A DNA stretch of 60,000 nt, taken from Bolinopsis microptera (Eukaryota; Ctenophora; Tentaculata; Lobata; Bolinopsidae). Both the position numbers and the translations under genes were made by a program. Positions 1 to 60,000 of this stretch are shown piece after piece. A model generated the notes under the pieces. It did no database searches and had not been told where the DNA came from. It saw only the letters and a program-made list of their open reading frames with translations. How positions within the stretch are numbered: the stretch's first letter is position 1; each line of letters starts with the position of its first letter. The stretch covers positions 21,914,270-21,974,269 of the forward strand of contig NC_087073.1 in NCBI RefSeq assembly GCF_026151205.1. Direction: 5' to 3'.

Positions 1-3000
1 CTCCTAGTGAACTTGTAATCTCCTAGTGAACTTGTAATCTCCTAGCGAACTTGTAATCTCCTAGCGAACTTGTAATCTCCTAGCGAACTTGTAATCTCCT
101 AGTGAACTTGTAATCTCCTAGCGAACTTGTAATCTCCTAGCGAACTTGTAATCTCCTAGCGAACTTGTAATCTCTAGTGAACTTGTAATCTCTTAGTGAA
201 CTTGTAATCTCCTGGTGAACTTGTAATCTCCTAGTGAACTTGTAATCTCCTAGTGAACTTGTAATCTCTTAGTGAACTTGTAATCTCCTAGCGAACTTGT
301 AATCTCCTAGTGAACTTGTAATCTCTTAGTGAACTTGTAATCTCCTAGTGAAGTTGTAATCTCCTAGCGAACTTGTAATCTCCTAGTGAACTTGTAATCT
401 CCTGGTGAACTTGTAATCTCCTGGTGAACTTGTAATCTCTAGCGAACTTGTAATCTCCTGGTGAACTAGTAATCTCCTAGTGAACTTGTAATCTCCTGGT
501 GAACTTGTAATCTCCTGGTGAACTTGTAATCTCCTGGTGAACTTGTAATCTCCTTGCGAACTTGTAATCTCCTAGTGAACTTGTAATCTCCTAGTGAACT
601 TGTAATCTCCTAGTGAACTTGTAATCTCCTGGTGAACTTGTAATCTCCTAGTGAACTTGTAATCTCCTGGTGAACTTTTAATCTCCTGGTGAACTTGTAA
701 TCTCCTAGCGAACTTGTAATCTCCTGGTGAACTTGTAATCTCCTAGTGAACTTGTAATCTCCTGGTGAACTTATAATCTCCTAGTGAACTTGTAATCTTC
801 TAGCGAACTTGTAATCTCCTAGTGAACTTGTAATCTCCCTAGTGAACTTGTAATCTCCTGGTGAACTTGTAAATCTCCTGGTGAACTTATAATCTCCTAG
901 TGAACTTGTAATCTTCTAGCGAACTTGTAAATCCTCCTAGCGAACTTGTAATCTCCTAGTGAACTGTAATCTCCTGGTGAACTTATAATCTCCTAGTGAA
1001 CTTGTAATCTTCTAGTGAACTTGTAATCTCCTAGTGAACTTGTAATCTCCTAGTGAACTTGTAATCTCCTGGTGACTTATAATCTCCTAGTGAACTTGTA
1101 ATCTTCTAGCGAACTTGTAATCTCCTAGTGAACTTGTAATCTCCTAGTGAACTTGTAATTCCTGGTGAACTTGTAATCTCCTGGTGAAACTTATAATCTC
1201 CTAGTGAACTTGTAATCTCCTAGCGAACTTGTAATCTCCTAGCGAACTTGTAATCTCCTAGTGAACTTGCAATCTCCTAGTGAACTTGTAATCTCCTAGT
1301 GAACTTGTAATCTCCTGGTGAACTTGTAATCTCCTGGTGAACTTGTAATCTCCTGGTGAACTTGTAATCTCCTGGTGAACTTGTAATCTCCTAGTGAACT
1401 TGTAATCTCCTAGTGAACTTGTAATCTCCTGGTGAACTTGTAATCTCCTGGTGAACTTGTAATCTCCTAGTGAACTTGTAATCTCCTAGTGAACTTGTAA
1501 TCTCCTAGTGAACTTGTAATCTCCTGGTGAACTTGTAATCTCCTAGTGAACTTGTAATCTCCTAGTGAACTTGTAATCTCCTGGTGAACTTGTAATCTCC
1601 TAGTGAACTTGTAATCTCCTAGCGAACTTGTAATCTCCTAGCGAACTTGTAATCTCCTAGTGAACTTGCAATCTCCTAGTGAACTTGTAATCTCCTAGTG
1701 AACTTGTAATCTCCTGGTGAACTTGTAATCTCCTGGTGAACTTGTAATCTCCTGGTGAACTTGTAATCTCCTGGTGAACTTGTAATCTCCTAGTGAACTT
1801 GTAATCTCCTAGTGAACTTGTAATCTCCTGGTGAACTTGTAATCTCCTGGTGAACTTGTAATCTCCTAGTGAACTTGTAATCTCCTAGTGAACTTGTAAT
1901 CTCCTAGTGAACTTGTAATCTCCTGGTGAACTTGTAATCTCCTAGTGAACTTGTAATCTCCTAGTGAACTTGTAATCTCCTGGTGAACTTGTAATCTCCT
2001 AGTGAACTTGTAATCTCCTAGTGAACTTGTAATCTCCTAGTGAACTTGTAATCTCCTGGTGAACTTGTAATCTCCTAGTGAACTTGTAATCTCCTAGTGA
2101 ACTTGTAATCTCCTAGTGAACTTGTAATCTCCTGGTGAACTTGTAATCTCCTAGTGAACTTGTAATCTCCTGGTGAACTTGTAATCTCCTAGTGAACTTG
2201 TAATCTTCTAGTGAACTTGTAATCTCCTAGTGAACTTGTAATCTCCTGGTGAACTTGTAATCTCCTGGTGAACTTGTAATCTCCTTGTGAACTTGTAATC
2301 TCCTGGTGAACTTGTAATCTCCTAGTGAACTTGTAATCTCCTGGTGAACTTGTAATCTCCTGGTGAACTTGTAATCTCCTAGCGAACTTGTAATCTCCTA
2401 GTGAACTTGTAATCTCCTGGTGAACTTGTAATCTCCCAGTGAACTTGTAATCTCCTAGCGAACTTGTAATCTCCTAGTGAACTTGTAATCTCCTAGTGAA
2501 CTTGTAATCTCCTGGTGAACTTGTAATCTCCTGGTGAACTTGTAATCTCCTGGTGAACTTGTAATCTCCTGGTGAACTTGTAATCTTCTAGCGAACTTGT
2601 AATCTCCTAGCGAACTTGTAATCTCCTAGCGAACTTGTAATCTCCTAGCGAACTTGTAATCTCCTAGTGAACTTGTAATCTCCTGGCGAACTTTTAATCT
2701 CCTGGTGAACTTGTAATCTCCTAGTGAACTTGTAATCTCCTGGTGAACTTGTAATCTCCTAGTGAACTTGTAATCTCCTGGTGAACTTGTAATCTCCTAG
2801 CGAACTTGTAATCTCCTAGCGAACTTGTAATCTCCTAGCGAACTTGTAATCTCCTAGCGAACTTGTAATCTCCTAGCGAACTTGTAATCTCCTAGTGAAC
2901 TTGTAATCTCCTAGTGAACTTGTAATCTCCTAGCGAACTTGTAATCTCCTAGCGAACTTGTAATCTCCTAGCGAACTTGTAATCTCCTAGTGAACTTGTA

Positions 3001-6000
3001 ATCTCCTAGCGAACTTGTAATCTCCTAGTGAACTTGTAATCTCCTAGCGAACTTGTAATCTCCTAGCGAACTTGTAATCTCCTAACGAACTTGTAATCTC
3101 CTAGCGAACTTGTAATCTCCTAGTGAACTTGTAATCTCCTAGTGAACTTGTAATCTCCTAGCGAACTTGTAATCTCCTAGCGAACTTGTAATCTCCTAGC
3201 GAACTTGTAATCTCCTAGTGAACTTGTAATCTCCTAGCGAACTTGTAATCTCCTAGCGAACTTGTAATCTCCTAGCGAACTTGTAATCTCCTAGTGAACT
3301 TGTAATCTCTTAGTGAACTTGTAATCTCCTGGTGAACTTGTAATCTCCTAGTGAACTTGTAATCTCCTAGTGAACTTGTAATCTCTTAGTGAACTTGTAA
3401 TCTCCTAGCGAACTTGTAATCTCCTAGTGAACTTGTAATCTCTTAGTGAACTTGTAATCTCCTAGTGAACTTGTAATCTCCTAGCGAACTTGTAATCTCC
3501 TAGTGAACTTGTAATCTCCTGGTGAACTTGTAATCTCCTGGTGAACTTGTAATCTCCTAGCGAACTTGTAATCTCCTGGTGAACTTGTAATCTCCTAGTG
3601 AACTTGTAATCTCCTGGTGAACTTGTAATCTCCTGGTGAACTTGTAATCTCCTGGTGAACTTGTAATCTCCTAGCGAACTTGTAATCTCCTAGTGAACTT
3701 GTAATCTCCTAGTGAACTTGTAATTTCCTAGTGAACTTGTAATCTCCTGGTGAACTTGTAATCTCCTAGTGAACTTGTAATCTCCTGGTGAACTTGTAAT
3801 CTCCTAGTGAACTTGCAATCTCCTAGTGAACTTGTAATCTCCTAGTGAACTTGTAATCTCCTGGTGAACTTGTAATCTCCTGGTGAACTTGTAATCTCCT
3901 GGTGAACTTGTAATCTCCTGGTGAACTTGTAATCTCCTAGTGAACTTGTAATCTCCTAGTGAACTTGTAATCTCCTGGTGAACTTGTAATCTCCTGGTGA
4001 ACTTGTAATCTCCTAGTGAACTTGTAATCTCCTAGTGAACTTGTAATCTCCTAGTGAACTTGTAATCTCCTGGTGAACTTGTAATCTCCTAGTGAACTTG
4101 TAATCTCCTAGTGAACTTGTAATCTCCTGGTGAACTTGTAATCTCCTAGTGAACTTGTAATCTCCTAGCGAACTTGTAATCTCCTAGCGAACTTGTAATC
4201 TCCTAGTGAACTTGCAATCTCCTAGTGAACTTGTAATCTCCTAGTGAACTTGTAATCTCCTGGTGAACTTGTAATCTCCTGGTGAACTTGTAATCTCCTG
4301 GTGAACTTGTAATCTCCTGGTGAACTTGTAATCTCCTAGTGAACTTGTAATCTCCTAGTGAACTTGTAATCTCCTGGTGAACTTGTAATCTCCTGGTGAA
4401 CTTGTAATCTCCTAGTGAACTTGTAATCTCCTAGTGAACTTGTAATCTCCTAGTGAACTTGTAATCTCCTGGTGAACTTGTAATCTCCTAGTGAACTTGT
4501 AATCTCCTAGTGAACTTGTAATCTCCTGGTGAACTTGTAATCTCCTAGTGAACTTGTAATCTCCTAGTGAACTTGTAATCTCCTAGTGAACTTGTAATCT
4601 CCTGGTGAACTTGTAATCTCCTAGTGAACTTGTAATCTCCTGGTGAACTTGTAATCTCCTAGTGAACTTGTAATCTCCTGGTGAACTTGTAATCTCCTAG
4701 TGAACTTGTAATCTCCTGGTGAACTTGTAATCTCCTAGTGAACTTGTAATCTCCTAGTGAACTTGTAATCTCCTGGTGAACTTGTAATCTCCTAGTGAAC
4801 TTGTAATCTCCTGGTGAACTTGTAATCTCCTAGTGAACTTGTAATCTCCTGGTGAACTTGTAATCTCCTAGTGAACTTGTAATCTCCTGGTGAACTTGTA
4901 ATCTCCTAGTGAACTTGTAATCTCCTAGCGAACTTGTAATCTCCTGGTGAACTTGTAATCTCCTAGCGAACTTGTAATCTCCTAGTGAACTTGTAATCTC
5001 CTAGTGAACTTGTAATCTCATAGCGAACTTGTAATCTCCTAGCGAACTTGTAATCTCCTGGTGAACTTGTAATCTCCTGGTGAACTTGTAATCTCCTGGT
5101 GAACTTGTAATCTCCTAGCGAACTTGTAATCTTCTAGTGAACTTGTAATCTCCTAGTGAACTTGTAATCTCCTAGTGAACTTGTAATCTCCTGGTGAACT
5201 TATAATCTCCTAGTGAAATTGTAATCTTCTAGCGAACTTATAATCTCCTAGTGAACTTGTAATCTTCTAGCGAACTTGTAATCTCCTAGTGAACTTGTAA
5301 TCTCCTAGTGAACTTGTAATCTCCTGGTGAACTTGTAATCTCCTGGTGAACTTGTAATCTCCTGGTGAACTTGTAATCTCCTGGTGAACTTGTAATCTCC
5401 AAGTGAACTTGTAATCTCCAAGTGAACTTGTAATCTCCTAGTGAACTTGTAATCTCCTAGTGAACTTGTAATCTCCTAGCGAACTTGTAATCTCCTAGTG
5501 AACTTGTAATCTCCTGGTGAACTTGTAATCTCCTAGTGAACTTGTAATTTCCTGGTGAACTTGTAATCTCCTAGTGAACTTGTAATCTCCTAGCGAACTT
5601 GTAATCTCCTAGTGAACTTGTAATCTCCTAGTGAACTTGTAATCTCCTAGTGAACTTGTAATCTCCTAGTGAACTTGTAATCTCCTAGTGAACTTGTAAT
5701 CTCCTGGTGAACTTGTAATCTCCTAGTGAACTTGTAATCTCCTGGTGAACATGTAATCTCCTAGCAAACTTGTAATCTCCTAGTGAACTTGTAATCTCCT
5801 GGTGAACTTGTAATCTCCTAGTGAACTTGTAATCTCCTAGTGAACTTGTAATCTCCTAGCGAACTTGTAATCTCCTAGTGAACTTGTAATCTCCTGGTGA
5901 ACTTGTAATCTCCTGGTGAACTTGTAATCTCCTAGTGAACTTGTAATCTCCTAGTGAACTTGTAATCTCCTAGCGAACTTGTAATCTCCTAGTGAACTTG

Positions 6001-9000
6001 TAATCTCCTAGTGAACTTGTAATCTCCTAGTGAACTTGTAATCTCCTAGCGAACTTGTAATCTCCTAGTGAACTTGTAATCTCCTAGTGAACTTGTAATC
6101 TCCTAGCGAACTTGTAATCTCCTAGTGAACTTGTAATCTCCTGGTGAACTTGTAATCTCCTAGTGAACTTGTAATCTCCTGGTGAACTTGTAATCTCCTG
6201 GTGAACTTGTAATCTCCTGGTGAACTTGTAATCTCCTAGCGAACTTGTAATCTCCTAGTGAACTTGTAATCTCCTAGTGAACTTGTTATCTCCTTGTGAA
6301 CTTGTAATCTCCTAGCGAACTTGTAATCTCCTAGTGAACTTGTAATCTCCTGGTGAACTTGTAATCTCCTAGCGAACTTGTAATCTCCTAGTGAACTTGT
6401 AATCTCCTAGTGAACTTGTAATCTCCTAGTGAACTTGTTATCTCCTTGTGAACTTGTAATCTCCTGGTGAACTTGTAATCTCCTAGTGAACTTGTAATCT
6501 CCTAGTGAACTTGTTATCTCCTTGTGAACTTGTAATCTCCTAGCGAACTTGTAATCTCCTAGTGAACTTGTAATCTCCTGGTGAACTTGTAATCTCCTGG
6601 TGAACTTGTAATCTCCTAGCGAACTTGTAATCTCCTAGTGAACTTGTAATCTCCTAGTGAACTTGTAATCTCCTAGTGAACTTGTTATCTCCTTGTGAAC
6701 TTGTAATCTCCTGGTGAACTTGTAATCTCCTAGTGAACTTGTAATCTCCTTGTGAACTTGTTATCTCCTTGTGAACTTGTAATCTCCTAGCGAACTTGTA
6801 ATCTCCTAGTGAACTTGTAATCTCCTGGTGAACTTGTAATCTCCTGGTGAACTTGTAATCTCCTGGTGAACTTGTAATCTCCTAGTGAACTTGTAATCTC
6901 CTAGTGAACTTGTAATCTCCTAGCGAACTTGTAATCTCCTAGTGAACTTGTAATCTCCTAGCGAACTTGTAATCTCCTAGTGAACTTGTAATCTCCTAGC
7001 GAACTTGTAATCTCCTGGTGAACTTGTAATCTCCTGGTGAACTTGTAATCTCCTAGTGAACTTGTAATCTCCTGGTGAACTTGTAATCTCCTAGTGAACT
7101 TGTAATCTCCTAGTGAACTTGTTATCTCCTTGTGAACTTGTAATCTCCTAGCGAACTTGTAATCTCCTGGTGAACTTGTAATCTCCTAGCGAACTTGTAA
7201 TCTCCTAGTGAACTTGTAATCTCCTAGTGAACTTGTAATCTCCTGGTGAACTTGTAATCTCCTGGTGAACTTGTAATCTCCTGGTGAACTTGTAATCTCC
7301 TGGTGAACTTGTAATCTCCTGGTGAACTTGTAATCTCCTAGTGAACTTGTAATCTCCTAGTGAACTTGTAATCTCCTAGTGAACTTGTAATCTCCTGGTG
7401 AACTTGTAATCTCCTGGTGAACTTGTAATCTCCTAGTGAACTTGTAATCTCCTGGTGAACTTGTAATCTCCTAGTGAACTTGTAATCTCCTAGTGAACTT
7501 GTAATCTCCTAGCGAACTTGTAATCTTCTAGTGAACTTGTAATCTCCTAGTGAACTTGTAATCTCCTAGTGAACTTGTAATCTCCTAGTGAACTTGTAAT
7601 CTCCTAGTGAACTTGTAATCTCCTAGTGAACTTGTAATCTCCTAGTGAACTTGTAATCTCCAGTGAACTTGTAATCTCCTAGTGAACTTGTAATCTCCTA
7701 GTGAACTTGTAATCTCCTAGTGAACTTGTAATCTCCTAGTGAACTTGTAATCTCCTAGTGAACTTGTAATCTCCTAGTGAACTTGTAATCTCCTAGTGAA
7801 CTTGTAATCTCCTAGTGAACTTGTAATCTCCTAGTGAACTTGTAATCTCCTAGTGAACTTGTAATCTCCTAGTGAACTTATAATCTCCTAGTGAACTTGT
7901 AATCTCCTAGTGAACTTGTAATCTCCTGGTGAACTTGTAATCTCCCAGTGAACTTGTAATCTCCTAGTGAACTTGTAATCTCCTAGTGAACTTGTAATCT
8001 CCTAGTGAACTTGTAATCTCCCAGTGAACTTGTAATCTCCTAGTGAACTTGTAATCTCCTAGTGAACTTGTAATCTCCTAGTGAACTTGTAATCTCCTAG
8101 TGAACTTGTAATCTCCTAGTGAACATGTAATCTCCTGGTGAACTTGTAATCTCCTAGTGAACTTGTAATCTCCTAGTGAACTTGTAATCTCCTAGTGAAC
8201 TTGTAATCTCCTAGTGAACTTGTAATCTCCTAGCGAACTTGTAATCTCCTAGTGAACTTGTAATCTCCTAGTGAACTTGTAATCTCCTAGTGAACTTGTA
8301 ATCTCCTAGTGAACTTGTAATCTCCTAGTGAACTTATAATCTCCTAGTGAACTTGTAATCTCCTAGTGAACTTGTAATCTCCTAGTGAACTTGTAATCTC
8401 CTGGTGAACTTGTAATCTCCTAGTGAACTTGTAATCTCCTAGTGAACTTGTAATCTCCTAGCGAACTTGTAATCTTCTAGTGAACTTGTAATCTCCTAGT
8501 GAACTTGTAATCTCCTAGTGAACTTGTAATCTCCTAGTGAACTTGTAATCTCCTAGCGAACTTGTAATCTCCTAGTGAACTTGTAATCTCCTAGTGAACT
8601 TGTAATCTCCTAGTGAACTTGTAATCTCCTAGTGAACTTGTAATCTCCTAGTGAACTTATAATCTCCTAGTGAACTTGTAATCTCCTAGTGAACTTGTAA
8701 TCTCCTGGTGAACTTGTAATCTCCTAGTGAACTTGTAATCTCCTAGCGAACTTGTAATCTCCTGGTGAACTTGTAATCTCCTAGTGAACTTGTAATCTCC
8801 TGGTGAACTTGTAATCTCCTAGTGAACTTGTAATCTCCTGGTGAACTTGTAATCTCCTAGCGAACTTGTAATCTCCTGGTGAACTTGTAATCTCCTAGTG
8901 AACTTGTAATCTCCTAGTGAACTTGTAATCTCCTAGCGAACTTGTAATCTCCTGGTGAACTTGTAATCTCCTAGTGAACTTGTAATCTCCTGGTGAACTT

Positions 9001-9909
9001 GTAATCTCCTAGTGAACTTGTAATCTCCTGGTGAACTTGTAATCTCCTGGTGAACTTGTAATCTCCTAGTGAACTTGTAATCTCCTAGTGAACTTGTAAT
9101 CTCCTAGCGAACTTGTAATCTCCTGGTGAACTTGTAATCTCCTAGTGAACTTGTAATCTCCTAGCGAACTTGTAATCTCCTGGTGAACTTGTAATCTCCT
9201 AGTGAACTTGTAATCTCCTGGTGAACTTGTAATCTCCTAGTGAACTTGTAATCTCCTGGTGAACTTGTAATCTCCTGGTGAACTTGTAATCTCCTAGTGA
9301 ACTTGTAATCTCCTAGTGAACTTGTAATCTCCTAGCGAACTTGTAATCTCCTGGTGAACTTGTAATCTCCTAGTGAACTTGTAATCTCCTAGCGAACTTG
9401 TAATCTCCTGGTGAACTTGTAATCTCCTGGTGAACTTGTAATCTCCTAGCGAACTTGTAATCTCCTAGTGAACTTGTAATCTCCTAGCGAACTTGTAATC
9501 TCCTAGTGAACTTGTAATCTCCTAGTGAACTTGTAATCTCCTAGCGAACTTGTAATCTCCTAGCGAACTTGTAATCTCCTAGTGAACTTGTAATCTCCTA
9601 GCGAACTTGTAATCTCCTAGTGAACTTGTAATCTCCTAGTGAACTTGTAATCTCCTAGCGAACTTGTAATCTCCTAGTGAACTTGTAATCTCCTAGTGAA
9701 CTTGTAATCTCCTAGCGAACTTGTAATCTCCTAGTGAACTTGTAATCTCCTAGCGAACTTGTAATCTCCTAGTGAACTTGTAATCTTCTAGCGAACTTGT
9801 AATCTCCTAGTGAACTTATAATCTCCTAGCGAACTTGTAATCTCCTAGTGAACTTATAATCTCCTAGCGAACTTGTAATCTCCTAGCGAACTTGTAATCT
9901 CCTGATGAA
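1..9909. repeat. Giant 19-bp minisatellite array
   Basis: Head-to-tail copies of a 19-bp unit (ctcctagtgaacttgtaat), about 520 copies, from the window edge to 9909. Most variation is at one spot of the unit (agt, ggt or agc), with rare one-base indels. The last unit degrades into the 3' splice site (attgcag, ending 9916) of the beta-galactosidase exon at 9917, so the array fills an intron of that gene. There is no open reading frame and no unique spacer. The mix of variants recurs in long blocks (for example around 1260-1560 and 1660-1980), which suggests segmental duplication within the array. Confidence 0.97.
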
Positions 9910-9916
9910 ATTGCAG

Positions 9917-12900
9917 GTACATACCGTGGAACCAACATGAACCGGTGAAAGGACGAATAGACTTCTCTGGAAGGAAGGATCTCTTCTCTTACCTTAAACT
10001 CTGTTCGGATCTTGGAATTCTAGTCTTACTCAGACCAGGTTAGATAAAACACTAATTTGACTGTGTTCTAACTGTGTATCATTACTTGTTATCACGGTAC
10101 ATTAATATGGCAAAGTCTGAATATGTAAATTATACAATATCCCAATCCCCATTCCATCAATTAATTGATTAATGAGCTTGACATAAAGTAAATACCCTCA
10201 TATATTTATTATGCAGGTCCGTTCATTGCGGCAGAGTTCGAGTTCGGCGGTTTCCCATCCTGGCTACCAACACAGAGTAAAACAATAAGGTAAGCAAGCT
10301 ACAACCAGGTCTACAGTAACTACTGAGCCAGCCGCCAGGTAACTGTAGTGAGGTAGTGTGACGTTAGGAGGCAGTGGAACTTGCACGTGAAGGGTAGCTC
10401 GCACGTGCTCTACTAACAATACACTGCATAGTTTATATATTAATATATTCTTTAGACTTGCAATAACTACAATCATCTTCTAGTGTTTGATTTTAAGACG
10501 ACTCTTCCTACTGTGTAGTGTTTAGTGTGTATCTTCAGGAGGTGTATTATCAGGACATATATTTACTGCTGAATATACTCATCAATACTGTGAACTGTGG
10601 TCTGTCAATAAGCACACAAGATTAGTTAACTCTACATTTTACCGTAATTAGCTCACAAGATTAGTTAACTCTACATTTTACACTAAACTCACAAGATTAG
10701 TTAACTCTACATGTTATACTAAGCTCACAAGATTAGTTAACTCTACATTTTACCGTAATTAGCTCACAAGATTAGTTAACTCTACATTTTACACTAAACT
10801 CACAAGATTAGTTAACTCTACATTTTACACTAAGCTCACAAGATTAGTTAACTCTACATTTTACCGTAATTAGCTCACAAGATTAGTTAACTCTACATTT
10901 TACACTAAACTCACAAGATTAGTTAACTCTACACGTTACACTGTTACACTAAGCTGTTGTACAGTTTCAGGACGTCAGAACCAGTTTATCTGAAGAACGT
11001 TCTAACTTGGTTTAGTGAGCTTCTACCCATGTTAGCACCGTACCTCTACCAACAGGGGGGACCAGTTATTGGACTACAGGTATGTGACTATTTATTACAG
11101 TGTATGTACGTACGACCGCCCACGTGCAAATTTGCGACGGTGTTGGAATGAGCACTTGCACATGCAAAGATTGTTGGAACGGCATTTTGATCGGTTCTGT
11201 GGTAATTACGTTTTACATTTAAATCGGCTGTATCTTCGGTTCGGATGGATATTTTTTGATGCGATTAAAACTTTATTTCAAAGAATACTACTAGCTTCAT
11301 CCCTGTTACCACGGGCTTTCTATCAATATCTTACTTATAATTCAGAGAATTCTGTACACTGTACGACCGCCCACGTGCAAATTAGATGAAAAATAGGAAT
11401 TTAGGTAACAACCAAAAGGTTCCATAGCATACATACATGTTACATGTTACATGGCGAGATCTCCATCCAAAAGGATTAGTCTGCGTCATCTGCGTCATTA
11501 CTTTGTATTATACAACTTCGGCGGGTAATATTTCTCCATCCTTTTCGATCTGCAGCCAATCTTCTCATACAATCAATCGTGAGTCCATTACGATCCAATC
11601 TCTGCTCAGCATCTTCAATAAATACATCATTTAAGCTCTTCCTAGGCCTGCCTCTTGATCGTTTCCCATGCTTGGGTTTCCATTCAAGTAGATAGTTAGG
11701 TAACCGATCTTCAGGCATTCTACTGACATGTCCAAACCAACGTAGCCGTTTTGTTGCTATTATGTCAGTAAGAGCAGTTATTGAAGCCCTTCTTAAAACA
11801 TCTTCATTTCTTACTCGATGGAACCACCTCACTCTCAGTATTCTGCGTAAGCAGTACTGATGGAAAGACTCTAATCTTCTTGTCTGCACTTGAGTCGTGT
11901 TCCATATCTCACTTCCATAGGTCAGAATGGTAAGAACAGCTGCGATGTAGATTCGCACTTTGTTGTTAATGCTTATGTTCTTATTCTTCCAAATGTTATT
12001 GAGTTGGTTAAAAGCTCCGGTTGCTTTTCCAATCCTGACACTTATTTCTTTATCGATCTTGCCATCCGATGTAATTTTGGCACCCAAATAAGTGAATTGA
12101 GTGACCTGCTTTGCAGAGTTTCCATCGACAGTAATATCTATGGTCCTATTCTCTGGGAGTGGGTGCTGCGACGTATCTTTCCCAATTACCATGATCTCTG
12201 TTTTCTTTGCGTTCATCTTTAAACCCCCAAGCCCACAGTATTTCGCAATATTGTCCGTTGTTTCTTGCAGTCCCTCGACAGTGTCATCCATGCCTGCTAT
12301 GTCATCAGCATAGTCCAAATCAATGACACATTTTTCCGGTTGTCTGGAACTTTGTCTATAGCAACGGTGTTTTAATGCACACATGCACGTGCAAATATTG
12401 TTTTAACTTTTTAACGTCATTTTGATCGGTTTTGTGGTAATTACCTTAGTATTGCTGTTCCAATACTAAGTAATTACGTTGTGTTTAAATTGTTTTATAT
12501 TTAAATCGGCTGTATCTTCGGTTGAGATGGATATTTTTTGATGCGATTAAAACTTTCTTTCAAAGAATACTACTAGTTTCGTCCCTGTTACCACGGGCTT
12601 TCTAGTTATATTTATAATTCAAAAGATTTTTTCTGTCTGTCTGTATCAGTATGTACGACCGCCCACGTGCAAATTAGGCAAACAGATAGAAGTTGCATAG
12701 TTACCATGGTAACGGTGTTGAATGCGCACGTGCACATGCAAAGATTAACGATCGATATTTTGATCGACTTTGTGCACAATGGTATTTTGTTTAAATATTT
12801 ACAACAAAATCACGGTATCAGGAATTTGAAGAGTACGTATATTGTAATGATAAACCTTGTTGTTGCCTTTTTGTTTTAACAGTCATATTGTATTACTAGG

Positions 12901-15900
12901 CGCCTGAGTGTTGATTCCTACCGTATTCTGGAGATTAGCTACCTCTTTTCAGTTCGAATCATAACAACACTTTTCTTACAGTGATACTAATCTTGACATC
13001 AATTAGAACATGGTTATTTACAACTTGGTGATATGGATATTGTTGGGCACGGCAAGTGCCGCACGGCAAGTGCCGCGTTTCAAAAGAAAGGATCTCAGAG
13101 GGACATCATTGCATCTGAGATTGGTGTAAAATAGAAAAGTCGGGCAGAGCGGTCATGGTGAATGACAAGATAATAATTTCTATGATAATCTAACTGCCCA
13201 CCCGATGGAAATTTTGAAGCCCCTGCAATCGGCATTTAATCGCATCGTGGAATGCAACGCGATGGACGATCTGGATTTCAGATCGGACATGAGCCAAATG
13301 ATCGTCAATTTAAACGATAAGTTCAATGATTTTATAGCAACAAGGCTCAATATTTTAAGAGCCTTCGTCGAAAATGATGCGGAAGATAACGAGGACAAAG
13401 ACAGAAAAAAGACAGAAAGACAGAAAAAATTCATTCATGACAGGCACAGGGATTTCCCTGGCTATGGAGGGTGTGACAGAATATTAGATCTACAAGATTA
13501 AGAAACACGTGTCAGAAAACGAAAAGACCATCTCAGGCATGAAGAGTATCATCTTGCATTTGCAAGATGAAATAACAGCTTTGGATGAGAAGGTGGTAGG
13601 ATTTGTCACAGTAATTACTGCAAAGTTGAGTGAGCATTTTAAGAGAGAGGAGTGCATGATACTCTTTCATGGAATGAGTAGAATGGTAGAAAAGGGGTTT
13701 GACGAGACCCAAGAGACCATAAACAATATTTTGTGGACAAAACGACGTATTGCTTTCCCCTAAGATGGCAGGTATAGGTACACTGAAGAAAATAGACAAT
13801 AGTAGATAGGAACCCTACAATTTTCAGTGAGCACCCCAGTTTACTTTATTCGTTAGCAAATGTGCATCTGTTCGAGGTGAGTTCAAGTTTGGACGTAGCA
13901 CATTTTATTTTAGACGTTCCGTTAATTCGTCAGGGAAGATCTCTAGAAGACAGGGAAGATCTTCTAGAGACATTTGAAGCGGCACAAGTTGGCATGGTCG
14001 CAAATAGACAGGAGGATCTGTGTGTGTACTATGAATTACATGATTTGTTGTATTTGAAGGATGGAATTCTGTTCGAATTCATTACACACGATTGCAAGAC
14101 ACACAACGATTTGTACGTTTGCCCTGTGGAAAATTTTTCAAATCAAACATCTTGCATCCAGCGGGGGAGCATCACGTGTAGGATCAAGCGTACGAAGTGT
14201 AGAAATTATTACCAGTATAATATGTCACAGCTAGAGAGCTAGGAATCTTAATAAGAACCAACAACTATTTGGATACGTATGTACTTAGTACAGGACACAG
14301 GTAGGTTTGCCTCCTAGTTTGGTAAACTTATCGGAGGCAGGGGCTGCATATATTGCGTGGGATTCCATAAAACTATAAAAGGTGTGCAGATAGGAAACAC
14401 GTTGATCGAATCTCCAAATTCGGAGTCGATCCCAATGTACCCCTCTTAGTTAAGCTTCAATCTTTCGTCGCTAGATTTTTATCTAGACGAAACAAATGTC
14501 ACAGACACTTTGACGGGGATTTGTAGAAAGTATAATAAAACTTTGGAGAGTATTTTGCCCCCGTGGACGACTGGAATATTAGGTCCAATGTGCACTTAAA
14601 TGTTATGATATGGGCAGTACTGGTCGCAATAGTTTTAACACTTGCTGTGTTGGGTATCATGGTGCTCGCTCATGGTATATCGGAGATTGACAAAAGAAAT
14701 CAAAATATTGAGGCTACTTGTGCAACCTGAGAGGATTGAAGTTAAACAAATGTGCATCCCTTTAAAACACGTAATGTCACGTGCTGGGGAGCCCTCACGC
14801 AATTGTGCGAGGGCTACTAAACTGCTAAAGGGGTTTGGATACGGGTTTCATAACAATTTGATTGACGCTCGTATTTGCTTAATATCGTATAAACTTGAAA
14901 ATGCAGAGATCGAACGGATTGCAGTAGAAATAGAGGACCAAATGGAAGATATCTGGTCTGACGAAAAGGAGGATGTGGAAAGCGTGAAAGATTCTGTCGA
15001 TGAAGGGAATTCCCTTTGTCGGCAAGACCGGAAAACACATGAAGGGGATGAAGATACGGAAAGAGGAAATGATAAAGAACTAAATTGTAGTAAAATACGG
15101 CGAAGAAGAACTAAGGAAAAATAAAGAGGATGATTCGGGAAGCAGTTCATGGAAAAAGAAGATAACAGATAAATTGGAGGTTCTATTATAAGTGAGGGAC
15201 CCATTAGCGTAACCTTGGCATCAATAAGGATTATGAACAGGCAGTTACGAGACTCTCTCATATCAGACAGCATATCCACGGAGGAGAGGAAAAAATGGGA
15301 TGTGCTGTGGGAGTTTCTGGGATTGTTCGTAACAATTGCAGATCCGTGGGGAGCGATGCTAACTTGGGACGCCTGATCTGGGCATGATCGATATAAAGAA
15401 AATTTCTTTATGATCTTGAATCCAGGAAAGTCATTTAATAGCAGCAGGACAGAAGACCATCGATACAGCGGATTGAAAAGTGTCATCCCAATGAAGTACG
15501 GGATAAGCAGAGGGCACATAGAAAACTACAAACAAAATAGGCTTAACGGAATTCCGTTAAAACCTAAGCCCGGAAATGTAGATCAATTGATGCAGAGTAA
15601 ATCTAAGAACCTTTCCCGGGAAAAGTAGGAGAAATGGAATGTGCTATTAGAATTTTTGGGGTTGTTCGTGACAATTGCAGATCCGTGGTTAGCAATGTTA
15701 ACTTGGGACACCTGCTCGGGTCATGATCGCTATAAAGAAAATTTCTTTATGTTCATGAACCCGGAAAGGTCATTCAATAGCAGAAGGACTGAAGACCATA
15801 GCGGATTGAAAAGTGTTATCCCTTAATGAAATACGGGGTAAGCAGGGGGCACATAGATAACTACAAGCAGAATAGACAAAACGGAATTCCGTTAAGACCT

Positions 15901-18900
15901 AATCCCGAGAATGCAGATGCAGGGTAAATTAAAGAACAAAGAAATCGTACATGTGACTCGGAGATTCAAGGAGAAGTGGAGCCCTAATGGCCTCGATAGA
16001 CAGTTTAGTTTCTAATCTTGATTGACGTTGGGTTTTATATCATAAGTTTATATGCATGTCAGTATTAGTTCAGTATTTTAGGGTAGTATTTTTTAAAATA
16101 TTAATATACGACATTTAGTACAGCAGGGTAGTGCAGAGAGATTAGTTTCACACCTCTGTTTTAGCTACAGGGAGGATAGTTAAAGATATTGTTTAGAGCA
16201 GAGAGTTTTGGGGGGACAGAGAGTTCATTTTAACATCTCTGTTTTGGTTATCAGAGAGTTCAGTTTAACACCTCTGTTTTGATTACTAGAAGGATAGTTT
16301 AGGAAATTGTTTATAGATTGCTCGGAGATTGTTTATACTTTCTGGGGATATTTAGGAGTTGAGCTATTGAAGGGAGGTTACCCTTTTTGGTTTGAGTACA
16401 ACTGAAGTTACAGTTTAAGTTTACAGTTAAAAGGTTAAAGACCTAGGATATTTGTATTATTGAGGTATTATATTGAGGAACACTGAGATATTGTATTTAC
16501 AATTCTTAACGGTTTAATCAATTTGAAGTACTTTCCCTTGTCACCTTCCTGAACCAAATTGTAAGGGAAAGAGCCTTTTATCAACTGGAGCCTGATACGG
16601 GACTTTTTGTCTGTCTGTATGTACGACCGCCCACGTGCAAATTAGGTAAAAAGCAAAAGGTTGCAAAGTAACCATGGCAACGGTTTCGTTACACGCACGT
16701 GCACGTGCAAAGATTTTAAAAACGGCATTTTTATCCTTTTATCGGTTTTGTAATAACTTAATAATTACGTTGTGTTCAGTGCGAGCTACATTTAAATCGG
16801 CTGTATCTTCGGTTGAGACGGATATTTTTTGATGTGATAAAAACTGACTGCCATTAAGCTATTATGGTATCAAATAAGACTATTACCTCCCTCCTTGCGA
16901 CCACGGGCGTTCTAGTAAACTATAAAGCACAACACTCATACTCGAAAAAAGCTTTAAAATCGTACAAAAACAAGAATTGTGCCCGTTGTTTCGTTTTGAC
17001 GGACGCTAGATTTCCATTCACTATAACTATAAGTATTGGATTGTATCGAATTGTATCGATTTGTATTGGATTGTATAGAATTGTCGATCTTCGAATTGTT
17101 GATCTTCGAGATTGTTCTAAAGAGGCCCCGACAGTTGAAACAAACTTCAATCGATGTATGTTCGGACACTGATTCCGAATCACCCCCCATGACATAGGGT
17201 TAAAATGCTCCCCTGACGAGATATTGGCGAAAAACTGTCTCGATCACGCGATATGACCGTATAACTGTATAAGGAAGTTAGTCTAATTTCTCGTTAGGGT
17301 TAGGCCTAGGGACTATAAGGGTTTCCGCATTAGCTTTTGTTAAGGATTGGGTTAGGGTTAGGGTTGGGATCAGACTAGAGGGTTAGGGTTTCGAATAGTC
17401 GTTCAGGGCCAGCTAGAGAACGGGTCGAAAAAGTCACATGACAGTCGAGTGTAGAGTGATTAATCATCATCCTCGAATTGTATTGGATTGTATCGAATTG
17501 TATCGAATTGTATCGAATTTATCGATTTGTATCGATTTGTATTTGATTGTATCGAATTATATCAACCCTGTGGTTATTATCAAAGTGTATATTATGATCT
17601 CCGGCAAGGACAATATAATTAATAAATAACATCAAAAACATTATCAAAAAGAGCAAACTAGCACTGAGGGGTTGATCATCAAGAAGGTACGGTCTATGGA
17701 AGACTATTGTTCTTTAAGTTAACAACTCTTGGTATTTCAGTAATTTGTTTGTCCATTAGCTGGTATGAAGAACGTTTTGAACACGTATGTTTGTGTAAGA
17801 CTGCTGTCATCAAGTCTCCTGATCTGATCTGCAACTATTTAACAAGTTCCAGTTGAAACAATAAAAGAATTTGCCAATAAATCTACAGTGTCGATTGAGA
17901 TTCACAAACAAAGGGGAACACCAAAACTGTAAAATTTTGAAAAAGACTCGACCTTATAACTCTGAATTGGTCCTATAGTTCAGTAATTAGAAGACATTGA
18001 TTCTTAACTTTGGGATTTTGACTTTTGATTTTTGACTTTTGATTCAAATTCAATCTCCATATCTACTACATACTGTAACACATATATCAAATGCTCACTA
18101 GCTCTTCATCTGAGTATCGAGTTCTTGCCTAGCCTATAGTAATTAAGAAAGTGTCTGTTTGAATTTCCAACGTTCCACGTGCAGTCGTGCAAATTATGTA
18201 AAAAGCAAAAGGTTGCATAGCAACGGTGTTGGAACGCTCACGTGAAAATCATGCAATGGTTGTCAGAACGGCATTTTGATCGGTTTTGTGGTAATTACAT
18301 TGTGTATAAAGTGTTTTACATTTAAAACAGCTGTATCTTCGTTTTGCAGAATGGATATATTTTGATACGATAAAAACTGAAAAAAAAACTACCAACTCCC
18401 TTCCCCGAGCCTTCTAGTAGTATATAATATTAGTATAGTATAGTATAATACAGATAATACCATAATAGTTATTAGTTAATAGCACGACAAGTGTGTCATA
18501 TAAGCTAAATAAGCTGTTAGCTGATAAGAGAACAATAAACTACAAACACACAAGAACATGACGTTTACTATGTGGCAAGTATCTATTGAGTTAAGTGGCG
18601 GAAAAATTTTATCTGGAGACACATTGCTATTGCATTTTCACTATTGGGTACTTTCGCTTTTGGGTTATAGTTATAACTATAACCCAAAAGCGAAAGTACC
18701 CAATAGCGAAAAACAAACAATGTATAAATACATTGTTTGCACATTTTCTGTACATCGTGTACGATGCCTTTTTCGCTACAGAATGAACACTTGGATATGG
18801 TAGATGATGCTATGGTTGAGAATGGCGAGTTCCTTACGGAATATGCGAACCAGATACACATGGCGGCTGTCAGTATTTTCAAGGAGATTAGAAGTAAAAT

Positions 18901-21900
18901 TGGTGTTCAACACAACGATGATGTGCGATTTGATGAACTGAACCAAAGTGGTTAGTGTGCTGTATTCTGGAGAATTATTGTGGTCCATTGTTACAATCCG
19001 CGGTCCGCCGTTGAAACAGCTACCGACAACAGCAAGTTCAGGAAAGAAAAAGTAGCAGATACAAATAAAATCATAGCGAGATTAAAATCTTTTCGCCTCT
19101 GTTGAAAAACACGTGTAAAAACGCCTTTGCACCGAAGAAGATCCAAGCTGCAGCAAAAAGGGTTGCCCTCGAAGGAGATCGAAGTCGTTAGCTCAGAGAA
19201 GGAGCCTTGAGAGTTATATATTTTCTATAAATACAATATTATATGTTTTAATTCTTTAATTAATTAATTTTTTGCTAGGGCCCAATGTTATTGCGGGTGT
19301 GGTATTTCTTACTGCACACTACCGTGTTTTGGTTACCCCTCTTTCAATACATAATTTGGGTTTCGATATACTGGGATACTGGAAATTTGAGCTACATTGG
19401 TTTCCTCCTTTTATATCTGGGTTTATTTAGAAGCATGCAATTATGTATAATTATGTATTGTTTGAAAAGATTTAGATTTTTTTTAAATTAGACGAAGGCA
19501 GCCTTATATCGTGGTCACCTATTTGCTTCGTGAAATGTGGAATTTACTGTTCAACATGAAAGGTGATTTATTTGAATAGTTTGTTGTTTATGGCCTTCAA
19601 CCCCACCTCTCACCCACCTTTCAATTCCACCTCTTACCCCTCTCACCCCCACCTCTCATTTCTCACCCCAACTCTCAACCCCACCTCTCACCCCACCTCT
19701 CACCCCCTCTCACCCCACCTCTTACCCCCACCTCTCACCCCCTCTCACCCCACCTCTCACCCCACCTCTCACGCCCTCTCAACCCCACCTCTCACCCCAC
19801 CTCTCACCCCCACCTCTCACCCCCTTTCACCCCCACCTCTCACCCCCTCTCACCCCACCTCTCACCCCACCTCTCACCCCCACCTCTCACCCCCTCTCAC
19901 CCCATCTCTCACCCCCACCTCTCACCCCCTCTCACCCCACCTCTCACCCCCACCTCTCACCCCCTCTCACCCCACCTCTCACCCCCACCTCTCACGCCCT
20001 CTCAACCCCAACTCTTGCCCTATTTTTACCCCACCTCTTACCCACCTCTCACCCCCATCTCACCCCACCTTTCACCCCCTCTCAACCCCACCTCTCACCC
20101 CCTCTCACCCCCGGCCCCTTCTCACCCCCGCCCCCCCCCCCCCGACCCCCTCACCCCAACTCTTACCCCATCTCACCCCCACCTCTCACCCACCTCTCAC
20201 CCCAATATCAGTCCCCATCTCTCACCCCCACCTCTCACCCACCTCTCAACCCCAGGTAGAGAACGAGTACGGTAGTAACCCCGCCTGTGATAAACCCTAC
20301 CTCCAGTCCCTGACCCAGCACTTTAGAGCTACTCTAGGAGATGACATACTCCTTTACACAGTAGACGGACCAGGTTAGAGGGGGGGGGGGGGGGGGGTAT
20401 AACTAGTGGAGATCAGGTTAGAGGGGGGGGGGGTGTAACTAGTATGGACCAGGTTAGAGGGGGGGGGGGTGTAACTAGTATGGACCAGGTTAGAGGGGGG
20501 GGGGTATAACTAGTAGGGACCAGGTTAGAGGCCCAGGTATAAAGGAGAGAACGTTAACACTTGCTGCCCAGGTATAAAGGAGATAACGTTAACACTTGCT
20601 GCCCAGGTATAAAAGAGATAACGTTAACACTTGCTGCCCAGTTATAAAGGAGATAACGTTAACACTTGCTGCCCAGGTATAAAGGAGATAACGTTAACAC
20701 TTGCTGCCCAGGTATAAAAGAGATAACGTTAACACTTGCTGCCCAGGTATAAAGGAGAGAACGTTAACACTTGCTGCCCAGTTATAAAGGAGATAACGTT
20801 AACACTTGCTGCCCAGGTATAAAGGAGATAACGTTAACACTTGCTGCCCAGGTATAAAGGAGATAACGTTAACACTTGCTGCCCAGGTATAAAGGAGATA
20901 ACGTTAACACTTGCTGCCCAGTTATAAAGGAGATAACGTTAACACTTGCTGCCCAGGTATAAAGGAGATAACGTTAACACTTGCTGCCCAGGTATAAAGG
21001 AGATAACGTTAACACTTGCTGCCCAGGTATAAAGGAGATAACGTTAACACTTGCTGCCCAGGTATAAAGGAGATAACGTTAACACTTGCTGCCCAGGTAT
21101 AAAGGAGATAACGTTAACACTTGCTGCCCAGGTATAAAGGAGAGAACGTTAACATGAACACTTGCTGCCCAGGTATAAAAGAGAGAACGTTAACACTCGC
21201 TGCCCAGGTATAAAGGAGATAACGTTAACACTCGCTGCCCAGGTATAAAGGAGATAACGTTAACACTCGCTGCCCAGGTATAAAGGAGATAACGTTAACA
21301 CTTGCTGCCCAGGTATAAAGGAGATAACGTTAACACTTGCTGCCCAGTTATAAAGGAGATAACGTTAACACTTGCTGCCCAGGTATAAAGGAGATAACGT
21401 TAACACTTGCTGCCCAGGTATAAAGGAGATAACGTTAACACTTGCTGCCCAGGTATAAAGGAGATAACGTTAACACTTGCTGCCCAGGTATAAAGGAGAT
21501 AACGTTAACACTTGCTGCCCAGGTATAAAGGAGATAACGTTAACACTTGCTGCCCAGGTATAAAGGAGAGAACGTTAACACTTGCTGCCCAGGTATAAAA
21601 GAGAGAACGTTAACACTCGCTGCCCAGGTATAAAGGAGATAACGTTAACACTCGCTGTCCAGGTATAAAGGAGATAACGTTAACACTCGCTGCCCAGGTA
21701 TAAAGGAGATAACGTTAACACTCGCTGTCCAGGTATAAAGGAGATAACGTTAACACTTGCTGCCCAGGTATAAAAGAGATAACGTTAACAGGTATAAAGG
21801 AGATAACGTTAACAGGTATAAAGGAGATAACGTTAACAGGTATAAAGGAGATAACGTTAACAGGTATAAAGGAGATAACGTTAACAGGTATAAAGGAGAT

Positions 21901-24900
21901 AACGTTAACACCTGCTCACCAGGTAAAGGAATGCTGAACTGCGGAACGCTGCCTGAACTTTACAACACTGTTGATTTCGGAGGAGGAAACATCAGCTCCC
22001 ACTTTGATATTCAGGCTCAGTATAACTCAGGAGGACCCCCTGTTAATATCGAGTTCTATCCTGGGTGGCTCTCTCACTGGGGCTCTAAGTTCCCTTCTAA
22101 ATCTAGAACTGCCACTGCAAGTAAGAATGCAAATATAGCTAATGGCTATTTGTAAACTTTTTATAAAACCTGAAGGTGCAATGATGAAATATTAACTAAT
22201 AGTGTAACCTGTGCCTACTATTAACTATTAACTATAGTAATGTAAATAGTAGTAAACTCACATATCGTCTTCTCAGTGGCGTAACAAAAGGCCTCGCAGT
22301 CCCCGCTATGGGAGGGCATTTTACCCGAATTGTAAGACTTTTTGTCGAAAATTCATCCGATTTCGCAGCAAAATTCCGGCCAACTTAACGTACATGTTTC
22401 AGATAAGCTAGATGAGATGTTAGCGTATGGAGCCAGTATTAATATGTATATGTTTCACGGCGGCTCTAATTTTGGGTACACGAGTGGAGCTAAGGGAAAC
22501 AAAGACGCTACTAACTTTGTACCACATACCACCAGTTACGACTATGACGCTCCGCTCAATGAAGCTGGAGACACTACTCTTAAATACTGGGACATTAGGG
22601 CCGTCAACAGGTAATTATAACTCAGTAAGTACGGTCCTGTATACGAGGTTCCTAAGTAATTATAACTTAGTAAGTACGGTCCTGTATACGAGGTTCCTAA
22701 GTAATTATAACTCAGTAAGTACGGTCCTGTATACGAGGTTCCTAATTAATTATAACTCAGAAAGTACGGTCCTGTATACGAGGTTCCTAAATAATTATAA
22801 CTCAGTAAGTACGGTCCTGTATACGAGGTTCCTAAGTAATTATAACTCAGTAAGTACGGTCCTGTATACGAGGTTCCTAAGTAATTATAACTCAGTAAGT
22901 ACGGTCCTGTATACGAGGTTCCTAAGTAATTATAACTCAGTAAGTACGGTCCTGTATACGAGGTTCCTAAGTAATTATAACTCAGTAAGTACGGTCCTGT
23001 ATACGAGGTTCCTAAGTAATTATAACTCAGTAAGTACGGTCCTGTATATGAGGTTCCTAAGTAATTATAACTCAGTAAGTACGGTCCTGTATACGAGGTT
23101 CCTAAGAACTCCACGAAGAAGAGTTACGGTAAAGTGGAGATGGTATATTGGGGGAGCATCCTGAACGAGAGCTTTATAAATCAGTGTGGAAGTGAAACGT
23201 ACAATGTGCAGCCACTCTCAATGGAGGAAAACAAACAGGTTCTTTGAAATTATTAGTAGTAGTAATAGTGGTACTTGAAAATAAGATTACTAAACCAGTT
23301 CAAAATAAAATGTAGAACTGAAATATTATTTATTTGATATAATTTTTCTGAAATGTTTTTAAATTTACAGACGAATGGTGTTATAGTATACAGCAAGATG
23401 ATAGAAAGTGCTGGGACCCTGACAGTCGGTAAAGTGCGAGACAGAGCTTACTTATTGCTGGATAACAAACTGGTTTTTACAATTAAAGGAAAAGATTCCA
23501 ACGTATCTGTGGGGTGAGTGTGTCTGGGGAGATTATATTAAATCCACAATTCATTTTTAATTCAGTTATTTTGATCGGTATAAGCTAATAGTTGTTTTAC
23601 AATAGCTTATTCAGAGCTACTATTTTTAAATAAGAGAGGAAACCAATAATAGTGTAATAGCACTGTTACGAGGTACTGTATTGAAACCATGTTCTGAAGG
23701 GATTCTTGAGACATACAAATGATACAATAATTTGTAGAACAGAAGTTTTCAAAAATCATGTGTTAATCGTCTTCATTCTGTTCTGTAAAATTAAAATGTT
23801 TGAAACTTAATCAGTGCTAGATTTAATGTTCACGAGGTGGCTTACACCCGTCCACCAGAATGTAGAAGAAGCCTCTAGGTTTGAGCTGATCCCCCTCACC
23901 AGCTGGTTCTCTGTCCCCGTAGATAACAATATAGGGACCCTGATCCTGACAACTCAACACTCTTGTCTCTACTGTTCCCCTGATGGCGTGTTTGAAGGGT
24001 ACTAAACGGTTAGGGCGACCCTTCTCTTCCCATCCACTCCTTTATCTCCTCTTCTGATAGTATCTTCAAACTTACTTTAAAGTCCGTGTCCTCAACTTCT
24101 GGATCTTCTTTTCCTTTCACAACCTTTTTCAAGTGAATCTCCGATCCGAAGGGAGGTTTGATACCACCGGTAGCAACTGTAAAACTGAAACTATAAGTCT
24201 CATTCAGAGTAGCTACATGGAACTTCTTCACAAAAATAAATGGTTTATTAGGTCCTGGGTCCGGTGTCTTGCAGCCCTCCAGTTCTATGAAGAAGAATGC
24301 CTTGCCGTGGTGGTGGGCTGTAGTAGTGTCCTCCCCCTCCTCATTCTGTCTCCTGTCTCCGTATCTGACTAGGTAAGGAGCCAGATCACGGCACTTCAGT
24401 CTCCCTGTCTTCACTTTACCTACCACTACGTGACTGTAATGCTGCCCCTCAGACCGGCTCTCATTCCACTCCGCCACTTCTTCTTCAGAGAGTGTCTTCA
24501 GGGACCAGCTCTCATTCCACTCCGCTACTTCTTCTTCAGAGAGTGTCTTCAGAGAAATCTCGAAGTCAGTATCCACAAGTTTAGGATGAACGTTCCTTCT
24601 CACCACCTTTTTCAGGTTAATTTTACATTTGCACAGAGGTTTCGTGCCGGCAACTGCAAACTTGAAACTGTAGTTCTCGTTTCTGTCAGCTCTGTGTATT
24701 GACTTCACAAATATAGCAGGTTCCTCACCAGGATCAGGGCACTCATCCTTATCACAAGCAGTGACCTGGTGGCAAGTGGCAAGTGCCACAATAGTTAGAA
24801 CCAGTATCATTAGGTGCTAAGGTTGTGGGAGGAGAAGGTATAAACTTATAAACGCCAGTCGAATGGTCTGAGCAGAGAGAGAGGGCTGATCTTTTAAAGT

Positions 24901-26278
24901 TGTTTAAACACCTGGTCGTATAATATCGTTAAAAACTAACTAGTTCAAACTCCTCCTCATCAGTCAGCTCCATATGTCCACTTCTTTTGTTCAACATTTT
25001 GCCAGCTTCTTTATTTTCACAGCGTGGTGAAAATTGAAAGATTTGATTTGCAAACGAGAAAAGTCACACTTTAAAATGAACTGTATCCTACAAAGCAGCA
25101 TTTTGATGAGTTTCAGTTATAACGAAGACCCATACCGATATTAATCGCTCAAACTCAGTACGTTTCAATACTAACTGTCGTGGAATAAAAACACCAGCTC
25201 AACTGTTTTAGTTCAGAATATTAAACCAAATAGTGTGCCTATAATTTAATTTTAATCCTGTGTAATCCTTTCAGGTTAACACCAGGAAGACTTGACATTG
25301 TAGTTTTAAGCGACGGGCATATGAACACAGGTTATATCTAACTCACTGTCTCTCAATTATCAACATTGTAAATTAATAAAATTTGGATCTGACATTTTCT
25401 CCCGTTTTATTTTTATTTCCATATTATGTTCTTAATTTCCCCAGAAGGTAATTTTACCATAGTAACGTGCTACCATATAAGGTCATGTTACCATAGTAAC
25501 ACTGCCATATAAGGTCATGTTACCATAGTAACACTACCATATAAGGTCATGTTCACATGCTGGATCCTCGCAATTACATGAAGGGAATAACAGAACCAGT
25601 CCTGTTCGGAACAGAACCTATGCTAAACTGGGTGGTAACCCTCCTCCCTCTAGACTCTATGAGCTGTCTCCACAACACCACCCCTCCGCATAACCAACCC
25701 TTCCTCCCCGGCTCTCTCTACATCGGTCAGATAGAAACAACATGCGACACAGCTACAGACACATTTGTGGACACTACTGGGTGGGGGAAGGGGGTTACCT
25801 TCTTCCAGACGCTCAATCTGGGGAGACACTGGCCTCTTGCAGGACCACAACTCACTCTGTACGCTCCTGGCCCTTTCTGTCGGGGTCAACAGGTAAGTGG
25901 GGATCAGTAGTAATGTTTAATGCTTAATTATTGGATAAGAAGTGAGTGGGGATCATTAGTAATGTTTAATTATTGGATAAGAAGGAAATATATTACAATA
26001 ACAAATTCAATTGTCATACAAAACAATTAATACTAGAACAACAACATTTAATTAATTTAATTGTATTGTTATGGGAAAAATTTAAGCTGAAATGTAAAAT
26101 CCTAAATATGCTTTGAAAATCGAATTAATTGATCTCTTTTTGATTCAATGATAAGCTCCCTGTTCAGAGCGACTCTAGAATTACGATACACATGGTGGAA
26201 TTTGAGCAGGCCTCTGATCACGTGCTGCTGACTGATAAGAGTAATCTTCGAGGACCCGTCGACCCTTCTCAGCTCTAG
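9917..26278 (+). CDS. GLB1: Lysosomal beta-galactosidase, GH35 family (5' end outside window)
   Basis: Eleven exons read in frame with matching phases: 9917-10038, 10217-10289, 10971-11079, 20256-20373, 21923-22120, 22403-22610, 23076-23238, 23371-23513, 25275-25330, 25546-25892, 26168-26278 (stop TAG), about 549 residues. The first exon gives [16 protein letters not shown] and ends in the LLRPG motif. VENEYGS (20256) carries the predicted acid/base glutamate and [13 protein letters not shown] the predicted nucleophile glutamate. [14 protein letters not shown] and [16 protein letters not shown] follow as in animal GLB1. Known role of the family: removal of terminal beta-galactose from glycans and glycolipids in lysosomes. 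Compared with human GLB1 (677 aa) about 100 N-terminal residues, including the signal peptide, lie upstream. Introns are swollen by tandem repeats; the 11080-20255 intron is 9.2 kb. The start of the exon at 25546 is the least certain because the acceptor lies in a small tandem repeat. Confidence 0.93.
10603..10955. repeat. Tandem repeat in beta-galactosidase intron
   Basis: About nine copies of a 27-37 bp unit with core cacaagattagttaactcta, alternating between versions ending acactaa and accgtaattag. It ends about 20 bp before the 3' splice site at 10970. It explains the otherwise empty stretch between the exons ending 10289 and starting 10971; nothing else is seen there. Confidence 0.9.
11097..11335 (+). 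repeat. Interspersed repeat family A, copy 1
   Basis: Starts gtacgaccgcccacgtgcaa, then cacatgcaaagattgt, cattttgatcggtt, aaatcggctgtatcttcggt and gatattttttgatgcgat, and ends near ccacgggctttcta. The same ordered blocks recur at 11361, 12635, 16605 and 18165, always on the + strand, with about 15-25% divergence by eye. No coding capacity is seen. It is probably a short non-autonomous element; its class is not clear. Confidence 0.8.
11361..12610 (+). repeat. Interspersed repeat family A, copy 2, split by a LINE insertion
   Basis: The left part (11361-11429) has the family start gtacgaccgcccacgtgcaa and the aaaaggttccatagca block. The right part (12358-12610) resumes with atagcaacggtgtttta and continues to ccacgggctttctag. 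The two parts join correctly once the retrotransposon fragment at 11430-12357 is removed; atagca occurs on both sides as a likely target-site duplication. Confidence 0.8.
11430..12357 (-). mobile_element. 5'-truncated non-LTR retrotransposon (reverse transcriptase C-terminal part)
   Basis: An open minus-strand frame (11476-12384, the first residues belonging to the host repeat) encodes the end of a LINE reverse transcriptase. It has the catalytic DYADD box, then [27 protein letters not shown] and the common LINE tail [17 protein letters not shown] with RSRGRPRK. The upstream RT half, endonuclease and ORF1 are missing, as expected from 5' truncation during target-primed reverse transcription. 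The 3' end is not poly(A) but a short repeat (acatgtaacatgta type) at 11430-11452. The frame is uninterrupted, so the insertion may be recent. The clade is not assigned. Confidence 0.88.
12635..12895 (+). repeat. Interspersed repeat family A, copy 3
   Basis: Begins with a tctgtctgtctgtat lead and gtacgaccgcccacgtgcaa, then accatggtaacggtgttgaa, cgcacgtgcacatgcaaag and attttgatcgacttt. It diverges from the other copies after about 12790. The tctgtctgt lead is shared with the copy at 16605. Confidence 0.7.
13010..14730 (+). pseudogene. Decayed virus-like envelope glycoprotein gene
   Basis: Successive fragments in changing frames look like one degraded membrane glycoprotein. 13010 opens with a signal-peptide-like hydrophobic start followed by a basic patch. 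13205-13501 and 13509-13763 are charged segments with heptad-like spacing, possibly coiled coil. 13862-14242 has several cysteines. 14596-14670 is a strongly hydrophobic membrane anchor with a short cytoplasmic tail ending in a stop at 14728. In-frame stops occur near 13128 and 13162, and the frame changes before 13509, before 13862 and again before the anchor. The order signal peptide, heptads, cysteines, anchor is that of a class I type fusion envelope of an endogenous retrovirus-like element. This is inference from layout; no homologue is recognised. It is not functional as read. Confidence 0.4.
14642..15124 (+). pseudogene. Charged ORF next to the envelope-like remnant, unknown
   Basis: An open frame of about 160 codons overlaps the anchor region in another frame, so only the part from about 14735 is likely meaningful. 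That part is rich in Glu, Asp, Lys and Arg in its second half and ends in a very basic run ([10 protein letters not shown]). No family is recognised. It sits between the envelope-like fragments and the duplicated block at 15296, in the same orientation, and probably belongs to the same decayed element. Confidence 0.3.
15285..15940 (+). repeat. Direct duplication of a ~320-bp degenerate coding block
   Basis: 15285-15628 and 15629-15940 are two diverged copies. Both contain [31 protein letters not shown] and SGLKSVIP, and both end with a block containing aacggaattccgttaa. Stops and small indels differ between copies (copy 1 has an in-frame stop near 15376; copy 2 has a shift after SGLKSVIP). 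It looks like an old element gene duplicated in tandem after or during decay. Confidence 0.7.
15941..16604. other. Non-coding tail of the decayed element
   Basis: No open frame. Holds two or three diverged copies of a short block with acctctgttttgg and agagagttcagttt (about 16120-16290). It could be an old long terminal repeat or 3' region of the envelope-like element, but no matching second copy is visible on the left side, so it is left unnamed. Confidence 0.3.
16605..16922 (+). repeat. Interspersed repeat family A, copy 4
   Basis: Carries all blocks of the family in order: tgtctgtctgtatgtacgac lead, cacgtgcaaattaggtaaaa, accatggcaacggtttcgtt, cgcacgtgcacgtgcaaag, aaatcggctgtatcttcggt, gatattttttgatgtgat and ccacgggcgttctag. 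It is one of the two most complete copies. Confidence 0.8.
17030..17110. repeat. 10-bp AT-rich repeat (attgtatcga), left block
   Basis: Degenerate repeats of attgtatcga and attgtattgg. A second block of the same repeat lies at 17475-17565, so the two blocks flank the family B element at 17111-17470. Confidence 0.8.
17111..17470 (-). repeat. Interspersed repeat family B, copy 1 (contains telomere-like GGGTTA runs)
   Basis: Shared landmarks with 39762-40228 (opposite orientation) and 59617-59850: gattccgaatcaccccccat, atattggcgaaaaactgtct, gttagggttagggtt runs, and cagtcgagtgtagagtgatt. It has no coding capacity. The GGGTTA hexamers sit inside every copy, so they were carried by the element and do not mark a chromosome end. 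Orientation is given relative to the other two copies. Confidence 0.75.
17475..17565. repeat. 10-bp AT-rich repeat (attgtatcga), right block
   Basis: Degenerate attgtatcga and tttgtatcga units, matching the block at 17030-17110 on the other side of the family B element. Confidence 0.8.
18165..18425 (+). repeat. Interspersed repeat family A, copy 5
   Basis: Lacks the cleaner start but has aaaaagcaaaaggttgcata, gcaacggtgttggaacg, gaacggcattttgatcggtt and ctgtatcttcg, and ends near cgagccttctagtag. The 17566-18164 stretch before it is AT-rich with no recognisable feature. Confidence 0.7.
18641..18706. repeat. Perfect 66-bp palindrome
   Basis: 33-bp arms meet with no spacer: the left arm starts ctattgggtactttcgcttt and the right arm is its exact reverse complement. 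A smaller palindrome (acaatgta-taaa-tacattgt) follows at 18718-18737. Because the sequence is self-complementary, identical short open frames appear on both strands; these are not genes. Confidence 0.95.
18737..18955 (+). CDS. Short ORF of unknown origin after the palindrome
   Basis: 72 codons; the part after the palindrome (from about 18781) has ordinary-looking amphipathic protein sequence ([17 protein letters not shown] and so on). It lies inside the large beta-galactosidase intron. No family, splice signals or second copy seen. It could be a transposon fragment or chance. The rest of this stretch (18956-19600) holds nothing recognisable. Confidence 0.15.
   Translation: MHIFCTSCTMPFSLQNEHLDMVDDAMVENGEFLTEYANQIHMAAVSIFKEIRSKIGVQHNDDVRFDELNQSG
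19600..20255 (+). repeat. Pyrimidine-tract minisatellite ending at a 3' splice site
   Basis: About 45 irregular copies of a 12-14 bp unit (cacctctcacccc and variants), running directly into the acceptor cacctctcaaccccag at 20255 of the exon VENEYGS. In effect the polypyrimidine tract has been amplified to over 600 nt. It also gives a long open frame of Pro, Ser, Thr and His that has no coding meaning. Confidence 0.9.
20366..20528 (+). repeat. 5' splice junction repeat with G-runs
   Basis: The exon end plus donor (ggaccag|gttagagg) occurs four more times, spaced by poly-G runs of 8-18 and tataactagt or tgtaactagtat. The repeated part includes exon bases, so the unit arose from the exon-intron junction at 20373. 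Confidence 0.9.
20529..21922 (+). repeat. 35-bp minisatellite with AG|GT in every unit
   Basis: About 36 copies of a 35-bp unit that contains gcccaggtataaaggagata and acgttaacacttgct, then five shortened copies (21784-21910, lacking the cttgctgccc part), ending in cctgctcaccag|gtaaagg, the real 3' splice site before 21923. Each unit thus carries an acceptor-like cccag next to a gt donor. Variants are a in place of g in aaaggag, gttat for ggtat, and cgc for tgc. Confidence 0.95.
22275..22402 (+). mobile_element. Fragment with hAT-like terminus (cagtggcgtaac)
   Basis: cagtggcgtaac at 22275 matches the terminal inverted repeat of the element at 44002-44288. The rest (22290-22385) is not clearly similar and no second terminus is visible. 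It lies in the intron just before the exon at 22403. Confidence 0.4.
22611..23106 (+). repeat. 45-bp minisatellite made of a 3' splice site plus exon start
   Basis: Eleven copies of a 45-bp unit: intron part gtaattataactcag followed by exon part taagtacggtcctgtatacg and aggttcctaa. The last copy is the real 3' splice site (23075) and the first 31 bases of the exon 23076-23238. The unit length is a multiple of three with no stops in two frames, so long open frames appear on both strands; these are artefacts. Confidence 0.95.
23814..24005 (+). other. Unassigned open frame in intron
   Basis: 63 codons with protein-like composition ([16 protein letters not shown]). It lies in the beta-galactosidase intron 23514-25274, ends 4 bp from the opposite-strand gene, and does not match any segment expected in GLB1. 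Possibly a leftover exon of another gene or chance. Confidence 0.2.
24010..24810 (-). CDS. Secreted protein with two tandem homologous domains, unknown family, nested in GLB1 intron
   Basis: Single-exon ORF of 266 residues on the strand opposite to the host gene. It has a clear signal peptide ([19 protein letters not shown]). Domain 1 (about 32-170) and domain 2 (about 188-266) share the pattern IFVK-(S/K)-H, NE-YSF-F-VA, INLKKVV/IHLKKVV, DTDF, SLK-LSEEE. Domain 2 stops where domain 1 goes on for about 65 more residues, so the C-terminus may be truncated or continue in an unseen exon. A 51-bp tandem duplication repeats [16 protein letters not shown] inside domain 1. A TATA-like tttataag lies only about 35 bp upstream of the ATG. 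No known family is recognised. Two homologous domains with a signal peptide argue for a real gene. Confidence 0.65.
   Translation of the reverse strand: MILVLTIVALATCHQVTACDKDECPDPGEEPAIFVKSIHRADRNENYSFKFAVAGTKPLCKCKINLKKVVRRNVHPKLVDTDFEISLKTLSEEEVAEWNESWSLKTLSEEEVAEWNESRSEGQHYSHVVVGKVKTGRLKCRDLAPYLVRYGDRRQNEEGEDTTTAHHHGKAFFFIELEGCKTPDPGPNKPFIFVKKFHVATLNETYSFSFTVATGGIKPPFGSEIHLKKVVKGKEDPEVEDTDFKVSLKILSEEEIKEWMGREGSP
25455..25551 (+). repeat. ~37-bp tandem repeat at the acceptor of a GLB1 exon
   Basis: Three copies of accatagtaacactaccat followed by ataaggtcatgtt; the first copy is slightly longer. The only acceptor giving correct phase for the exon 25546-25892 is the ataag|gtcatg inside the last copy, so the repeated unit includes the 3' splice site. 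Confidence 0.75.
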
Positions 26279-26289
26279 AGGTATAAACT

Positions 26290-26380
26290 GTGATCACGAC
26301 ACGTGGTGTGTGACGTCACGACACGTGCTGCGACATCACGACACGTGGTGTGACGTCATGACGCGTGATATGACGTTACC
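26290..26380. repeat. Cluster of CACGTG and TGACGTCA motifs between convergent genes
   Basis: Four imperfect ~22-bp units with acgacacgtggtgtgtgacg, each carrying an E-box-like cacgtg or cacgcg and a CRE-like tgacgtca or tgacgtt. It lies 12 bp after the GLB1 stop. These could bind bHLH or bZIP factors, but the tandem origin makes chance amplification just as likely. Confidence 0.6.
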
Positions 26381-26401
26381 AACAACAATTCATCACAAAA
26401 A

Positions 26402-26591
26402 TCAATCATCTCCATCTTCTCCATCATCATCTCCCCAATCATTGTTATCAGTTTCATTAGAGTAAGAGTTCACACTGCGTCTTTGATTGTTTTTAGCACT
26501 GGTTGTTTTAAAAGCAAGTTTGGGTTTACTTGCGCTGGTTTCTCCCTCCTGTACGCTCCATCTGACGGTGTCTGAGTTAGTGGGTATATGC
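26402..26591 (-). CDS. Possible alternative last exon with acidic tail
   Basis: A minus-strand frame starts after a good acceptor (ctccccag) and ends DNNDWGDDDGEDGDD-stop. It lies downstream of the immunoglobulin-domain gene on the same strand. It needs a preceding exon ending in phase 2, which the exon at 26957-27100 does not offer without a new donor. It may be an alternative 3' exon or a separate small gene. 26592-26956 shows nothing else. Confidence 0.3.
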
Positions 26592-26956
26592 CTGGGGAGC
26601 ACAGTGGGTCATTCTCATGCTATAGTCGAGGTCTTGTTTCAATGCCAGACAATGATACCAGATTAAGGAAAGATTGAAGGTTCAGCTTTCTTGGTCTCAC
26701 AAGCTCTCACTACCAAACATTTTCCTCATTACACATCTAAAGGCTACAAATCTAGGACAATGCTATATTTAAGGTTTGCACTTGCAGGCTGACTAATTAA
26801 GGTAGAAATGATGCTGTTTGATTTACACTCTACACTGATCTACAGTGACTGGTACAATCAGTCCATCAAGCTTCACTCCAAGATGGGAGTAACAAGAACC
26901 ATTTCAAGCATTATCATTCTAAATGTAGTCTCAAACATTGTGAACACCATTGTAAC

Positions 26957-29900
26957 CTACAAGTCTTTGGGGATGAACTGAGGGACTTGAACATCCAGTA
27001 TCATCGTGCATGCAGTGGTTTTACTTCCAGTACCGTCGTTATATTTAATCTGGCATGTGTAGATGCCAGCATCTTTCTTCCGGAGACTTACTATGTGCAC
27101 CTGGGAGGGTGATTGTTTACTATACGGTAACTAAACAGTTACTATACGGTTACTAAACGGCAAATAAACGGTTACTAAACGGTTACTAAACAGTTACTAT
27201 ACGGTTACTAAACGGCAAATAAACGGTTACTAAACGGTTACTAAACAGTTACTATACGGTTACTAAACGGCAAATAAACGGTTACTAAACGGTTACTAAA
27301 CAGTTACTATACGGTTACTAAACGGCAAATAAACGGTAACTAAACGGTAGCTAAACGGTTACTAAACGGTAACTATACGGTAACTAAACGGTAACTATAC
27401 GGCAACTAAACGGTAGCTAAACGGTTACTAAACGGCAAATAAACGGTAGCTAAACCGTATCTAAACGGTTACTAAACGGTTACTAAACTTGATTCATTCT
27501 GAATTGAACCTTAATTGCGCCAATAATTTGATAAATGGGGATCTCACCTCCCTGCGGTCGTCTACGAATCTGACCCTGTATCGGGGACTAATCTTCTTGT
27601 GGTTGTGTAACCAGGTTATGTGTTGTTTCCTCATGTTCCGGGGAATTATATCCACTTTTAAAGAGATGGACTCCTTCACCATCCCTCTGATGATTCCTTC
27701 GTCATTTAGTGGGATTATCCTCAACTCTGTGTCTAGAGCTGCAGGGTGGATTACAATCAAAATGTGGGATTGTAGTAGTATTAGTAGTTCAGGTACCTAG
27801 TTCAGTAAGTAGTTTAGTTACCTAGTTCAGTAAGTAGTTCAGGTACATAGTTCAGTAAATAGTTCAGGTACCTAGTTCAGGTACCTAGTTCAGTAAGTAG
27901 TTCAGGGACCTAGTTCAGTAAGTAGTTCAGGTACCTAGTTCAGTAAGTAGTTCAGGGACCTAGTTCAGTAAGTAGTTCAGGTACCTAGTTCAGTAAGTAT
28001 AGTTCAGGGACCTAGTTCAGTAAGTAGTTCAGGTACCTAGTTCAGTAAGTAGTTCAGGTACCTAGTTCAGTAAATAGTTCAGGTACCTAGTTCAGTAAGT
28101 AGTTCAGGTACCTAGTTCAGTAAATAGTTCAGGTACCTAGTTCAGTAAGTAGTTCAGGGACCTAGTTCAGTAAGTAGTTCAGGTACCTAGTTCAGTAAGT
28201 AGTTCAGGGACCTAGTTCAGTAAATAGTTCAGGGACCTAGTTCAGTAAGTAGTTCAGGGACCTAGTTCAGTAAGTAGTTCAGGTACCTAGTTCAGTAAGT
28301 AGTTCAGGTACCTAGTTCAGTAAATAGTTCAGGGACCTAGTTCAGTAAGTAGTTCAGGGACCTAGTTCAGTAAGTAGTTCAGGTACCTAGTTCAGTAAGT
28401 AGTTCAGGGACCTAGTTCAGTAAGTAGTTCAGGTACCTAGTTCAGTAAGTATAGTTCAGGGACCTAGTTCAGTAAGTAGTTCAGGTACCTAGTTCAGTAA
28501 GTAGTTCAGGTACCTAGTTCAGTAAATAGTTCAGGTACCTAGTTCAGTAAGTAGTTCAGGTACTTAGTTCAGTAAATAGTTCAGGTACCTAGTTCAGTAA
28601 GTAGTTCAGGTACCTAGTTCAGTAAGTAGTTCAGGTACATAGTTCAGTAAGTAGTTCAGGGACCTAGTTCAGTAAGTAGTTTAGGTACCTAGTTCAGTAA
28701 GTATAGTTCAGGGACCTAGTTCAGTAAGTAGTTCAGGTACCTAATTCAGTAAGTAGTTCAGGTACCTAATTCAGTAAGTAGTTCAGGTACCTAGTTCAGT
28801 AAGTAGTTCAGGTACCTAGTTCAGTAAGTAGTTCAGGTACCTAGTTCAGTAAGTAGTTCAGGTACCTAGTTCAGTAAGTAGTTCAGGTACCTAGTTCAGT
28901 AAGTAGTTCAGGTACCTAGTTCAGTAAGTAGTTCAGGTACCTAGTTCAGTAAGTAGTTCAGGTACCTAGTTCAGTAAGTAGTTCAGGTACCTAGTTCAGT
29001 AAGTAGTTCAGGTACCTAGTTCAGTAAGTAGTTCAGGTACCTAGTTCAGTAAATAGTTCAGGTACCTAGTTCAGTAAGTAGTTCAGGTACCTAGTTCAGT
29101 AAGTAGTTCAGGTACCTAGTTCAGTAAGTAGTTCAGGTACCTAGTTCAGTAAGTAGTTCAGGTACCTAGTTCAGTAAGTAGTTCAGGTACCTAGTTCAGT
29201 AAGTAGTTCAGGTACCTAGTTCAGTAAGTAGTTCAGGTACCTAGTTCAGTAAGTAGTTCAGGTACCTAGTTCAGTAAGTAGTTCAGGTACCTAGTTCAGT
29301 AAGTAGTTCAGGTACCTAGTTCAGTAAGTAGTTCAGGTACCTAGTTCAGTAAGTAGTTCAGGTACCTAGTTCAGTAAGTAGTTCAGGTACCTAGTTCAGT
29401 AAGTAGTTCAGGTACCTAGTTCAGTAAGTAGTTCAGGTACCTAGTTCAGTAAGTAGTTCAGGTACCTAGTTCAGTAAGTAGTTCAGGTACCTAGTTCAGT
29501 AAGTAGTTCAGGTACCTAGTTCAGTAAGTAGTTCAGGTACCTAGTTCAGTAAGTAGTTCAGGTACCTAGTTCAGTAAGTAGTTCAGGTACCTAGTTCAGT
29601 AAGTAGTTCAGGTACCTAGTTCAGTAAGTAGTTCAGGTACCTAGTTCAGTAAGTAGTTCAGGTACCTAGTTCAGTAAGTAGTTCAGGTACCTAGTTCAGT
29701 AAGTAGTTCAGGTACCTAGTTCAGTAAGTAGTTCAGGTACCTAGTTCAGTAAGTAGTTCAGGTACCTAGTTCAGTAAGTAGTTCAGGTACCTAGTTCAGT
29801 AAGTAGTTCAGGTACCTAGTTCAGTAAGTAGTTCAGGTACCTAGTTCAGTAAGTAGTTCAGGTACCTAGTTCAGTAAGTAGTTCAGGTACCTAGTTCAGT

Positions 29901-32900
29901 AAATAGTTCAGGTACCTAGTTCAGTAAGTAGTTCAGGTACCTAGTTCAGTAAGTAGTTCAGGTACCTAGTTCAGTAAGTAGTTCAGGTACCTAGTTCAGT
30001 AAGTAGTTCAGGTACCTAGTTCAGTAAGTAGTTCAGGTACCTAGTTCAGTAAGTAGTTCAGGTACCTAGTTCAGTAAGTAGTTCAGGTACCTAGTTCAGT
30101 AAGTAGTTCAGGTACCTAGTTCAGTAAGTAGTTCAGGTACCTAGTTCAGTAAGTAGTTCAGGTACCTAGTTCAGTAAGTAGTTCAGGTACCTAGTTCAGT
30201 AAGTAGTTCAGGTACCTAGTTCAGTAAGTAGTTCAGGTACCTAGTTCAGTAAGTAGTTCAGGTACCTAGTTCAGTAAGTAGTTCAGGTACCTAGTTCAGT
30301 AAGTAGTTCAGGTACCTAGTTCAGTAAGTAGTTCAGGTACCTAGTTCAGTAAGTAGTTCAGGTACCTAGTTCAGTAAGTAGTTCAGGTACCTAGTTCAGT
30401 AAGTAGTTCAGGTACCTAGTTCAGTAAGTAGTTCAGGTACCTAGTTCAGTAAGTAGTTCAGGTACCTAGTTCAGTAAGTAGTTCAGGTACCTAGTTCAGT
30501 AAGTAGTTCAGGTACCTAGTTCAGTAAGTAGTTCAGGTACCTAGTTCAGTAAGTAGTTCAGGTACCTAGTTCAGTAAGTAGTTCAGGTACCTAGTTCAGT
30601 AAGTAGTTCAGGTACCTAGTTCAGTAAGTAGTTCAGGTACCTAGTTCAGTAAGTAGTTCAGGTACCTAGTTCAGTAAGTAGTTCAGGTACCTAGTTCAGT
30701 AAGTAGTTCAGGTACCTAGTTCAGTAAGTAGTTCAGGTACCTAGTTCAGTAAGTAGTTCAGGTACCTAGTTCAGTAAGTAGTTCAGGTACCTAGTTCAGT
30801 AAGTAGTTCAGGTACCTAGTTCAGTAAGTAGTTCAGGTACCTAGTTCAGTAAGTAGTTCAGGTACCTAGTTCAGTAAGTAGTTCAGGTACCTAGTTCAGT
30901 AAGTAGTTCAGGTACCTAGTTCAGTAAGTAGTTCAGGTACCTAGTTCAGTAAGTAGTTCAGGTACCTAGTTCAGTAAGTAGTTCAGGGACCTAGTTCAGT
31001 AAGTAGTTCAGGTACCTAGTTCAGTAAGTAGTTCAGGTACCTAGTTCAGTAAGTAGTTCAGGTACCTAGTTCAGTAAGTAGTTCAGGTACCTAGTTCAGT
31101 AAGTAGTTCAGGTACCTAGTTCAGTAAGTAGTTCAGGTACCTAGTTCAGTAAGTAGTTCAGGTACCTAGTTCAGTAAGTAGTTCAGGTACCTAGTTCAGT
31201 AAGTAGTTCAGGTACCTAGTTCAGTAAGTAGTTCAGGTACCTAGTTCAGTAAGTAGTTCAGGTACCTAGTTCAGTAAGTAGTTCAGGTACCTAGTTCAGT
31301 AAGTAGTTCAGGTACCTAGTTCAGTAAGTAGTTCAGGTACCTAGTTCAGTAAGTAGTTCAGGTACCTAGTTCAGTAAGTAGTTCAGGTACCTAGTTCAGT
31401 AAGTAGTTCAGGTACCTAGTTCAGTAAGTAGTTCAGGTACCTAGTTCAGTAAGTAGTTCAGGTACCTAGTTCAGTAAGTAGTTCAGGTACCTAGTTCAGT
31501 AAGTAGTTCAGGTACCTAGTTCAGTAAGTAGTTCAGGTACCTAGTTCAGTAAGTAGTTCAGGTACCTAGTTCAGTAAGTAGTTCAGGTACCTAGTTCAGT
31601 AAGTAGTTCAGGTACCTAGTTCAGTAAGTAGTTCAGGTACCTAGTTCAGTAAGTAGTTCAGGTACCTAGTTCAGTAAGTAGTTCAGGTACCTAGTTCAGT
31701 AAGTAGTTCAGGTACCTAGTTCAGTAAGTAGTTCAGGGACCTAGTTCAGTAAGTAGTTCAGGTACCTAGTTCAGTAAGTAGTTCAGGTACCTAGTTCAGT
31801 AAGTAGTTCAGGTACCTAGTTCAGTAAGTAGTTCAGGTACCTAGTTCAGTAAGTAGTTCAGGTACCTAGTTCAGTAAGTAGTTCAGGTACCTAGTTCAGT
31901 AAGTAGTTCAGGTACCTAGTTCAGTAAGTAGTTCAGGTACCTAGTTCAGTAAGTAGTTCAGGTACCTAGTTCAGTAAGTAGTTTAGGTACCTAGTTCAGT
32001 AAGTAGTTCAGGTACCTAGTTCAGTAAGTAGTTCAGGTACCTAGTTCAGTAAGTAGTTCAGGTACCTAGTTCAGTAAGTAGTTCAGGTACCTAGTTCAGT
32101 AAGTATAGTTCAGGTACCTAGTTCAGTAAGTAGTTCAGGTACCTAGTTCAGTAAGTAGTTCAGGTACCTAGTTCAGTAAGTAGTTCAGGTACCTAGTTCA
32201 GTAAATAGTTCAGGTACCTAGTTCAGTAAGTAGTTCAGGTACCTAGTTCAGTAAATAGTTCAGGTACCTAGTTCAGTAAGTAGTTCTGGTACCTAGTTCA
32301 GTAAGTAGTTCAGGTACCTAGTTCAGTAAGTAGTTCAGGTACCTAGTTCAGTAAGTAGTTCAGGTACCTAGTTCAGTAAGTAGTTCAGGTACCTAGTTCA
32401 GTAAATAGTTCAGGTACCTAGTTCAGTAAATAGTTCAGGTACCTAGTTCAGTAAGTAGTTCAGGTACCTAGTTCAGTAAGTAGTTCAGGTACCTAGTTCA
32501 GTAAGTAGTTCAGGTACCTAGTTCAGTAAGTAGTTCAGGTACCTAGTTCAGTAAATAGTTCAGGTACATAGTTCAGTAAGTAGTTCAGGTACCTAGTTCA
32601 GTAAGTAGTTCAGGTACCTAGTTCAGTAAGTAGTTCAGGTACCTAGTTCAGTAAGTAGTTCAGGGACCTAATTCAGTAAGTAGTTCAGGTACCTAGTTCA
32701 GTAAGTAGTTTAGGATTAACTACTGATTGTGTAGTTCAGGGTTCCGGTTAGTAGCCAGGAAACTCACCGCTTTGTCTGAAGGTTAGAGTTTTAGTCTGGT
32801 TAGCCAGGTCCTCGCTGCTGTCTTGTTGTTCAAACTCATCCCCTGACACCGGTAGCGGGGAGACTGGTGCTGGAGACACACTTCTCTTGGTCCTCCCATC

Positions 32901-35900
32901 GTATGTCTGGGAGAGGGGGTCACGTGTATTTGGGAGAGGGGTCACGTGTATTTGGGAGAGGGGTCACGTGTATTTGGGAGAGGGGTCACGTGTATTTGGG
33001 AGAGGGGGTCACGTGTATTTGAGAGAGGGGGTCATGTGTATTTGGGAGAGGTTCGCGTGTATTTGGGAGAGGGGTCACGTGTATTTGGGAGAGGGGTCAC
33101 GTGTATTTGGGAGAGGGGGTCACGTGTATTTGAGAGAGGGGGTCATGTGTATTTGGGAGAGGTTCACGTGTATTTGGGAGAGGGGTCACGTGTATTTGGG
33201 AGAGGGGTCACGTGTATTTGGGAGAGGGTAACGTATATTTGGGAGAGGGGTCACGTGTATTTGGGAGAGGGTCACGTATATTTGGGAGAGGGGTCACGTG
33301 TATTTGGGAGAGGGGTCACGTGTATTTAGGAGAGGGGTCACGTGTATTTGTTTCTAACTAACCGAATGTCCAGCTCCAAAGTCACTAAAGTCAGATCTGG
33401 AACTCTGCCTGTCCCTCTGAAACAGTTGGTAATTTGTTTTTCCCCCTTTTACTGTGGTTATAACTGTTTGCAATTAGATAATTGTTTGCAATTAGATCAT
33501 TGTCTTAGTGACAACAATATTGGCTTGTGTCTAGTTCTAAAGAAGTTTACCTCTACAGAAATATGGTTGTGTCTAGTTCTAAAGAAGTTTACCTCTACAG
33601 AAATATGGTTGATTTCAGGAGTTGAGGAGTGTCGGTGCACTAGATCAGTAGATTCAGCTCGTTCTAGAGTCAGGTAGCTAAAGGGTATTTGCAGATAAAT
33701 CAAATATTACGATGTATGGTAAAGATGAAGATCTTGAAGAAGCAGCTCGAATAGCAAACTTACGGTTAACTTACTGTTAACTTACTGTTAACTTACGGTT
33801 AACTTACTGTTAACTTACTGTTAACTTACTGTTAACTTACTGTTAACTTACTGTTAACTTACTGTTAACTTACTGTTAACTTACTGTTAACTTACTGTTA
33901 ACTTACTGTTAACTTACTGTTAACTTACTGTTAACTTACGGTTAACTTACTGTTAACTTACTGTTAACTTACTTGATAGCACTCTCTAGAGTCATGCCTG
34001 CTGGTAGTAGTGACAGATCAGCCACACTCAGCGGTTTCCTGCTTTCTTTCTCCACTGTAAGTCCTGTTGAGTAGGCTGCAGGGCCGCACTCTTCACTTCT
34101 TAGTGTGCTGTGGTGGGCAGGGACTTCTCTGTGGTGAGCAGGGGCTTCTCTGTGGTGAGCAGGGGCTTCCTGTCGTAGAGGCATTATGTCCCCCACAGAT
34201 TTAGTCACCTGAATATCAGATCTTTAGAGCAGAGTCTGATGATATATTGTACTTTGATGGGGAAGTTAAAATAAAATAAAATGCAAGGCCTAAATCCAAA
34301 TGCTTACCTGATGCTCTTGTGTTTACCAGGTTAAAATGCCCCATGTTCTTGTGTTTACCTGGTTAAAATGCCCCATGTTCTTGTGTTTACCTGGTTGAAA
34401 TGTCCCATGTTCTTGTGTTTACCTGGTTAAAATGCCCCATGTTCTTGTGTTTACCTGGTTAAAATGCCCCATGTTCTTGTGTTTACCTGGTTAAAATGCC
34501 CCATGTTCTTGTGTTTACCTGGTTAAAATGCCCCATGTTCTTGTGTTTTCCAGGGGGGCACCCACAGTACTCGCAACCTAGTCCCTTGTCCACCTCGTAT
34601 TGTTCACAGTCTACACACACATTACACGGACCTCGTATTGTCCCCCTCCTGTCCACATTAGACACTGTCTGGCCAGTTCCTGAATTATTAGGAATACTGA
34701 ATTTCTAATTAATTGTGTAATTTACGTGATGATTCCTTCATTAATAATTAATCATGGTGTACCCCACATTCAATCTGGTGCTCCCAAATGAGCTAAAAAA
34801 GAGTCCCAAGTATTAACCTAATGTTCGGACGCTAATGAAATGGTCCCTACTGCTCATCATTTTATTATCTGCTTCACACAACACTCAACACAACAACACT
34901 AACACGAAACTTGTGGTAAGCAGTGCAGGGGTTCGCTTCCTTGTTTTATACGAGCTGGTCATGTAAATCATTTACTCTCGATCTACTCAGTCTCAAGTGA
35001 TCGTACTATCGCGTACTATGCGGTAAAATCCTAGCCACAGAAATTGTTTGAAAAAATAACAAACTTTCTAAAAAAGTTTCTTGTAGGACTACCTCGTATT
35101 TTTAGTATCGTTTTAGTTTCTGCTCTTGTACATAATAGGATATTTGTTTCGTCCAATATATCCACCGGCACGATTTAGGCCCTCAAGCTTCAGTTCTTTT
35201 TTATCTAACACTTATTTTACTTCGGACAATCACAGCCGAAGGATTCAATTATACATTAGGCCAGTGACGGTAGTGTGTACCATACTTTCTTCGCCCGAGA
35301 TTTTTGCAATGGGCAGGTCCTCATTTAACCCTCACATCCCATTTCTCGAGCATTCGGCTGAGTGGAACGGGGGCTGCATAGATCACTCGGATCCTTAGCT
35401 GAGCGTCAACGACTGGTTGACGCTCAGCCGGGAATCGAACCTGGTACCTCGCGATTAACAAGCAGGCAGACTAACCAACTAAGCCACTCGGCTAGTCTGA
35501 TTACTAAAATGATAGCCCCCGTGGTAAGAAAAAGGTATTGTCGGGACGATTGAGGGACTAGAAAGAGTTATTTAACTTGTTTAACTAACTGAGAAACTAA
35601 CCGTAAAGGTCACGTGTTATGTCATGTGACACTGCAGAGAGAGTAGACAGATAATCAGGATCCCACTCACAGGAAGTGTTCACACTGGTTTTAGAAGCGT
35701 CACGTGACACTGCGTCACGTGACAGATTAGGTTGTGAAACTGATATCCTGCTCTCCACTTCCTTCTCAGCTTCCTTCTCAGCTTCCTCCTCGACGGTATT
35801 TTCTCGTGACTGAGTATATTTGAACTCAGCTAGAAGGGGGTTATCCGTGATGTCAGCAGAGTTAATAACTCCCGCTCCCGCTCCAGCAAGCAGAGCTGTG

Positions 35901-37116
35901 GTGACGAGGTCCGGTTTAGCACCCCTCCTCTCCTCGGGTAAATCATTGTGCAGTCTTTTCTTGTACTGCTTTGTCTTGCTGAAATTCTTAGGGCGACTTA
36001 GCTCATCATTGCTAACTGCCGACTCTCTGTGCTCAATTGTGTGAACATTGTGAACTTCTCTTTTCGGATCATGTTTTCTCTTATCTCTCTTTTCACTTCC
36101 ATCCTTCTTTCTACTTTTTATTACACCAAATCTTCCCATTTCTTCCTCAGTCCCTTCCTCAACAAAACAGTCTATGTTGATCTCTTGAAACTGATCAGTC
36201 TGAGTGTTCTGATTGATAGGATATTCGACCAGGTGATGTAAGGACTGGTGATGTACCTGCACTGGCACGGTTTGACAGACAGGGTTTTCAGGCTCCTGGG
36301 TCACGAGACTTATCACTGACAAGTTAAGCGAAGTGATTGGATCAGGTGTGTACAGGTCAGTCTCTCTAATAATGAGGGGCTCTGTTCTGATACCTAACTC
36401 AAGGTCCGGAATGTGGTATGCTGCTTCGCCTGCTCGTATGATATCTGGCTGATCAGTTTTATCCCTACTTTCCTGGCTGTTGAACTTTGTTCTTTCTAAC
36501 TTCCCAGGACTTGATTTCAGCCTCTTCCGCGAGATGCTCCTCCTCTCTTTGTGTTGAAAACTCTGGAAAGCACCAGTTTGTCTCTTGAGAGCTTCCGGGG
36601 AGTCCTCAGAAACTGAGCTTATCTGACGGTTGTAAGGGTCAGCGGATGTGGCCTCCCTCAAGGCTGCCTCTAACTTGCTCTTATTAGTTCGGGGAGGGGT
36701 AACCGGGAGGGGGACTGGGAGAGAGCTCTTCTCTTCTGGGGCTGGTTCCTGTGGTGGGTCTGGAGAGGGCTCCTCCGCCTCCTCCTTTTCTCTTCTTTTA
36801 AAGCACCTCACACACCACTCCCTCAAACACATTGCATAGTGTAGGATTACTCGGTCTCCTACATCACTCGCTAGTACAGCACAATGCCTTCCTAGGTACA
36901 ACAAAACATTTTTTAAATACAGTCTGGTAATAACAACTGCCAACTTGCGACGTTTTACAGAAAAAGTTATAGAAATGAGGAAAAGTAAAAACTAGAGTTC
37001 TCATTATTCAACAATCATTACACAAAGGGATAGGCTTATAGTAACTAGTGTTGTTGAGTATCGAGGTGTTGAACATCTTTACCAGCAATTCTGTTCAGTG
37101 TGTATACATTATATTA

Positions 37117-37147
<31 letters not shown>

Positions 37148-38677
37148 CTATTATCACTTATTCGAAGAATACATCAAACCAAATAATATCGATGTTAATT
37201 TTTTCCGAATGAACCATCACTAACGAACAAATTTAACAGTAATCTAATAAGAATGAAAAATGTGTACTTATGACTTGCGAAGAAGACAGTTTCAGTGTAA
37301 TGCACAGTGTGTAAGCAAATGTCGTACACTTAACATTTTATATCTTTAAGTTTGCTTACCTTGTAAATACACATAATCAGCATAATTTGGAACTAACGAA
37401 AAATGCATCACGTAAAATTAATATTATCGATATCTTTGTTAAATCTGAGCAAATAATTCACAAGATTTGACGGCTTGTTTGATTCATTTCTAACTGCCGT
37501 AAAGGATAAACAATTAGCTATCCGTCTCAAAGCACCTACCCTTAAGTTGACCTATTTACGCTAATAAAAAGGTAACCAGAATTTTGGGGGCAGAAGCATT
37601 GTATTTCTTAAAACTGTTTTCGTCATTCAGTAAATCCTTACCGTTTACTTCTGTCGGAGATGGGATAGATAGTTTTGAGTCTGACATTGGACTCGGTGTC
37701 CCTGCTTCACTAAATGATGATTTATTCCGGAGTAAAGTTGGTAACCTGAAAATTTTAAAAGATTTTAAAAGGATTCATATTGTTCTGTATAAAACTCACT
37801 GACCCTAACCCTACCATGATACAATGCCCTGAGGCTGTTACCGTTAAAAAGCTCAAAATACAAATTTAGTTAAATTCAAAACAATTTCAACGAAGGTCTG
37901 GTAAAAATGATTGCAATTAAACAAAAGATTGTGATATTTTGCTAACCCGAATAATATTTCCATAACAGTGTCCGACAATGTAGGTTTTCCAGATTCCCGC
38001 CTCGTGCTGATCATCCTCTTCAGTCGTTCTCTCTGTGTCTCTCTGTGTGTCTCAAACACTTCACGCTCGGAACTCGGGTCTCCATGTACATTGTCACTCG
38101 GGCCTGTGCAGTCCGTTACAATTACGATGGGATTCAATTTTAAAGGTGTAATGTTTTCATAGATTTCCTCGTCGGTAACCTCACGGGCAGATTTGATCAA
38201 CGGAATATAATGTTTACGAGGGTAGCTGCCGTAGTCCACTTCAAGCAGTTGCGGGAAGAACTTTTCGTCAATCTTGTAGTCTATCTTGTAATAGAGCTGC
38301 TTTATTAGTTGCGTTGGCTTTATTCTCCGTCTCTTCAGTTTCTTCTCAGCCTTAACTCCGTAGTCTAGCTCTAGTAGCTCCGGAAAGAAGTGCTTGTCAA
38401 TAAAATAGTCTGCTTTCCTGTAAATCCCCTTTAAGGCTCCAGGTTTCCTTTTCTGTGTTGGATCTGAGATACCGCCCTTTAGAAACTCCCTGTGTTCTGT
38501 GGCGGGCTCTACTTGGACCTCACCTTCCCGCTCTTGTTTCTTCAGTGAAAATAACAACTCTAGCTCTACATCATCATCTAGAAGTTCATTTACCTTTTCA
38601 CTGTTCAGATCAGCCATCATATCGCTGATAATTGACACCATATCCTCGTTGTCTATGACTGATTGTTGGTGGTGCAT
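26957..38677 (-). CDS. Large protein with C-terminal I-set-like immunoglobulin domain, ten exons
   Basis: Exons (high to low): 38677-37947, 37745-37642, 36891-35602, 34679-34519, 34208-33973, 33677-33593, 33416-33363, 32906-32768, 27738-27548, 27100-26957. All junctions are GT-AG with compatible phases, giving 3135 nt or 1044 residues. No signal peptide or membrane segment is seen. The N-terminal third has two similar blocks, YFIDKHFFPELLELDYG and YKIDEKFFPQLLEVDYG. The middle is low-complexity and charged. Exon 4 is cysteine-rich (CNVCVDCEQY, CEYCGCPP). The last two exons form an Ig domain with ITWLHN, RYRV and the DAGIYTC signature; the B-strand cysteine is missing. This could be a cytoplasmic Ig protein of the palladin or titin kind, but only the Ig domain is recognised. 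Introns are dominated by junction-derived repeats. Confidence 0.7.
27109..27488. repeat. 11-bp minisatellite with higher-order pattern
   Basis: Units of ggttactaaac, ggcaaataaac and agttactatac. The left half repeats a block of about 66 bp three to four times, then becomes irregular with ggtagctaaac. It fills the intron between the two Ig-domain exons (27101-27547). Confidence 0.92.
27779..32718. repeat. 4.9-kb array of a 25-bp minisatellite
   Basis: Nearly 200 copies of a 25-bp unit (ggtacctagttcagtaagta followed by gttca). The centre (about 28780-32100) is almost invariant, while both edges carry gggacc, aaatag and tatag variants. Every unit has a GGTACC site. It fills an intron of the Ig-domain gene; no coding sense on either strand. 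Confidence 0.97.
32907..33357 (-). repeat. 22-23 bp minisatellite with CACGTG in most units, at a 3' splice site
   Basis: About 20 copies of gtcacgtgtatttgggagag plus 2-3 G. Read on the gene's strand the unit is a pyrimidine tract (cccctctccca), and the unit next to the exon supplies the real acceptor ctctcccag at 32907. Both strands show spurious open frames. Confidence 0.92.
33523..33626 (-). repeat. 52-bp duplication of an exon end plus 5' splice site
   Basis: On the minus strand aaccatatttctgtagag|gt with the following ttctttagaactagacac occurs twice. The copy joined to the exon 33677-33593 is used here; the other has an equally good donor and an exon remnant of 18 bp. Confidence 0.88.
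33757..33972 (-). repeat. 11-bp array of 5' splice sites
   Basis: About 19 copies of an 11-bp unit, ttaacttactg on +, which reads cagtaagttaa on the gene strand. Each copy therefore repeats a gtaagt-like donor. The first one joins exon 34208-33973 as atcaa|gtaagt. Confidence 0.93.
34304..34551 (-). repeat. 32-bp array of exon end plus 5' splice site
   Basis: Seven to eight copies of a 32-bp unit which on the gene strand reads aacatggggcattttaacca and g|gtaaacacaag. The exon 34679-34519 ends with one unit's exonic part, so the array repeats the last 28 bases of the exon with its donor. Confidence 0.93.
35301..35498 (-). mobile_element. tRNA-derived SINE, copy 1
   Basis: On the minus strand it starts with a tRNA-like head carrying an A box (tggcttagttgg, 35475-35486) and a B box (ggttcgattcc, 35431-35441), both matching the Pol III consensus. 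A 13-bp hairpin with 5-nt loop follows (35398-35428), then a body that ends cattgcaaaaa. The body shares acctccaa/tcctcatttaaccctc and cattcggctgag with 41241-41466. The anticodon stem does not pair well, so it is not counted as a tRNA gene. The 34680-35300 stretch before it has no recognisable feature. Confidence 0.75.
37119..37147. repeat. Poly-G run of about 29
   Basis: An uninterrupted G homopolymer in an intron of the Ig-domain gene. Its length in the assembly is probably unreliable. Flanking intron sequence (36892-37641) is AT-rich without other features. Confidence 0.9.
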
Positions 38678-39289
38678 TATTGAGAGTGCGCGGAAACCTT
38701 TATTCCAGGCTGAGGATTTTGTTTGTTAGTATCAAATTTTCAAGTTCAAATCGGTAAATTTCATTAAAATATAAACTTATTCGAATTGAAGGGTCATCAT
38801 TTGCAACTAGTCACCCGCCCAATATCTGTAAACATTGCGAAAGGGTTTGGAGTTTGACGGATGTTACTCGTCTAAATTTCTTCGAAGTAGCGCGCGCCGC
38901 TTTCTTCTCGAAATGTTACGGCAAGTGCTACGAAGTAGCGCACGCCGGGCCAGACCATTAACAATGGTCAAGTTTAGAGTGTAAAACGCCACTTAACTAT
39001 CACTCCGTTATATTATTACATTTAAGATTGGGTTTCCCAAGTAAATTCTGAATATAAAAACGCTTCTACCTGTTTGGTCACGTGACAGGTTAGTAAAAAC
39101 ATTACGTGTTAATTTACCTCATATAATACCAGATAATACCAGATACCTACTACAACGATAATTATTATTTTCAGGTTGATTTCTGATGTCCGAAGACCTA
39201 CGATAATGTGTGTAATCAAAAGCTTAATAAATAAGTACAGTTTACTGTTATCCTCGAACAATACCTTACAATACCTTACTTACTCAAAC

Positions 39290-39377
39290 TTACTGGGCGG
39301 CGCTCAGCCTGTCATTCCGCCGAATCTTTATTCTATGTTTATCATTATGAACATTATAGCCTGGGGTCCCCAAGTAA
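39290..39377 (-). repeat. Interspersed repeat family C, copy 1
   Basis: tactgggcggcgctcagcct, gtcattccgccgaatc and cctggggtccccaagtaa match 48090-48187 in reverse, and partly 41117-41191. No coding capacity. Confidence 0.75.
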
Positions 39378-39761
39378 ACAATAAGGTAAACAATACCATA
39401 TAATTCATATTCAGTTAATAAATATTAGATATATATTTTTGTTTTGATTACAAACACGGTATTTTAATTTAAATTATTTGGGAATGTTGATTTCGTTTTA
39501 ATCTTGGTGATGCAGATGTATAATAATAATGGTGATATTTGCCAAAAATTTAATCAAAATCAAGTTATTGATAAACTTTCGGTGGACATAATATATTGTG
39601 TGATATTATTAACTACCAATACAATCACCCACTCATTATGCAATAAACCATAAACGTTAAATGTTAATCAATATATTATCCATGTCAACTTGTGATATTG
39701 TACTTTAAGTTTAATTTCAATGAAGTCGAAGAGTATAATTTAAACTATAAAATGTAAAATC

Positions 39762-40228
39762 CTCGGATGATGATTAATCACTCTACACTCGACTGTCACG
39801 TGACTTTTTAAACACGTTCTCTAAGTGGTCCTGAATGATTGTAGGTTTTTAACCTACCAAGACACGCGCCGAGTTGGACTCGATGAAACAAATATTTTGC
39901 GAGTATCACTATCACCCGTTAACTGAATGACTATTCGAAACCCTGCGACCCTCTATAATTTGGTCCCAACCCTAACCCTAACCCAATCTCTAAAGCTGAA
40001 GCATATATGCTGAAACCCTAACACTAACGAAAAATTAGACTAACGTCCGGCCTTATAATTATATAAACATAGTCATATCACGTGATCGAGACAGTTTTCC
40101 GCCAATATCTCGACAAGGGATCATTTTAACCCTGTGTCATGTGGGGTGATTCGGAATCAGCGTCCGAAAATTAAAATACATCGAACCAGGCTGGCTTCAA
40201 CTGTCAGGGGCTTTTTTAGAAAAATCTT
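39762..40228 (+). repeat. Interspersed repeat family B, copy 2, with a MITE inserted
   Basis: Reverse complement of the copy at 17111-17470: aatcactctacactcgactg, ccctaaccctaaccc, gagacagttttccgccaata and ggggtgattcggaatcagcg. It is interrupted at 39839-39922 by an 84-bp insertion that the other copy lacks. Confidence 0.78.
39839..39922 (+). mobile_element. 84-bp MITE (family E) with 8-bp target-site duplication
   Basis: The insert lies between two copies of ctgaatga (39831-39838 and 39923-39930). The homologous place in the copy at 17111-17470 has a single ctgaacga, an empty site. It contains hairpin gtaggtttttaacctac and gcgccgagttggactcg. 8-bp duplications are typical of hAT-type elements. 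Confidence 0.75.
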
Positions 40229-40255
40229 ATAAACAATACAAGCTATACCAATGTT

Positions 40256-40347
40256 AACGGGTGATACTCGTAAAATATTTGTTCCAAATATTGGACCGAC
40301 GAGTCCAACTCGGCTCGCGTCCTGGTAGGTTATAAACCTACAATTAA
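40256..40347 (-). mobile_element. Family E MITE, second copy
   Basis: Inverted relative to 39839-39922: gttaacgggtgatactcgta, ccgacgagtccaactcggct and ggtaggttataaacctacaa. Slightly longer and diverged; no clear target duplication. Confidence 0.65.
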
Positions 40348-40390
40348 TGGTCTGGTCCGGCGCGCGCTACTAGAATTCGAAGAATTTAAA

Positions 40391-41116
40391 TTTAAACGAT
40401 GAATATCGCATCTTTGTTTTACATAGCCATGTGTATACGCGTACTGCGTGACGCGCTTGTTTTCTTTGCCGCCTTCGGCGGTCGCGCGCTACTGCAAGCG
40501 AGAGGGCTCTGGTTAGAGCAACATCCTTGTCATACGTTGTATGACCCGCCGCGCACGAGTGCGCGGCTCCCCTGTATCGTAAAAACCCTCTATAGTGAAA
40601 CGCGACCGTGGGGGTCACAACGTAATACAAAAACATTCGTCAAATGCTTTAGGATTCGAGTCAGTTTTGGTTTTAAAGTAATTGCGAAGATCAGAGATAG
40701 TATAAAAAATTGAAAGTACAGATTTCTGTAAACGCGAAAGCAGAAAGGGTTTTGATTATTATATTAGAGCAAATCAAATTTAAATGTTTAAATTCAATTG
40801 TTCAGGAGAATTTAAAATATAAAAAGGCTTAAACTTTAAATTACCCGATTTTGTTGACACACCAGCGTTGGAAGCTGAAGTAGAACTTTGCTGTAAATGA
40901 GAGTTCCTTCTGTAAAAAACACGTGTAACATGTAAGGTAACCCATATTTAATAGTGCTTAAAATCAATTTATTAAATGTTTTTAAAAAAGTTGATTCACA
41001 TTTTTATTTATATTTACAATTTTAATCAATCCTTCACAGCTCATAGCAGCCCAGTAGTGCATCGCGCTACAAATTGTTATTTTACCACACTTCTCCAAAC
41101 TGCATATGTAAATGTA
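40391..41116. other. No gene; GC-rich palindromes then AT-rich sequence
   Basis: 40460-40580 is GC-rich with short palindromes (ccgccttcggcgg, tcatacgttgtatga, gcgcacgagtgcgc). The remainder is AT-rich. Open frames on both strands here are short and of mixed composition. Probably transposon debris. Confidence 0.5.
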
Positions 41117-41191
41117 TTACCTGGGGACCCCTTACCTGGGGACCTCAGATATCTAGAGATTCGGCGGAATGACAGACTGAGCGCCGCCAAG
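41117..41191 (+). repeat. Interspersed repeat family C, copy 2
   Basis: tacctggggaccccttacct, then gagattcggcggaatgacag and actgagcgccgcc. The start tacctgggga is duplicated compared with copy 3. Confidence 0.72.
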
Positions 41192-41240
41192 AAAGCAAAT
41201 GTACTGAATATGGAATAAAAGGAATATCCTTCAAAAATTG

Positions 41241-41466
41241 TATCTTTTGGCAATGGGCAAGGACCCCTCCAACATTTAACCCTCGCTCACATGTCACAGT
41301 TTTCCTATCATTCGGCTGAGTCAACCGATGAGACAATTATACAAATACCGCATAGATCCGACGGATTCTTAGCTTTTTCCTTAGACTAGATGAAAGTGGG
41401 ATTCAAACCCTAGATCTTCTATCACATATGCAGAAGGCGAAAGCTTTTTAAACTACTCAGCCACCA
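41241..41466 (-). mobile_element. tRNA-derived SINE, copy 2
   Basis: Minus strand: A box-like gtggctgagtagttta, B box gggtttgaatccc, and a body with gttgactcagccgaatgata and ggggtccttgcccattgcca. It shares head and body order with 35301-35498 but has diverged in both boxes. A third partial body lies at 41671-41722 (atcttttggcagacccctcc). Confidence 0.7.
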
Positions 41467-41937
41467 ATTCCTATGTGGCTGATTACATTGCGTTTCATGA
41501 GACCACCCTTAAAAGGTGATATGGAAATCTACTGAATTCCTGAAGACCAAAAACCTTTCGGAACGGCACAGGAAAACCCTAAACCTCAGGGATTTTGATA
41601 ATGGTTCTACCATTTAGTAAAGTAATAAGGTTTACAATACACTACATTGGATGAAGTTACAAAATAATTAATCTTTTGGCAGACCCCTCCTCATTTAACC
41701 CTAAATCGCGGATAACCCTATACAATCATCATCAGAAAATCGTGTTGGGTGAAAGATAAGGAAGATGACTTCACTACTATATATCTGCAAGAATGGTTGG
41801 TCTGAGTATTATGCACAATAACAGTCAACAGCAGAGAATACTTTTGAAAATTTGTTACTTCCCTTAAATCTTAATGTTTAATAATAATATGGTAGATACA
41901 TATACTATGCATATGACCGAAAGCATCGGTAACCATC

Positions 41938-43770
41938 TTGCAGTGGAGCAGTAAAAGCAACGGTGAAAGACAAGACACAAAGCTTTATAAACCTTCTATC
42001 ATTTTGAAAGCGTTAGAGACATATCTATTTGCAGATGATGGTGCACTATTCTTTGATCAAACCTGCAGAAGCACATTTATAAACATGAAAATAGAACTTA
42101 TGACAATCTTTAAATGGCTCAGTGTAAATAAATTATCACTCAATGAAAAGAAGACTGAATTCCTATTGTTTGAGTCTGTTGATCAACATGATGAATTAAC
42201 CATTGAATGTAATGAGGTAACTTTCACAATCAAGGAGTGCAAAGAGACAAAATATCTTGGCCTCATTCTAGATAGTAAATTAAACTTCAAAAGCCATGTA
42301 GATTATATTATTAGGAAGGTCATGAAGAGAATTGGTGCCATGTATAGAAGTAAAGCACTGCTACCCATTAAATATAGGAAAATGTTTGCCAATGCACTCA
42401 TGTTGCCACAATTCGATTATTTAGACACAATCTATTGTAGAGCTGGCAAGACAAAACTTGCTGAACTTGACACTCTGTACAAAAAGGTAGCCAAAATAGC
42501 TCTCAACGTTCCACAAACAGAGAGCAGCCTTAATGTTTATAGAGACATGAAATGGTTACCACTCCATCTTAGACGACAACTCCATCTGTCAAATTATATG
42601 TTTAGAATCATCCATGACAATTGTCCTACAAACTTTATGAACAAATTTAGTTACATATCAGGAGGTAGTAGGAGCGGCGAAAGCTGCAACCTATATGTTA
42701 ATAGATCAACATCACATAAAAACTTTCAATACTTGGGGGCGAAATGTTGGAATAATGTTCCAACAGATCTACGAAATCTGCCCGATGTTAAAAGCTTTAG
42801 TGATTCGTATAAGAAACAGCTACTCTCATCTATAACAACAGACCCTAATTATACCGTCGACAATTCATATGACAAATTTTACACTGCAATCATAGTCGAC
42901 GATAACTAAGTATCTTCTAATTCTTTTAAATCTGAGGCATATATAATTGATGTATCGAAAGGATTTTCCCTTTTTTACCACCTTACCATTTTGATTGATT
43001 TTGCACATGACTGACATGTTTTAACTGGAGAAAGGGTTCGCACAGTGGTAGTTTTATAAACCACTTTTAATTTATTGACCTATTATACCTAGTGGTAGTT
43101 TTATAGACCACATTTAATTTATTTACTTATTATACTTAGTATTTATTTTTGGTGACTGTATCACCCAGTTTTAACATTTGATAATTGTACAGTTTATTGA
43201 CGACACATTGACTGTTATTTTATTCTAATTTATATTCTAGATATTTTATTTATTTTTCAACAGACGACAACTTCCTGTTTTTTCTTCTATATTAGTTACT
43301 CATATCTCTTTTACAGACTTTTTTACAAGGACATTGACAGATGATACTCACATTAGGCATTCTTTATTGCATCTAAATTATTTCACTTGCATTAGGTTTA
43401 GAAATTTATTCTCTGGTTAACAGATTTCAAATGTTTAATTAATTTGTAGTATGACAGTAAGGTATATAAGAAGTTATTTAATTTTGCTTGGGCTATTATA
43501 TTGACTATTGAGGTTTAATGATGATATGGAATTTGAATTCTATATAAATTTACACTATGTGGTTGGGGCATTTTGCATAGTAAATATGGTTACTACTCCT
43601 ATATATCATATTATTTGATTGGTATTCGATTTCTGATTATTTCTCTAGGAATATGATTATTATATCTCAATTTGGCTTTAGGTAGGGTGCCCCGCTAAAA
43701 GAACTGGATTCTTCCAGGAAGCATCCCGTGCACAGACCTTGGTCTACATATATATTAAATTATTAACCAT
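41938..43770 (+). mobile_element. 5'-truncated LINE: reverse transcriptase C-terminal part plus 3' region
   Basis: An uninterrupted frame of 323 codons (41938-42909) has the RT catalytic box YLFADDGALF, then LSVNKLSLNEKKTEF, KETKYLGLILDSKLNF, a thumb-like region and LPLHLRRQLHLSNYMFRI. It ends in the typical C-terminal block with LGAKCWNNVPTDLR. It is a different lineage from the fragment at 11430-12357. Endonuclease and RT N-terminal parts are missing. 42910-43770 is AT-rich with no gene and probably includes the element's 3' UTR; the precise end is not visible. Confidence 0.85.
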
Positions 43771-43844
43771 TCATTCTGTATGTGCACGAAAATTTATTTC
43801 AATCAATATCTGGAAGCTTCTTTCTGTACCACCAACATTCAAAT

Positions 43845-45035
43845 TCAAACATTCAAATTATCAAATGGGAACAATAGGGTGTTAAAGGAATCACAAATTG
43901 CATTGCTTTTACTGCCGGCAGCGGGCCTCTGGGACGGTCTACCATACGAATCTTCAGGTCTGTGGAAAACCCCAAACCATGCATACTGTGCCTTCCCCCT
44001 CCAGTGGCGTAACGCTGCCTGTTGGCACCCCCCGCCGAAAAGGCGCCCCCATGTTGGCGCCCCCTCCCCTTTTGGTGCCCCTCCCTAAAATTGAACAAAT
44101 TAGATGATTTTAGAGGATACGCCGGTAAAATCTCTAAAAAAGTGTGTGTCTAGAGCAAAATGCGCAGTTTTGCTAGTACTTTAGTTAAGTTTTCGAAATT
44201 GTCCCACATTCAAACGACGATTTGGCGCCCCCCTAAGACGGCGCCCCCCTGCACAGCAGGGTCAGCGGGGCCCTTCATTACGCCACTGCCCCCCTCCCCC
44301 CAGCCCCCCTCCCCCCCCCCCCATGATATTCAACTAGAACAAGAAGGCAATATTAAGAAGGCAATCCCCCATTTTTAACTTACCTTGGCCATGCTTGCAG
44401 TATCTCTTCTTCTCTCCATATCTTGTTAGGTGTCTTTTGACTCACAAAGCTTGAAATAACTGAAGCTTGAGCACATTTCATAAGAAAACTGTTTTGCCGA
44501 GGCCTCCCTTGTCTAACGTTATTGTTACTCATGGTATCTAGTGCGTTTATCTTTCTTCCTGGTCTTCGTCGTCGCATACCTGATGGCTTCCCATTGCCAT
44601 AACTACGCTGATCTATTCCTTTCCCTCCTGTTAATTTTAGTTTTATTCATGATGTCAATCATAATAATGACATTAACTTTAATTTGTTCATTTTCGATTT
44701 ATTAAGGGGCTGTAGTTGTATGATATATTTCGAGGATTAGGAAAGATGGAATAGCAGGAATTGCATAAATATTAGTTTTTAAAACTGTAAGATTTTTTAG
44801 TGTTAGCTGTACTCTGTTCATCATAATTTTCAATACCTGGTGGTTTGGGAACCTTCTTTTGCATGAACGGAAGTCTATTTGGAATTCCAGTCCTGCGCTT
44901 GACCCGAGTGATATCTGATGCTGATGCACTCTTTGGTCTGCCCTCTCCTCCTGGCGCATGTACTATCCGCCGGATATCAGTCTGGTTTCCTCTGGCTTTG
45001 AAGCTCAGGGTGTGCCCACTCCATTTTCTTGGCAT
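43845..45035 (-). CDS. Small basic protein of unknown function, three exons
   Basis: Exons 45035-44837, 44579-44384 and 43959-43845 join in phase (1, then 2) with GT-AG borders to give 169 residues. It starts MPRKWSGHTLSFKARGNQ and is rich in Arg, Lys, Gly and Pro (GMRRRRPGRKINALD), without membrane segments or a signal peptide. No family is recognised. The first two exons are well supported by phase and composition. The last is weaker because its intron contains a MITE. Its ATG is about 250 bp from the oppositely oriented YIPF3 start, so the two may share a promoter region. Confidence 0.5.
44002..44288. mobile_element. hAT-like MITE with TIRs and 8-bp target duplication
   Basis: Begins cagtggcgtaac and ends cattacgccactg (inverted). 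It is flanked by tccccctc (43994-44001) and cccccctc (44289-44296), 7 of 8 matching. The interior has c-rich blocks such as ggcgcccccctaagacggcg and no ORF of its own. A related terminus is at 22275. Confidence 0.72.
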
Positions 45036-45283
45036 AACTATTGCAGATATGACAATTACATAGAGGAGACTATGTAGGCTACAACTAAACGAAGGAAACG
45101 TAAAAGTAACACTACTGATCAATTAACAGTATGACTATCTTTTCAGCTTACTTGATAGGCTTTCATAAGAAACTAGCTTGTTAGCTAGTCTATATCTAGG
45201 TTACACATTCCCCTATATATTATACTATTACAATAACATTACCAGTAGCATATTATGAGATAAGGTGACCCAGCTGATTGGAC

Positions 45284-46701
45284 ATGATTTCTGAAGATGA
45301 GTCTGTTGCCTTGGAGATGGGGGACTATTCTCCTCAATATGAAAAACAGGTTACTTGTCAGAGGGTTTATAAATATTGATAATTTTTTATGTAATGCATT
45401 ATTCACTTTCTTTTAGTCATACTGCCCATGTTAAGGTATACTCTTAATAAAATCAGTTGCAATATGAGCTAAGAATATTCTTATAAATTAACACTTTCTT
45501 AACTCATAAAGCCTGCTAATAATAATACCCTAACTATTACAGGGTCAAGATTCAGGCTTCGGTTTGACATCTGAAATGCATAGTCAGATTGCCGGGAAAA
45601 TGTTTGAACTCGGCACAACAAAAGCAAAGGAAGCATTCAGTCTGTACGGACGGATTGACATTTTGCGACCCTACTTTGATGTTGAACCTAGTCAGGTGCA
45701 GAAGAGGCTGATCAGTGCTCTGATACCAGAGAAGCTTACGGGCACTCCTCCTGTAATTGTCAGGTATATACTTTACCAGCTTCTCAACTTTGTAATTATC
45801 ACTCAGTTCCCACATATGTATAATGTATATGTATAATACTCTGACCCCTCACTTCCTAGTGAGCTGTATGGACCACTAATGGTGGTGTTAACTCTGATTG
45901 CTGTAATGTTGGCGGGTATGAAAGCTACTGGACAGACTGTACAGGAAGGTACTCTAATGGGGACTGCTATTGGGACCTGTTTTGGGTACTGGATAGGTGC
46001 TAGTATCTTCTTCTTTGGTTTGGCTTACTTCTGTGACACCAATCTCTCCCCTATCGAGGTAGAGGAATTTGTTGTTACACCTGTTCAGGTTCTAAATACG
46101 TTTTATAAAACTTGTGATAACTTAAACATGAACAATTAATTAACAGAATTTGATAAACAATGAATAAACAATAAATAAACAATAAATAAATAAACAATAA
46201 ATAAACAATAAATAAACAATAAATAAACAATAAATAAACAATAAATAAACAATAAATAAACAATAAATAAACAATAAATAAACAATAAATAAACAATAAA
46301 TAAAAAATAAATAATAAACAATAAATAATAAACAATAAACAATAAATAAACAATAAATAAACAATAAATAAAGATAGGAAGAATGACCCTGTGTAACACA
46401 CCAGGTGCTGTCACTGTGCGGATACGGGCTGTTTGGCACGCTACTTTGTATGGGTCTCTCAACCCTCCTCATTACCAGCGCCTCCAACTTATTCTTCTAC
46501 GCTACCTGGGGTGTACTCGGCGTGTCCTCTGCAGTGCGCATGGGTTATGTGTTCCTGGACCGTACAGCTGTTAGAAAACAAGGTCTGACTGTGGCTGTTG
46601 TAGTGGCTTCAGTTCACCTCCTCTTTATTCTTTACCTCAAGTTTGTGTATCACAAGACTTATGAGGCGGCTGCTAAAATAAATCCTATTCATGTCAGATG
46701 A
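45284..46701 (+). CDS. YIPF3: YIPF3, Golgi Yip1-domain membrane protein
   Basis: Exons 45284-45349, 45543-45763, 45860-46058, 46405-46701, all in phase, 260 residues. SLYGRIDILRPYFDVEPSQV and the EGTLMGTAIGTCFGYW segment match the family closely. Five hydrophobic membrane segments lie in exons 3 and 4, as in Yip1 proteins. Animal YIPF3 acts in Golgi structure and traffic together with YIPF4. It is shorter than human YIPF3 (350 aa), lacking the acidic N-terminus and the C-terminal tail. A possible acceptor (gacccag) lies 10 bp before the ATG. First gene of a run of seven on the + strand. Confidence 0.92.
46142..46376. repeat. 8-bp (aataaaca) microsatellite in YIPF3 intron
   Basis: About 28 copies of aataaaca with a few 4-bp slips, filling most of intron 3 just before the acceptor at 46404. 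It produces Tyr/Leu/Phe-rich open frames in all three minus frames, which are not genes. Confidence 0.95.
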
Positions 46702-47209
46702 AGGGTATCTGGGGTGTTTGCGTTTCAATCTGGAGGTAACTCAGTTTTTATTATTGTTTAACATGGTTTTCAACTAAAACAAATGTATATTTTCGGGAGT
46801 ATGACATTTATCTCAGTCTGAGTTTTGCAGATTCAAAATTGAAGAATTGAACTATGTTGCATCTTCTGCCGTGTCCATAGCTAATTATTATAAATCACAA
46901 ATTATTCTAGTTCAGTCTATTAAATCAGTTAGTGTAAGTAATATATAAGTAACTTTTGGTTTCCAGTTAATTTTTAGTTTTTTGATTTCGAATTTTTATC
47001 ACGACTGTTCAGTAACTATATAAAAATCTGCATGTTATTGTCAATGAAAAGTGTATTCTAAGTTTTGCTATTTCACTACACCAATTTGAGTTTTAGTCAA
47101 CAGTTCTCTAAAATCAGGGTCGAAGTTTTAAAGTTAAACCACATGTTAAAATGATGATGTTTCCAAATTGTTAAATATAATCCTTATGAAAACCAACTCG
47201 TCAGCATGA

Positions 47210-48904
47210 ATGGACAGAATGGCAGCAGGTTTGAACATACCCTCCCGGCAAGGTATCTCCCGCAACTTTGTGTTTGACGAGGACACACCCACCACTCACC
47301 TCAACTGCCATCCAGATACAAACCACCTGGCCACTAGTACCTGTCACAAATCATCTGAGAGTTTGCACTTGCTAGTTAACGAGACATCTCTAGCTTGTTA
47401 CAGGATTGAGGAACATATCCAGAAAACTATTCCTCATTTGAAGGTACACCTTGTAGTGCTGTTTAACAAGTAGTGTACACTACTACACACTTCATAATGG
47501 GTATAATACTCTCTGCAATTAGTACAGCATCTGATGAGGTTACTAATATTACACAGTAATAGCGTTAAATTACCTGTTACTCGTCACAACACTACCAGAT
47601 ACAACTTTGTAAAACTTATTTGGTGGTTAAATGTACTGCATTTTATGAGAACTGCAGTTTTGTAGTTTCAAATAACATGATTCCTTATGACAGTAGTTAA
47701 AATTATGATACCTATTTCTGTTACAGTCGATAAGTAGTGAGATATCAGGAGTGGAGAACAGGACGGAGGGGGCTGGGTACGATGTGGACTATACTACACA
47801 GTTCTTAGAGGATGTGGACGTCATACCTGAGCTTCAGAACATTCAGGTACACTAGAGCAAAAGTAGTTTCCAGAAAAACTTTGAAAATAATTTCGATTTA
47901 GAAAATTTTCACGGTCCGAGTTATTCTCGATAGGTGTACAAGGAAAGTGCCTCAATATATAAGTTACTCTCCTTGTTTCTATATAAACATAACTTTTATA
48001 ATAATTATAATTCTTACATATAATGTAGTAATAATTATAATAATTTTATATTATCACTAGAAGCCGCACAGACTTACTATCTACACACTTACCTGGGGAC
48101 CCCAGGCTATTATATTTATGTTCATAATCATATAGAGATTATCGAATAGAGATTCGGCGGAATGACAGGCTGAGCGACGCCCAGTAATCTACACACAAAC
48201 CAACTAGCAATTGTCATTACTCTAATCCTATGAACCAGTGTATCCCTAATTCATAATTCGTGTAACGATTAAAAAACTTAGGCTCTTGGGCTTCGTCAGA
48301 GTTTGTGGGCACTATACCGAAAAAACCAGCCACGTACCTCTTACCGTTTTCTAATTTGACAATGATTAATCGTAGGCATCACGAAGAAGAGTCTGTTTAG
48401 ATCTTAACACTACTAGCTGATCAGTACACACTAAAGATTATTAATATAGATCTTAGCTCTGCAAATACATTATCAATATCTTACGCCGCAAATTCATCGC
48501 GATTTTGCCTAGTTTGACTTGTCGCAGCGCCGTGATTTTTGGCCTATGCTAAATAATCGCGATTTTCTTTTGTCCTTGTTCAGGTACACTAGAGCTTCGG
48601 AACATTCAAGTACACTAGAGCCCCCCCCCCCCCCCCCCCCGGCCCCCAACCTCCTCTCTTTACCGGGCTACTGTAGTACAATGTTTTATTTTTAGTGTTT
48701 GTTTTTGTGGATTTTTTACCTTTAAAATATATTGTTTCATGTCTAATTAAACGTAATGACGTTAAAATAAAAATTTTTTTTAGTTTTTTATTGTTTAATT
48801 GATCAAGTTTAACTAATATCTCCGTTCAGGGGTGGCTAAAGAACGCCCTGATAAACGCCGGTAAGATTAAAGATCTCCACGAGAAGAAACTTCCACCAAT
48901 GTAG
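47210..48904 (+). CDS. BORCS8: BORC complex subunit 8 (BORCS8 / MEF2BNB)
   Basis: Exons 47210-47443, 47727-47846 and 48830-48904 are in phase; 142 residues. ESLHLLVNETSLACYRIEEH and the following IQKTIPHL align with the human ESVYVLANEPSVALYRLQEH region. GYDVDYTTQFLEDV and WLKNALINAGKIKDLHEKK continue the match. Known role: subunit of BORC, which couples lysosomes to ARL8 and kinesin. The N-terminal ~50 residues are not conserved. An earlier ATG at 47205 in another frame is five bases upstream. In mammals BORCS8 lies next to MEF2B; no MADS gene is seen here. Confidence 0.88.
48090..48187 (+). repeat. Interspersed repeat family C, copy 3
   Basis: tacctggggaccccaggcta, gttcataatcatatagagat, gattcggcggaatgacaggc and tgagcgacgcccagtaa. 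It lies in the second BORCS8 intron and is the most complete copy. Confidence 0.75.
48581..48641 (+). repeat. Displaced copy of BORCS8 exon-2 end and donor, plus poly-C
   Basis: caggtacactagagc repeats the donor at 47844-47858. It is followed by gagcttcggaacattcaagt acactagagc, which repeats the last 18 exon bases (gagcttcagaacattcag) with two changes, then about 20 C. It lies 740 bp downstream in the same intron. Confidence 0.8.
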
Positions 48905-49365
48905 TGTTACCATGGTTACCACCAATGTAACGAACTGTAGATATGTGTTACTAATGTTCACATTACAAATTCCTTTGGATCTGTTTTAAGATCGAGAAAT
49001 TAACTCTTCAACTTGAACTCAGTATACACTATAGAAAATCTATTAATAATTATTTACATTCAGTTTTGTTGTCCCGCTTTGCACATTATATGTATTAATT
49101 GAAGAATTAGACAACAACAATCATTAATTATATACATTATAATATACCTTCATAAATAGTGGTCTTATTATTTTTATTATAACAAGGAGAATAAGACACA
49201 AAAATGCTGGAAATGAAAATACATGTCTGCAGTTTGCGGCCAGTAATTAGTCGTTATATATATCTAGTAGGATATATTATATAATTACAGGCTTACAGCA
49301 CATGTAACGGTTGTTGATATAATAGCAGTAATAATATATAAAGTAATAACGTTTACAACATTGCA

Positions 49366-51773
49366 GGTCGTATGACCTTCATCAAATGAGATTATGTAAC
49401 AACCCTACCCTCCTCCCTACCCTCCTTCCTCTTGTTCAGTTAGTTAGATATCAGAGCTCAACCCAGCCTCTCAAACATTACAAAACAGCTGGCCACTATC
49501 TAGCAGCCCAGAGTAGATATCAGAGCTCAACCCAGCCTGTCAAACATTACAAAACAGCTGGCCACTATCTAGCAGCCCAGAGTAGATATCACAGCTCAAC
49601 CCAGCCTGTCAAACATTACAAAACAGCTGGCCACTTTCTAGCAGCCCAGAGTAGATATCACAGCTCAACCCAGCCTCTCAAATATTACAAAACAGCTGGC
49701 CACTATCTAGCAGCCCAGAGTAGATATCAGAGCTCAACCCAGCCTCTCAAACATTACAAAACAGCTGGCCACTATCTAGCAGCCCAGAGTAGATATCACA
49801 GCTCAACCCAGCCTCTCAAACATTACAAAACAGCTGGCCACTATCTAGCAGCCCAGAGTAGATATCAGAGCTCAACCCAGCCTCTCAAACATTACAAAAC
49901 AGCTGGCCACTTTCTAGCAGCCCAGAGTAGATATCACAGCTCAACCCAGCCTCTCAAACATTACAAAACAGCTGGCCACTTTCTAGCAGCCCAGAGTAGA
50001 TATCAGAGCTCAACCCAGCCTCTCAAACATTACAAAACAGCTGGCCACTATCTAGCAGCCCAGAGTAGATATCACAGCTCAACCCAGCCTCATTACAAAA
50101 CAGCTGGCCACTATCTAGCAGCCCAGAGTAGATATCAGAGCTCAACCCAGCCTCTCAAACATTACAAAACAGCTGGCCACTATCTAGCAGCCCAGAGTAG
50201 ATATCAGAGCTCAACCCAGCCTCATTACAAAACAGCTGGCCACTATCTAGCAGCCCAGAGTAGATATCACAGCTCAACCCAGCCTCTCAAACATTACAAA
50301 ACAGCTGGCCACTATCTAGCAGCCCAGAGTAGATATCAGAGCTCAACCCAGCCTCATTACAAAACAGCTGGCCACTATCTAGCAGCCCAGAGTAGATATC
50401 AGAGCTCAACCCAGCCTCATTACAAAACAGCTGGCCACTATCTAGCAGCCCAGAGTAGATATCAGAGCTCAACCCAGCCTCATTACAAAACAGCTGGCCA
50501 CTATCTAGCAGCCCAGAGTAGATATCACAGCTCAACCCAGCCTCTCAAACATTACAAAACAGCTGGCCACTATCTAGCAGCCCAGAGTAGATATCACAGC
50601 TCAACCCAGCCTCTCAAACATTACAAAACAGCTGGCCACTATCTAGCAGCCCAGAGTAGATATCAGAGCTCAACCCAGCCTCATTACAAAACAGCTGGCC
50701 ACTATCTAGCAGCCCAGAGTAGATATCAGAGCTCAACCCAGCCTCTCAAACATTACAAAACAGCTGGCCACTATCTAGCAGCCCAGAGTAGATATCACAG
50801 CTCAACCCAGCCTCATTACAAAACAGCTGGCCACTATCTAGCAGCCCAGAGTAAATGCCACTACACAGAGAGAGTTAAAATTCTCCCAACCCTGCTACCT
50901 CTAGCTCACTCTGTTCACAGTCACGTGATACAGGCAGATGGTATGTGCTCCTCTTGCAACAAGAACTTCTACAACATGGGGAGCATCACTCCGGGGTTAC
51001 TGAGGCGCTTTATTGAGTATCAGCTAGATAACCCTGAACATACAGCACGAGGGTTCGGCTTCTTGAAGACACTTCCTCTGAGTCAGATCAGGGATTTGTT
51101 AAGAAAACAGTTACTAGTTGTGGAGAGGTTAGTCAACACAATCCCTCACTCAGAACACGTGATAGCGGTTGAAGATAGTGCTAATATCAATAATGGGACC
51201 GAGGTTGAAATGGAGTGGTGTTATCAGAACAGAGATAAGATACTGCAGGTAACTGAGTTTATAGCCCCTCACATCTTCAGTGTCAAAGCTTACCACGCAG
51301 CTTCTAATAAAACGTACGCTGTGAAGTGTAAATACTTCTACAAAGGATTAGATGATCTGCATTGTATTTACCTAGCACTACTTCTCCCTCACATGCCACG
51401 TGTTTTCTCGCGCGACACATTCACCAACTACATTGCACGTGCTAAAGAATATGAAGCAGCCTCTGGAGAGAAAGGTTTCGGTGATAATTTTCAAAAAATG
51501 CTTTCGAATGTGACAAGTCCGAGGATTCCGAGTGGAGGAAGGGACGGTTTCTATTTGTCGTCTTCTTGTTACACGTCACACAGTGCAGAACTGACGTCAC
51601 ACAGTGGAGCACTGACGTCACACAGTGGAGCACTGACGTCACACAGTGGAGCACTGACGTCACACAGTGGAGCACTGACGTCACACAGTGGAGCACTGAC
51701 GTCACATCACGTGATTGATAATGGTAGTTCTTATTGTATAACTTCCTCTAAACTGGATAAACTCTTAGTTTGA
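49366..51773 (+). CDS. Unknown protein with 21-copy internal repeat
   Basis: One open frame from ATG 49386 to 51773 (795 residues); an acceptor (cattgcag) ends at 49365, so the exon may begin there. Residues 21-489 are 21 nearly identical repeats (unit RYQSSTQPLKHYKTAGHY followed by LAAQS): fourteen of 23 residues and seven of 21 lacking LK, none breaking the frame. Similar LPTLLPL segments lie just before and after the array. The unique part (about 490-735: CSSCNKNFY, LRRFIEYQLDNPEHTARGF, RKQLLVVERLVNTIPHSEH, LALLLPHMPRVFSRDTF) looks like a folded alpha-helical protein, but no family is recognised. The C-terminus has six TSHSGAL-type repeats. Between BORCS8 and MBTPS1, same strand. Confidence 0.6.
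49446..50852 (+). repeat. 69/63-bp coding minisatellite
   Basis: 21 units (14 of 69 bp, 7 of 63 bp). Differences are almost only q/h (cag/cac), y/f (tat/ttt), l/v and the 6-bp ctcaaa deletion. No unit carries an ag|gt, unlike the intron arrays nearby. Confidence 0.95.
51580..51707 (+). repeat. 21-bp coding repeat with a CRE-like tgacgtca in each unit
   Basis: Six copies of ctgacgtcacacagtggagc a, encoding TSHSGAL, near the C-terminus of the unknown protein. Length is a multiple of three. Reverse-strand frames are shadows. Confidence 0.92.
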
Positions 51774-52167
51774 TCAGCTACTGTTGAATTTATTTATTTT
51801 CAAAGATTTTAAAATATAGTAGTATATATATATTATATAATGGTATATAGTAGTTATTATATACTAAACTAACCAGTCCCTCAATCAATTATGATTATTT
51901 CTACCATTATTTTGCAGTGTTACCATGGTTACAAGGGTAATTGTAAACGATTTGGTAAATTAGAGGTCAATTGTAATGATTGTAAATTTTTGATCTTTGA
52001 TATTTATTAGCGTGCTTATTTCAATAACAGTTAGAATAGTACAAACTACCCCAATTAATTTATATAAATACATGTAACTTATGAAGATGCTTAGTTATTT
52101 CTTCATATCAATACAAGTACTAACCACTACTTAATCTATAGGTAAACTGAGCCCAACATGTTGCACG

Positions 52168-55052
52168 ATGTTCCTGTTGTCTCTACTTCTAATCTCCATC
52201 TCTCCTGTACAATGTGACGAGCAGCTCATAGTCACATTTACCCGCTACTTGTCCCGTCTAGAGCGCAAACAAGTGCTGCGCACATGTCTTTCTAACGACT
52301 TTGATTGGTACACAATACCTAAAGCTCGTCACGTGGAACAGTTCAGCAGTGACTTTAGTGTTATCTACGTGGGACATGATCTGGGGTATGTGAGGCCGAG
52401 CTTAATCGAGCACAATCTAGTAAAGGGTGTTTTTCATGACAAGATTATTCAGACGACTCTGAAAGCGGAACCACAACATTACAACACATCAAACAACGCA
52501 CCCGGTCAGAGGTCATCTTCTTATTTAGACTATTTCAGAAGGAAAATACTGAGTGTCAGTTCTCGGAGTGTTGCCTCCCTAGTTCACGCACCTGCATTGT
52601 GGCGGCGTGGTTACCGCGGGGCAGGTGTGCGAGTAGCAGTACTGGACACAGGCCTCAACAAACTGCACCCCCACTTCAGCAATATTGGAGACACTATTGA
52701 CTTTACAGATGAGAACGAGCCTAATGATAAGGTTATAGGACACGGCACCTTTGTAGCAGGAGTTATCGCAAGTTCTAGAGACTGTCTGGGTATTGCTCCC
52801 GACACTCTTATTTACTCTCTTAAAGTTTTCAACTCTCAACAGATATCTCACACTTCCTGGTTCCTGGACGCCTTTAATTACGTTGTCAGCTCTAAAATAG
52901 ATATTATCAACCTTAGTATTGGGGGCCCGGACTTCCAGGACTCTATCTTCATCAACAAAGTCATGGAACTCACGTCGAAGGGGATTATCTTCGTATCAGC
53001 AATGGGAAATGACGGCCCCCTCTACGGAACACTGAACAATCCAGCAGATCAGCTAGATGTCATAGGAGTGGGCGGTCTGAACTATGACGATGAGATTGCG
53101 GAGTTCTCGTCACGTGGTATGACGTTGTGGGAGCTACCTGAGGGAGTGGTCGTGTTAAACCTGACATTGTTACATATGGTACAGCTATTAGGGGCTCTAA
53201 TATTAAGGGCTCCTGTAGGTACCTAACTGGTACTAGTGTCAGTTCTCCTGTAGTTACTGGTGCTGTCTCTCTACTCACTGAGATTATGAAGAAGAATGAG
53301 AGATTGTCCCGGCTTCTGTCTCCTGCAAGTATAAAACAAGTTCTCATGGCATCAGCAGACAGGTTACCTGGGATTAGTATGTACGAGCAAGGCAGCGGTA
53401 AAATGAACCTGCCGCGCGCGTATGAGTTGTTACAAGGATATGTTCCTCAGATTACACTGAGTCCCGGTAAGATAGACTGGACGGACTGCCCTTATATGTG
53501 GCCTATCTGTTCTCAACCTCTCTACTACACTGCCATGCCTATCACTGTTAACATGACCATTATCAATGGTATGGGAGTGCTGGGCTCCATAACCAGCCCT
53601 CCCACCTGGCACCCCAACACAGAGACTAGTGGGAACATTCTCCAGTTATCATTCCGTTACAGCCCCACTCTGTGGCCCTGGACTGGTTACCTAGCTATTA
53701 CACTGTCAGTAGCTGAGTCTGGAGCTGGGTTTGCAGGTACAGTAGAAGGGTATGTACTTCTCACAGTCACATCTCCTGCAACAAGTGAAGATATCAGCGA
53801 CCAGACCTCCACCCTTCACATCCCTGTTAAAGTAAACATTATACCCACCCCGCCCAGGAAGAAGAGGATATTGTGGGATCATTTCCACTCTATTGGATAC
53901 CCAGTAGGCCCATTCCCTAGAGACAACCTCAAACTTCACACTTCCCCTCTTGATTGGAATGGAGACCACATTCATACTAACTTCAACGGTGTTTACAAGC
54001 ATCTCCGTAGTAAGGGATACTTTGTAGAGATATTATCATCTCATTTTGGGTGTTTTGACGCACTAAACTACGGCTACCTGTTCCTTGTGGATTCAGAAGA
54101 TGCATTCTTTGAGAGTGAGATAACGAAGCTTAACGAGGATGTAACTGCTAAAGGACTGAACTTGTTGGTGTTCGCTGATTGGTATAACGGACCACTAATA
54201 AAGCACATAAAGTTCTATGACGAGAACACGAAGCAGTGGGTAGTGTTGCAGGGTGGTGGGGCTAATATCCCCGCACTTAACAAACTGCTCGCTGCGTGGG
54301 GTGTGGTGCTCAGTGACAAGGTCTGGTACGGCAAGTTCTCTATTGGTCCGCATGCTATGGACTACGCGTCCGGCACCAGCCTATTATCCTTCCCTACAGA
54401 GGGTAAAGTGTTCACTGCAACTCTATCAGACGAAGCTACAGAGATGATACATAACAAGGATGTAAGTGTAAGTGATGTGCCCATATTTGGACTACACCAC
54501 GGTGATAGCGGCTCCGTTGCAGTGTACGGAGATTCCTCCTGTATTGATAACGCAGGACACGTGACCAACTGTTATTGGTTTGTAGAGGAAGTGTTAAATA
54601 TGATAGAGAAGAGATCCTACACCTTCTCCCCTGGTATTGACGAGTCTCTCTCCGCCTGGCTGCAGACTACTTTCCGTACTCCCAAACTCGCTTCAACTCC
54701 GCTGTTTCACCAGTTTTCCCGTGTTATGACACAAGTGGACGGAATCCTTGTGTTCAGAGATCAGAAAATGTGTCCAGTGTACCCAGCAGTAGAGTCACGT
54801 GACTATAACGACACATACCCTATAGGACAGCTCAACAGTAAGCTATTATCCATTAACTTAGATAACCAGCCAGTAGACTTTGTATTGATGGAGGAGACTG
54901 AGGACGAGAACAGCATCAAACTGTTTTATATCCTGGGATTTATCACATTCCTAATGGTTTTAGTGGTCTGTGCATTCCTTTACTTCATGTTCTCATTCTT
55001 CCACAAAAAACGGATTATTTTATACCGCGTACGAACTCGTCGACGCGTGTGA
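52168..55052 (+). CDS. MBTPS1: Membrane-bound site-1 protease (S1P / SKI-1), single exon, with a one-base frameshift
   Basis: Signal peptide MFLLSLLLISISPVQC, then a prodomain with a likely self-processing site RKIL (125-128, fitting the S1P consensus R-X-hydrophobic-L), then the subtilase domain. VAVLDTGL (Asp160), GHGTFVAGVIAS (His192), LNLSIGGPDF-type and SAMGNDGPLYGTLNNPADQ are all present. The frame then shifts by one base at about 53140-53144 in a short G run, right after SSRGMTLWELPEG. The homologous sequence continues in the next frame, with the catalytic serine in GTSVSSPVV (53235-53237), and runs to 55052 through PYMWPICSQPLYY and DWNGDHIHTNF. A membrane anchor (about 54918-55000) and a basic tail end the protein. 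In animals it cleaves SREBP and ATF6 in the Golgi. The shift is a sequencing error or a real null allele. Human MBTPS1 has many introns; this copy has none. Confidence 0.93.
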
Positions 55053-55541
55053 CTTTGAACTTTGTTTTATGACAAATATTATTGGGTAATATTAATATGA
55101 ACCTTTTAAATACTCTAATAATATGACGCTTTTAAGGTATTTTGTATTTTGGAAAAATTTTTTTTTTTTGGAAAAGAATTTTACATATTTTCCGGTTTAT
55201 TTTGGAAAATCTTAAAGGTATTCGGGGAATTTGTACTTTGAAAATTTCGTACTAGTATTTTTACACTGACTTATTACATAGATTTATTTCACTTACGCCC
55301 ACACATTGCATCAATTTAAATTATTGCTAATCAACATAATTTTATGTTACTATCCCTGGGGCCTTTTTTGAAGTTACCAAACACACAGATTTAAAATAAC
55401 TTTTTACAATTGCATTGGGACTTTTATTTTTGTTTCTAGTTCTGATGAATACAGTAAATCAATCAAAAACATATTTCCTCTTTTTCATCACCCCCCTAAT
55501 AGTAGTGATAAAAATACTAATAATTAATGGTAGCCCAGGTT

Positions 55542-55859
55542 ATGTCCACGATTATAGTAGCAGGCACGCTATTAATCAATGCTGGGGCCGTACTGAACTT
55601 CAAGCTGTCTGCAGATAAAGAGGACACATTTGGAGAGGAGGTGTGTTGTTAAATTTTAAACTTTATAATTTGTCACTTTTAAATACATCTTGACTGATAT
55701 TCATAAACTCCAATGAGTATAATATTCTACTGATTTCAGACGATTACAACAGGAGACAAGATTAGAGAGAGTCTGCAAAATGTGAGACAGTACAGGATTT
55801 TCATAGGAATCTGGAACATTCTCGTCATGTTCAGCATGGTCTTATTCTTTAGCGGATGA
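55542..55859 (+). CDS. SMIM7: Small integral membrane protein 7
   Basis: Two exons, 55542-55640 and 55740-55859, phase 0, 72 residues. GTLLINAGAVLNFKLSADKE and FGEE match the conserved N-terminus. STGD/TTGDKIRE and FRIFIALWNI/YRIFIGIWNILVMF match the rest. Two hydrophobic segments. Function is unknown in the literature I can recall. An acceptor (gcccag) ends three bases before the ATG. Confidence 0.9.
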
Positions 55860-56341
55860 CAGAAAATTATAAATTTCAGATCAATTTTCAGGCTTTATCT
55901 AAATTAAAAGGATATGGATAAGTTATTAGTTTTATCTTTTTAGAAACACTGTTCTTGGGTCAGGGACTGCACCTACCAATTCTGTAGAGTATTGTTTTGG
56001 ATGAGTTTTTATTCTCATTATCAAACATCTTATTTTTGTTGACTCGTTTGTTCATTGTTGAATCTTTTTATTCAGTATAATGTGATAATGTATTTTTAAG
56101 CGAATTTTGATGTTGGTGCGCGCAATGCTACAACGGGGCAAACATAATTTAATCTTTTGTGGAACACGCGGTGAAATATTTTAAAACTCTTTTTTATGAA
56201 AGCACTTGTTAAACGTATGTCCGCGCGCGCGCGTTCGTCTTTGAAAGTTAATATTTACATTTTCATATCTGATATCGCACACAGACATTATTCTATGTTG
56301 AGAATTGAGATGCCACCTTTATTCATGTAATTACTCTCAGG

Positions 56342-57948
56342 ATGGCATTTGATCGCACCTTGAAAGTGTATGATCCTCTAAAAGCTGGGAGTATTGATGG
56401 TACTGATAAGATACCTCACGATAAAGCAATAAACAGGGCTATGAATGCAAACTACCTGCCTAGAAACTGTGCTAAATCCTCCAGAACACTGTTTGTCGGC
56501 CGACTGAGTTCTACCACAGACACTGAATCATTGGAGAAGTGTTTTAGGAAGTACGGGAGGATCTCAAACTGTAGAGTTGTACAGGATCCTGTCACATTGG
56601 AGTCAAGGAGGTTAGTATTTGAAAAGAGACGTGGGGGGGGGGGGGGGGGGGGGGGGGTGGGGGGATTGAGGCAATAGAGACCCTTATAAATGCTATCTTA
56701 CACAACTCTTCAATGATTTAGAAATTTGCAAGGCTGAGCTACTTTTAGTTGTTGCTTTTCTCACTACCTGTTACTACTACTACTCTTCTCATTTCAGAAA
56801 CCCCACAGTCTATAGTGACTATACTCTATTGAGATGGATGTATCCTTTTAGTGCGGCGCTACTTTTTACTGTCCAGCTCTTTATTTGCAGTTACATTAAG
56901 AGTTTTATAATCTGTTCCACAGCTAGATTACCCTTGTTCATGTCAGGTACGGTTTTGTGACATTCTCTAAAATAGAAGACACGGATTATGCCAGAGAGCA
57001 AACAAACAATGTTAAGCTTGATAACAGTGTTCTATTTGTTGACTACGAGAACTCACACAATATGAAGGGGTGGGTTCCTAGAAGACTTGGTAAGTTATTA
57101 GAAACCTAGACTAGGGGGGGGGGTTACTAAAACTAGGGGGGGTACTTAAACTAGGGAGGGGGGGGGTTACTAAAACCTAGACTAGGGGGGCCGGGGGTTA
57201 CTAAAACTAGGGGGGGGGGGAGTACTAAACCTAGACTAGGGGTTGGGGGGTTACTAAAATTCATACTGTGACTAGGGGGGGGGGGGGGTACTAAAAATAG
57301 GGGGTTACTAAAACTCATACTGTGGCTCATACTGGTCACTGTGACGGGGGGGGGGGGCGGGGGGGTGGAAATGGAACACTAAAGTTTCTTAAAATGACTC
57401 TTTGTAGAATCGCGATACAGTTGATTAATATTCCGCTTGGAATTGATCAATATTTCTCGACCAGATTCACCATAAATGACGTTTTCTCGTCATTTACGAC
57501 AAATCTAGTACTGTTTCTAATTTCTGTAATATATCGATTTAAATTGACAGTTTATTTACATTTTATTAAATAGCAAATGTTAAATCAATCTATTACTAAG
57601 TATGTATTGGTCTCTGTCTACAGTGCCACCTACTTTTAAAGTGTAATATTTTATATTAACAAATGATGTTTCCCAGGGGGAGGGTTTGGAGGTGACAAGA
57701 AATCAGGGCAGTTAAGGTTTGGAGGTAGGGACCGACCCTTCAAAGCACCAATACTTCTTACATCAGACCGCACTATAACTTCCAACTACGACACAAAACA
57801 CTCCAGCTGCAGAAATGAGCGACATCAGAAACACAGAAAGAGGAGTAACAATAGGGAGTCTGGGGATGAGAAGCGAAGTAAACACCGATCACGTGACAAC
57901 CACGTGAGAACTGGGCACAATAAAAACAGTCGATCAGAGAAGACATGA
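56342..57948 (+). CDS. SNRNP35: U11/U12 snRNP 35 kDa protein
   Basis: Exons 56342-56610, 56947-57089 and 57677-57948 are in phase; 227 residues. It has [20 protein letters not shown], an RRM with RNP2 LFVGRL and RNP1-like YGFVTF, then [20 protein letters not shown] and [10 protein letters not shown], followed by an Arg/Lys/Ser-rich tail. Known role: component of the U11/U12 di-snRNP that recognises U12-type 5' splice sites. Its presence implies a minor spliceosome in this organism. An acceptor (actctcag) ends one base before the ATG. Intron 1 starts with a poly-G run and intron 2 with a G-rich repeat. Confidence 0.94.
57098..57370 (+). repeat. G-run repeat in SNRNP35 intron 2
   Basis: Eight to nine irregular units of ctaggggggg-ttactaaaac with occasional ctagact, starting shortly after the donor at 57090. 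G runs vary from 5 to 10. It could form G-quadruplexes. 57371-57676 is AT-rich intron without other features. Confidence 0.85.
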
Positions 57949-58210
57949 ACAGCTACTGTGGTGGTAGAGATTTTAGATACTCGAATTGTTTAGCTGATAA
58001 TGGTTTTAAATGTTTATTTTTGGTGTGACGTTCAAATTTTATTATGGGTATTCAATTGCTGTTGCTTTGTAAAATATACTTTGTCTTAATATTTAATATT
58101 TCTGAGTTTTTTAATAGAATTTATTCCCCTAAATTTCTGGAACTTTTTGATAAAAAGTATTACATTGAATGTCGCTAATATCTTATTAAACCCGTATTGT
58201 ATGTTTAGCA

Positions 58211-59420
58211 ATGTCACAGTGTTTAAAAAGAGTTTTACCACTGTGTGTAAAGTCAGGGCGTCAGCTCTCTGACACGCTGTTTATAAAAGATCCTCTCGTT
58301 GATTTGGAAGCTGTTCACAAGGATTGGAAATCAGGCGGCTTCTTCCCCAGGTCAGTTTATTTTTTATCCCATCATAGTTTTATCATAACTATAATAGTGT
58401 ATTTAAATTATTGTGTAAAGGATGCCACCCATTAAAATACCCGTCTTTAAATCATTACAGACAAGAAGCGAGAGCCTTCCTACTGAGTAATTGGTGGCTT
58501 GGATCTTTGAAATTATTTTAACCTTTTTTAATGACATTTTTAAAATTCGAAGTCAGTACAATTAAATTACCAGGCCACATGACAGCTACTAGGAATGCTA
58601 ATATCCGTGCTCCCCAGGGCACCTGCACATGTGGTTCAACACGGAGCAAAGTGTCTGCAAACCCAGCTGTCCCACGCGCGGCTCAATAACCACGTGCTAG
58701 GGGGGAAGCTGTACAGAATGTTCCCTTTACACGCTAAATACGGGGGTTTACACATTGACTTTGGGACGATGACCGCACCTTCCCAGACCCTGCAACCACC
58801 ACGGGTATTTACTTGTTTAACCGTTAACATTTCGACATATTGTTTTTAAGTAATATTATTTTAACAATAGTTCCTCCTGCCAATACTCACATTTTTAATC
58901 TCTGCAGGTTGAGTGGAGTTCTGTTCCGATTGACCCAGACAAGAAATACAGTATGATAATCTACTCGCCTGACTGCACTAACTGTAGAATACACTGGTGG
59001 GTCTCTAACATCAGCCCTGATAGCCTTCAGTCTCATGACGTCACAGATGATGACGTCACAGATGATGACGTCACAGATGATGACATAACTGTGCTTCCAT
59101 ACGTTCCAGCAGTGCCACTAAAAGGAACTGGCGTTTACCGCTACGTTCTACTTTTATTAGAACAAGACTCAACAGTCAATAATAGTCACACTGATAGATT
59201 ATCTGAGCTGTCTAGCATTATTGATGAGCACAAACTGTTACCTGTAGGGTTAGCCTTATACCAGTCATTTTGGGACGAAACTGTAGGTCCTAGTTTAGCT
59301 TCTTGTCTCGGACTAGATGAACAACAATTTTCTGTTGAGCGTCCTAAAGATGTCGAAGAATTTTATGCAGAGGAGATGTTTTTGAGAAAAGAATGGGAAA
59401 TGAAAACCGATTTTATGTGA
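58211..59420 (+). CDS. MRPL38: Mitochondrial large-subunit ribosomal protein mL38 (PEBP fold)
   Basis: Exons 58211-58350, 58618-58804 and 58908-59420 are in phase; 279 residues. The third exon is typical: YSMIIYSPD, IHWWVSNI, LPYVPAVPLKGTGVYRYVLL, LPVGLALYQSFWDETV and the C-terminal EEFYAEEMFLRKEW. PEBP-type fold with the GTGVYRY (human GSGIHRL) signature. Known role: structural protein of the mitochondrial ribosome. Shorter than human MRPL38 (380 aa), mainly at the N-terminus. An unusual acidic insert of three VTDDD repeats (59038-59085) replaces a surface loop. An acceptor (gtttag) ends two bases before the ATG. Confidence 0.85.
59038..59085 (+). repeat. 15-bp coding repeat in MRPL38
   Basis: Three copies of gacgtcacagatgat encoding VTDDD, in frame, in a loop between predicted PEBP strands. 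Confidence 0.92.
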
Positions 59421-59616
59421 CGAACTCTTTTTGTATCACTATTATATCCCTCCTTTCCATACAGAGCAAAGTATAATTTGCTGGTTATTTCTACGATCAA
59501 GATGTTCCTCGCCAGAGCTGTGTCATTTAATTGGCTCTTACTAATTCGCTCGCCCAAAAATTTCACGTGACTTTGGTTTTTATAGGTTTTGCAGCCGTAC
59601 AAAACGGTTTTACATA

Positions 59617-59850
59617 AAGCCTAATCCCAACCCTAACCATAACCCCGAAGCTATCCACAACCCTAACCCTAACCCGAGCCCTAAACAATCGAATTCATGT
59701 TTTACTAGCCTGTCACGTGACCGAAACGGTTTTTTGCCCATAACTCTCCAGGAAAGCATTTTTACCCTATACGTCATGGGGAGTGATTCGGAATCAGCGT
59801 CCAAAAATACACCGATCCATATCAATTTCATACTCAAAGAGCCTTTTCAC
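59617..59850 (+). repeat. Interspersed repeat family B, copy 3
   Basis: aaccctaaccctaaccc runs, cacgtgaccgaaacggtttt, and catggggagtgattcggaat followed by cagcgtcc match copy 2 in the same orientation. 59851-60000 shows no gene. Confidence 0.7.
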
Positions 59851-60000
59851 AACAATTTTCTTAAAATTTGGGCGAGCGATTTAGTAGGAGCACATTTGGC
59901 TCTTAATAATTTAATTGGTCATGTGTATTCCTAATTTTTCGGCTCATATTATTTCACTCTAAACTAAAATCATCACTTGACTTGGGTTTTTATATGGATT

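Follow-up and report, generated by a model that had tools for sequence, protein, structure and literature searches.

Minisatellites spanning exon-intron junctions in the ctenophore Bolinopsis microptera resemble the mirages of amphioxus

The window analysed here, a stretch of 60,000 nucleotides from the ctenophore Bolinopsis microptera, holds two genes whose introns carry tandem arrays at or near their splice junctions. The first is a GLB1-like beta-galactosidase gene on the forward strand (9917..26278), in which 11 exons were read (9917-10038, 10217-10289, 10971-11079, 20256-20373, 21923-22120, 22403-22610, 23076-23238, 23371-23513, 25275-25330, 25546-25892 and 26168-26278), its 5' part not having been found in the window. 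The joined exons match PDB beta-galactosidases (E 6.4e-96). A relative, P0001, which is 69-70% identical to GLB1, aligns ungapped across the junctions of introns 3, 4, 6 and 9, and the exon bases found in the repeat units are therefore old coding sequence. The second gene, referred to as gene 2, lies on the reverse strand (32768..36991) and consists of six exons (36991-35602, 34679-34519, 34208-33973, 33677-33593, 33416-33363 and 32906-32768) that form one open frame of 688 aa. Its exon-1 and exon-2 ORFs have no Pfam match and residues 440-688 have no homologue, so this exon model lacks homology backing.

Following the amphioxus literature discussed below, several of these arrays can be called mirages, their units spanning an exon-intron border. 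In GLB1 intron 6, the acceptor mirage (22611..23106, forward strand) was reported by TRF as a 45-mer repeated 11.0 times, each unit joining GTAATTATAACTCAG, the intron end, to 30 exon nt, with 15 nt of the unit being non-exonic. This array runs from the donor GT to 31 nt inside the following exon, such that the entire intron is array. The junction-spanning segment with its 31 exon nt matches a copy in the same intron without gaps, and the exon part of the unit aligns gap-free to P0001. Intron 4 of the same gene is nearly all array: a donor array (20374..20531, forward strand; 36-mer x 4.1) carries GGACCAG/GTTAGAGGGG, the slash marking the splice junction, with 7 exon nt, and starts 13 nt into the intron in the TRF call; an acceptor-side array (20531..21922, forward strand; 35-mer x 35.8 plus 24-mer x 6.1, with CAG/GTATAAAGGAG) ends 12 nt short of the acceptor, its ungapped match covering 3 exon nt. 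Intron 9 has an acceptor mirage with 8 exon nt (25445..25553, forward strand; 32-mer x 3.3, ATAAG/GTCATGTT), and the C/T-rich acceptor-side array of intron 3 (19597..20254, forward strand) ends 1 nt before the exon and includes 0 exon bases.

Gene 2, with all arrays on the reverse strand, shows the same range. Its intron 2 donor mirage (34311..34548) is a 32-mer, GTAAACACAAGAACATGGGGCATTTTAACCAG, repeated 7.4 times, the first copy of which is formed by the last bases of the exon, with 34 of 36 nt matching (score 31, two mismatches). The intron 4 donor mirage (33516..33611; 42-mer x 2.2) joins 19 exon nt to intron sequence. The intron 3 donor array (33757..33973) repeats the 11-mer GTAAGTTAACA 19.7 times and comprises the donor and intron with 1 exon nt, while the intron 5 acceptor array (32908..33350; 22-mer x 20.1) contains a CCCCTCTCCCA tract and matches 3 exon nt.

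The earlier note had read tandem units carrying splice junctions in both genes, and this reading is borne out: TRF reports an array at all nine places that it named, each touching a splice junction or sitting no more than 13 nt away, with 7 to 34 exon bases per unit in five arrays and 0 to 3 in the remaining four. Its estimate of about 30 exon bases at 22611-23106 and 34304-34551 likewise agrees with the 31 nt and 34/36 nt found there. When junction-spanning segments were compared, ungapped, with copies inside the same intron, requiring exon-side and intron-side scores of at least 6 each, 3 of 21 GLB1 junctions passed, against 1 of 210 exon-swapped controls, as did 2 of 10 junctions in gene 2 (the exon-swapped control was run for GLB1 only). 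Junction copying in these introns thus exceeds chance.

Exon-spanning arrays are also present in four genes outside GLB1 and gene 2. A myosin gene has a donor array of a 40-mer repeated 22.1 times with 31 exon nt, and an acetyl-CoA acetyltransferase-like (ACAT-like) gene one of a 26-mer repeated 16.4 times with 6 exon nt. An exon of GNL2, which matches PDB 6lss, is flanked by arrays at both ends, including 19 nt of exon at the acceptor and 24 nt at the donor, and a dynein AAA_7 exon, for which there was no PDB match, has a donor array in which 33 of 34 exon nt match. The pattern occurs on C1, C2 and C4. These genes also bear on exonisation, by which an intronic minisatellite would have come first and the exon border would have shifted into it later. 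Such shifts are possible in principle, the units holding splice-site-like sequence, but the exon bases of the units are coding sequence common to relatives (GLB1 intron 6 against P0001, the GNL2 exon against PDB 6lss, and the myosin exon), making this order of events very unlikely.

Introner elements are known to give rise to introns composed of repeated sequence, and the insertion and later expansion of such elements, or of other mobile elements carrying splice sites, might account for the fact that array makes up all of GLB1 intron 6 and almost all of intron 4. However, the unit sequences agree with those of the adjoining exon, and no dispersed family emerged for the two arrays searched. The GLB1 intron 6 array (496 nt) searched against 264.65 Mb returned itself as the single match, and the gene-2 array returned itself and one other place, 68-69% alike, which is the donor array of another gene; the search skips simple repeats and common words, and the absence of a match is no proof of rarity. 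We regard a mobile origin as the least probable of all the explanations weighed here. An assembly artefact is scarcely more credible. The myosin 40-mer copies are mutually 100% alike, and one amphioxus mirage was misassembled in the draft genome (PMC3087553); against this, most arrays in the window have copies that differ by point changes and indels, and the pattern recurs on C1, C2 and C4.

The proposal that introns grow by junction duplication, as the earlier note put it, fares well in one part and poorly in another. Six genes show tandem duplication of junction-bearing segments, at donors and at acceptors, and the units correspond to the exon beside them. The accompanying suggestion that each intron is left with "many equivalent splice sites" appears doubtful from the reading frames, as 53 of 54 inner copies tested as splice sites give a premature stop, so that a conserved protein would need the exon-proximal copy. 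These 54 sites lie in GLB1 introns 6 (10) and 9 (2), gene-2 introns 2, 3 and 4 (6, 19 and 1) and the ACAT-like gene (16, within 450 nt); the GNL2, dynein and myosin arrays are outside the count, and so is GLB1 intron 4 (3 steps tried at the donor and 8 at the acceptor), whose irregular copies are missed by fixed steps, most of which fall off GT/AG. The single open inner site is the gene-2 intron 4 donor, use of which would add 14 residues.

Taken together, we think it likely that the arrays are mirage-type minisatellites, arising from chance duplications across a junction, close to neutral and expanded by ordinary minisatellite turnover. A short local tandem duplication would happen to span an exon-intron border, giving a unit of exon end plus intron that matches the local exon, as the units here do. 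The extra copies would land on the intron side and, judging from the reading frames, be removed by splicing while the exon-proximal site is used; with the protein unchanged, the duplication would be close to neutral, and the array could then grow through ordinary slippage or unequal exchange. Duplications within coding exons would mostly be purged by selection, so that, of all those touching an exon, the ones across a junction would persist most readily. Introns would then grow, seeded by the gene's own junction, in a minisatellite-rich genome, with no need for splice-site-seeking machinery. In 169.5 kb of DNA from myosin genes, TRF arrays with a unit of at least 8 account for 9.8% of the sequence.

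The placement of the arrays is in keeping with this. Seven of the 20 arrays in the window come within 3 nt of a junction, whereas sliding each array randomly within its own intron, with an overhang of up to one unit, gives an expectation of 4.86 (p 0.11). The preference for junctions is not significant, and since the positions do not clearly depart from random, they do not call for a targeted process. Nor are such arrays common in two gene families. Among 73 myosin-head exon matches (146 edges), scanned for an 18-mer copy within 1.5 kb and no more than 9 nt outside the match, nine edges were retrieved, namely one exon-spanning array, one purely intronic 8-mer array and seven single-copy cases. 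From 46 adjacent match pairs, 30 myosin introns were called, and 0 of their 60 junctions passed the 6-and-6 limits, the nearest being a single copy of 9 exon and 3 intron bases. The donor of the myosin mirage is not among these 30 introns. In the CCT family, 22 adjacent pairs gave 17 introns, with an exon-spanning array at 0 of 34 junctions; some called introns in both sets are low-scoring and perhaps wrong. With 1 of 146 myosin edges, 0 of 60 myosin and 0 of 34 CCT junctions, and no significant excess in the window, there is no support for calling the amplification "systematic", the word used previously.

Motif counts also bear on a targeted process, in which duplication would be favoured at splice donors, for instance because DNA at the 5' splice site is damaged in connection with transcription or splicing, making junctions systematic seeds. 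Genome-wide, triple AGGTAA gave 19,996 matches against 1,125 for the reversed motif (17.8-fold), a figure inflated, as are all the triple-motif counts, by overlapping starts in long arrays. Because single AGGTAA sites in a 246 kb sample outnumber reversed ones only 1.6-fold (175 vs 109), the excess at face value goes beyond random seeding, and two of the six AGGTAA clusters that come first in the C1 listing are exon-spanning donors (GNL2 and dynein AAA_7). Yet the neutral motif AGGATA in triple is also 3.6-fold over its reverse (5,707 vs 1,591), and the clusters listed on C1 are few, at 6 in 1.1 Mb for AGGTAA and 9 in 2.8 Mb for AGGATA. Read by eye, the other four AGGTAA clusters comprise a CCAGGTAA tract that lies some 200 nt into a putative intron, one cluster beside a putative exon on the opposite strand, one without a visible exon and one in a stretch that is all array; both putative exons are without a Pfam match. 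The 246 kb sample holds three AGGTAA clusters, one of them a plain CCAGGTAA tract, and the motif does not rank first among 60 permutations (AGTGAA 20, AGTAAG 6, two others 4); CAGGTAAG gave no triple in this sample. The acceptor motif TTTCAG in triple is 3.1-fold over its reverse (3,351 vs 1,085), little above its single-site ratio of 2.0, and none of the three acceptor-motif arrays whose flanks were read was seen at an acceptor. The genome-wide excess is thus only suggestive of donor seeding, and, the window placement also counting against it, we hold targeted duplication to be decidedly unlikely. The broader view that donors are preferred minisatellite seeds, with a transcription- or splicing-tied process repeatedly duplicating the region around the 5' splice site, hundreds of introns expanding as arrays of their own junctions and some, GLB1 intron 6 for example, being rebuilt wholly from a junction, is unlikely too, if slightly less so.

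The arrays belong to a kind already known. The "mirages" described in amphioxus are tandem units that straddle the junction of exon and intron, on the 5' as well as the 3' side; AG/GT signals are present in many of them, Adh3 and RT-PCR data suggest that splicing is left undisturbed, and BflGb6 haplotypes carry mirages of 6 and 3 units (PMC3087553, PMC3902484). Length that varies between haplotypes or somatically is counted among the traits of amphioxus-type mirages. The earlier note's view that junction amplification is "not a standard description" therefore has to be given up. Shared with those mirages are the boundary-spanning unit, in GLB1, gene 2 and the other genes, and the occurrence at both boundaries, in GLB1 donors and acceptors and at both ends of the GNL2 exon. 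The host here, in contrast, is a ctenophore, a distant animal, and the arrays are known from the sequence of one assembly; copies are more numerous than in BflGb6, at 11 in GLB1 and 22 in myosin; and, set against the amphioxus cases as reported there, both ends of one exon are affected in GNL2 and five exon-spanning arrays lie in one 60-kb window. Junction-spanning minisatellites are thus not confined to lancelets, and this genome offers a place to quantify how often they arise, how they influence the choice of splice site and what part they play in the growth or birth of introns. Introns of near-identical decoy splice sites are also natural tests of how the spliceosome chooses the right copy.

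A second comparison is with intron gain by tandem duplication (Rogers), in which a duplicated exonic AGGT segment yields an intron that relatives lack, with ATP2A1, potato RdRp and fission-yeast 24-bp repeats as cases (PMC4974935). In both settings, AGGT- or junction-bearing segments are duplicated and become intronic, whereas here it is existing introns that seem to grow. GLB1 intron 6, made up entirely of units, is the best candidate for the birth of a new intron.

Copying of junction sequence into the intron arrays of the window goes beyond chance. The plus-strand GLB1-type beta-galactosidase gene (GLB1, 9917..26278) is modelled as eleven exons joined in a single 548-residue frame with GT-AG introns, and its residues 1-442 match beta-galactosidases of the PDB at E 6.4e-96. 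The alignment of the product to its closest protein, P0001 (627 aa, 69-70% identical), runs uninterrupted across the junctions of introns 3, 4, 6 and 9; its gaps, of 1-3 residues, lie at other places, among them the intron 2 junction and the neighbourhood of intron 10. The array of intron 6, eleven copies of a 45-mer with 15 intron-end and 30 exon bases per unit, begins at the donor GT and leaves the intron without any other sequence. The junction-copy signal was found at 3 of 21 real GLB1 junctions versus 1 of 210 exon-swapped controls, the lone control match being another exon ending in GACCAG, placed at the donor array of intron 4.

The minus-strand gene (gene 2, 32768..36991) is modelled from its open frame and splice signals as six exons encoding 688 residues in one open frame; the exon 1 and exon 2 ORFs have no Pfam match, and a homologue search with residues 440-688 was negative. 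At its intron 2, the preceding exon's last bases (34 of 36 matching) themselves form the first copy of the 32-mer. This array and that of GLB1 intron 6 are the clearest in the window, and the roughly 30 exon bases reported for both in the earlier note are correct. That note had named nine junction arrays in the window; five carry at least 7 exon bases, the other four 0 to 3. Of 20 arrays, 7 lie within 3 nt of a junction, versus 4.86 expected when each is slid within its own intron (p 0.11; p 0.15 at 5 nt and 0.22 at 10 nt); the window alone does not prove that arrays favour junctions.

A 19-mer array at 1-9903 (521 copies) lies directly upstream of a GLB1 exon and ends 13 nt short of it; by eye, the acceptor-bearing sequence resembles a degenerate last copy, but an ungapped test found no junction copy in this array. 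GLB1 intron 3 appears by eye to hold a dispersed repeat, CCCACGTGCAAATT ... GTATCTTCGGTTGAGA, at about 11100, 12650, 16620 and 18180. Between GLB1 and gene 2, an intergenic 25-mer array (27785-32714, 197 copies) contains CAGTAAGT and CAGGTACC. Arrays may also occupy coding exons, since a 69-mer array (21 copies) keeps the frame of an 807-codon open frame at 49350-51773, a downstream part of which has no Pfam or PDB match. Pfam searches further assigned ORFs to Peptidase_S8/MBTP1_N (52135-53226), RRM_1 (56309-56677) and PBP (58899-59420, including a 15-mer in-frame repeat) domains.

Tandem repeats whose unit spans an exon-intron border, i.e., mirages, were also found in other genes of the genome searched (264.65 Mb, 232 contigs; the window at C2:21914270-21974269). 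In a myosin-head sample of 73 exon matches and 146 exon edges (169.5 kb, 9.8% of it TRF arrays with a unit of 8 or more), one edge of the 146 proved to be a perfect donor mirage. Its 40-mer unit, with 30 bases from the exon and 10 from the intron, is present in 22.1 copies, and the match extends 31 bases into an exon that itself matches myosin structures at a best E of 7.6e-9. A myosin locus, L035, holds two neighbouring versions of one exon, at 2812-3004 (profile positions 105-167) and at 3055-3286 (102-167), which may be mutually exclusive. Junction-spanning arrays were found at 0 of 34 junctions in CCT genes. The sole other place matched by the gene 2 array is a donor array in an acetyl-CoA acetyltransferase-like gene, whose exons, once joined, find PDB 2ib7 (E 1.7e-14). 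The donor arrays at 34311-34548 (minus strand) and at this second locus, L060, belong to unrelated genes and have CAG/GTAAACACAAG in common, perhaps a chance product of the genome-wide search.

Genome-wide, a pattern of three AGGTAA with short gaps gave 19,996 matches, counted as overlapping starts within long arrays, versus 1,125 when the pattern was reversed. The corresponding counts were 5,707 versus 1,591 for the neutral motif AGGATA and 3,351 versus 1,085 for the acceptor motif TTTCAG, making the donor motif excess the highest of the three compared; single sites in 246 kb stood at 175:109 (AGGTAA), 225:110 (TTTCAG) and 119:94 (AGGATA) against their reverses. Part of the AGGTAA excess comes from a CCAGGTAA tract, not necessarily at donors, and AGGTAA was not the top of its 60 permutations within the 246 kb. 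The genome-wide excess is only suggestive. Among the matches listed, six AGGTAA clusters fall in the first 1.1 Mb of contig C1, and with the flanks of all six examined, two proved exon-spanning. One is a GNL2 exon (PDB 6lss, E 4.2e-14) arrayed at both ends, with 19 exon bases 5' and 24 exon bases 3'; the other encodes a dynein AAA_7 domain (E 3.5e-7 in Pfam; no match in a PDB search), and its array repeats 33 of 34 exon bases. As a rough guess based on these two events only, two per 1.1 Mb would imply hundreds genome-wide. Elsewhere on C1, a 30-mer array at 2294645-2295699 (minus strand) has the unit TTTCAG/AGAGATAACAG/GTAATT, with 11 nt from acceptor to donor; a coding exon was not evident in the flank examined.

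The earlier suggestion of many equivalent splice sites fares poorly when reading frames are followed. For arrays with copies that could be stepped through (54 sites in GLB1 introns 6 and 9, gene 2 introns 2, 3 and 4, and the acetyltransferase-like gene), splicing at an inner copy is predicted to bring a stop into the reading frame in 53 of 54 cases, and because of this the copy beside the exon is predicted to be required for the protein.

Within the ctenophore literature, as covered by titles and abstract openings with few subscription journals, no description of junction-spanning arrays was found, nor are such arrays mentioned in the tandem-repeat and intron passages of three ctenophore genome papers (PMC8527503, PMC11797021, PMC10232365) or of PMC12221973. 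In the ctenophore Hormiphora, Tandem Repeats Finder calls amount to 14 Mb (13%) (PMC8527503). The density of arrays in the window makes the mirage class worth testing genome-wide. The earlier note held a systematic amplification of junctions across a genome not to be a standard description. The kind itself is already known, though little noted: mirages have been described in amphioxus (PMC3087553), TnC and PGBD5 have been added as mirage cases (PMC3902484), and the Rogers model has been reviewed together with a fission-yeast case of repeated 24-bp segments (PMC4974935). The arrays of the window are new members of this mirage class in a distant animal.
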